42,422 nucleotides of DNA from NCBI GenBank assembly GCA_020438865.1, contig JAGQTU010000028.1:1-42422 (forward strand). Direction: 5' to 3'. The notes beneath the pieces are model-generated. The model was not told where the DNA came from. It worked only from the letters and a program-made list of their open reading frames with translations, and did no database searches. The translations under genes were made by a program, and so were the position numbers. Shown piece by piece: positions 1 through 42,422 of the stretch. This stretch comes from Mycobacterium sp. Lineage in GTDB: Bacteria > Actinomycetota > Actinomycetes > Mycobacteriales > Mycobacteriaceae. Every line of letters starts with the position of its first letter. Positions within the stretch are counted from its first letter, which is position 1.

Positions 1-1338
1 ACCCCCGGTCACGAGGCGTTCACCGCGATGCGTGCCCGCGGTGCGAAGGCCACCGACATCGCGATCCTGGTGGTCGCCGCCGACGACGGCGTCATGCCGC
101 AGACGGTGGAGGCCATCAACCATGCGCAGGCGGCCGACGTGCCGATCGTGGTCGCGGTCAACAAGATCGACAAGGAGGGCGCCGACCCGGCCAAGATCCG
201 GGCGCAGCTCACCGAGTACGGGCTGGTGGCCGAGGACTTCGGCGGCGACACGATGTTCGTCGACATCTCGGCGAAGAACGGCACCAACATCAAGGCGCTC
301 GAGGAGGCGGTGCTGCTGACCGCCGACGCTGCGCTGGACCTGCGGGCCAACCCCGACATGGAAGCCCAGGGTGTGGCCATCGAGGCGCACCTGGACCGCG
401 GCCGCGGCCCGGTGGCCACCGTGCTGATCCAGCGCGGCACGCTGCGGGTCGGCGACTCGGTGGTGGCCGGCGACGCCTACGGGCGGGTCCGTCGCATGGT
501 CGACGAGCACGGCGAGGACGTCGACGCGGCCTACCCGTCGCGGCCGGTGCAGGTCATCGGCTTCACCTCGGTGCCCGGCGCGGGTGACAACTTCCTGGTC
601 GTCGACGAGGACCGCATCGCCCGCCAGATCGCCGACCGGCGCAGCGCGCGCAAGCGCAATGCCCTGGCGGCCCGGGCCCGCAAGCGGATCAGCCTGGAGG
701 ATCTGGATTCGGCGCTGAAGGAAACCAGCCAGCTGAACCTGATCCTCAAGGGCGACAACGCCGGTACCGTCGAGGCGCTCGAGGAGGCCCTGCTGGGCAT
801 CGAGATCGACGACGAGGTGGAACTACGCGTCATCGACCGCGGCGTCGGTGGTGTCACCGAGACCAACGTCAACCTGGCGTCGGCGTCGGATGCCATCATC
901 ATCGGCTTCAACGTCCGCGCCGAGGGCAAGGCCACCGAGCTGGCCAACCGCGAAGGTGTGGAGATCCGCTACTACTCGGTGATCTACCAGGCGATCGACG
1001 AGATCCAGAGCGCGCTCAAGGGCATGCTCAAGCCGATCTACGAGGAGCGCGAACTGGGCCGGGCCGAGATCCGTGCGATCTTCCGCAGCTCGAAGGTCGG
1101 CAACATCGCCGGCTGCCTGGTGCAGTCGGGGATCATGCGCCGCAACGCCAAGGCCCGGCTGCTCCGCGACAACGTCGTGGTCGCGGAGAACCTCACGGTG
1201 TCCTCGCTGAAGCGGGAGAAGGACGACGCCACCGAGGTGCGCGAGGGCTACGAATGCGGTCTGACGCTGACGTACTCCGACATCAAGGAGGGCGACATCA
1301 TCGAGACCTACGAGCTGGTTGAAAAAGAGCGGGTCTAG
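1..1338 (+). CDS. infB: Translation initiation factor IF-2, C-terminal part (5' end outside window)
   Basis: GTPase that delivers initiator fMet-tRNA to the 30S subunit and promotes subunit joining. The frame is open from base 1, so the start lies upstream. The first residues, TPGHEAF, complete the G3 motif (DTPGH). They are followed by the G4 motif NKID and the G5 motif SAKN, then the beta-barrel domain II, domain III and the C-terminal fMet-tRNA-binding domain, which ends YELVEKERV. About 445 residues are present, roughly half of a mycobacterial IF-2. It is followed by rbfA 36 bases later, the usual infB-rbfA order. Identification is secure from the G motifs and the neighbours. Confidence 0.97.
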
Positions 1339-1374
1339 CCGCCTGATGAGCGAAGCGAAGAAGGCAGTTCGGTA

Positions 1375-2878
<1,504 letters not shown>

Positions 2879-2882
2879 GGGA

Positions 2883-4199
2883 TTGACACAACCCGACGCC
2901 GCCTCGCCGCGGCGGATCGCGGCGCTGGCGCTTCCGGCGCTCGGCGTGCTGGCCGCCGAACCGATCTACCTGCTGTTCGACATCGCCGTCGTCGGCCGCC
3001 TCGGGGTGCTGCCCCTGGCCGGGCTGGCGATCGGTGGGCTGATCCTCTCGGTGCTCAGCTCGCAGCTCACCTTCCTGTCCTACGGCACCACCGCCCGCTC
3101 GGCGCGGTTCTACGGCGCCGGTGATCGCACGGCCGCTGTCGGGGAGGGTGTGCAGGCCACCTGGCTGGCGCTGGGCCTCGGCCTGACCATCGTCGCGCTC
3201 GTCCAGGTGGCCGCGGTGCCGATCGTCTCGGCGATCGCCGCGGGCGGGGACATCGCGGCGGCGGCCATGCCGTGGGTGCGCATCGCGATCGCCGGTGTGC
3301 CTGCGATCCTGATCTCGGCGGCCGGCAACGGCTGGATGCGCGGCGTGCAGGACACCATGCGTCCGCTGCGCTACGTGCTCATCGGGTTCGGCGCCTCGGC
3401 GGTGCTGTGCCCGCTGCTGGTTTACGGCTGGCTGGGTGCGCCGCGCCTGGAATTGGCCGGTTCGGCGGTGGCCAACCTGGTGGGGCAGTGGCTGGCGGCG
3501 CTGTTGTTCTGCCGAGCCCTGTTGGTGGAGCGGGTGCCGCTGCGGTTGGACCTTTCGGTGCTGCGCGCGCAGGTGGTGATGGGTCGCGATCTGGTGCTAC
3601 GCACCATGGCTTTTCAGGCCTGCTTCATCTCGGCGGCGGCGGTGGCGGCCCGGTTCGGTGCCGCGGCGCTGGCCGCCCATCAGGTGGTGCTGCAGTTGTG
3701 GAATTTCCTTGCGCTGGTGCTGGATTCGCTGGCGATCGCCGCGCAGTCGTTGGTCGGCGCGGCGCTCGGGGCGGGTCAGACCACGCACGCCAAGTCGGTG
3801 GCATGGCGGGTGACGGTGTTCTCGACGCTCGCCGCCTCGGTGCTGGCGACGGTGTTCGCCGTCGGCGCCTCGGTGCTGCCGTCGCTGTTCACCGATGACC
3901 GGTCGGTGCTCGACGCGATGGGCGTGCCGTGGTGGTTCATGGTGGCCCAGTTGCCGATCGCCGGCATCGTGTTCGCCCTCGACGGCGTGTTGCTCGGGGC
4001 GGGGGATGCCGCGTTCATGCGCAGTGCGACGTTGGTCAGCGCTTTGGTCGGGTTCCTGCCGCCGATCTGGCTGTCGCTGGTGTTCGGCTGGGGTCTGGTC
4101 GGTATCTGGTCGGGGCTGAGCGCATTCATGGTGTTGCGGCTGGGCTTCGTCGGCTGGCGGGCGTTCTCCGGCCGCTGGGTGGTGCCGGGAACGGGTTAG
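2883..4199 (+). CDS. dinF: MATE-family efflux protein DinF
   Basis: Multidrug and toxic compound extrusion transporter with about 12 hydrophobic membrane segments along roughly 438 residues. Characteristic stretches are LALPALGVLAAEPIY near the N terminus, GNGWMRGVQDTMRPLRY in the first half and FALDGVLLGAGDAAFMR near the C terminus, all close to mycobacterial DinF as I remember it. The open frame runs back to 2685 inside nrnA, but the hydrophobic family start begins just after the TTG at 2883, four bases past the nrnA stop. The exact start is uncertain; GTG codons at 2844 and 2847 in the same frame are alternatives. Co-directional with infB-rbfA-nrnA and probably one operon. Confidence 0.92.
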   Translation: MTQPDAASPRRIAALALPALGVLAAEPIYLLFDIAVVGRLGVLPLAGLAIGGLILSVLSSQLTFLSYGTTARSARFYGAGDRTAAVGEGVQATWLALGLGLTIVALVQVAAVPIVSAIAAGGDIAAAAMPWVRIAIAGVPAILISAAGNGWMRGVQDTMRPLRYVLIGFGASAVLCPLLVYGWLGAPRLELAGSAVANLVGQWLAALLFCRALLVERVPLRLDLSVLRAQVVMGRDLVLRTMAFQACFISAAAVAARFGAAALAAHQVVLQLWNFLALVLDSLAIAAQSLVGAALGAGQTTHAKSVAWRVTVFSTLAASVLATVFAVGASVLPSLFTDDRSVLDAMGVPWWFMVAQLPIAGIVFALDGVLLGAGDAAFMRSATLVSALVGFLPPIWLSLVFGWGLVGIWSGLSAFMVLRLGFVGWRAFSGRWVVPGTG

Positions 4200-4214
4200 G
4201 TGTCGACGATCTGA

Positions 4215-4913
4215 TCACTGCTCAGGCGGTAGACCACTAGCCGGCACCTCCGGCTGTTCGGCGGCGATCTCTGCCGTCGGCTTGGCGGCACTGGCCCTTT
4301 CGGTGATCAGGTTCGCGCCCAGCAGCACCACGCTGCCGATGATCGCCATCGTCACTCCGAGAATGTGGTTGCGGGACTGCTGGGCCTGCTTGGCGTTGAG
4401 CGCCTGGTCGATCTCGGCGTTCTGCTTCATCAGCTCCGGGACCCTGGCCTGTCCCTTGGCGATGATCTCCTGCTCCTTGGCCTTGACTGCCTTGTAGCCC
4501 GCGGCCGTCAGGTTCGCCCGCACCTGGTCGTTCAGTTGGGTGTAGGCGGCCATCTCGGTCTCGTAGTCGAGCTGGTGCTCCAACGCCAGCTCCCCGAGCA
4601 TGTTCCGGACGGGGGTGGCGCGATCCAGCATGTTGCCCTTGATGAGGTCGGCGACCAGGCCGTCATCGGCGGCGGCCTGCGCGGCCAACACGAAGATCAG
4701 GTCGCCCTGCTGGTTGGCGATGAAGTACTCGGACTGCAGCCGATTGAGGCGGTCGATCGCCGTGCTGTTGGCCGACCGGGTGTCGGCCAGCTGCTGGATC
4801 TGGCCGGTCAGGTTGTCCGTCACCAGCAGCGCCCACAGTGCGCCGAGCGTGGAGAACAGGAAGCCGGCGATCAGGGCGATCACCTTGCCGTGCCGGGCGA
4901 AGAACGTACGCAT
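4215..4913 (-). CDS. Two-helix membrane protein with extracytoplasmic helical domain, unknown function
   Basis: I do not recognise a named family. The 232-residue product has a transmembrane segment at about residues 10-32 and another at about 183-205. The roughly 150 residues between them are predicted largely alpha-helical and rich in Q, A, E and K. A short proline-rich cytoplasmic tail ends the protein. This layout resembles the four-helix-bundle sensor of chemoreceptors (4HB_MCP) without any HAMP or signalling domain, so it may be a stand-alone sensor or scaffold; this is inference. It converges on dinF, with 15 bases between the stops, and has its own upstream region carrying a 10-bp inverted repeat (4947-5012). 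Confidence 0.7.
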   Translation of the reverse strand: MRTFFARHGKVIALIAGFLFSTLGALWALLVTDNLTGQIQQLADTRSANSTAIDRLNRLQSEYFIANQQGDLIFVLAAQAAADDGLVADLIKGNMLDRATPVRNMLGELALEHQLDYETEMAAYTQLNDQVRANLTAAGYKAVKAKEQEIIAKGQARVPELMKQNAEIDQALNAKQAQQSRNHILGVTMAIIGSVVLLGANLITERASAAKPTAEIAAEQPEVPASGLPPEQ

Positions 4914-4946
4914 CGGCAGTCACTGTGTCAGAGGTTGCGCAGCGTC

Positions 4947-5012
4947 GAGTCAGAACTGACGCACAAGATGTGCAAGGTGGATTCAAGGTGAGCTGTGCCG
5001 GAGTTCTGACTC
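4947..5012. promoter_or_regulatory. Inverted repeat upstream of the two-helix membrane protein gene
   Basis: GAGTCAGAAC at 4947-4956 is exactly complementary to GTTCTGACTC at 5003-5012. A further GAGTCAG lies at 5022-5028, at the end of echA16. The elements are upstream of the minus-strand gene starting at 4913. They could be paired operator half-sites or a long-loop hairpin ending echA16. The repeat is seen directly; the role is inferred. Confidence 0.35.
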
Positions 5013-5024
5013 AATGCGAAGGAG

Positions 5025-5783
5025 TCAGTTGACCTGCGCGCGGCCCCGCTCGATGACCCCGGCCCGGCTGGCGGCGATGTCGTCACCGGTGGTGGAGCGC
5101 ATCCACTGCCGTGCCGACTCGGCCTCCAGCCACAGCCCCGCGCTGGTCTGCTCGGCGTCGATGCGGTGATAGGAGTCCAGCAGCGCGCGGATGGCCTTCT
5201 GGTTGTTGCCGACGATGGAGGCCGCCACCGCCCGCGCGGTCGGCAGCAGCTCCTCGTGGGCGACCACCTGCGTCACCAGCCCGGCCCGCAGCGCGTCCTC
5301 GGCCGACAGGTAGTCGCCGGTCAGGCTCATCCGCCGCGCCATGCCGATGCCCACCTTCTGCGGCAGCCGCACGGACAGGCCCCAGGTGGGCAGCAGCCCC
5401 ACCCGCGCGTGGGTGTCGGCGAACCGGGCCCGCTCGGAGGCGATCAGGATGTCGCAGTACAGCGCCAGTTCCAGCCCGCCCGTCACCGCGGCGCCGTTGA
5501 TGGCGCCGATCACCGGCTTGCTCATCGGCGGCCACTTCGGCGAGATATCGGGCAGCTCGGTGGTGTTGCCGAGTTCCTTGAGGTCCAGACCGGCGCAGAA
5601 CACCGGGTCGGCGCCGGTGAAGATGACGACATCGACGCCGTCGTCGGCCTCGGCGTCACTCAGCGCGGCGAAGAACTGCTTGCGCAGGGCGCTCGACAGC
5701 GCGTTGCGGGAATCGGGCCGGTTCAGCGTGATCGTGCGAACCCGGTCGCCGGTCTCGGTGAGCAGGATGTCGTCGCTGGGCAT
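5025..5783 (-). CDS. echA16: Crotonase-family enoyl-CoA hydratase/isomerase EchA16
   Basis: Member of the crotonase superfamily, acting on acyl-CoA thioesters in fatty acid metabolism. The 252 residues show the N-terminal LNRPDSRNALS motif, an oxyanion-hole stretch FCAGLDLKEL and INGAAVTGGLELALYCDI. The first catalytic glutamate (equivalent to E144 of rat crotonase) is present in GLELAL. The second position falls in ADTHARVGL, where it is not Glu, so classical hydratase activity is not assured. It is very close to M. tuberculosis EchA16 (Rv2831) as remembered. Start ATG at 5783. Confidence 0.9.
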   Translation of the reverse strand: MPSDDILLTETGDRVRTITLNRPDSRNALSSALRKQFFAALSDAEADDGVDVVIFTGADPVFCAGLDLKELGNTTELPDISPKWPPMSKPVIGAINGAAVTGGLELALYCDILIASERARFADTHARVGLLPTWGLSVRLPQKVGIGMARRMSLTGDYLSAEDALRAGLVTQVVAHEELLPTARAVAASIVGNNQKAIRALLDSYHRIDAEQTSAGLWLEAESARQWMRSTTGDDIAASRAGVIERGRAQVN

Positions 5784-5871
5784 ATCGACACCGTAGCCAG
5801 GGGTCGAAATGCCCTGTCGCCGGGGCAGCGCAAAGCGTCACCCTGGGTATTCGGGGGAGGACTCGGGGGAT

Positions 5872-5917
5872 GTCCGGTGCCGCGGAGGTCGGGGGCTGCG
5901 GCACCGGACGCACCTCC
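5872..5917. promoter_or_regulatory. Strong 12-bp inverted repeat with possible pseudoknot, ahead of the DUF2277 gene
   Basis: GTCCGGTGCCGC at 5872-5883 is perfectly complementary to GCGGCACCGGAC at 5898-5909, with a 14-base loop. The loop bases GGAGGT (5884-5889) can pair with ACCTCC at 5912-5917, giving an H-type pseudoknot. The element lies between divergent echA16 and the DUF2277 gene, and ends about 15 bases before that start codon. Its position suggests a leader RNA or a protein-binding palindrome; no U-tract follows, so a terminator is less likely. Confidence 0.5.
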
Positions 5918-5932
5918 GGTTACGTTGGAAGG

Positions 5933-6196
5933 ATGTGCCGGAACATCACCGAGCTGCGCGGCCTAGAGCCGGCGGCCACCCCCGATGAAATCACCGCCGC
6001 GGCGCGGCAGTACGTGCGCAAGGTCAGCGGCATCACCCGGCCGTCCGACGGCGTCGCCCCGGCGTTCGAGGCCGCGGTCGCCGAGGTGACGGCGACCACC
6101 GCGCGCCTGCTCGCCGAGTTGCCGCCCCGACGCCAGCCACCCAAAACCGTTCCGCCGCTGCGCCGTCCCGAGGTGCGGGCGCGATTGTCAGGCTAA
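5933..6196 (+). CDS. DUF2277 family protein
   Basis: Small 87-residue protein of unknown function. The family signature is at the N terminus, MCRNITELRGLEPAAT, followed by a helical segment (DEITAAARQYVRKVSGI) and a basic, proline-rich C terminus. I place the start at the ATG at 5933, preceded immediately by GGAAGG, because the family begins with MCRNI. The upstream codons back to 5870 in the same frame run through the hairpin and look non-coding. The next gene begins 13 bases downstream and may be co-transcribed. Confidence 0.85.
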   Translation: MCRNITELRGLEPAATPDEITAAARQYVRKVSGITRPSDGVAPAFEAAVAEVTATTARLLAELPPRRQPPKTVPPLRRPEVRARLSG

Positions 6197-6208
6197 AGTC
6201 CAGAGTCC

Positions 6209-7147
6209 ATGAGACTCCTGCGTCTGCTGATGGTGTGCGCACTGCCGGCCGCGTTCCTGCTGGCCCCGGGCGCCGCTGCGGCACCATCCTCCGATGACGC
6301 TGCCGCTCAACTCAATTCGTTGTTCGACGGGCCCGGCGTGGTGTTTCGCGGCCCGGAGAACTGCGTCAGCGACACCGCGGCCGACCCCTTCGAGGATCCC
6401 GCCACACTCGCCTACTGCGCGGTGAAGGACCCGTTCGGGGCGCTCGGTGGCCCGTCGGCGGGCGGCCCGGTGGATGCCTTCGTCCCCGCCGCGAACCGCT
6501 TCGAGTTCGGTCAGCCGCTCGACTGTGACACCACCGCGCCCAACGGCGACGGCTGCCCGGTGGTCACCGGCGCGGCGACGCTGCTGCGCAACGGGCTGCC
6601 GGTCCGGCTGTTCGGGGTCTGCGCGAAGACCGGCGCCAAGGATTGCGCGGTGCTGGGCACCATCACCGACCCGGACTGGCAACCCGACGGGGTTTTCATC
6701 CTGATGGACCCCGGCGCGGTGGATGTGCACTGCGAATACGCCCAGGACGCCGGCCGCAACGGCTGCAACGAGAACGATGCCTACACCGTCGGGCAGCCAC
6801 GGCCGTCGTGTTCCGTGCGGCCGGACGACCCGCAGTGCGAGTTCGGCGCCGACGAGCAGGAGCAGATGCTGGCCGCCTACTCCCGCTACTGCGGCGCGCA
6901 CGCGAAGGACTGCCTGGAGAACCAACTCGAGGCGCAGTGGAGCCCGCAAGCCGTGCTCGCGATCGGCTACCTGGCCCGCGGCGACCAACGGTGGGACTGT
7001 GCGGCATCGCAGGTCAAGGCGCAGCGGTTCGCCGACGCGGTCAACGCGCGGTGGGGGATGCAGCTGCCCCTGGTGCTGACCTACCTCGACGTCACTGAGG
7101 GACGCGTGGTGTTCGCAGACGCCGATCGCGGCTGTACACCGCCGTGA
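6209..7147 (+). CDS. Secreted Cys-rich protein, unknown function
   Basis: 312 residues with a clear Sec signal peptide (MRLLRLLMVCALPAAFLLAP, then GAAAAP with likely cleavage near residue 25). The mature part has about a dozen cysteines spaced through the chain, for example ENCVSD, DCDTT, DGCPVV, VHCEY, NGCNEN, PSCSV, YCGAH, KDCLEN and DRGC. This suggests a disulfide-stabilised exported protein. Many Asp/Asn-rich turns (TAPNGDGCP, DAGRNGCNENDA, DADRGC) look like possible divalent-cation sites, but I cannot match a known fold. Its stop overlaps the GTG start of the next gene (GTGA), indicating translational coupling. Confidence 0.75.
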   Translation: MRLLRLLMVCALPAAFLLAPGAAAAPSSDDAAAQLNSLFDGPGVVFRGPENCVSDTAADPFEDPATLAYCAVKDPFGALGGPSAGGPVDAFVPAANRFEFGQPLDCDTTAPNGDGCPVVTGAATLLRNGLPVRLFGVCAKTGAKDCAVLGTITDPDWQPDGVFILMDPGAVDVHCEYAQDAGRNGCNENDAYTVGQPRPSCSVRPDDPQCEFGADEQEQMLAAYSRYCGAHAKDCLENQLEAQWSPQAVLAIGYLARGDQRWDCAASQVKAQRFADAVNARWGMQLPLVLTYLDVTEGRVVFADADRGCTPP

Positions 7148-7689
7148 CGCCCGCGCTGAAGGAGTGGAGCGCGGCGGTGCACGCACTGCTCGGCGGTCGC
7201 CAAACCGTCCTGCTGCGCAAGGGCGGCATCGGCGAGAAACGCTTCACCGTCGCCGCCGACGAATTCCTGTTCTTCCCGACGGTCGCGCACAGCCACGCCG
7301 AACGGGTCCGCCCCGAGCACCGCGACGTGCTGGCCACCGCCGCGGCCGACAGCACCGACAGTCGCCTCACCATCCGGGCAGCCGCGAAAGTCGTTGCGGC
7401 CGTTGCCGTCACCCGGCCCGAGGTGCTACGGACGATCGAGGACCTGCACATCTGGACCGCCGACTCGGTGCGTGCCGACCGGCTGGACTTCCGCCCGCGG
7501 CACCAGTTGACCGTGCTGGTGGTGCAGGCCATCGCCCTGGCCGAACCGATCACCCTGCCCCGCGAACCGGAGTACGCCGGCTGCAACAGCTGGGTCGAGC
7601 TTCCGGTGGCGGCCCAATTCGGCCAGCCGGTGCACGACGAAGCCGCGTTAGCCGCGGTCGCGCGCCGGGTTCGCGACGCCGTCGGCTGA
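7144..7689 (+). CDS. DUF1802 family protein
   Basis: 181 residues. The N-terminal ALKEWSAAVHALLGGRQTVLLRKGGIGE followed by an FLFFPT stretch is the recognisable DUF1802 pattern; function unknown. The GTG at 7144 overlaps the upstream stop by four bases. The C-terminal 42 bases overlap the convergent hydrolase gene on the other strand. Confidence 0.8.
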   Translation: MTPALKEWSAAVHALLGGRQTVLLRKGGIGEKRFTVAADEFLFFPTVAHSHAERVRPEHRDVLATAAADSTDSRLTIRAAAKVVAAVAVTRPEVLRTIEDLHIWTADSVRADRLDFRPRHQLTVLVVQAIALAEPITLPREPEYAGCNSWVELPVAAQFGQPVHDEAALAAVARRVRDAVG

Positions 7690-9435
7690 CGGCGGCGCAT
7701 CGGAGGCCGGCAGCAGCAGCCTGGACACCCCGCCTGCGCCGTGGTGCACGGTGTGCGTCGAGCCGACCATGCGATGCCCGGTCAGCACCGGTTCGCCGGT
7801 GCCCAGATTGCGGGCGTAGCGCGGATGCGACCCGCCGGCGACCAGCACCCGCACCCGCGACCCGGTGCGGAACCGGTGCGCGATGGCGTCGAGCTCGATG
7901 CGGATCGGGCCGTCCGGCAGCGCGGTGAACCGGCGGAAGCCGTCGCTGACGTTTCGGGAGTGCCCGCGCGGGTCGACCTCGCTGATCCGCACGAACAAGT
8001 CGAAGTGCGGGTTGTCGGACTCGTGGGCCACCTCGATCACCGGGTTGCCGCACACGTAGAGGTCGGCGTCGAGCGGTCCGCTGGTGAATACCAGCACGTC
8101 GCCACGCCGGGCCAGCCGATCGTCACGGGTGTAGCCGCTGTCCGAGGACAGCAGCCGGCCGCCCACGGTCGGGGTCGGTTCGGCAGGGTCATAGCGGAAC
8201 CGAGACGGCTCGGCGTCGCCGGCCGGGGCCTTCGCGGACAGCCCGCCGCCGGGCTGCAGGTACAGCACGCCCTCGCCGGTGGCCGGCGGCCAGTCCGGCA
8301 GGTCGACCCAGCCGTGGTTGGTGACGTACGCCCGGACCCGGCCGGGTCGGCTGGGCGCCGGCCCCTTGGCCAGATGCGCGCCGAGCCAGACCAGCGTCTC
8401 CCGGGTGGCCTCGCCGAGCGCCTTGGCCATCATGTCGGTATGGGTCCACGGGCCGATGGTCATCGCGACGTCGACGCCGCGGCCGTGCAGGTGCTGGAAC
8501 TGCGCGATGGTCTGTTCCAGGAACAGATCCTGCCAGCCGCTGAGCAGCAGCACCGGCACGTTGCAGCGGTCCAGCGCATCGGTCATCCGCATGGTCTCCC
8601 AGAACGGGTCGTCGGCATCCGGATGCTCGATCCACGACTCGTACCACGGCGACGCTTCGCCGAGGAGTTGCCGGCCGGCGGTGTTCAGCGGCAGGCCGTG
8701 CGCACTGCGGGTGACCCGGCGCCGTGCGCGGGCCTGATAGGCCAGCCGCCGCAGCGGGGGCGCCTCCTGATGGGCCACCATGTCGGACCAGCCGAGGAAG
8801 TCGTTGAGCGAGAACGAGCCGGTGCCCCACGACGACGCGTGGAAATCATGCGGCCCGACGCTGATGACGGCGGCGGCCAGTTCCGGTGGCGGGTCGGCCA
8901 GCAGCGCCCACTGGGTGTAGCCGAGATAGGACAACCCGATGGTGGCGAATGTGCCGGTGAACCAATGCTGTTCGCGCAACCAGACGACGGTGTCGGCGGC
9001 ATCGTCCGCCTCGTGGATCATCGGCACGAACTCACCACCCGACCCGAACGTGCCCCGCACGCTCTGCAGCAGCACGTGATAGCCGCGCGCGGCGTACAGC
9101 TCGGCGTAGACGAGGTTGAACGGAAACGAGCGACCGTAGGGGCCGCGCACCAGGATGGTGCCGGCCGGCCGGGTGGTGATCGGCGCGTAGTGGGTGGCGT
9201 GCAACTCGACGCCGTCGCGCATCGGAATCCGCACGCCGCGGTGGATGAGGTAGTCGGTGGACGGTGGCGGCAGGTGCAGCGCGCGAGCCACGCCACGGTC
9301 GGTGAGGTGTCGCAGGCGGCCGGTCACGCCGTTCAGAATATGTAGTGCGGCGAAGGCGCCGCCGGGCCCGGCATCCCCGGCTCCGGCAGGGTCGCTGCCG
9401 GCCTTCCGGAATACCGTCGTGACCAGCCCGAACAA
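7648..9435 (-). CDS. CocE/NonD family hydrolase (X-Pro dipeptidyl-peptidase-like)
   Basis: 595-residue serine hydrolase. The alpha/beta-hydrolase core carries VRGPYGRS, QSVRGTFGSGG and the nucleophile elbow GLSYLG (serine of GxSYxG). The C-terminal half is the beta-sandwich typical of the X-Pro/CocE family (DADLYVCGNPVIEV, FVRISEVDPRGHSRNVSDGF). M. tuberculosis Rv2800 has the same architecture and region. Substrates are probably esters or amides and are not known. The first ~60 residues precede the conserved YLIHRGVRIPMRDGVEL segment, and the exact start is less certain. It is divergent from pptH, sharing the 92-base intergenic region 9436-9527. Confidence 0.88.
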   Translation of the reverse strand: MFGLVTTVFRKAGSDPAGAGDAGPGGAFAALHILNGVTGRLRHLTDRGVARALHLPPPSTDYLIHRGVRIPMRDGVELHATHYAPITTRPAGTILVRGPYGRSFPFNLVYAELYAARGYHVLLQSVRGTFGSGGEFVPMIHEADDAADTVVWLREQHWFTGTFATIGLSYLGYTQWALLADPPPELAAAVISVGPHDFHASSWGTGSFSLNDFLGWSDMVAHQEAPPLRRLAYQARARRRVTRSAHGLPLNTAGRQLLGEASPWYESWIEHPDADDPFWETMRMTDALDRCNVPVLLLSGWQDLFLEQTIAQFQHLHGRGVDVAMTIGPWTHTDMMAKALGEATRETLVWLGAHLAKGPAPSRPGRVRAYVTNHGWVDLPDWPPATGEGVLYLQPGGGLSAKAPAGDAEPSRFRYDPAEPTPTVGGRLLSSDSGYTRDDRLARRGDVLVFTSGPLDADLYVCGNPVIEVAHESDNPHFDLFVRISEVDPRGHSRNVSDGFRRFTALPDGPIRIELDAIAHRFRTGSRVRVLVAGGSHPRYARNLGTGEPVLTGHRMVGSTHTVHHGAGGVSRLLLPASDAPPSADGVANPARDRG

Positions 9436-9527
9436 GCTGACGACGAGGCGCGCCTCGGCTGGTATGCGTCACGCCCCGACCGGTTGGAAGTCCAGCCGAG
9501 GCCGCTGCGCCAGTAGGCTGGGCGGTT

Positions 9528-10463
9528 GTGGCTCCCACCCTCTGGGCAATCAGCGACCTGCACACGGGTCATACCGGCAACAAGCCGGTCACCGAGTCGC
9601 TGTACCCCTCGACGCCGGACGACTGGCTGATCGTCGCCGGTGACGTCGCCGAGCGCACCGACGACATCCGCTGGTCGCTGGACCTGCTGCGCCGCCGCTT
9701 CGCCAAGGTCATCTGGGTGCCCGGCAACCACGAACTGTGGACCACCGGCAAGGATCCGGTGCAGGTGTTCGGCCGCGCCCGCTACGACTACCTGGTGAAC
9801 ATGTGCGACGAGATGGGTGTCATCACCCCCGAGCACCCGTTTCCGGTGTGGACCGAACAGGGCGGCCCGGCGACCATCGTGCCGATGTTCCTGCTCTACG
9901 ACTACACGTTCCTGCCGGCGGGTGCACGCACGAAGGCCGAGGGACTGGCGATCGCCAAGGAGAACAACGTCGTGGCCACCGACGAGTTCCTGCTCTCCAG
10001 CGAGCCGTACGCCACCCGCGACGCGTGGTGCCGCGATCGGCTGACCTACACCAGGGGCCGACTCGAGGAACTGGACTGGATGACCCCGACGGTCCTGGTG
10101 AACCACTTCCCGCTGCGCCGCGAACCCTGCGACGTGCTGTTCTTCCCGGAGTTCTCGCTGTGGTGCGGGACCGTGGAGACCGCCGACTGGCACACCCGCT
10201 ACAACGCGGTGTGCTCGGTGTACGGACACCTGCACATCCCGCGCACCACCTGGTACGACGGGGTGCGCTTCGAGGAGGTGTCGGTCGGCTACCCGCGAGA
10301 GTGGCGGCGCCGCAAGCCTTATCGCTGGATGCGCCAGATCCTGCCCGATCCGCAGTACGCGCCCGGTTACCTCAACGAGTTCGGTGGCCACTTCACGATC
10401 ACCGCGGAGATGCGGGAGCAGTCAGAGAAGTTCCAGGAACGGCTGCGCAGCCGACGCCGATGA
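9528..10463 (+). CDS. pptH: Metallophosphoesterase, 4'-phosphopantetheinyl hydrolase
   Basis: Calcineurin-like phosphoesterase of 311 residues. Metal-binding blocks are SDLHTGH (D10, H12), VAGDVAE, PGNHELW and the C-terminal VYGHLHIPRT. The M. tuberculosis orthologue Rv2795c, immediately upstream of pptT, was shown to remove phosphopantetheine from carrier proteins, opposing PptT. The start is the GTG at 9528. The stop overlaps the ATG of pptT (ATGA). The synteny with pptT makes orthology convincing. Confidence 0.9.
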   Translation: MAPTLWAISDLHTGHTGNKPVTESLYPSTPDDWLIVAGDVAERTDDIRWSLDLLRRRFAKVIWVPGNHELWTTGKDPVQVFGRARYDYLVNMCDEMGVITPEHPFPVWTEQGGPATIVPMFLLYDYTFLPAGARTKAEGLAIAKENNVVATDEFLLSSEPYATRDAWCRDRLTYTRGRLEELDWMTPTVLVNHFPLRREPCDVLFFPEFSLWCGTVETADWHTRYNAVCSVYGHLHIPRTTWYDGVRFEEVSVGYPREWRRRKPYRWMRQILPDPQYAPGYLNEFGGHFTITAEMREQSEKFQERLRSRRR

Positions 10464-11128
10464 GTGAACTGATGCGGGTGGTGCTGCCCGATGTCTCCGA
10501 TCTGGTCTACGCCGAGTTGTATGACGATCCGCCGGAGCTGAGCCCGCTACCGGAGGAGGAGCCGCTGATCGCGAAGTCGGTGGCCAAGCGGCGCAACGAG
10601 TTCGTCACCGTGCGGCACTGCGCCCGGGTGGCGCTGGAACAACTCGGCGTTCCACCTGCCCCGATCCTCAAGGGGGACAAGGGCGAACCGTGCTGGCCCG
10701 ACGGCGTGGTGGGCAGCCTGACGCACTGCCAGGGCTATCGCGGTGCAGTGGTCGGCCTGACCGGGTCGGTGCGGTCGGTGGGCATCGACGCCGAGCCGCA
10801 CGGCGTGCTGCCCGAAGGGGTGCTCAACGCGGTCAGCCTGCCGGTCGAGCGGTACGAGATCGGCGCCCTGCCGGGTGGCCTGCACTGGGACCGAATCCTG
10901 TTCTGTGCCAAGGAGGCCACCTACAAGGCGTGGTTCCCCCTGACCCAGCGTTGGCTCGGCTTCGAGGACGCCCACATCACGTTCGACGTCGACGCGAGCG
11001 GGGTCAGCGGATCCTTCGTGTCGCGGATCCTCATCGACCCGGCGGCGCGGTCCGGTCCCCCCCTGCACCGGTTGGAGGGCCGCTGGTCGGTGGGCGGTGG
11101 CCTGGCGCTGACCGCGATCGTGCTGTGA
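10460..11128 (+). CDS. pptT: 4'-phosphopantetheinyl transferase PptT
   Basis: Transfers phosphopantetheine from CoA to acyl and peptidyl carrier proteins needed for mycolic acid, virulence lipid and siderophore synthesis. The 222 residues contain the Sfp-type motifs VGIDAEP (D110, E112, Mg-binding) and [13 protein letters not shown] (E152, K156), plus the CoA-binding GSLTHC segment. Length is close to M. tuberculosis PptT (227). The ATG at 10460 overlaps the pptH stop, and the stop overlaps the GTG of truB, so the three genes are probably translationally coupled. Confidence 0.95.
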
Positions 11129-12021
11129 ACGTTCCGCCTGCCCCCGGCATCGTCGTGGTCGACAAGCCGGCCGGGATGACCAGCCACGACGTGGTGGGCC
11201 GCTGTCGGCGCACTTTCGGCACCCGCAAGGTCGGCCACGCCGGAACCCTGGACCCGATGGCTACTGGCGTCCTGGTGATCGGCATCGAACGGGCCACCAA
11301 GATCCTCGGCCTGCTGACGGCCACCTCGAAGTCGTACGCGGCGACCATCCGCCTGGGTCGGTCCACCAGCACCGATGACGCCGAAGGTGAAGTGTTGCAG
11401 GATGTTTCGGCGGCGCATATCACCGACGGCCAGATCGAGGCCGGCGTCGCCGCATTGCGGGGCGAGATCGCGCAGCGGCCGTCGTCGGTCAGCGCGGTGA
11501 AGATCGGCGGCAAGCGGGCCTACCAGTTGGCGCGTGAGGGCCACGACGTGCAGTTGGCCGAGCGCCAAGTGCGCATCGATCGGTTCGACGTCCTCGACAT
11601 TCGTCGCGACGGTCCGTTCGTCGACATCGATGTCGAGGTGGACTGCTCGTCGGGCACCTACATCCGCGCACTGGCCCGCGACCTCGGCGCGGCCCTCGGC
11701 GTCGGGGGACACCTGACCGCGCTGCGGCGCACCCGGGTCGGCGGCTACGGGCTGGAACACGCTCGCACCCTCGAAGACCTGGCCGAGACTCCGCAACTCA
11801 GCTACACCCTGGACGAGGCGTGCCTGCTCGCCTTCCCGCGCCGGGACATCACCGCCGCGCAGGCCGATGACGCGGGCCATGGGCGACCGTTGGAAGCCGC
11901 CGATATCGGCGGGGTTTACGCCGCCACCGATCCAGGGGGTCGGGTGATCGCGCTGTTGGAGGACAAGGGGGCCCGGACCAAGTCGGTCGTGGTGATCCGC
12001 CCCGCCACCCTCGGCGACTGA
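11125..12021 (+). CDS. truB: tRNA pseudouridine-55 synthase TruB
   Basis: Makes pseudouridine 55 in the T-loop of tRNAs. The 298-residue product has the N-terminal [13 protein letters not shown], the catalytic loop [14 protein letters not shown] (Asp in LDP) and [16 protein letters not shown], all diagnostic of TruB. The start GTG at 11125 overlaps the pptT stop. It is the last gene of the pptH-pptT-truB run; the next gene starts 13 bases later on the same strand. Confidence 0.95.
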
Positions 12022-12034
12022 GTACGGTGGGCTC

Positions 12035-13174
12035 GTGAGCCTGCAGTTGACCGATGAACAGCAGGGCCTGGTCACCACCGTTCGCGAGTTCGCAGCCCGG
12101 GAGTGTGGTACCCGGGAGAAGCGGCTGGAGCTGACCGACGGCGGCAAGACCCACCACAACGCCGATATCTCCCGGAAGCTGGCCGACCTCGGTTTCCTCG
12201 GATTGTCGATCCCGGAGGAGTACGGCGGCGCCGGTGGCGGGCTCCACGACGCCTGTCTGTTCGTCGAGGAACTGGCCTACAACCAGATCCCGGTCGGCAG
12301 CTTCGCAGTCACACTGATCGTCTCGCATGTCTACCTGAGCTGGGCCTCCGAGGATCTGAAGAAGGAGATCCTCGGCGCCGTCGTCACCGGCACCCCGACG
12401 GCGATCGCGATGTCCGAGCCTGGTTCCGGCTCCGATGTCGCCTCGCTGCGCTGCAGGGCCGACAAGGTTGACGGCGGCTACCGCCTCAACGGCCAGAAGA
12501 TGTGGATCTCCAACGCCCACTACTCCGACCACATCCTGCTGGTGGCCCGCACGGCGGACACCGGGGACAAACACCAGGGCATCTCGATGTTCTCGGTTCC
12601 CACCAACACCCCCGGCATCGAAATCCGGCCCATCCCCACCATGAGCGCCGAGGTCAACGACGTGTTCTTCACCGACTGCGAGATCGGCTCGGAGCGGCTG
12701 ATCGGCACGGAGGGCGGCGGCTGGCTGCAGCTGATCGCCGGGCTCAACACCGAGCGGGTGATCGTCGGCGCGCTCGCCCTCGGGCAAGCCCGCCGCGCCT
12801 TCGACGACACCCTCGACTACGTAAGGACCCGCCAGCAGTTCGGTCGCCCGGTCGGTACCTTCCAGGCGCTGTCGCATCGACTGGCCGAACTCGCCACCGA
12901 GATCGAATGCACCCGGCTGCTGGTGCACGACGTCGCCCAGCGCGTCGACGAGAACCCCGGCAAGTTGATGCCCCAGGAAGCCTCCATGGTCAAACTGAAG
13001 GCCACCGAGGTCGCGAAACGTGCAGCGCTGGAAGGAATTCAGATGATGGGCGGGATGGGCTATGCCACCGAGGGTGGCATGGAGGAGCAGTTCCGCACCG
13101 CCGTGGTCGGCACCATCGCCGGTGGTAGCAGCGAGGTCCAGCGCGACATCATCGCCAAGACACTCGGTCTGTAG
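12035..13174 (+). CDS. Acyl-CoA dehydrogenase (FadE type)
   Basis: FAD-dependent enzyme that introduces the alpha-beta double bond in acyl-CoA. The 379 residues have the signature IAMSEPGSGSDVASL, the FAD-binding stretch GQKMWISNA and the C-terminal MMGGMGYATEGGMEEQFR followed by IAGGSSEVQRD. The MCAD-type catalytic glutamate position is Gly (IAGGSSE). Instead E240 in LNTERVIVG aligns with the helix-G glutamate used by isovaleryl-CoA dehydrogenase, suggesting that catalytic geometry. The gene occupies the place of fadE21 relative to M. tuberculosis, but orthology is unproven. It converges on the crotonase-SDR genes. Confidence 0.92.
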   Translation: MSLQLTDEQQGLVTTVREFAARECGTREKRLELTDGGKTHHNADISRKLADLGFLGLSIPEEYGGAGGGLHDACLFVEELAYNQIPVGSFAVTLIVSHVYLSWASEDLKKEILGAVVTGTPTAIAMSEPGSGSDVASLRCRADKVDGGYRLNGQKMWISNAHYSDHILLVARTADTGDKHQGISMFSVPTNTPGIEIRPIPTMSAEVNDVFFTDCEIGSERLIGTEGGGWLQLIAGLNTERVIVGALALGQARRAFDDTLDYVRTRQQFGRPVGTFQALSHRLAELATEIECTRLLVHDVAQRVDENPGKLMPQEASMVKLKATEVAKRAALEGIQMMGGMGYATEGGMEEQFRTAVVGTIAGGSSEVQRDIIAKTLGL

Positions 13175-13177
13175 TTC

Positions 13178-13948
13178 TCAGCGCAGGACCCAGTCCGGCG
13201 GCCGCTTCTCCAGAAAGGCTCGCATGCCTTCCTGCGCCTCTGCGGTGCCGAACAAGCGTGCCGACAGGGCGGCGAGATGCGCGGCGTCGTCGTTGACCGC
13301 CGCCCGGGTGGCCCTGGTGGTCAGCGCCTTGGTCTCTGCCAGTCCCTGCGGCGAGCACAGCCGCAACTCGTCGTAGAGGGCGGTGGACGCGGCATCAAGA
13401 TCGTCGACCGCCGCCGTGATCAAACCGATCTCGGCAGCCGTGGCGGCGTCGAACTTCTCCCCGGTCAACAGGTAGCGGCCGGCGGCGCGTTCGGTCATCC
13501 GGCCCAGCGTGGTGAGCGTGATGATCGCCGGGGCGACACCGATGCGCACCTCGGTGAACGCGAAGGTGACTGCCCGCGAGGCGATCACGATGTCGGCGGC
13601 ACCGACAAGCCCGAGGCCGCCGGCTCGCACGTGCCCGTTCAGGCGGGCCACCACCGGCTTGGGAGCTTCGAGGCTCAACTTCAACAGAGTTACCATGGCG
13701 TCGGTCGAGGACGGACCGCTCGAGGCCTCACTGAGATCGGCTCCCGCGCAGAAGACCGATCCGGTGTGGGTCAGCTCGATGGCCCGGACCGCGGGATCGC
13801 CCGACGCCTCCGAGAGGTGGGCAGCCAACTCGTTGCACAGCTGACGGGAAAGCGCGTTTCGGTTGTGCGGGGAGTCCAGTTCGATACGGGCGATGCCGCG
13901 CTCGACGGAATAGTGGACCAGTTCGGTGGTGGCAGCTCCAGTTGGCAC
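13178..13948 (-). CDS. Crotonase-family enoyl-CoA hydratase/isomerase
   Basis: 256 residues if started at the GTG at 13948, which has a GGAG ribosome site a few bases upstream and lies 17 bases after the preceding stop; the open frame continues further but inside the SDR gene. Crotonase marks are LDSPHNRNALS, FCAGADLSEA and GHVRAGGLGLVGAADI. At the first catalytic position the glutamate is absent (GLGLVG); the second is present in FTEVRIGVAP. This pattern is shared with methylglutaconyl-CoA hydratase-like proteins. Third gene of a minus-strand crotonase-SDR-crotonase set, tail-to-tail with the acyl-CoA dehydrogenase. Confidence 0.88.
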   Translation of the reverse strand: MPTGAATTELVHYSVERGIARIELDSPHNRNALSRQLCNELAAHLSEASGDPAVRAIELTHTGSVFCAGADLSEASSGPSSTDAMVTLLKLSLEAPKPVVARLNGHVRAGGLGLVGAADIVIASRAVTFAFTEVRIGVAPAIITLTTLGRMTERAAGRYLLTGEKFDAATAAEIGLITAAVDDLDAASTALYDELRLCSPQGLAETKALTTRATRAAVNDDAAHLAALSARLFGTAEAQEGMRAFLEKRPPDWVLR

Positions 13949-13965
13949 ATCAGCTCCGTTCGTCT

Positions 13966-14865
13966 CTAACTCAGCAGCGGGACCAGCACGGCGAGTTCGC
14001 CCTGCGCGTTGTCCGGCACGATGTGCTTCGTCAGGTCGCACACCTCGTCGATGTGCCCGGCGACATCTTCGATCGAGGGCACATTGCCCTTGCCGGAGAA
14101 CCACCCCTCGGAAACCCCCACGAAGGCACGCGAATAGCGGCCCGCGCCGACGGAGAACACCTCATGGGTCAACTCGCAGTCCTGCGACACCAGGTACAGC
14201 GCCAGCGGAGTGACGAACTCCGGGTGCAGCGCCTCGGCCATCGGCCCGAGCAGTTCCTCGGTCAGCCGGGTGCGGGCGATGGGGGCGATGGCATTGGAAT
14301 GAATTCCGTTCTTGGCGCCCTCGATCGCGATGGTGTTGGACAGCCCGACCAGGCCCATCTTGGCCGCCGAATAGTTGGTCTGCCCGAAGTTGCCGAACAG
14401 TCCGGCCGCCGATGTGGTGAACAGGAACCGGCCGTACCTCTGCTCGCGCATCAGCCGGTAGGCGGGCTGGCTGACGTAGAAGGCGCCCCGCAGGTGGACG
14501 TCGATGATGTCGTCCATCTCCTGGAACGACAGATTGTGAAAGGACTTGTCCCGCAGGATGCCTGCGTTGTTGATGACGACGTCGACCCGGCCGAACTCGT
14601 TGATCGCAGCGTCCACGATGGCCTGACCACCCTCCGGGGTGGCGACCGAGTCGGTGTTGGCGACCGCGCGTCCGCCGGCCTTTCTGATCTCCTCAACGAC
14701 CACATTGGCGGCCGGCCCGGTACCCAGGCCGTGCACATCGACACCGAGATCGTTGACCACGACCGCCGCGCCGCGGCGTGCCAGTTCGAGCGCGTAGGTG
14801 CGGCCCAGTCCGTGGCCGGCACCGGTGACGACGGCGACCTGGTCGTCGAATCGAATCTCAGCCAT
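13966..14865 (-). CDS. Short-chain dehydrogenase (17-beta-HSD4 / MFE-2-like hydroxyacyl-CoA dehydrogenase)
   Basis: 299-residue NAD(P)-dependent SDR. The Rossmann motif VVTGAGHGLGRTYAL, NNAG (INNAGILRDKSFHNL), a serine in the TTSAAGLFGN stretch and the YSAAK catalytic pair are all present. The VVVNDLGVDVHG insert and the NNAGILRDKSF wording are typical of the (R)-hydroxyacyl-CoA dehydrogenase domain of peroxisomal MFE-2/HSD17B4. With its two crotonase neighbours it probably catalyses the hydroxyacyl oxidation step of a side pathway, for a fatty acid or steroid side chain. The specific substrate is unknown. Confidence 0.9.
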   Translation of the reverse strand: MAEIRFDDQVAVVTGAGHGLGRTYALELARRGAAVVVNDLGVDVHGLGTGPAANVVVEEIRKAGGRAVANTDSVATPEGGQAIVDAAINEFGRVDVVINNAGILRDKSFHNLSFQEMDDIIDVHLRGAFYVSQPAYRLMREQRYGRFLFTTSAAGLFGNFGQTNYSAAKMGLVGLSNTIAIEGAKNGIHSNAIAPIARTRLTEELLGPMAEALHPEFVTPLALYLVSQDCELTHEVFSVGAGRYSRAFVGVSEGWFSGKGNVPSIEDVAGHIDEVCDLTKHIVPDNAQGELAVLVPLLS

Positions 14866-14882
14866 GAAAAGTCCTCTCTTGC

Positions 14883-15677
14883 CTACTGTTTGCCCTTGCG
14901 GCCCAGAAACTGCAGGACGGCGGCGCGGTGGTCCGCACTCACCAGGCCGATGACCTGGGAGCGCAGTTCCAGTTCGAGGTGCTCGCGCAGACCGCCCGCG
15001 CCGATGCTGGCGTTGAGCAGTTCCTTGGACATCTGGACGCCGAGGCGGGGTCGGGTGGCGATCTTGGCGGCGATTTCGATCGCCTTGGGCAACGGCTCGT
15101 CGACGACGTGCTGGGCCAGGCCAAGCTGACGTGCCTCTTCAGCGCCGAGAGTGCGCCCGGTGTAGAGGATCTCGGCGGCAGTACCCGCGCCGATGAGGCG
15201 TGGCAGCATCCACGACAGCCCGAGGTCGCCGATAGAGACGCCCAGCTTGAGGAACGGCGCCATGAACATGACGTCCGGCGCGCAGATCCGGATGTCGGAT
15301 GCGGTGGCGAGCGCGAAGCCGGCCCCCACCGCCGCCCCCTGCACGGCCGCGACGACCGGCTGCGGAATGTCGCGTAGTGCCAACACGGTCCCGACCGTGC
15401 GCCGCATCCCGTCGTACGCGAGCCGGACCGGGTCCTCGTCCTTGTTCGGCCGGGCTTCCGCCATGTCCATCCCCGCGCAGAAGGCCGCACCCTCGCCGCC
15501 GATCACGACGGCACCGCAGCTGCTGTCCGCACCCAACCGGCGCAGGGCCGTCTCCAGATCGGCGAAGTTTTGCGCGGTCACCGCGTTGAGCCGTTCCGGG
15601 CGGTTGAACTTGACGACGCCGACGCCGTCGTCGCGCAACTCGACGGTGAGTCCCTCGAAATCGGTGTGGTCGGACAT
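14883..15677 (-). CDS. Crotonase-family protein
   Basis: 264 residues from the ATG at 15677, which has AGGGTGA about ten bases upstream; a GTG three codons earlier (15686) is an alternative. The crotonase fold is shown by FNRPERLNAVT, FCAGMDMAEA and VQGAAVGAGFALATASDI. Neither canonical glutamate is retained: the first position is Ala in GFALAT and the second lies in MAPFLKLGV. An Asp in SIGDLGLSW occupies the area used by isomerase-type members, so a double-bond isomerase or related role is more likely than a textbook hydratase. First gene of the minus-strand beta-oxidation set. Confidence 0.86.
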   Translation of the reverse strand: MSDHTDFEGLTVELRDDGVGVVKFNRPERLNAVTAQNFADLETALRRLGADSSCGAVVIGGEGAAFCAGMDMAEARPNKDEDPVRLAYDGMRRTVGTVLALRDIPQPVVAAVQGAAVGAGFALATASDIRICAPDVMFMAPFLKLGVSIGDLGLSWMLPRLIGAGTAAEILYTGRTLGAEEARQLGLAQHVVDEPLPKAIEIAAKIATRPRLGVQMSKELLNASIGAGGLREHLELELRSQVIGLVSADHRAAVLQFLGRKGKQ

Positions 15678-15790
15678 TCTGGTCACCCTACGTGGGGGAA
15701 CTCGCCCGCCGAGTGCGAACCGTCCGCGAGGCGTCTAGTGAGGTCAGCCTGAGTTCGGGCCGCTCAGAGGCGGTCTGCAACCATGTCGGC

Positions 15791-16210
15791 ATGACTGAGA
15801 TGCCCTCCATCCCGACGGCCGGCTCGATCGCCATCGCCGATCTCACCGGCGACGCGGTGGTCCGCGTGCCCGCCGACGCCACCGTCGCCGAGGTCGCCAA
15901 GGCGATCGCCGACAAGCAGGTCGGCGCGGTCGTGGTCGGCGACGAGGCCCGACCCACCGCGCTGGTGACCGAGCGCGATGTGGTCAAGGTGGTGGCGGCC
16001 GGCAAGGACACGGCCGCGACGCGTGCGGCGGACGTGGCCAGCACCCACCTGCTGTGGTGCGCGGCCGAGGAGACCGTCGACCAGGCGGCGATCCGGATGA
16101 CCGATCACTCCATCCGGCACCTGCTGGTCGAGCGGGACGGGGCGCTGGTGGGCATCGTGTCGGCGCGCGACCTGTTGGGTGTGTACGCGACCGACGCCGA
16201 TCAGGTCTGA
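15791..16210 (+). CDS. CBS-domain pair protein
   Basis: About 139 residues forming one Bateman module: two CBS motifs, the first around VRVPADATVAEVAKAIADKQ with GAVVVGD and LVTERDVVK, the second ending HLLVERDGALVGIVSARDLL. Such proteins bind adenosyl nucleotides and act as regulators or sensors. I take the ATG at 15791 (MTEMPSIP); the frame is open back to 15692, but that stretch reads like intergenic DNA divergent from the crotonase gene. Its last bases overlap the stop of the giant cyclase gene on the other strand by 10 bases. Confidence 0.85.
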   Translation: MTEMPSIPTAGSIAIADLTGDAVVRVPADATVAEVAKAIADKQVGAVVVGDEARPTALVTERDVVKVVAAGKDTAATRAADVASTHLLWCAAEETVDQAAIRMTDHSIRHLLVERDGALVGIVSARDLLGVYATDADQV

Positions 16211-19200
16211 GCCGCGCGTTCCCGGGCGTAGGCGAGGGCGGCTACGTCGTCGTCGGCGTCGAACTCGCACATCGAGGCCGCGCGGCCGTCCTGGTATTCG
16301 TTGACCAGGATCCTCGACCAGGAGTACCGCTCGCCGTCACGTCCGACGCCTTCGCGCTCGAGTCGACCGATATAGACGGTCGGCGACATCCACCGGCCTA
16401 CCGAGAACCATGACCGGACGGTGGGAACCATGGCGTAGAGCTCCTCGTAACTCGCTCGCAGTTCTTCGGCGGTGCGGTCCGGGAAGAGGGAGCGGGAACG
16501 GTTCTTGACACGGAGATCTTTGCTCGACAGCTCACCGAATAGGGTGTCGAAGTCACCGCGGTTGGCGGTAAGCACGTACTCGGCGGCAAGTTTGCCCTGC
16601 GCCTGGAACTCGTCACCCAATTCTCCGTAGTAGCGCGATTCCAGTTCCCGGTACGCCCCTTCGAAGTCGTCCTCGTCGAAGCGGATGTCTCGTGCCACGA
16701 GGCCGTCGTCGTTCAGTTCCCAGACGTGGAGATAGCTCGTCTGATTGCCGGCTGCATCGGACCACCGGCTCCATCCCAGCGCCAGCCGCTCGCCGCGCAC
16801 CGCGAGCAGCCGACTCTCGAAGCTGTTGAATTGCTGTAGGATCCGTTCGACATTTGGACGCAGTGCGGCTTTGCCCACGATCGGGTCGCCGCTGAGGCGC
16901 CGACGATCATCGAAGACATAATCATCGGCGTAATGCGAGAGCAAGCCTCCTGGGTCGCCCTCGTTAAGGCTCCTCGTCGCGTTTGTGAAGAGGGCGCTCG
17001 CTCTGTTGGCCACCACCAGAGGGCTGGTGGAGGCTCGCGCCTGCTCCTCTGCGTGGGCGAAGGCCGCAGCCTCGTCCTCCATCTCGAACTGACACGCGTA
17101 CGTCAACCGCCGGCCCCAGACCTCGCAGACGACGATGCGAGTCCATTCGTACTGTTCACCCGCGTCCCCGACGGCCTCACGCTGATAAAGGCCTACGGCC
17201 CATTGGGGAGATATCCAGCGGATGGCGGCGAACCAGTTGCGCGTTGTTCCGACCAGTCGCTGCAATTCCTCTAGGCTCGAACGTAATTCGGTGGCCGAGC
17301 GGTCGAGGAACACTGAGCGTGATCGACTCTCGACACGCACATCCGGGGTGCATACCTCATCGAACAAGGTGTCGAGGTCACCGCGGCTCAACGTCTCCGT
17401 GTACTTCGCGATGACCATGCCCGGTTGAGCCGATTCGGCACCCTCACCCGCGTAATACCGCTCTTCGAGTTCCCGATATGCGTCCTCGAAGTCGTCCTCG
17501 TCATGACGAACCTCGTACGCGATCCGGTCATCATTGCCGACCTCAATCACATGCAGGTGTGTCGACTCGTTACCCGAGGCGTCAGACCACCTCAACAGAC
17601 ACAGCGCAAAACGTTCGCCGCGCACGGCCAATGGACGGCTCTCGAACGTGTTGAAGTGCTGGAGTACCCGTTCGGTTCCGGCCCGCAGCGACTCGTGACC
17701 GCGGAGTTGGTCGCCACTGAACTGGCGCCGATCGTCGAGGAAGTAGTCCTCTGAAACGCACGAAACGAGCGCCTCGACATCACCGGCGCGCAGGGCCGAC
17801 GTGACGCGCTCGGCCGCCGCGGTAGCACGATTTCGTACAGTGAGCCGACCTTGGGCGGAGCGGAGGCTTTCTTCGGCGAACGCGAGCGCGGCCGCCTCGT
17901 CGTCTTCGTCGAATTCCCAGATTGAGGCAAGCCGGCCGTCGCGGTACATGTTGACGAGAATCCGCGTCCACGCGAACTGCGTGCCGTCGTGCCCGACCCC
18001 CTCGCGCTCCAGGCGGCCAACAGAGGTGGTCGGCGACACCCAGTGCAGACTCGAGAACCACGACCGCACCGAGGCGAGCCTTGCGTAGAGATCCTCGAAG
18101 CTGGCGCGAAGTTCGCGGGCCGAACGATCCGGGAATGGGGATCGCCCCCGGTTCTGGAAGCGGAAGTCGGCGCTGCTCAGCTCGTTGAACATGGTGTCGA
18201 AGTCGCCACGGTTCATCGTTGCCACGTAATCGGCGGCGAACAGACCGTGCTTCGCGAACGCCGCACCCTCGCCGGCGTAGTAGCGACTCTCTAGTTCCCG
18301 GTAGGCGGCTTCGAAGTCGTCCTCGTCGAACCGGGTCTCCCCGCGAAGAAGGCCGTCATCGCCGAGCTCGAACACGTGCAGCTGTGTCGATTCGTTGCCG
18401 GAGTCGTCGGACCACGTGCTCGCGGACAACGCCAGGTGCCCACCGCGTACGGCCAATGTCGTCATCTTGAAGGCGGTGTACTGCGCCAGGACTCGTTCCG
18501 TGCCGGCGCGCAGCGCCTCGTGACCGCGCAGCAGGTAGGCGGCTATCCGCCTGCGATCGTCGATGACGTAATCATCCGAGGCGCAGGCCAGGAGACTGCC
18601 GACATCACCGGCCCGCAGGGCGGCGGTGACGCGTTGAGCCGCCTCGCTGGCGGGATTGCTCGCCGGCAGGGGACTCGAGGTAGCCAGCATCCGCTCTTCC
18701 GCGTAGGCGAACGCCTGCTCCTCGAACTCGACATCAAAGTCGCAGACCGCGGTGTAAAGACCGTTTTCGAACTCGGCGACGTAGATCCGGCTCCACTCAT
18801 AGCACTCGCCGTCCTCGCCGACGGCTTCGCGTTCCTGACGCACCACCGCACATTCGGGAGAGAGCCACCGGACGGCCGAGTACCAGATCCGTGACGAGGC
18901 CACCATCGCGTGGAACAACTCGACGCTGTCGCGTAGCTCTTCCGGCGTTCGCTCGGGGAAGATCGTGCCCGCGCGGCTATCGACCCGCAGCCCGGGAACT
19001 GCCAGTTCGTTGAAGAACTTGTCGTAGTCGTGGTTGTTGCCGACAGTAACAACCTGGGCCGCCGTGTTGCCCGATTCCGCGAAGGCGGCACCCTCGCCGG
19101 AGTAGTAGCGCCGTTCGAGCTCTTCGAAGGCACCGTTGAAGTCGTCTTCGTCGAACCGGGCGTCGGTCACGATGCGGCCGTCCTCACCGACTTCGGCGAC

Positions 19201-22200
19201 ATGCAGGAAGGCCGTTTCGTTTCCGCTGTCGTCGAACCATCTAGTCCGGTAGAGCACCAACAGGTCGCCGCGAACCGCCAGCGTGCGCATCTCGAAGCGG
19301 TTGTACTGGTGAAGAATCCGCTGCAGTGCGAGACGTGAATCAACCTTGCCCTGCAACGGGTCACCGCTGATTCGTCGGTGATCGACGTGGTGAATGTCAT
19401 CGTCGACCAGCGTCAGCGCGGCTTCGATGTCGTGGGCCTGCATCGCGCGCACGAAGGCCTCTGCCGTCCCACTGGCCCGGTTGATGACCGCCAGCCTGCC
19501 CCTGGACGCGTCGACCCGTTCTTTGGCGTAGATGAAGGCCGCGTCCTCATCTACGAACTGCCGCATGTAAGAGAGGAATCCGGCACTGAACTCACCGACA
19601 TGGATTCGCGCCCAGGTGTTGGTGTACTCCTCGCCGGCGGATCCACGTCCCACAACGCCGCCCACGGTGACAAAGCAGTTCGGTGACAGCCACCGAATCA
19701 CGGGCAAGAAGTTCTTGACCGACGACACCTGGCCGGTGCGTTCGCGCTGCCATCGGAAGAACTCGTCGAGGGATCGCTCCTGTGCAACGAATGTCGATGG
19801 CGGACTGAACAGCCTGAAGGTGGGCAGGCAGAGCCTTCGCGCCCGCTCCACATCGAGGGTATCCATCGCTTCAAGGAACTCGATTGTGATCAGACTGTTC
19901 TGCGCGAATTCCGCACCCTCGCCGGAGTAGTAGCGACTCTCAAGTTCGCTATAGGCGCCGTCGAAATCGTCCTCGTCGAAACGGCCGTCGTAGATCACGT
20001 GCCCGTCGTCATCGATCTCGGCAAGGATGATGCCTGCGGACTGGTTGCCGCTATCGTCCGACCAGCGGTGACGCGCGAGCTGTAACCGTTCTCCGCGAAC
20101 CGCGAGTGTGTCCAACTCGAATCGGTTGTAGTGCTTGCCGAATCGCTCGATCGCGGCACGCACCGCTGTGGAGCCGCTGATGGGGTCGCCGCTCAAGCGA
20201 CGCCGGTCGTCGTAAACGACTCGATCCGAGTAGAACGCCGTCGCACCATCGATGTCTCCGGCATAAAGGGCGGCGACGAATCGGCACCCAACCTCGCTGG
20301 CTCGATTCGACACCGCCAGCCTGCCCGAAGTAGCTCGCATCCGCTCCTCGGCGTACGCGAAGGCGGCGTCCTCGTCGTCGACGTCGAATTCACACAACGA
20401 CGCAAACATCCCGCCCCGGATCTCACCCGCGTAAAGCCTGGACCATGTGAGCGTCTCACCGTTGCTACCGACGGCCTCACGTTCGTGTCGCGCCACCACC
20501 CAGTTCGGGGACAGCCAGCAGCAGGCCGGGCTCCACACCCGATAAGAGCTCACCATGGCGCCGAGCTCTTCGACGCTGCGACGAAGCTCTGCGGCGGTGC
20601 GCGTCGGGAAGATTGAGCGTGACCGGCTCTCGATCTCGAGACCGGGCCGTAGGTAGACGCTGAAGGCGCCATCGAGATCGCCCCGGTTTTCGGCTAGAAC
20701 GATCTCGGTGAGTGCCCTGCCCTCCGCCGCGTAGGGCGTCCCCTCGCCGGTGTAGTACCGGCGCTCGAGCTCCGTGTAGGCAGCTTTGAAGTCGTCCGCG
20801 TCGAAGCGCGCGTGATAGTCGATCAGGCCGTCTTGGTTGACGCCGACCAAATGCAGATGCGCTGCCTCGTTCCCCGCTTCATCCGACCATTTACTCCAAC
20901 CGAGAGCCAGGCGATCGCCTCGTACGGCCAGCATTCCGTTGTCGAACCGCTTGTACTGCTGGAAGACTTGCTCAGCCGCGACGCGCATCTCGTCGATGCC
21001 AGAGATGGGGTCGCCGCTGAATGGGCGTCGGTCGTCATAGACGAACTCGTTTGCATATGGTTCGACGACTCGGTTGGCGTCGTGAGCGCGCATCGCGGCC
21101 ATCATGGCTTCGCCCGCCTCGCTGGCCCGGTTGCACACCGCCAGCCGACTCGCGGCGGCGCGCATGCGCTCCTCGGCGTAGGCGAAGGCCGCCTCCTCGT
21201 CGTCGGCATCGAACTCGCACAGCGAAGTGAAGCGCCCGCCGTGGGTTTCGCCGGCCCACAGCCGCGACCAGGAGAGCTTTTCGCCATTGCGACCGAGGGC
21301 CTCGCGCTCGTGGCGCGCGACGATCCAGTTCTTGGACAGCCAACAGGCCGCCGGGCTCCACACCCGATAGGAGGTGACCATGGCGCTGAGTTCCTCGACG
21401 CTACGACGCAGTTCATCAGCGGTGCGGGTGGGGAACACCGAGTGGGAGCGACTCTCAATCCGAAGGCCCGGCGCCGAAAAGATCTGGAAGGCGCCGTCCA
21501 GATCACCTCGGTTTTCCGCATGGAGATTCGCAACCAGCGGCAAGCCCTCGTCCGCGTAAGGCGCACCCTCTCCGGCGTAATAACGCCGATCGAGTTCGGC
21601 GTAGGCGGCGGCGAAGTCGTCCTCGTCGAAGCGGTCCTGGAAGACGATCCGCTCGCTGTCGTCAGTCTCATTCAGTATGAGGGCTATGGACTGGTTCCCG
21701 GAGTCGTCCGACCACCGATGGCGCAGGAGATGCAGCCGCTCACCCCGGGTGGCGATGATGTCGATCTCGAACCGGTTGTAGAGCCGAACAATCCGCCCCC
21801 ACGCGTCGCGCATGCTGTCACGATCGGTGACCGGTCCGCCGCTGAGCCGGCGATGGTCGGCGTGAACATAGTTGTCCGCGTAGGCTTCGACGATGGTGTC
21901 CAGGTCGCCGGCTCGGAGCGCGGCGAGGACCCGGTAGGCCATCCTGGACGGGGCGTTCATCAGCGAGAGTCGAGACGACTTCTCCGTGACAACCGATTCG
22001 GCGTAGCCGAACGCCGAGTCCTCGTCGTCGAACTCCCGCACGGCGAGCACGAGCCCGTCGCGGCACTCGGTCACCACGACCAAGTTCCAGTCGTAGTGCT
22101 CGCCGTCTGGACCGACGGCCGCGATCTCTCCGAGACTGACTGCGCAGTTCGGTGACCGCCACACCAACGCGGGCACCCAATGGCGCTGGGACGATACCTG

Positions 22201-25200
22201 GCGTCCCCGCTCCTGCCACCATCGGAACATGTCGTCGACGGTGCGCTCAGCGTCTTTGAGTGCCGACGGCGTCGCGTACCAACGGAAGTCGGGGTGGGAA
22301 GCGCGGCGAACGCCCTCGATGTCGCCGTTGCTGATCGCTCCAACCCAATCGGCCGCCGCCCGACCGCCGATCGCGAACGCCGCGCCCTCGCCGGCGTAGT
22401 AGCGCTCTTCGAGTTCGCGGTAGGCGGTCCAGAAATCGTCTCCGACGAAGTACAGCAGGCGGGTGATCAGCCCATCCTCGCCGAGTTCGGCCACGTGCAG
22501 ATTGGTTGCCTCATTTCCGGACTCGTCGAACCATCGACTCCATGCGAGGCATAGTCGGTCGCCACGGACAGCGAGAATGCGGGTCTCGAAGTGGTCGTAC
22601 TGGCCTAACAGTGCCGGGACGACTTCGCTCAAGTAGTCGACGCCTGTTTCCAGAGCACCGGCGAGTGGACGCCTGTCCTGGTAGAGGACTTCAGCTGCAA
22701 ACAGACTGGAGACGGCGCCGGGGTCGTTGGCCTGCAACGCGGCAAATGCCTTCTCCAGTGCCCGGCTGGCCGCGTTGACCACGATCAGCCGGCTGTTTCG
22801 TTGTTTGACAAGCGATTCCGCGAATGCGAATGCGGCGTCCTCGTCCTCGGGCTCGAATCCATACACCATGTCGAACAGTCCGTCGCGAAAAACCGAGACG
22901 AATAGTTCTGACCAGGCATAGTCCGCGCCGTCGCGGCTGATTCCGCGTGCCTCGCCGATATTGACCGCAACGTCGGGCGACAGCCATGTGATCGCGGAGG
23001 TCCAGTTCAGCACGGAGTCCACCTGTTCGGCGCGCCGCCGAAACCAGACCATCGCCTCATCGATCGTGCGTACCGGGTCGGCCAACGCCCGCGTCGGCGA
23101 TAGCCACCGGAAATCGGAGTGGCACAATTGGCGGGCGGCTGCGGCGTCCAGGTGGACCAGCGCCTCCACGAAGGCCGACTGTGTGCGACCGTGCTCCGCG
23201 TATGCAACACCCTCGCCGGCGTAGTACCGGGCGTCCAATTCCCGGTATGCAGAGCAGAAGTCGTCTTCAGCAAAGTACAGCAGGCTGGCGATCAGCCCAT
23301 CCTCGCCGAGCTCCGTCACACTCAGACTGGTCGCTTCGTTCCCGTTGTCGTCCCACCAGTGCAGTTCCGCCAGACACAGCCGATCGCCGCGAACGGCGAG
23401 GACGTGGCCTTGGTGGTGGTCGTACTGCGCCATCATGGCGGGAATGCTCTCGCTCAGATAGTCGATGCCCTTAATCATTGCGCCGGCAAGCGGATGCCGG
23501 TTCTTGTAGACGATCTCCGCCGAAAAGTGTTTGATCACGCCCTTCGGGTCGTTGCTCTGGAGCGCCTCGATCGCCCGCTCGAATACCTGACTGGCCGCAT
23601 TGGCCACCACCAGTCGCCGCTGCTTCTGTGTAACAAGCGATTCGGCGTAGGCGAACGCCGCATCCTCGTCATCGAATTCGCCTACAGATTCGACCAACCC
23701 GTTCGCGAAGGTGCCGACATAGATCCCCGACCAGCTGTATTCGGCACCGTCGCTATTCATTCCACGGGCGTCGCCGGCGCCCACCCACACGTCGGGTGAC
23801 AACCATGCGATTGCGGAATTCCATTGCCGCACCGATCCGGCCTGTTGGACACGCTCCCCCCACCAGTCGATGAGTTCGTCCACCGTGCGCGCGGGGAGGG
23901 TCAATGTCGAGGGCAGTGACAGCCAACGGAATTCGGGTCGGCACAGTCGTCGGATAGCCGCGCCATCCAGGTGGTTCATCGCTTCGACGAATGCGGACTG
24001 CGTGCGCCCGTGCTCGGCATAGGGCTTGCCCTCGCCGGCGTAGTACCACGCTTCCATCTCCTGGTAGGCGCCATCGAAGTCGTCGTCAGCGAAGTAGACC
24101 ATTCTGGCGATGAGGCCATCGTCGCCGAGCGCGATCACGTGCAGGTTGCCTGACTCGTTACCGGTGTCGTCCGACCATCGACTCCAGGCGAGGCCAATCC
24201 GATCACCGCGCACGGCCAACGTGTGACCCGCGAAGTGACTGTACTGCGCCCGCAGCGCGCCAACGGCCTCAGTCAAGTAGTCGATGCCGGTGACCAGTTC
24301 GCCGGCAACGGGGCGCCTGTCCTCGTAGACGATATGCGGGGAGAACAAAGCATTGACGGCGGCGACGTCTTCGGCCTGCAGGCCTGCTATCGCCCTGTCG
24401 AGCACCCCGCTGGCCGCATTGGCCGCCACCAGCCGCCGCTGCTTCGGTGCGACAAGCGATTCGGCGTAGGCGAACGCGGCATCCTCGTCGTCGACGTCGA
24501 ACTCCCTGACCGAGACGGTCAGTCCATCCCGATACTCGGAGGCGTAAATCCCGCTCCAGTCGTACTCCTCGCCGTCGGTGCCTGTTCCATGGATCTCAAT
24601 GAAACTCACACCGCAGTTGGGCGACACCCAGCGGATGGTCGCCGCCCATATCTTCATAGTCGAGAGCTGTCGCGCGCGCTCGTCCTGCCACGCGAACAAC
24701 TCGTCGACCGAACGCTCTTCGGGCTTCAGCGACGACGGCGACGCCAGCCACCGGAAGTCCGGCCGGGAGATCCCCCGCGCCGCCTCAACGTCGCGCCGCG
24801 ACATGGCCTCGACCCACGCGCTCCCAGTCCGGCCGATCTCGGCGAAGGCGGTGCCTTCGCCGGCGTAGTAGCGCGCCTCCATCTCGCGATAGGCGCCCTC
24901 GAAGTCGTCACCATCGAAGCGGCCGTGGTATCCGATGAGACCATCGGCTGCGAGTTCGTGGACGTTGAGCGTGACCGACTCGTTGCCGGCGTCATCCCAC
25001 AAGCGGCCGCGGATCAAAACCAACGTGTCGCCACGCACCGCGAGGATCTGCGACTCGGCATGTGGATAGTCGGCAATGGCGCGCTCGGCGACCTTACGCG
25101 CCCAATCCGGCCCGGCGAGAGGGCCACCGCCGATCGATCGGCGGTCGTCATAGACTGATTGATTCGAGAATGTCGCTGCTACGGCCTCTATGTCGTGAGC

Positions 25201-28200
25201 GTTAAGTGCCTCCCAGCCCGCTTCGGCAAGGTCGCTGGCGCGGTTCCGCACCGCCAGTCGTGACCCCTTCGCAACCACCTTTGGCGCCGGCGACGCGGCA
25301 ACACCCACCACCTCTGCGGCGCGGGTCACCATGAACACGGCATCCTTGGCGGCGTACAGCGATTCGGCATCGCTGCGAGCACGGGCGGCCGCCGACCCGT
25401 CACCCGCTGCGGCCAGCACCCGGCTCAACGCAAGGCATGCATCGGCGTGATCGAGTACCAGGTCGGTCTCGCCGGCGACCGCGACCGCCTCGCGGGCCTT
25501 GGCGATGGCGACCTCGTGCTGGCCCTGGGCCGAGAGGATTTCCGCGCGGACCGCCCGCCAGCCGATGGCAGTCTTCAGATTGTGCCCGGCGATCCGTTCA
25601 CTTTCGGCGGCATAACGATCGGCCTCATCGATACGATCTTGGGCCAGAACGGATCTGGCGAGCAGCGCCGCCGCCTGCCCGGCGTCGGCACCGACGCCCA
25701 GGGCGTCGAGCCCTTCCAGCGCGGTGCGGAAGTGCGGTTCCGCGGCCACCGGGTCGCCCACCATCAGTTCGATGATCCCGGCGTACAACTCGGTCTCCAT
25801 CAGCCCATGCCGCAGACCGAGTTCGGCCACCACCTGACGGGCATCGGCAAGCATCGAGCGTGCTTTGTCCGGGCGGCCCCGCAGCAGCTCCAGCACGGCC
25901 AGGCAGCGCAGCGAGGTGGCCTCCAGCGACGGTGCCGCCGTCGTCATGCGTTGCATCCGAACCACATCCAGGCATCGCCCGCCCGCCTTGGGCGCCGGGC
26001 TCGGTCCCCACAGTGCGGCATTCGGGGCGGCGCCCAGCGCGGCGGTGATCTGGCGGTGATCCCCGCCGCGCCGGGCCGCGATCAGCGCCTCGAACAGGTC
26101 GACTTCGGCATCACCCACCCGCCCGAGCCGGGCCCGGGCGTTCGCCCGGACCCGGTGCGCCTTGGCCAGTCCGGCGGCATCCCCGCGTCGCGCGAACTCG
26201 TCGATGGCCTCCTGGAGCCGGTCATCGGCCTCGGGCAGCCGGCTCGGATCGGTGTAGACGACCAGCTGGCATCGGTAGCAGATCGCCCACGGTGCCAACG
26301 CTTCTCCCGCGATTCGCTCCAGGTCGTCTACCAACGGCGACCCCGCAGCCACGTCACCCGCAGACAGGAAGGCCTCGCAGCCCACCAACAGCAACTCGGC
26401 GTGCAGTGCGGAGTCGGCGGAGGCGAGCGCGGCGCCGCGCGCCGCCTGGGTGCCAGCCGACACCAGTTCGTCGCGGTCGAGCGCGCGGCGCGCCGAGGAC
26501 AGATAACTCCGCGCGGATCGCAGGGCGAGTTCGGCGCTGTGCGCGTCGCGCAGCCCGAGGTCCGCTCGATAGCCCTGCGCCGCCTCCAGGTTGCGGGCGA
26601 CCATCTCGTCGGATTCGATCGCCAGTTTGGTGCCGCCGGCCTCCACCCAGTTCGCCAACCGCTCGTGCAGATCGGCTCGCTCGGATTTCAACAGCCTGCG
26701 GTAGGCGACGTCACGGATCAGGACGTGGTGGAACCGCCACACCGCCTCGTCACCGGCGTAGGTGCCGCTGGGCTGCGCGAGGTCGAGCCGGCGCAGCCGA
26801 TTGAGCGCGGAGGTGATCTCGGCCTCCCGCAGCCCGGCCAGCTCGGCCACCGTGCCGGCGGCGAAATCGGTGCCGATCACCGAGGCGACCTCCAGCACGC
26901 GGCGGTCGGCGGGCTTGAGTCGCTCGAGGCGTGATGCGAGCAGCGCCTGGATGGTCGGCGGGACGTCGATGTCGTCGGCGTCCACGGTGAGGCGCCAGCC
27001 GTCGGGCTTGGGGGCCAGCACCCCGTCGTGCACCAGCATGCCGACCAGTTCCCGTACGAATAGCGGGTTGCCACCGGTCGAGGTGGGCAGCCGGCGCAGC
27101 AGCTCCTCCGGCAGGCGGTCGCTGCCCAATACGCGCCCGGCCAACTCCGCCGTCGCGCCGGACTCCAGACCGCGCAACCGGACCGCCTCGGTGACCCAGC
27201 CGCCGACGGTGATGAGATCGGGCCGGGTCTCGCGCAGTTCGGGGCGGGCCAGCGCGATCATCAGCACGGGCGCGCCGCGAACCCACTCCGCGAGGTGCTC
27301 GATGAGGTCGAGCAGCAGGCTGTCCGCCCATTGGATGTCGTCGAAGATAAGCACCAGCGGGTCACCTGCGGCGAGCACCTCCACGAAGCGGCGCAGTGCC
27401 CAGAACGTCTCCTCGACCGAACCTGGGACACCGGATGTCATGCCGGTCAGGTCGCGCAGCATGCGGTCGCGTTCGGCGGTGCCGGCCGGGATCTCGGCGT
27501 CCAGATCGAGCGGCCGCAACACCTCCACGACGGGCGCCAGGGCCGGGCTGCCCTCCACCGCGCAGCGCACGTCGAGCACCCGCGCACCGGGCAGGGATCG
27601 CGCGAACTCCGCCGCCAGCCGGGTCTTGCCGACACCAGGATCGCCGGTGACGGTGACCAGGCGGGCGGCCCGTGTTGCCGCGGTGTTGTCGAAAACCCTT
27701 CGCAGCCGCTGCAATTCGTCGCCGCGGCCGACGAATGAAATCGCTTCGGCGGCCGCCGAGCCGAGCCATCGGTACACCGGGACCGGCGCCTGCCTGCCCT
27801 TCACCGGAACGGCGCCGAGCGGTTCGTACCGGTGCCGGCCACGGGTCGCGCGCCAGGTCTCCCCGCCGACCACGACCTGCCCGTGCGGGCACTCCGACTC
27901 CAGACGGGCCCCGACGTTCAACGCGTCACCGACCAGGTCCGCGTCGTCGGCGCCGACCACCACCTCGCCGGTGTTGACCGCCACCCGCAGGGCCAGCTCA
28001 ACCCCGTGTGCCTCGGCCACCGCGCGGGCCAGCCCGACAAAGCGCTCCTGCAGGTCGACGGCCGCGTCGACCGCCCGGCCGGCATCGTCATCCCCGATCT
28101 CGGGCACCCCCCAGACGGCCATGAACCCGTCACCGATGTACTTGGTCACCCCGACCCGATGCCGCTCGGCGGTGGAGCGCAGCAGCTCGTGGTAGCGGCC

Positions 28201-28485
28201 GATCACTTCGCGGGCGGTCTCGGCGTCGACGATTTCTTCGAACGCCGTCGACCCGGCCAGGTCGGCGAACAGGACGGTCACGATCTTGCGGGTCGGCCCC
28301 TCGGCGGTGGGGGGCAGCGCCTCGCCGTCCAATGGCGAGCCGCACCCTTTGCAGAACCGCGCGGTAGCACTGACGGTGACACCGCACGCACCGCAGGTTC
28401 GCTCCAGCGCGGTGCCGCAGCCCTCGCAGAAGCGGGCGTCGGCTTCATTCGGTGTGCCGCAGGCGGTGCAGGCGCGGGTGGTCAT
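16201..28485 (-). CDS. Giant zinc-ribbon/class III cyclase/AAA-ATPase/TPR protein with 11 tandem NTF2-like double modules
   Basis: Single open frame of 4,094 residues. Order: two zinc ribbons (C6/C9/C20/C23 and C31/C34/C45/C48); class III nucleotide cyclase about 65-240 with metal Asp D75 and D119, adenine-selecting K115 and D183, and N190/R194, so it looks active; AAA/STAND-type ATPase about 250-560 with Walker A GDPGVGKT (281-288) and Walker B LVLIFDD (377-383); TPR-like helical region about 620-1060; then eleven units of 273-275 residues (1076-4094). Each unit has two halves that look NTF2/SnoaL-like (LAVRGDRL, SDDSGNE, FDEDDF, RYYAGEG; then WLSP, DGE, EFDDEDAAFAYAE). No HTH output domain, signal peptide or membrane segment is seen. 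Relatives with cyclase-ATPase-TPR and a few C-terminal NTF2-like domains exist in actinobacteria; the copy number here is exceptional. ATG at 28485, three bases after the phosphotransferase stop. Confidence 0.95.
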   Translation of the reverse strand: MTTRACTACGTPNEADARFCEGCGTALERTCGACGVTVSATARFCKGCGSPLDGEALPPTAEGPTRKIVTVLFADLAGSTAFEEIVDAETAREVIGRYHELLRSTAERHRVGVTKYIGDGFMAVWGVPEIGDDDAGRAVDAAVDLQERFVGLARAVAEAHGVELALRVAVNTGEVVVGADDADLVGDALNVGARLESECPHGQVVVGGETWRATRGRHRYEPLGAVPVKGRQAPVPVYRWLGSAAAEAISFVGRGDELQRLRRVFDNTAATRAARLVTVTGDPGVGKTRLAAEFARSLPGARVLDVRCAVEGSPALAPVVEVLRPLDLDAEIPAGTAERDRMLRDLTGMTSGVPGSVEETFWALRRFVEVLAAGDPLVLIFDDIQWADSLLLDLIEHLAEWVRGAPVLMIALARPELRETRPDLITVGGWVTEAVRLRGLESGATAELAGRVLGSDRLPEELLRRLPTSTGGNPLFVRELVGMLVHDGVLAPKPDGWRLTVDADDIDVPPTIQALLASRLERLKPADRRVLEVASVIGTDFAAGTVAELAGLREAEITSALNRLRRLDLAQPSGTYAGDEAVWRFHHVLIRDVAYRRLLKSERADLHERLANWVEAGGTKLAIESDEMVARNLEAAQGYRADLGLRDAHSAELALRSARSYLSSARRALDRDELVSAGTQAARGAALASADSALHAELLLVGCEAFLSAGDVAAGSPLVDDLERIAGEALAPWAICYRCQLVVYTDPSRLPEADDRLQEAIDEFARRGDAAGLAKAHRVRANARARLGRVGDAEVDLFEALIAARRGGDHRQITAALGAAPNAALWGPSPAPKAGGRCLDVVRMQRMTTAAPSLEATSLRCLAVLELLRGRPDKARSMLADARQVVAELGLRHGLMETELYAGIIELMVGDPVAAEPHFRTALEGLDALGVGADAGQAAALLARSVLAQDRIDEADRYAAESERIAGHNLKTAIGWRAVRAEILSAQGQHEVAIAKAREAVAVAGETDLVLDHADACLALSRVLAAAGDGSAAARARSDAESLYAAKDAVFMVTRAAEVVGVAASPAPKVVAKGSRLAVRNRASDLAEAGWEALNAHDIEAVAATFSNQSVYDDRRSIGGGPLAGPDWARKVAERAIADYPHAESQILAVRGDTLVLIRGRLWDDAGNESVTLNVHELAADGLIGYHGRFDGDDFEGAYREMEARYYAGEGTAFAEIGRTGSAWVEAMSRRDVEAARGISRPDFRWLASPSSLKPEERSVDELFAWQDERARQLSTMKIWAATIRWVSPNCGVSFIEIHGTGTDGEEYDWSGIYASEYRDGLTVSVREFDVDDEDAAFAYAESLVAPKQRRLVAANAASGVLDRAIAGLQAEDVAAVNALFSPHIVYEDRRPVAGELVTGIDYLTEAVGALRAQYSHFAGHTLAVRGDRIGLAWSRWSDDTGNESGNLHVIALGDDGLIARMVYFADDDFDGAYQEMEAWYYAGEGKPYAEHGRTQSAFVEAMNHLDGAAIRRLCRPEFRWLSLPSTLTLPARTVDELIDWWGERVQQAGSVRQWNSAIAWLSPDVWVGAGDARGMNSDGAEYSWSGIYVGTFANGLVESVGEFDDEDAAFAYAESLVTQKQRRLVVANAASQVFERAIEALQSNDPKGVIKHFSAEIVYKNRHPLAGAMIKGIDYLSESIPAMMAQYDHHQGHVLAVRGDRLCLAELHWWDDNGNEATSLSVTELGEDGLIASLLYFAEDDFCSAYRELDARYYAGEGVAYAEHGRTQSAFVEALVHLDAAAARQLCHSDFRWLSPTRALADPVRTIDEAMVWFRRRAEQVDSVLNWTSAITWLSPDVAVNIGEARGISRDGADYAWSELFVSVFRDGLFDMVYGFEPEDEDAAFAFAESLVKQRNSRLIVVNAASRALEKAFAALQANDPGAVSSLFAAEVLYQDRRPLAGALETGVDYLSEVVPALLGQYDHFETRILAVRGDRLCLAWSRWFDESGNEATNLHVAELGEDGLITRLLYFVGDDFWTAYRELEERYYAGEGAAFAIGGRAAADWVGAISNGDIEGVRRASHPDFRWYATPSALKDAERTVDDMFRWWQERGRQVSSQRHWVPALVWRSPNCAVSLGEIAAVGPDGEHYDWNLVVVTECRDGLVLAVREFDDEDSAFGYAESVVTEKSSRLSLMNAPSRMAYRVLAALRAGDLDTIVEAYADNYVHADHRRLSGGPVTDRDSMRDAWGRIVRLYNRFEIDIIATRGERLHLLRHRWSDDSGNQSIALILNETDDSERIVFQDRFDEDDFAAAYAELDRRYYAGEGAPYADEGLPLVANLHAENRGDLDGAFQIFSAPGLRIESRSHSVFPTRTADELRRSVEELSAMVTSYRVWSPAACWLSKNWIVARHEREALGRNGEKLSWSRLWAGETHGGRFTSLCEFDADDEEAAFAYAEERMRAAASRLAVCNRASEAGEAMMAAMRAHDANRVVEPYANEFVYDDRRPFSGDPISGIDEMRVAAEQVFQQYKRFDNGMLAVRGDRLALGWSKWSDEAGNEAAHLHLVGVNQDGLIDYHARFDADDFKAAYTELERRYYTGEGTPYAAEGRALTEIVLAENRGDLDGAFSVYLRPGLEIESRSRSIFPTRTAAELRRSVEELGAMVSSYRVWSPACCWLSPNWVVARHEREAVGSNGETLTWSRLYAGEIRGGMFASLCEFDVDDEDAAFAYAEERMRATSGRLAVSNRASEVGCRFVAALYAGDIDGATAFYSDRVVYDDRRRLSGDPISGSTAVRAAIERFGKHYNRFELDTLAVRGERLQLARHRWSDDSGNQSAGIILAEIDDDGHVIYDGRFDEDDFDGAYSELESRYYSGEGAEFAQNSLITIEFLEAMDTLDVERARRLCLPTFRLFSPPSTFVAQERSLDEFFRWQRERTGQVSSVKNFLPVIRWLSPNCFVTVGGVVGRGSAGEEYTNTWARIHVGEFSAGFLSYMRQFVDEDAAFIYAKERVDASRGRLAVINRASGTAEAFVRAMQAHDIEAALTLVDDDIHHVDHRRISGDPLQGKVDSRLALQRILHQYNRFEMRTLAVRGDLLVLYRTRWFDDSGNETAFLHVAEVGEDGRIVTDARFDEDDFNGAFEELERRYYSGEGAAFAESGNTAAQVVTVGNNHDYDKFFNELAVPGLRVDSRAGTIFPERTPEELRDSVELFHAMVASSRIWYSAVRWLSPECAVVRQEREAVGEDGECYEWSRIYVAEFENGLYTAVCDFDVEFEEQAFAYAEERMLATSSPLPASNPASEAAQRVTAALRAGDVGSLLACASDDYVIDDRRRIAAYLLRGHEALRAGTERVLAQYTAFKMTTLAVRGGHLALSASTWSDDSGNESTQLHVFELGDDGLLRGETRFDEDDFEAAYRELESRYYAGEGAAFAKHGLFAADYVATMNRGDFDTMFNELSSADFRFQNRGRSPFPDRSARELRASFEDLYARLASVRSWFSSLHWVSPTTSVGRLEREGVGHDGTQFAWTRILVNMYRDGRLASIWEFDEDDEAAALAFAEESLRSAQGRLTVRNRATAAAERVTSALRAGDVEALVSCVSEDYFLDDRRQFSGDQLRGHESLRAGTERVLQHFNTFESRPLAVRGERFALCLLRWSDASGNESTHLHVIEVGNDDRIAYEVRHDEDDFEDAYRELEERYYAGEGAESAQPGMVIAKYTETLSRGDLDTLFDEVCTPDVRVESRSRSVFLDRSATELRSSLEELQRLVGTTRNWFAAIRWISPQWAVGLYQREAVGDAGEQYEWTRIVVCEVWGRRLTYACQFEMEDEAAAFAHAEEQARASTSPLVVANRASALFTNATRSLNEGDPGGLLSHYADDYVFDDRRRLSGDPIVGKAALRPNVERILQQFNSFESRLLAVRGERLALGWSRWSDAAGNQTSYLHVWELNDDGLVARDIRFDEDDFEGAYRELESRYYGELGDEFQAQGKLAAEYVLTANRGDFDTLFGELSSKDLRVKNRSRSLFPDRTAEELRASYEELYAMVPTVRSWFSVGRWMSPTVYIGRLEREGVGRDGERYSWSRILVNEYQDGRAASMCEFDADDDVAALAYARERAAQT
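16204..25260 (-). repeat. Coding tandem array: 11 units of about 825 bp
   Basis: Unit boundaries, set at the Arg or Pro opening the motif RLAVxNRAS, read along the minus strand: 1, 25260-24436; 2, 24435-23617; 3, 23616-22792; 4, 22791-21973; 5, 21972-21148; 6, 21147-20323; 7, 20322-19498; 8, 19497-18673; 9, 18672-17848; 10, 17847-17023; 11, 17022-16204. Eight units are 275 codons; units 2, 4 and 11 are 273. Units are diverged at protein level, so this is an old, selected array and not a collapsed assembly repeat. By eye the array is less GC-rich than the cyclase/ATPase part. Confidence 0.93.
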
Positions 28486-28488
28486 GGC

Positions 28489-29553
28489 TCAGTCCGGCCT
28501 CAGCGCCAGCGCGTCGTTGTCTTCGATGGCCGTCGCGGCGCCGTCGGCCATCGTGTGAAGTAGATCAAGATGGCGGTCGTTCACCACTTCGATGCGTCCC
28601 GCGACCAGCAGGGGATAGATGAAGCACAGCGCCGTGGTGAGCCGGTAGTCGCGCTCTAGTTCGGTTGCGGGGTAATCGATTCCGGCCTCGGCCAGTCGAC
28701 TGCGGTAGCGCTCGATCAGCGGGGCCTCGCAGGCCCGCCGGGTTTCGGTGGTCAGGCTCTGGCTCACGAAGTAAGCCAGATCGTAGGCACCCCGGCAGAG
28801 CTGGGTTACCTGCCAGTCCAGGGCCGTCACCGGCGGGTCGCCGGGGCCGGTGCCGAAGAACAGCTGGTCGAGCCGCAGGTCCCCGTGGATGAACGTGCAC
28901 GGCGGGCGGGAGAGCTGTTCGAGGTACCACGGGATCAGCGACGGTAGACGTTGCCCGAAGTCCCGTAGCTTTGGTGACAGGTCGTCGCCGACGAGTTCCA
29001 AGAAGCGCGGCCAGGCCGCTTTCGCGTTGGCGGCGAGCACGGCGGGGAACGGGGGAGTGATGTACGGCCTCAACCACGGCAGGGCGCTCAGCCGGTCGCT
29101 CTCCCACCAGTGCGCGTGCTGGCGGGCGATGGCATCGACCACCGTTTCGGCGTCCCCCGGTGTGCAACCGATGGTCTGGTCGGCTAAGCGAAGCCGCTGA
29201 AGATCCTCGAGCACCAGGACGAAGTCGTGGGTGGCCTCGTCGATAGTGGCGAAGTACGGATGAGCCGGCGGCAGCGGATTGGCCTCGCCAATCTCTTGAT
29301 AGAAGCGGACCTCCTTCAGGTAGAGGTCGAGGTCCTCGCCGAGCGCGGAGCGGGCCTGCTGATCGAGCGTCGGAAACTTGATCACCACGGACGCAGGGAC
29401 AGCACTGCCCTCCAGGTGGACCCGGTAGAGCCGGCCGAGCAGTCCGACCCCGATCCCGATCTGCTCCATCCGGAAGCCACGGACCTCGCCGCCGAGGACC
29501 TCGCTGAGCCATTCGGGCGTGACGAATCGCGGATCGACCGGAAACCACCCCAT
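28489..29553 (-). CDS. APH/ecdysteroid-kinase-like phosphotransferase
   Basis: 354-residue protein of the aminoglycoside phosphotransferase/choline kinase fold. Visible: a nucleotide-binding lysine candidate in VVIKFPT (K59), LVLEDL hinge, Brenner motif FIHGDLRLDQLFF (H223, D225) and the metal Asp in ALDWQ (D246). The usual Asn of the HGDxxxxN motif is Gln (Q230), which may change metal binding. Mycobacteria hold many such enzymes of unknown substrate; there is no reason to call it a resistance gene. It has GGAGGG upstream of the ATG at 29553, and its stop is 3 bases from the start of the giant cyclase gene, so they form an operon. Confidence 0.85.
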   Translation of the reverse strand: MGWFPVDPRFVTPEWLSEVLGGEVRGFRMEQIGIGVGLLGRLYRVHLEGSAVPASVVIKFPTLDQQARSALGEDLDLYLKEVRFYQEIGEANPLPPAHPYFATIDEATHDFVLVLEDLQRLRLADQTIGCTPGDAETVVDAIARQHAHWWESDRLSALPWLRPYITPPFPAVLAANAKAAWPRFLELVGDDLSPKLRDFGQRLPSLIPWYLEQLSRPPCTFIHGDLRLDQLFFGTGPGDPPVTALDWQVTQLCRGAYDLAYFVSQSLTTETRRACEAPLIERYRSRLAEAGIDYPATELERDYRLTTALCFIYPLLVAGRIEVVNDRHLDLLHTMADGAATAIEDNDALALRPD

Positions 29554-29583
29554 GCGTCCCGCCCTCCGCTGGTGATGCCCGGA

Positions 29584-29589
29584 ATTTTA
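29584..29589 (-). promoter_or_regulatory. Candidate -10 element for the phosphotransferase/giant cyclase operon
   Basis: TAAAAT on the minus strand fits the mycobacterial TANNNT -10 pattern and would give a transcript start near 29577, about 24 bases before the ATG at 29553. No convincing TTGACA-like -35 is seen at the right spacing. A T6 run (29603-29608) lies just upstream. Confidence 0.35.
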
Positions 29590-29657
29590 CGGTCGTCGAC
29601 GCAAAAAACCGACGTTTCGGCCAGTTGTCGAGGCCGGGAGATCGTTCCAAATCGGCC

Positions 29658-29709
29658 AGTGTGAAACCTCGGCGGAGAATCGGCCGGGAAGCCGCCCAGG
29701 ATTCACACT
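29658..29709. terminator. Inverted repeat between sirR and the phosphotransferase gene
   Basis: AGTGTGAA (29658-29665) is complementary to TTCACACT (29702-29709), enclosing a GC-rich core in which GGCGG and CCGCC can also pair. It starts 16 bases past the sirR stop in the direction of sirR transcription, and a T6 run follows about 50 bases later. It could be a sirR terminator or an operator for the next operon. Confidence 0.3.
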
Positions 29710-29725
29710 CGACGGGCGGACACGC

Positions 29726-30433
29726 CTACGAAGCCACCACCCAGATCGCCTGTGCCGCAGGGCTTCCCAACTCCACGGTGCTGTGCTCCCCATCGGCCGA
29801 CTGCACCGAGACCGAGATCATCCCGGCGAAGTCGCGCCGCGCCAGCACCTCCAGCCGTGAATCCAGGTTGATGCCGACCGCGTCGAAGTAGCGCAGCATC
29901 TCCGGGTCCGCGTCCGATATCCGCGCCACGGTGCCGTGGTCGCCGTCCGCGCAGGCCGACAACTGCCGGGCCGGGGGAGTCGGCACCTGGCCGTCGGTGG
30001 CCGGGATCGGGTCGCCGTGCGGATCCCGGGTGGGGTGGCCGAGCTTGGCATCGATCCGGTCCAACATCAGGTCACTGACCGCGTGCTCCAGGATCTCGGC
30101 CTCGTCGTGCACCTCGTCCCAGCCGTAGCCGAGCTCGCTGACCAGGAAGGTCTCCAGCAGTCGGTGGCGGCGCACCACCGCCAGCGCAGCGTGCCGGCCG
30201 CGCTCGGTCAGCGTCACCGCGCCGTACTTCTCGTGGTGCACCAGACCCTGCTCGGCAAGCTTTCGGATCGACTCCGAGGCGGTGCTGGCCGACACCCCGA
30301 GGCGCTCGGCCAACAGCTTGGTGCTCACTTTCTCGTGCGACCACTCCTGGGTGGTCCAGATGATCTTGAGGTAGTCCTGGGCGACCGTCGTCAGGTCGCG
30401 TACCCCGGCGTTCGGCCGCTCGTCAGGACTCAC
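29726..30433 (-). CDS. sirR: DtxR/MntR-family metal-dependent regulator SirR
   Basis: Metal-responsive repressor (iron or manganese). About 235 residues: winged HTH at the N terminus (VSTKLLAERLGVSASTASESIRKLAEQGLV), dimerisation and metal-binding helices with RRHRLLETFLV and DEAEILEHAVSD, then a C-terminal SH3-like domain. It corresponds to M. tuberculosis SirR (Rv2788), also next to ribF. I prefer the GTG at 30433; a TTG at 30451 is possible. It is divergent from ribF, with a 19-bp DtxR-like palindrome in between. Confidence 0.9.
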   Translation of the reverse strand: MSPDERPNAGVRDLTTVAQDYLKIIWTTQEWSHEKVSTKLLAERLGVSASTASESIRKLAEQGLVHHEKYGAVTLTERGRHAALAVVRRHRLLETFLVSELGYGWDEVHDEAEILEHAVSDLMLDRIDAKLGHPTRDPHGDPIPATDGQVPTPPARQLSACADGDHGTVARISDADPEMLRYFDAVGINLDSRLEVLARRDFAGMISVSVQSADGEHSTVELGSPAAQAIWVVAS

Positions 30434-30443
30434 AGCGCAAAGT

Positions 30444-30462
30444 TTAGGCAATCATCACCTGA
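30444..30462. promoter_or_regulatory. Candidate DtxR/IdeR-like box between sirR and ribF
   Basis: A 19-bp element with outer half-sites TTAGG and CCTGA separated by nine bases, the same geometry as the IdeR/DtxR consensus (TTAGG-N9-CCTAA), matching about 13 of 19 positions. It lies just upstream of sirR, suggesting metal-dependent autoregulation. The match is imperfect, so the call is tentative. Confidence 0.35.
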
Positions 30463-30513
30463 TCTGAAGATCTGACGGTCACGGCCGCCGCGGCGCGCCG
30501 TAGGCTTGGCCCC

Positions 30514-31488
30514 GTGGAGCGGTGGCGCGGCCAGGAGGACATCCCCTCGGACTGGGGCCGGTGCGTACTGACCGTCGGCGTGTTCGACGGCGTCCATCGC
30601 GGCCACGCCGAACTGATCGCCCGCGCGGTGAAGGCCGGTCGCGAGCGCGGCGTCCCCACCGTGCTGATGACGTTCGACCCGCACCCGATGGAAGTGGTGT
30701 TCCCGGGCAGTCACCCGGCTCAGCTGACGACGCTGACCCGCCGGGCCGAGCTGGCCGAGGAACTCGGTATCGACGTCTTTCTGGTGATGCCGTTCACCAC
30801 GGACTTCATGAAGCTCACGCCCGAGCGCTACATCCACGAACTGCTGGTGGAGCGCCTGCACGTGGTCGAGGTCGTGGTAGGGGAGAACTTCACCTTCGGC
30901 AAGAAGGCCGCCGGCAACGTCGACGCGCTGCGCAAGGCAGGCGAGCGGTTCGGGTTCGCCGTCGAGGCCATGTCCCTGGTCACCGAGCACCACCAGAGCG
31001 AAACGGTGACCTTCTCGTCCACCTACATCCGTTCCTGTGTCGACGCCGGCGACGTGGTGGCCGCCGCCGAGGCGCTGGGCCGCCCGCACCGGGTCGAGGG
31101 TGTGGTGGTGCGCGGCGACGGCCGGGGCCGGGTGCTCGGCTTCCCGACCGCCAACGTCGCACCCCCGATGTACTCGGCGATCCCGGCCGACGGCGTCTAC
31201 GCCGCCTGGTTCACCGTGCTGGGACACGGGCCGATCACCGGCTCGGTGGTCCCGGGCGAGCGCTACCAGGCCGCCGTCTCGGTGGGCACCAACCCGACGT
31301 TCTCCGGGCGCACCCGCACCGTCGAGGCGTTCGTGCTGGATTCCGAGGCCGACCTGTACGGCCAGCACGTGGCGGTGGACTTCGTCGCCCGGCTGCGCGG
31401 CCAACTCAAGTTCGACTCCATCGACGACCTGGTCGCCGCCATGGGTAAGGACACCGATAAGGCCCGCCAGATCCTGGCGTCCGCCTAG
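30514..31488 (+). CDS. ribF: Bifunctional riboflavin kinase/FAD synthetase RibF
   Basis: Converts riboflavin to FMN and FMN to FAD. The 324 residues have an N-terminal nucleotidyltransferase domain (VGVFDGVHRGHAELI, TFDPHP, and an SSTYIRS segment) and a C-terminal flavokinase domain (LGFPTANV, DGVYAAWF, VSVGTNPTF). The GTG at 30514 gives the product MERWRGQ..., in line with mycobacterial RibF. Tail-to-tail with the SRPBCC gene, overlapping by 4 bases. Confidence 0.95.
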   Translation: MERWRGQEDIPSDWGRCVLTVGVFDGVHRGHAELIARAVKAGRERGVPTVLMTFDPHPMEVVFPGSHPAQLTTLTRRAELAEELGIDVFLVMPFTTDFMKLTPERYIHELLVERLHVVEVVVGENFTFGKKAAGNVDALRKAGERFGFAVEAMSLVTEHHQSETVTFSSTYIRSCVDAGDVVAAAEALGRPHRVEGVVVRGDGRGRVLGFPTANVAPPMYSAIPADGVYAAWFTVLGHGPITGSVVPGERYQAAVSVGTNPTFSGRTRTVEAFVLDSEADLYGQHVAVDFVARLRGQLKFDSIDDLVAAMGKDTDKARQILASA

Positions 31489-31976
31489 CCGCCGGATGAG
31501 ACCAGATCGTCGATCTGGTTGATCGCCGACGAGGCGCCCTCGATCACGCCCATGTCCAGCACCGTCTGCAGGGCCTCGGCCGACGCGTAGGTGCTCACGT
31601 AGGTCGCCCTGGTGCCGCCGTCGTGTTCGGCGAACGTGAAGACGTTGCGGGCCTTCGGCATGTCCGGATTGGGATTGAAGTCCATGTCCGCGAAGCCGTC
31701 GTCGAACTCGAAGCGCCGCGGCTCGTCGACGGCGGTGATCTCCCAGTAGCCGGCGTGCTTGTCGCCGTCCGGCCCGGTCATGAAGTACGTCATCCGCCCG
31801 CCGGGCCGCAGGTCGTGGTCGACAACGGTCGCCGGGTAGCTCGGTGGTCCCCAGACCTTCTCCAGCTGACGCGGGTCGGCATAGATCTGCCAGATCCGCT
31901 CGACCGGGGCGGCGAAATCGGCGGTGATGGTGAGGGTCAGGTTGGCGGGGTCGTGCTGAACGTCGGTCACAGGCAT
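31485..31976 (-). CDS. SRPBCC-domain protein (AHSA1-like)
   Basis: 163 residues of the START/Bet v 1-like SRPBCC fold, AHSA1 subfamily: ADFAAPVERIWQIYADPRQL near the N terminus, the GPPSYPATVVDHDLRPGG stretch, then GYWEITAVDEPRRFEFDDGF. Such proteins bind hydrophobic ligands; the ligand here is unknown. It is the second gene of an ArsR-SRPBCC pair, starting 4 bases after the regulator's stop, an arrangement common in actinobacteria in which the regulator controls the pair. Confidence 0.88.
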   Translation of the reverse strand: MPVTDVQHDPANLTLTITADFAAPVERIWQIYADPRQLEKVWGPPSYPATVVDHDLRPGGRMTYFMTGPDGDKHAGYWEITAVDEPRRFEFDDGFADMDFNPNPDMPKARNVFTFAEHDGGTRATYVSTYASAEALQTVLDMGVIEGASSAINQIDDLVSSGG

Positions 31977-31980
31977 TGCT

Positions 31981-32316
31981 TCAGTCCTCCCTGGTTGTGT
32001 CGGATGCGATGAGTTCGTCGATCCGCGCGATGCGACCCCGCCAGATTTCCTCCAGCGCCCCGAGCATCGACGCCACCGATCGCACGGCCGCCACGTCGCC
32101 GCTGGCCAGCTGCTCGCGGCCGCTGCGCCGCTTGGTGAGCAGTCCGGCCTTCTCCAGCACGGCGACGTGCTTCTGCACCGCTGCGAAACTCATCTCGTAC
32201 TTCAGTGCGAGCGCGGAAACCGAGTGCTCACCGGCCAGCGCGCGGCGCAGGATGTCGCGCCGGGTGCGGTCGGCGAGCGCATGGAACAGGGCATCGGCCC
32301 GGTCCTCTTGGTCCAC
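31981..32316 (-). CDS. ArsR-family transcriptional regulator
   Basis: Winged-helix repressor of about 111 residues: [20 protein letters not shown], then [30 protein letters not shown] as recognition region. No cysteine metal site is visible, so it belongs to the non-metal ArsR group that pairs with SRPBCC genes. Start uncertain: GTG 32316 (product starting MDQEDRAD) or GTG 32322; a TTG at 32337 lies inside the operator palindrome. Confidence 0.88.
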
Positions 32317-32327
32317 GATCACCCGGC

Positions 32328-32355
32328 CAACATACAACCAATCGGTTGTATGTTG
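32328..32355. promoter_or_regulatory. Palindromic operator of the ArsR-SRPBCC operon
   Basis: Perfect 12-bp arms CAACATACAACC (32328-32339) and GGTTGTATGTTG (32344-32355) separated by AATC, AT-richer than its surroundings. It abuts the start of the ArsR gene, the position expected for an autoregulatory operator. It is also upstream of rpsO on the other strand, but the ArsR role is the simplest reading. Confidence 0.7.
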
Positions 32356-32480
32356 TCAACCCCGCGATTTCGATCCCCCCGGTTGTCGCTGCTAAAGTCG
32401 CTGAGACGCGTGTGCTGCAGTCCGCGGCGGCCTCGCTGAGAACCCTTTTCCTCGCGGTACCGATTGATGGAGATGTTTTC

Positions 32481-32750
32481 GTGGCGCTGACCGCCGAGCA
32501 GAAGAAAGAAATCCTGGGCACCTACGGCCTGCACGAGACCGACACCGGCTCGCCGGAAGCCCAGGTCGCGCTTTTGACCAAGCGCATCACCGACCTCACC
32601 GAGCACCTCAAGCAGCACAAGCACGACCACCACTCCCGGCGCGGTCTGCTGCTGCTGGTCGGCCGTCGTCGCCGGCTGCTCAAGTACGTCGCCGACGTCG
32701 ACGTCGAGCGCTACCGCTCGCTGATCGAACGGCTGGGTCTGCGTCGATAA
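32481..32750 (+). CDS. rpsO: 30S ribosomal protein S15
   Basis: 89 residues, the usual S15 length. Motifs: [20 protein letters not shown] at the N terminus, the [12 protein letters not shown] helix, the 16S-binding [21 protein letters not shown] and the C-terminal [13 protein letters not shown]. The GTG at 32481 is chosen because the protein then starts MALTAEQ as in mycobacteria; the open frame extends upstream without conservation. It precedes gpsI, as in the widespread rpsO-pnp pairing, but here with 483 bases between. Confidence 0.97.
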
Positions 32751-32793
32751 CCGCAGGCGTCGCGATGCCTCTCCTCGTGCCACGATGTAATTC

Positions 32794-32961
32794 ATGGAAT
32801 CGCTCGAGGTCCCGAATTCAGACGATCCTTGGCCGGAACTGATCAAGGCTGGCGAGGTCATCCCTGGTTTCGACCAGCGACTCGTGCGACTGCATAGGCC
32901 GAGGAAGTACGACTTCAGCGGTTCCACAGCGCTCGAGGGGTTGCGCTCCAGCGATCGGTGA
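32794..32961 (+). CDS. Small ORF, possible orphan antitoxin-tail remnant
   Basis: 55-residue ORF with an ATG at 32794 and a TGA stop. It reads DPWPELIKAGEVIPG ... RPRKYDFSGSTALEGLRSS, which resembles the C-terminal toxin-binding tail of Phd/VapB-type antitoxins; no N-terminal DNA-binding part is present. No PIN-domain or other toxin ORF is recognisable in the 272 bases that follow. It could be a decayed toxin-antitoxin locus or an independent small protein. The recognition is from memory of family tails and is tentative. Confidence 0.45.
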   Translation: MESLEVPNSDDPWPELIKAGEVIPGFDQRLVRLHRPRKYDFSGSTALEGLRSSDR

Positions 32962-33233
32962 CGCCGATATGCAACCAAGCGGTGGCGGGAGTCAAAGCTT
33001 GCCGAATTGTCAAGGTAGAATCATCACGGTTCCGGGCCATCCGGCCTGGACTCGCACGTCACGACAGTGGCCGGCCTGCATTCGGGCGGTCTTCGGTAGT
33101 GGCTGCCGGGCCCACCGTGTCCGGCCGCTTCGATCGACGGCCGTAGCCGTACGCAAGCCCATGCCGTTCAGGTTGTCCCGCCACTGCTCGACACTGCGAT
33201 GACAATCGAACCAGAAAGGCTGTCCGGACCTAG
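32962..33233 (+). other. Upstream region of gpsI without recognisable gene
   Basis: No convincing coding sequence in any frame; short open frames lack conserved character. TAGAAT at 33016-33021 is a good -10 match without a well-spaced -35, so gpsI may have a leader of about 200 bases. A CGGCCG direct pair flanks a TCGATCGA palindrome around 33120-33142. The region may also hold remains of a lost partner of the small upstream ORF. Confidence 0.35.
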
Positions 33234-35477
33234 ATGTCTGCAGCAGAAATCGACGAAGGCGTTTTCGAGTCCTCCGCCACCATCGACAACGGGAGCTTCG
33301 GCACCCGCACCATCCGTTTCGAGACCGGCCGGTTGGCCCAGCAGGCCGCCGGCGCCGTCGTCGCCTACCTCGACGACGAGACCATGCTGCTGTCGGCGAC
33401 CACCGCCAGCAAGGCCCCCAAGGAGCATTTCGACTTCTTCCCGCTGACCATCGACGTCGAGGAGCGGATGTACGCCGCCGGGCGGATCCCCGGATCGTTC
33501 TTCCGCCGCGAGGGCCGGCCGTCCACCGACGCGATCCTGACCTGCCGGCTCATCGACCGGCCGCTGCGCCCCACGTTCGTCAGCGGGCTGCGCAACGAGA
33601 TCCAGGTCGTCGTGACGATCCTGAGCCTGGATCCCAAGGATCTCTACGACGTCCTGGCGATCAACGCCGCGTCGGCGTCCACCCAGATCGCCGGGCTGCC
33701 GTTCTCCGGTCCCGTCGGCGGCGTGCGCGTCGCCCTCATTCAGGGCCAGTGGGTGGCGTTCCCGACCGTCGAGCAACTCGAGTCCGCCGTGTTCGACATG
33801 GTGGTCGCCGGGCGCGCCCTCGACGACGGTGACGTCGCGATCATGATGGTCGAGGCCGAGGCCACCGACAACGTCATCGATCTGGTCGCCGGCGGCGCCG
33901 GCGCGCCCACCGAGGCCGTGGTGGCCGAGGGACTGGAGGCCGCCAAGCCGTTCATCGCGGTGCTGTGCAAGGCCCAGCAGGAACTGGCCGCCGCGGCCGG
34001 CAAGGAGACCGCCGACTACCCGCTGTTCCCGGACTACGCCGACGACGTCTACCACGCGGTGGCGTCGGCGGCCGGTGACGACCTGGCCCAGGCGCTGACG
34101 ATCGCCGGCAAGACCGAGCGCAACGACCGCACCGACGAGATCAAGGCCGAGGTGCTCGGCCGGCTCGGCGAGCAGTTCGTCGGGCGGGAGAAGGAGATCG
34201 GCGCGGCGTTCCGTTCGCTGACCAAGAAGCTGGTGCGCCAGCGCATCCTGACCGACCACTTCCGCATCGACGGCCGCGGCATCACCGACATCCGCGCGCT
34301 GAGCGCCGAGGTGGCCGTGATCCCGCGGGCGCACGGCAGCGCGCTGTTCGAGCGTGGCGAGACCCAGATCCTGGGCGTCACCACCCTCGACATGGTCAAG
34401 ATGGCTCAGCAGATCGACTCGCTCGGGCCGGAGAAGTCCAAGCGCTACATGCACCACTACAACTTCCCGCCGTACTCGACCGGTGAGACCGGCCGGGTGG
34501 GCTCGCCCAAGCGGCGCGAGATCGGCCACGGTGCGCTCGCCGAGCGGGCGCTGATGCCGGTGCTGCCGAGCGTCGAGGAGTTCCCGTACGCGATCCGGCA
34601 GGTGTCGGAGGCGTTGAGCTCCAACGGCTCGACGTCCATGGGTTCGGTGTGCGCGTCGACGCTGGCGCTGCTGAACGCCGGTGTGCCGCTGAAGGCCCCG
34701 GTGGCCGGTATCGCCATGGGTCTGGTCTCCGACGAGGTGAACGGTGAGACGCGCTACGTCGCGCTGACCGACATCCTGGGCGCCGAGGACGCCTTCGGCG
34801 ACATGGACTTCAAGGTCGCGGGCACCAAGGAGTTCGTCACCGCGCTGCAGCTGGACACCAAGCTCGACGGCATTCCGTCACAGGTGCTGGCCGGTGCGTT
34901 GGCACAGGCCAAGGACGCCCGGCTGGCCATCCTCGAGGTGATGGCCGAGGCCATCGACGCCCCCGACGAGATGAGCCCGTACGCGCCGCGCGTCACCGCG
35001 ATCAAGGTGCCGGTCGACAAGATCGGCGAGGTGATCGGGCCCAAGGGCAAGATGATCAACTCGATCACCGAGCAGACCGGTGCGTCCATCTCCATCGAGG
35101 ACGACGGCACCGTGTTCGTCGGCGCCACCGACGGCCCGTCCGCGCAGGCGGCGATCGACATGATCAACGCGATCGCCAACCCGCAGCTGCCGAAGGTCGG
35201 CGAGCGCTTCCTCGGCACGGTGGTCAAGACCACTGACTTTGGAGCCTTCGTTTCCTTGTTGCCCGGCCGCGACGGTCTGGTCCACATCTCGAAGCTGGGG
35301 CGTGGCAAGCGGATCAACAAGGTCGAGGACGTGGTCAAGGTCGGCGACAAGCTGCGCGTCGAGATCGCCGACATCGACAACCGTGGCAAGATCTCGCTGA
35401 TCCTGGTCGCCGAGGACGAGGCGGCCGAGGCGCCCGCCGAGCCCGCGCCCGCCGACGCCGCGACCGCCAGCAGCTAG
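33234..35477 (+). CDS. gpsI: Polyribonucleotide nucleotidyltransferase (PNPase)
   Basis: 3'-5' phosphorolytic exoribonuclease; 747 residues with the full family layout. First RNase PH-like domain ([29 protein letters not shown]), alpha-helical linker, catalytic second RNase PH domain from about residue 330 ([43 protein letters not shown]), KH domain near 600-650 ([15 protein letters not shown]) and S1 domain near 660-730 ([18 protein letters not shown]). The C terminus is a short Ala/Glu/Pro tail. It is followed directly, with no gap, by pepR. Confidence 0.98.
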
Positions 35478-36821
35478 GTGCCGGTAAACCTGCACCGCGG
35501 CCGGCGCAATGGCGCGCCGGCCCGGGAGGTTTCGGCGATCCGCCGCACGGTCCTGCCGGGCGGTCTGCGGGTGGTCACCGAATACGTGCCGTCGGTGCGT
35601 TCGGCGTCGGTCGGGGTCTGGGTCAACGTGGGTTCACGGGACGAGGGCCCGACCGTCGCCGGCGCCGCGCACTTCCTGGAACACCTGCTGTTCAAGGCGA
35701 CGCCGACGCGCACCGCGGTGGAGATCGCCCAGGCCGTCGATGCGGTCGGCGGTGAACTCAACGCGTTCACCGCCAAGGAGCACACCTGCTACTACGCGCA
35801 TGTGCTCGACGACGATCTGGAACTGGCCGTCGACCTGGTCTCCGACGTGGTGCTGCGCGGCGTCTGCGCACCGCACGACGTCGAACTCGAGCGTGACGTG
35901 GTGCTCGAGGAGATCGCCATGCGCGACGACGATCCCGAGGACGCCCTCGGCGACGTGTTCTTCGCGGCGATGTTCGGCGACCATCCGGTCGGTCGCCCGG
36001 TGATCGGCAGCGTCGACTCGGTGGGCGCGATGACCCGCTCGCAGCTGCGCTCCTTCCACGTGCGGCGCTACATCCCGGAGCGGATGGTCGTCGCCGTGGC
36101 GGGCAACGTCGACCACGATGTGGTTGTGGCGTTGGTGCGCAAGTACTTCGGTCGCAACCTGGTCAAGGGCCGGCGTCCGCAGCCGCCGCGCAGGGGCACC
36201 GGACGGCTGGCCGGCAGGCCGGGTCTGGCCGTGCTGGACCGCGACTGCGAGCAGACCCACCTGTCGCTCGGAGTTCGGATCCCCGGCCGGCACTGGCCCC
36301 GCCGCTGGCCGCTGGCGGTGCTGAACACCGCCCTGGGCGGCGGCCTGAGTTCGCGCCTGTTCCAAGAGATCCGGGAGACCCGCGGGCTGGCCTACTCGGT
36401 GTATTCGAGCATCGACTCGTTCGCCGACGGCGGGACGTTGTCGGTGTACGCCGGCTGCCTGCCGGAGCGTTTCGACGAAGTGGTGCGGCTGACCAACGAG
36501 ATACTCGAAGCGGTGGCCCGCGACGGCATCACCGAGGCCGAGTGCCGCATCGCCAAGGGCTCGATGCGCGGCGGGCTGGTGCTCGGCCTGGAGGACTCGG
36601 CCTCGCGGATGAACCGCCTGGGCCGCAGTGAGCTGAACTACGGTGAGTACCGCAGCATCTCGGCGACCCTGGCCGACATCGACCGGGTGACGGTCGAAGA
36701 GGTCAACGCCGTGGCTCGGCAGGTGCTGGCCAAGCCGTTCGGCGCCGCGGTGCTGGGGCCCAAGCGGCCGAAACGATCACTGCCGCAACCTCTGTGGTCG
36801 ATCCCGGAGCTCACGGGTTGA
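35478..36821 (+). CDS. pepR: M16-family zinc metalloprotease PepR
   Basis: Processing-peptidase-like zinc protease, 447 residues. The inverted zinc motif HFLEH (HxxEH) is followed by the downstream ligand region ERDVVLEEIAMRDDDPED. The C-terminal half carries the noncatalytic M16 domain (RLFQEIRETRGLAYSVYSS). The GTG start at 35478 is directly adjacent to the gpsI stop, and the stop overlaps the next ATG (TGATG), so gpsI, pepR and the downstream oxygenase are probably co-transcribed and coupled. Confidence 0.95.
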   Translation: MPVNLHRGRRNGAPAREVSAIRRTVLPGGLRVVTEYVPSVRSASVGVWVNVGSRDEGPTVAGAAHFLEHLLFKATPTRTAVEIAQAVDAVGGELNAFTAKEHTCYYAHVLDDDLELAVDLVSDVVLRGVCAPHDVELERDVVLEEIAMRDDDPEDALGDVFFAAMFGDHPVGRPVIGSVDSVGAMTRSQLRSFHVRRYIPERMVVAVAGNVDHDVVVALVRKYFGRNLVKGRRPQPPRRGTGRLAGRPGLAVLDRDCEQTHLSLGVRIPGRHWPRRWPLAVLNTALGGGLSSRLFQEIRETRGLAYSVYSSIDSFADGGTLSVYAGCLPERFDEVVRLTNEILEAVARDGITEAECRIAKGSMRGGLVLGLEDSASRMNRLGRSELNYGEYRSISATLADIDRVTVEEVNAVARQVLAKPFGAAVLGPKRPKRSLPQPLWSIPELTG

Positions 36822-37843
36822 TGTTCGGCCTGTCCGACCTCGCGGTCCCCATCATCGGGGCTCCGATGGCGGGCGGGCCCGGCACCGCGGCCCTGGCGGC
36901 GGCGGTGTCCAACGCCGGCGGGCTGGGCTTCCTGGCGGCCGGTTACCTGACCGCGGAGAAATTCGCCGACGGCATCGCCGCGACCCGGGCCGCGACCACC
37001 GGGCCGATCGGCGTGAATCTCTTTGTGCCGCAGCCCTCGCTGGCAACTTCTGCCGCGCTCGACCGCTATCGAGAAGAGCTCACGCCGCTGGCCGAGCGCT
37101 ACGGGGTCGAGCCCGGCCAGACCCACCCCGACGACGACGCCTGGGGCCCCAAGATCGACGTGGTCGCCGACACCGCGCCCGAAGTGGCGTCGTTCACGTT
37201 CGGCTGCCCGTCGGCGGAGACCCTTGCCCGGCTGAGCACACGTGGTGTGCTCGCGGCGGTGACGGTCACCTCGCCGGCCGAGGCCGGAATCGCCGTGGGT
37301 GCCGGCGCCGACGTGCTGGTGGTGCAGGGGCCCGAGGCCGGCGGTCACCGCGGCACGTTCGATCCCGGCCGGCGACCGGGGGAGGAGCCGCTGGACGTGC
37401 TGCTGTCGGCCATCTGTGCTGCCCACGAGGTTCCGGTGATCGCCGCCGGTGGGCTGACGACCGCTGGCGACGTCCGGCGGGCACTGGGCCACGGTGCGTG
37501 TGCCGCCCAGGCCGGAACGGCCCTGCTGCTGGCCGATGAGGCGGGCACCAATCCCGTTCACCGGCAGGCACTGTCGGACCCGCAGTTCAGCCACACGGTG
37601 GTCACCTGCGCGTTCTCCGGCCGCTATGCGCGGGGCCTGGCCAACGGCTTCACCGACCGCTACGACCCGGTGGCGCCGCTGGGCTATCCGGAGGTGAACC
37701 AGTTGACCGGGGCGATGCGCCGCGCTGCGATCGCCGCGGGCGACCCGCACGGCACCAATCTGTGGGCCGGCACGGCCTGGCGCGGGATCCGAGGCGGGGC
37801 TGCCGCCGGCATCGTCGCCGCGTTGACCGAGGAGGTCACATGA
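36821..37843 (+). CDS. Nitronate monooxygenase (2-nitropropane dioxygenase family)
   Basis: FMN-dependent TIM-barrel enzyme that oxidises alkyl nitronates; 340 residues. Recognisable: IIGAPMAGGPGTAALAAAVS with SNAGGLGFLAAGY at the N terminus, GVNLFVPQP, phosphate-binding GPEAGGHRG and AAGGLTTAGDVRRAL. M. tuberculosis Rv2781c is the syntenic relative. The start is the ATG at 36821, overlapping the pepR stop; its own stop overlaps the ATG of the beta-lactamase gene. Confidence 0.92.
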   Translation: MFGLSDLAVPIIGAPMAGGPGTAALAAAVSNAGGLGFLAAGYLTAEKFADGIAATRAATTGPIGVNLFVPQPSLATSAALDRYREELTPLAERYGVEPGQTHPDDDAWGPKIDVVADTAPEVASFTFGCPSAETLARLSTRGVLAAVTVTSPAEAGIAVGAGADVLVVQGPEAGGHRGTFDPGRRPGEEPLDVLLSAICAAHEVPVIAAGGLTTAGDVRRALGHGACAAQAGTALLLADEAGTNPVHRQALSDPQFSHTVVTCAFSGRYARGLANGFTDRYDPVAPLGYPEVNQLTGAMRRAAIAAGDPHGTNLWAGTAWRGIRGGAAAGIVAALTEEVT

Positions 37844-38754
37844 CGTTCTCGCGTCGCCACCTGCTGATCGCGGGTGCGGCACTTACCGCTGCCGCGGCGT
37901 GCGGGCACAAGCAGTCCTACACGCCACCCCGATTGAGCGATCCCGCCGAACCGCTGCCGCCACTGGACGATCGCATCGGCCTGCTCGAGAAGCGCGACAA
38001 CGCCTTCGTCGGGCTCTATGGGCTGAACCTGGAGTCGAACGCCACGGTGGCGCACCGCGACAACGACATGTTCGCGATGTGCTCGACCTTCAAGGCGTAC
38101 CTGGCCGCACGGGTACTGCAGAAGGCCCAGCGCGGCGAGTTGGTCATGACCGACACCCTGTATGTGGATCCGGCTAAGCTGCAACCGAACTCGCCGATCT
38201 CCGCGCCCAGGGCCGGCGGCCGGCTCCCGCTCGACGAGCTGTGCCGGGCGGTGCTGCAGCGCAGCGACAACACCGCGGCCAACATGCTACTTCGCGCGAT
38301 CGGCGGCCCAACGGCCATCACCGAGTTCGCCCGTTCCATCGGCGACGAGCACACCCGGCTGGACCGCTGGGAGATCGAACTGAACTCCGCGCTGCCCGGC
38401 GATCCGAGGGACACCAGCACCCCGCGCGCCTTCGGCGGCGGGGTCCGCGCGATCCTGACCGGAGACGTTCTCGACGAGGTGCACCGCCGCCAGCTCGAGG
38501 ACTGGATGCGCGGCAATGTGACGTCGCGGATGCGGGCGGGTCTGCCGCCGGGCTGGACGTCGGCCGACAAGACCGGAAGCGGCGACTTCGCCAGCACCAA
38601 TGACATCGGAATCGTGTTCGGGCCCAGCGGCGAACGCATCCTGCTCGCGGTCATGACCCGCACCCAGTCGAACGACCCCAAGGCACCGGCGCTGGGCCAG
38701 CTCATCGCGGATGTGACGACGCTGGCCCTGCCCACCCTGCGTGGGCTGGTCTAG
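37840..38754 (+). CDS. blaS: Class A beta-lactamase (BlaS-type)
   Basis: 304 residues with all class A motifs: S82-T-F-K85 (CSTFK), S142-D-N144, omega-loop E178 in LDRWEIELN, and K244-T-G-S-G. The N terminus MTFSRRHLLIAGAAL is a twin-arginine signal, followed by Cys21 in AAAAC, which might be lipidated although the lipobox is weak. SDN (not SDG) and the omega loop wording place it nearer M. smegmatis BlaS than M. tuberculosis BlaC, and BlaS has the same neighbours (upstream of ald). The ATG overlaps the stop of the nitronate monooxygenase gene, so it is probably expressed with the gpsI-pepR run. Confidence 0.93.
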   Translation: MTFSRRHLLIAGAALTAAAACGHKQSYTPPRLSDPAEPLPPLDDRIGLLEKRDNAFVGLYGLNLESNATVAHRDNDMFAMCSTFKAYLAARVLQKAQRGELVMTDTLYVDPAKLQPNSPISAPRAGGRLPLDELCRAVLQRSDNTAANMLLRAIGGPTAITEFARSIGDEHTRLDRWEIELNSALPGDPRDTSTPRAFGGGVRAILTGDVLDEVHRRQLEDWMRGNVTSRMRAGLPPGWTSADKTGSGDFASTNDIGIVFGPSGERILLAVMTRTQSNDPKAPALGQLIADVTTLALPTLRGLV

Positions 38755-38761
38755 ACACCGG

Positions 38762-39151
38762 ATGCGGCCGACCGACGGGTGCCCCTGCGGGTCCGGTGAA
38801 CCGTTCGGGCGGTGCTGCCTGGCCCTGCACCGTGGTGAGCGGCAGGCCGTCACCGCCGAGCAGTTGATGCGGGCCCGCTACAGCGCCTACGCCGTCGGCG
38901 ACCTCGGCTACGTCTGGCGGACCTGGCATCCGCGCACCCGGCCCCCCGTGCTGCCGGTGGACGCCGGACCGGCCTGGACGGGCCTGCAGATCCTCGACAC
39001 CGTCGACGGTGGGCCGCAGGACCAGACCGGCGAGGTCGAGTTCGTCGCCCACTTCCTGGACGGCCGGCGAGTGGGGGTTTTGCACGAGCGGTCGCGCTTC
39101 GCCGTGCGGGCCCGTCGCTGGTTCTATGTCGACGGCGACCTGCTGGACTGA
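38762..39151 (+). CDS. YchJ-family (UPF0225) SEC-C protein
   Basis: 129 residues. The N-terminal CPCGSGEPFGRCC is a SEC-C zinc motif, followed by the YchJ domain, itself NTF2-like: AEQLMRARYSAYAVGDLGYVWRTWHP, then EFVAHFLDGRRVGVLHERSRF and a final WFYVDGD. Function unknown. The start ATG at 38762 lies 7 bases past the blaS stop. A GTG at 38741 in the same frame would overlap blaS and is less likely. Confidence 0.88.
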   Translation: MRPTDGCPCGSGEPFGRCCLALHRGERQAVTAEQLMRARYSAYAVGDLGYVWRTWHPRTRPPVLPVDAGPAWTGLQILDTVDGGPQDQTGEVEFVAHFLDGRRVGVLHERSRFAVRARRWFYVDGDLLD

Positions 39152-39217
39152 GCGATGAGTTTTCGGTGTCGTGGGTGTCGGTAATGGGGATCGCTTCATC
39201 AGCCGAAAGGATTCACC

Positions 39218-40018
39218 GTGAGTGAGTACAGCGCCCCGGTCGGGGCTCCCATCTGGTTCGACCTGGTCAGCAGTGACCCCGCGCGTGCCGCGGAGTTCTA
39301 CCACGAGATCTTCGGCTGGGAGTTGGCGACGCCTCCGCAGGAGAAGTTCGGGGGCTATCAGAACTTCACGCTCGACGGGAAGCAGGTCGCCGGCCTCGCC
39401 CCGCACATGTCAGAAGCCGGCCCGCCGAACATCTGGTCGGTGTACCTGCACACCGCCGACGGCAATGCCACCGTCGCCGCGGCCGAGGCGGCAGGGGGGA
39501 GCGTGCTGGTGCCGCCGATGCCACTCGAGGATCTCGGCTCGATGATGGTGCTCATCGACCCGGCGGGCGCCGCAATCGGGTTCTGGCAACCCGGCACCCA
39601 CGTCGGGTTCACCGAGTGGGGTGAGCACGGTGCGCCGTATTGGTTCGAATGTCAGAGCAAGGACTACGACGCGTCCCTGGCGTTCTACCGGGCCGTTCTG
39701 GGCGCCCGCATCGACGAGATCGGGACCGGCGGCGATCCGGATGCTGTCGGCCCCGACCGGTACGGACAGGTCTTCGCCGGTGAGAGCGCCTACGCGGGAA
39801 TCATGGACGCCGCCAAGCTCTTTCCGCCCGAGGTGCCGTCGTTCTGGCAGGTGTACGTCACCGTCGACGATGTGGCCGCGACGGTGAAGCAGACCGAGGC
39901 CATCGGCGGGGAGATCGTGATGCCGGGCGAGGAGACGCCCTATGGCACCTTGGCGGTGATCAAAGACCCACTGGGTGCGCTGATCTGCCTCGGCCACCCG
40001 CCCGCCGGCATGTCCTGA
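39218..40018 (+). CDS. Two-domain VOC (glyoxalase-like) family protein
   Basis: 266 residues containing two vicinal-oxygen-chelate domains: about 8-125 ([25 protein letters not shown], ending IGFWQPG) and 130-260 ([36 protein letters not shown], ending [12 protein letters not shown]). It resembles the M. tuberculosis CFP32-type glyoxalase family. Enzymatic activity is unknown. The GTG at 39218 has GAAAGGA about 8 bases upstream. Convergent with ald. Confidence 0.88.
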
Positions 40019-40034
40019 GGTCGAACGCCAACGA

Positions 40035-40093
40035 ACCGGGACGCTCGACGAGCTGTCCCGGTCCGCTGCGTGCGGGTGAGCTTGCGGCTCACC
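40035..40093. terminator. Two hairpins between convergent VOC and ald genes
   Basis: First stem: ACCGGGAC and GTCCCGGT (40035-40062) with an inner GCTCG/CGAGC stem, giving a long nearly unbroken hairpin. Second: GGTGAGC (40075-40081) and GCTCACC (40087-40093) with a 5-base loop. No U-run follows either. In a convergent 83-base gap these fit an intrinsic bidirectional terminator of the mycobacterial U-poor kind. Confidence 0.6.
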
Positions 40094-40101
40094 TGAAGAT
40101 C

Positions 40102-41217
40102 TCAGGCCAGCAGGCCGACCGGATCGGTGTAGGGCAGATCGAGGTCGTGGGCGACCTCGGCGTTGAGCAGCTGACCCTGGTGGGTCGACAGGCCCCTGGC
40201 CAGCGCCGGGTCGTTGAAGCAGGCGCCCTGCCAACCCTTTTCGGCCAGCTTGATCACGTACGGCATGGTGGCGTTCGTCAGTGCGTATGTGGAGGTACGC
40301 GGCACCGCGCCGGGCATGTTCGCGACGCAGTAGAACACCGCGTCGTGCACCTTGAACGTGGGCTCATCGTGCGTGGTGGGCCGGGAGTCCTCGAAGCAGC
40401 CACCCTGGTCGATGGCGATGTCCACCAGAACCGCGCCCGGCTTCATCTGCGCCACAGTCTCATTGGTGACCAGCTTGGGCGCCTTGGCGCCCGGCACCAG
40501 CACGGCACCGATCACCAGGTCGGCCTGCGTGACGGCGTCCTCGAGATCCAGCCGCGAGGAGTAGCGGGTCTCGATGGCGCCGCCGTACTCGGCGTCGATC
40601 TTGCGCAGGATGTTGATGTTCAGGTCGAACACGGTTACGTGTGCGCCCATGCCCCAGGCGACGGCGGCGGCGTTGTCGCCGGCCATCCCGCCGCCGATCA
40701 CCACGACCTTGGCCGGGGCCACGCCGGGGACACCGCCCATCAGCACGCCGCGACCGCCCTGGGTGCGCATCAGGTGATAGGCGCCGACCTGGGCGGACAA
40801 CCGGCCCGCGACCTCACTCATCGGCGCCAGCAGTGGCAGCGCCCCGTCGGCGGTCTGCACGGTCTCGTAGGCGATCGAGGTGGTGCCGGAGGCCAGCAGG
40901 GCGTCGGTGCACGGCCGGGAGGCGGCCAGGTGTAGGTAGGTGAACAGGGTCTGCCCCTTGCGCATCCGGGAGTATTCGGGCTCGATCGGCTCCTTGACCT
41001 TCAGCAGCAGATCGGCCTCGGCCCACACCTTGTCGGGGCCCTCGATGATCTGCGCGCCCGCGGCCTTGAAATCGTCGTCGTGGATGGCCGATCCTTCGCC
41101 GGCGCCGGCCTGGACGACGACGTCGTGGCCGCGTCGGACCAGTTCGGACACGCCGGCCGGGGTGATGGCGACGCGGTACTCGTTGTTCTTGATCTCGGTC
41201 GGAATGCCGACGCGCAT
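40102..41217 (-). CDS. ald: L-alanine dehydrogenase
   Basis: NAD-dependent interconversion of alanine and pyruvate plus ammonia. 371 residues, the same length as M. tuberculosis Ald (Rv2780). [20 protein letters not shown] at the N terminus, catalytic K75 (LLKVKEP) and H96 (TYLHLAAS), and the nucleotide-binding [13 protein letters not shown] followed by VTVFDLN. The ATG at 41217 has AAGGAGCG upstream; the longer frame to 41280 is unsupported. Divergent from its likely regulator aldR. Confidence 0.97.
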
Positions 41218-41300
41218 GATCGCTCCTTGTTCGGGAATTGCCTTCGGGGAAATTGTGAAGAACTTTCGGTCGCCAGGCAATCATGACGAGGAAGATTCGA

Positions 41301-41306
41301 TAAAGT
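41301..41306 (+). promoter_or_regulatory. Candidate -10 element giving leaderless aldR
   Basis: TAAAGT fits TANNNT and ends six bases before the aldR ATG at 41313, so transcription would begin at or next to the A of the start codon. No ribosome-binding sequence precedes the ATG, consistent with a leaderless message, common in mycobacteria. The ald-aldR intergenic region (41218-41312) presumably also holds AldR operators, which I cannot delimit. Confidence 0.4.
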
Positions 41307-41312
41307 GCGGCT

Positions 41313-41828
41313 ATGGCTGAAGGATCGTCGAGAACATCAGCGCCCGCGATGGGCCTGCCGAAGGATGTTCGGCCCGGCGAACTCGATGACATCGACCGCC
41401 GGATACTGACCACCCTGCACATCGACGCGCGGATCTCCAACAGCGCGCTCGCGGAGGCGGTGGGCATCGCCCCATCCACCTGTCATGGCCGGGTGCGGCG
41501 GTTGCAGGACATCGGCGTGATTCGGGGGTTCTACACCGACATCGATCCGGCTGCGATCGGGCTGCCACTGCAGGCGATGATCTCGGTCACCCTGCAGTCC
41601 AACGCGCGCGGAAAGATCCGCAACTTCACCGCCCAGATGCGGCGCAAGCCGCAGGTGATGGACGTGTACTTCCTCGCCGGCGCCGACGACTTCATCATTC
41701 ACGTCGCCGCGCGCGACACCGACGACCTGCGGTCCTTCGTGGTGGAGAATCTCAATGCCGATGCGGACGTGGCCGGCACCCAGACATCGCTGATCTTCGA
41801 GCATCTGCGGGGCGCGGCACCGCTCTAG
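41313..41828 (+). CDS. aldR: Lrp/AsnC-family regulator of ald (AldR)
   Basis: 171 residues: N-terminal HTH (DDIDRRILTTLHIDARISNS, VGIAPSTCHGRVRRLQDIGV) and C-terminal RAM ligand-binding domain (VMDVYFLAGADDFIIHVAARD). It is divergently transcribed from ald, as in M. tuberculosis (Rv2779c) and M. smegmatis, where AldR senses amino acids such as alanine and controls ald. It ends about 4 bases before the convergent Ddn-like gene's stop. Confidence 0.93.
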   Translation: MAEGSSRTSAPAMGLPKDVRPGELDDIDRRILTTLHIDARISNSALAEAVGIAPSTCHGRVRRLQDIGVIRGFYTDIDPAAIGLPLQAMISVTLQSNARGKIRNFTAQMRRKPQVMDVYFLAGADDFIIHVAARDTDDLRSFVVENLNADADVAGTQTSLIFEHLRGAAPL

Positions 41829-41829
41829 A

Positions 41830-42192
41830 TCACTCGTCCAGACGGACGCTGACCGTCACCTTCCCGTCGGCGTCCCGGCGCGCGACTGCGTGGCCGGTGC
41901 GATCGGTGCCGTCGAGGCGCACGGTCATCGGCGCGCCGTCGCCGGCGAAGTTGCGCCACCAGGTCTTGGCGTCGGGCATGTTGGCGGCGATGTCGATCGA
42001 GTCGCCGTTGCGGCGGTAGGCCACCGGGATAGTGAACTTCCGCCCGGTGCGCCGACCCGTGTAGGTGATCACCGTGACGCTGCGCTGCAGTCCCACGCCG
42101 AAGCGGGGCGACGTGGCGATCGCGGCCACCGGTGTGTTGAGCAGGGGAGCAGCCCGCATGAGCAGGCGTACCACGTCCTTCGGCTGGAACAT
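41830..42192 (-). CDS. Deazaflavin-dependent nitroreductase (Ddn)-like protein
   Basis: About 120 residues of the F420/deazaflavin-binding split-barrel family: VITYTGRRTGRKFTIPVAYR is the family signature, followed by AANMPDAKTWWRNFAGDGAP. Most members are quinone or nitro reductases using F420H2; the substrate is unknown. The ATG at 42192 (MFQPKDVV) is preferred; the frame is open to 42228. Confidence 0.82.
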   Translation of the reverse strand: MFQPKDVVRLLMRAAPLLNTPVAAIATSPRFGVGLQRSVTVITYTGRRTGRKFTIPVAYRRNGDSIDIAANMPDAKTWWRNFAGDGAPMTVRLDGTDRTGHAVARRDADGKVTVSVRLDE

Positions 42193-42237
42193 CGTGTCGG
42201 AGTACCCGGACGGTGGCCGGAGCCACACCTGTGGACA

Positions 42238-42422
42238 CTAGTTCAGTAGCCGTTCCGGGTGGTGGTAGGTGTTGGTGCCCACTGGGAGGGGGAGGTGGGG
42301 TGGTGGGATCCATTGGGTGTGGCCGTTGGCGAGTTTTTTGGTGGTCCAGCCGTGGTCGAGCAGTTTGTGGTGGCCGGTGCAGGCGAAGGTGAGTGTGTCG
42401 ATGTCAGTCCTGCCGCCGGTGG
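42238..42422 (-). CDS. 13E12-repeat/DUF222-HNH family protein, C-terminal end (cut by window edge)
   Basis: Translating the minus strand from the window edge gives TGGRTDIDTLTFACTGHHK, then WTTKK, GHTQWIPPPHLPL and a final YHHPERLLN before a TAG at 42238-42240. This is the typical C terminus of the mycobacterial 13E12 (DUF222 plus HNH endonuclease) family, repeated in many genomes and used as a phage attachment target in M. tuberculosis. The 5' part lies beyond 42422. An ORF on the same strand in another frame (41825-42313) is a shadow. Confidence 0.85.
   Translation of the reverse strand, partial: TGGRTDIDTLTFACTGHHKLLDHGWTTKKLANGHTQWIPPPHLPLPVGTNTYHHPERLLN

Follow-up and report, generated by a model that had tools for sequence, protein, structure and literature searches.

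Mycobacteria possess many adenylyl cyclases, and for most of them the input signal is not known; class III cyclases act as dimers. In one account (PMC4452763), 16 adenylyl cyclases are counted for M. tuberculosis, the Mclx proteins of this species (Rv0386, Rv1358 and Rv2488c) are described as cyclase-AAA/NB-ARC-LuxR proteins, and the combination of a cyclase with an AAA/NB-ARC ATPase is called nearly exclusive to mycobacteria. A second point of reference are the ECF41 sigma factors, whose C-terminal SnoaL-like domains play an inhibitory, regulatory role according to PMC8999054.

Here, we describe a giant open reading frame within a 42,422-nucleotide stretch of a Mycobacterium sp. contig (JAGQTU010000028.1, assembly GCA_020438865.1; hereafter the window). 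Like the Mclx proteins, the giant contains a class III cyclase followed by an AAA/NB-ARC-type ATPase. However, whereas Mclx proteins end in a LuxR helix-turn-helix, the giant starts with zinc ribbons, ends in eleven NTF2 doublets and is accompanied by an EcKL gene of its own, and a Pfam scan up to an E value of 1 detected no helix-turn-helix family in it, which sets it apart from Mclx. Amino acids 67-1004 also match the cyclase-ATPase-helical part of the TOMM system kinase/cyclase fusion (TIGR03903) with 166.1 bits, far below the cut-off of 705.75 bits, and Pfam found no fused kinase domain in the giant. With ECF41 proteins such as SigJ and SigI, the giant would share a SnoaL-like C-terminal regulatory extension of a signalling protein; however, ECF41 proteins have one such extension on a sigma factor, whereas the giant has 22 domains on a cyclase/ATPase protein. 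The Pfam scan found neither sigma-2 nor sigma-4 regions in the giant; ECF41 serves as an analogy of mechanism only.

In the PDB, the first domain of each doublet has MonBI/MonBII, limonene epoxide hydrolase and ketosteroid isomerase among its best sequence relatives (E 0.002-0.1), but unlike the giant these are enzymes without a signalling part. Fungal NLR proteins (PMC4986451, PMC1805685) resemble the giant in uniting a nucleotide switch with an array of variable repeats. The domains of the two differ, however, and the fungal repeats closely resemble one another, whereas the units of the giant are strongly diverged.

A single frame joins a cyclase, an ATPase and a long array

The giant ORF lies on the minus strand (16201..28485) and encodes 4,094 amino acids, as judged from ORF reading, Pfam and unit alignment. 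It reads from an ATG at 28485 to a stop codon at 16201-16203 without internal stops, in line with the uninterrupted frame of the initial annotation, while a plus-strand reading of the same segment contains many stops. At the three codon positions, the GC content of the array is 0.67/0.47/0.78 and that of the N-terminal part 0.77/0.52/0.86; both patterns are those expected of coding DNA. The initial annotation gave no strand for this frame and missed the kinase gene upstream of it.

Pfam bore out the domain order of zinc ribbons, cyclase, ATPase, TPR and array, all on the minus strand. A double zinc ribbon (DZR; aa 6-49, 28339..28470; 38.7 bits) is kept in the relatives of the same lineage (clade I, see below). 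It is followed by the class III cyclase domain (Guanylate_cyc; aa 68-232, 27790..28284), an AAA_16 (STAND-like) ATPase (aa 251-409, 27259..27735) and a linker region that includes TPR_12 (aa 855-926, 25708..25923). Within the array, the scan returned SnoaL_2 in 16 stretches (E 4e-80) and DUF4440 in two. Alignment of the cyclase to PDB 5oyh and others, together with the Pfam match, located the metal-binding Asp residues (FADL, YIGD), the substrate-binding Lys (TKYIGD) and Asp (ADLVGD) and the transition-state Asn/Arg (LNVGAR), roles that we take these residues to have. With all catalytic residues present, the cyclase looks active, in agreement with the earlier assessment. The ATPase shows the STAND/AAA_16 features of a Walker A (GDPGVGKT) and a Walker B motif (LIFDD, with the DD pair), followed by the helical repeats of TPR_12. 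Among the other clade I loci compared, 21 have chassis and array in one frame; all of these keep the cyclase and Walker motifs, the exception being L077, where S replaces G before the D-A-L-N motif.

The array consists of diverged A-B doublets

The array comprises eleven units starting at amino acids 1075, 1350, 1623, 1898, 2171, 2446, 2721, 2996, 3271, 3546 and 3821, with lengths of 275, 273, 275, 273, six times 275, and 274 residues. On the minus strand, these are unit 1 (A+B; 24439..25263), unit 2 (23620..24438), unit 3 (22795..23619), unit 4 (21976..22794), unit 5 (21151..21975), unit 6 (20326..21150), unit 7 (19501..20325), unit 8 (18676..19500), unit 9 (17851..18675), unit 10 (17026..17850) and unit 11, which reaches the C-terminus (16204..17025). 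Unit 7 looks mosaic, its A domain being nearest to A11/A8 and its B domain to B1. Leave-one-out profiles regained 11/11 units across their length (315-377 bits), while 0/200 shuffled arrays matched; the eleven in-register units of 273-275 residues proposed initially therefore stand. The units are 30-58% identical to each other and thus not homogenised within the gene. Repeat collapse or expansion during assembly appears to be ruled out because the units are too diverged at the protein level, and related arrays of other lengths in other genomes also count against such an artefact.

Each unit is a doublet of an A domain of 130 and a B domain of 143-145 residues, giving the pattern (AB)11 with regular 130/145 steps. 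A and B are about 20% identical and related in a profile-profile comparison (E 4e-7). The NTF2-like family assignment of the initial annotation was thus retained through the SnoaL_2 stretches, but the presence of two domains per unit had escaped it: the array probably represents 22 NTF2/SnoaL-like domains with a predicted NTF2 fold. SnoaL_2 matched 39/45 A domains at E<=0.01 (11 from the window and 34 of 123 from relatives), which places A among the NTF2-like/SnoaL families; in Pfam, an individual A domain is assigned to SnoaL_2, SnoaL or LEH. Of 45 B domains examined, 11 from the window and 34 out of the 125 in relatives, 19 matched SnoaL_2. Searching the PDB with a B profile returned nothing significant, the three best entries (E 0.13-0.19) being GTP-binding proteins.

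An Asp-x-Arg…Arg-Gly signature is near-invariant in the A domains of both clades. Among units chosen by their score to the unit model, which biases the counts toward conserved units, D40, R42, R77 and G78 occur in 131, 125, 133 and 133 of 133 clade I units and in 132, 132, 135 and 132 of 135 clade II units. B domains lack this signature and carry three near-invariant Trp residues (128-132 of 133 units). In a weak alignment, D40 coincides with the Asp of the EDP motif in MonB, which we take to be the base position of ketosteroid isomerase.

An EcKL-type kinase gene precedes the giant

Directly upstream lies a gene for an EcKL-type phosphotransferase of 354 amino acids (28489..29553, minus strand), with 3 nt between the end of its stop codon and the ATG of the giant. 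It scores 49.6 bits against Pfam EcKL (cut-off 22) and thus belongs to this family. In an alignment of 30 orthologue rows, the His-Asp catalytic motif HGD is invariant and LDW is kept; Gln stands where the usual motif presumably has Asn. An orthologue was found in 29/30 clade I genomes versus 0/366 other genomes of the genus, where the unit-model and EcKL surveys each drew 396 genomes, taken here as one set, and all 29 genomes lie within the unit-model match list. The orthologue is directly upstream in 29/32 clade I loci. Giant and kinase form a cassette that occupies two or more genomic sites, and the adjoining gene clusters differ between its two sites, judging from the few neighbours that could be named. 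Taken together, giant and EcKL gene appear to be parts of one system. In 21 clade II loci, the flanks retrieved, some of them short, showed no EcKL orthologue. EcKL relatives occur on 26 plasmid records, all below 60% identity. Judging from titles and the beginnings of abstracts, none of the papers listed on EcKL-like proteins is about bacterial ones.

The family is widespread and its units turn over

Relatives were found across the genus, the named ones being Mycobacterium/Mycolicibacterium. With up to 5-8 candidates scored per genome and overlapping genus, order and phylum samples, the unit model matched 178/396 genomes of the genus: 8 weakly (best E above 1e-10), 140 at intermediate strength and 30 at clade I strength (best E below 1e-80). 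Clade I, the lineage of the window with its zinc-ribbon cyclase chassis, has 3-11 units per array, and the array in the window is the longest found in it. In a second lineage (clade II), homologous A-B doublets form the C-terminus of a SARP/BTAD-cyclase chassis of transcription-factor type, with a maximum of about 26 domains in 4,935 residues. Since related frames measure 4,126-4,935 residues, neither the uniqueness of the array nor its exceptional standing within the genus could be upheld. The giant instead belongs to a family of very large mycobacterial cyclases that is widespread and apparently has no name. That it is undescribed agrees with the full-text literature searched, which includes few subscription journals: no paper on such a protein, on a cyclase with SnoaL/NTF2 or SARP/BTAD domains or on a giant-protein array was found. 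The one paper obtained on these themes concerned a Streptomyces sigma factor. Carriage by a plasmid or phage was rejected, as unit 6 gave 0 matches among 72,556 plasmid and 50,697 phage records; a tRNA-linked island was likewise rejected, the window having no tRNAs.

In close gene pairs, array units diverge more than the N-terminal part: 45/53 units fall below the lowest chassis window in seven gene pairs, which were drawn from six genes and are not independent. Moreover, one near-identical unit is common to two distant species. In six close pairs, the EcKL gene has a pS of 0.32-0.53 versus 0.05-0.40 for the chassis, a comparison that used selected best-matching units. Because EcKL is more diverged than the chassis, the contrast between units and chassis may in part stem from recent homogenisation of the chassis and not from fast-changing units. 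The units of the pair L053/L062 spread over pS 0.08 to 0.55; this spread and the L053 u7/L058 u5 match do not depend on chassis homogenisation. Against the nearest relative, dN/dS is 0.11-0.31 in the chassis and in two units; in seven further unit pairs it is 0.14-0.40.

A candidate two-gene system for chemical sensing

Our preferred reading, to which we tentatively grant nearly an even chance, is a cyclase receptor of STAND-like type that would bind small molecules through exchangeable NTF2 doublets and is linked to a ligand-modifying kinase. The A-B doublets would provide diverged, exchangeable binding sites, most likely for hydrophobic or polycyclic ligands. Occupancy would be passed through the TPR linker to the STAND-like ATPase switch, which would set the activity of the N-terminal adenylyl cyclase, with cAMP as output. 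The EcKL-type kinase would phosphorylate the same ligand class and thereby activate, inactivate or trap it. Since the doublet module is common to two outputs, the cyclase and the SARP/BTAD type with its DNA-binding domain, it probably acts as the input. The near-invariant A signature, the retained cyclase and Walker motifs, the EcKL linkage and, as a precedent, the regulatory SnoaL-like domains of ECF41 sigma factors also speak for this reading. On the other side, a site with conserved charges might mediate contacts with proteins or the packing of domains, EcKL departs from the usual motif by its Gln, a range from 3 to 11 units is odd for a finely tuned allosteric switch, and the B domains have few SnoaL_2 and no significant PDB matches.

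The family offers a concrete, testable place to seek cyclase input signals, with up to 22 candidate binding domains in clade I and about 26 in clade II, arrays that vary from species to species and, in clade I, a kinase partner present almost one to one. It would also reveal one way in which bacteria diversify a sensor, through exchange of whole domain pairs. A bolder version, which we consider unlikely, sees a bacterial receptor repertoire for small molecules akin to fungal NLRs: a nucleotide-switch cyclase, an array serving as a library of binding sites that are shuffled and exchanged horizontally, and an obligate EcKL tagging the recognised compounds. Differing mycobacterial chemical 'address books' would then feed cAMP or, in the SARP lineage, transcription.

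It is also doubtful that the giant is an NLR-like receptor for foreign proteins or cells, in which the variable array would bind protein ligands, from phages or competitors for example, and the STAND-like ATPase would trigger the cyclase. The ATPase type, units more different than the chassis and the fungal repertoires with variable repeats on record (PMC4986451, PMC1805685) are consistent with this, as are the hits that PADLOC gives with its Pycsar cyclase models (E 5e-12 to 5e-6). However, these hits lie solely within aa 64-215, the cyclase domain, and may be mere class III similarity, the EcKL-type partner and the near-invariant charged site inside NTF2-like domains point to small ligands, and the units within the gene are not homogenised. 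A defence system was rejected, as PADLOC yielded only these Pycsar-cyclase matches and none for EcKL.

Rather improbable is a multivalent scaffold, whose array would gather a single kind of partner protein, possibly EcKL, in many copies close to the cyclase. The regular domain steps, the Trp residues of B and EcKL as a fixed partner suit it, but a one-partner scaffold should keep one surface, whereas the units diverge strongly and turn over, and the clade II flanks fetched showed no EcKL orthologue. We think that sensing fits better than a passive scaffold. The possibility that this is simply a widespread, unnamed mycobacterial family making cAMP, with array length drifting neutrally, accords with its spread in the genus and with the variable unit number; the dN/dS values, the strict kinase linkage and the near-invariant A signature make it quite improbable. 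Least likely is a catalytic array of SnoaL/isomerase-type enzymes in which cyclase and ATPase control a multi-step conversion: the weak alignment of D40 with MonB and the enzyme-family matches of A favour it, but the clusters around the cassette (few neighbours named) differ between its two sites, B lacks the A signature, and 22 catalytic copies would be unusual.

A single-frame cyclase/ATPase giant with eleven NTF2-like doublets

The giant gene runs on the minus strand from 28485 to 16201 and encodes 4,094 residues without interruption, bearing out the single frame claimed in the initial annotation. A Pfam scan of the protein detected a double zinc ribbon, Guanylate_cyc, AAA_16, TPR_12 and 16 SnoaL_2 stretches, so that the proposed combination of zinc ribbons, cyclase, ATPase, TPR and SnoaL-like domains in one frame also stands. 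The eleven tandem units annotated there were likewise recovered when we cut them out and then aligned them, and chance was excluded by leave-one-out profiles and shuffles. Each unit consists of an A domain (130 aa) followed by a B domain (143-145 aa), which share only ~20% identity, yet are related in profile comparison (E 4e-7).

The array (16201-25263) has a lower GC3 than the preceding N-terminal part, hereafter the chassis (0.78 versus 0.86), and the difference has the same direction in 26 relatives compared (mean -0.043). A convergent CBS-domain frame on the plus strand (15692-16210) overlaps the 3′ end of the giant by 10 nt. A Beta-lactamase-family gene at 37762-38751 (Pfam Beta-lactamase2) has no relation to the giant.

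The doublet occurs on two signalling chassis

Related loci belong to two lineages. Clade I shares the zinc-ribbon cyclase chassis of the window giant, and 18 of its 21 array proteins with the chassis in frame and not cut by a contig end carry strict (AB)n arrays (n = 3 to 11), the window giant having the most units. The deviations are one extra A in L049 and in L051, and partial units at the ends in L063. The window cyclase aligned to PDB 5oyh across 67-232. The window giant has the residues that we take to be the metal, substrate and transition-state residues of the cyclase, together with the Walker motifs, and so do the 21 further clade I loci compared whose chassis is in frame, with an exception in L077, where S replaces G ahead of the D-A-L-N motif.

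Clade II (loci L071-L076, L078-L087 and L105-L109) comprises SARP/BTAD-cyclase-ATPase giants with NTF2-like arrays. In the one protein scanned, Trans_reg_C and BTAD, a SARP-type regulator, precede the cyclase and AAA_16; the N-termini are alike in the tabulated loci except L080, which is without that part. The clade II maximum is 4,935 aa with ~26 NTF2-like domains (L105). One genome (G211) holds two clade II giants (4,838 and 4,136 aa) plus one clade I gene. A second cyclase-ATPase-like stretch (L106:3785-4543) immediately precedes the 4,838-aa giant but is encoded on the other strand.

A domain tree rooted at its midpoint sampled 30 of the 135 units of clade II along with the 11 of the window. 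In it, clade I A domains grouped with the first domains of clade II and with four outgroup domains (support 0.99), and clade I B domains with the second domains of clade II (support 0.84). Judging from this pairing of A with first and B with second domains, the doublet probably predates the split of the two clades.

SnoaL_2 matched 39 of 45 A domains and 19 of 45 B domains, each set combining the 11 of the window with 34 from relatives (of 123 A and 125 B). In a profile search of solved structures, the A domain weakly matched a designed NTF2 protein, MonB, limonene epoxide hydrolase and ketosteroid isomerase (E 0.002-0.1), and the B domain gave no significant match. Among units chosen by score to a unit model, the A-domain signature residues D40, R42, R77 and G78 are found in 131, 125, 133 and 133 of 133 clade I units and in 132, 132, 135 and 132 of 135 clade II units, respectively. 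In a weak alignment, D40 falls on the Asp of the EDP motif in MonB, presumably the base position of ketosteroid isomerase. Clade I B domains keep three Trp (129/133, 128/133 and 132/133).

Distribution and known relatives

All 24 named related loci are titled Mycobacterium or Mycolicibacterium, and the nearest relative is a Mycobacterium MAG (HKST-UBA43; 79% identity across a unit). The unit model matched 178 of 396 genomes of the genus (E ≤ 1e-3), 8 weakly and 30 at clade I strength. In wider samples of the order (298 genomes) and phylum (396 genomes), both of which contain genus members, G694 alone gave a strong match from beyond the genus. Its locus, L111, holds a frame of 1,877 aa that combines zinc ribbons, a cyclase and an ATPase with five NTF2-like domains (46% identity across aa 6-388).

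The giant can be classed as a variant of the cyclase/STAND kind. Its closest architecture is that of the Mclx proteins, given as cyclase-ATPase-LuxR in PMC4452763; unlike these, the window giant showed no LuxR domain in the Pfam scan. No description of NTF2-array cyclases was found in the literature searched, which lies outside most subscription journals, and the single paper matched concerned a Streptomyces sigma factor.

An EcKL kinase gene accompanies clade I giants

Directly upstream of the giant, a phosphotransferase gene matching the EcKL family (28489-29553, minus strand) ends 3 nt before the ATG. An orthologue is found at this position in 29 of 32 loci tested, at distances of about -7 to +13 nt with the relatives' start codons estimated. 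It is missing from three loci: L068, where a 422-aa remnant of the array is left; L070, a piece of array at the edge of a contig; and the outgroup L111. At E ≤ 1e-60, orthologues occur in 29 of 396 genomes, every one of them among the 30 of clade I; in the remaining one, G183, the array is represented only by pieces, in frames of 422 and 331 aa. No EcKL gene was seen in the fetched flanks, some of them short, of 21 clade II loci. The window's genome has nine EcKL-family matches including this gene (others at G000:C311:26696-27439, G000:C366 and elsewhere), and none of the others scored reaches E 1e-60 against it.

The cassette of both genes occupies at least two genomic places. In the window and in seven relatives (L047-L052, L055), its neighbour is an IdeR-like gene; in 19 loci, it lies beside a gene of the SelR (methionine sulfoxide reductase) family, one member of which was Pfam-checked. 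In the window, this conserved IdeR-like iron-dependent repressor gene (29726-30451) is located just past EcKL. The Mycolicibacterium hodleri remnant (L068:8904-11179) retains a short array frame and the IdeR-like and other neighbours; EcKL and the N-terminal part of the giant were not found there. The two cassette sites and this joint absence argue for a functional link between EcKL and the giant, in an association inflated by shared ancestry. An EcKL kinase partner of such a cyclase is described nowhere in the literature searched.

Because the same doublet sits on two different signalling chassis, the array is most likely the input of the giant. Its sites would be small-molecule sites, since NTF2-like domains usually possess pockets, the charged signature is kept amid divergence and a partner from a small-molecule-kinase family is fixed. 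The ATPase would pass the input on to a dimeric cyclase. In ECF41 sigma factors, C-terminal SnoaL-like domains act as regulatory extensions (PMC8999054).

Turnover of the array

Array turnover was followed in seven pairs drawn from six genes; across the final 900 codons of the chassis, DNA identity within these pairs is 87.5-92.9%. For 45 of 53 units, the best match was less identical than the lowest 825-nt window of the chassis, and best unit matches spanned 59 to 97%. Synonymous divergence in six of these pairs was 0.06 to 0.65 for units, 0.05-0.40 for the chassis and 0.32-0.53 for EcKL; EcKL is itself more diverged than the chassis, which speaks against a simple reading of fast units. Unit 7 of L053 and unit 5 of L058 are 95.6% identical, against 75.5% for their chassis, suggesting that one unit was exchanged between species. 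The unit tree places window units 2-4 together, likewise units 5-6, and joins 9-11 to two units of the related locus L048; window unit 7 looks like a mosaic. Compared with L047, dN/dS was 0.11-0.14 for the N-terminal part, 0.17 for unit 1 and 0.31 for unit 2, and seven other unit pairs gave 0.14-0.40.
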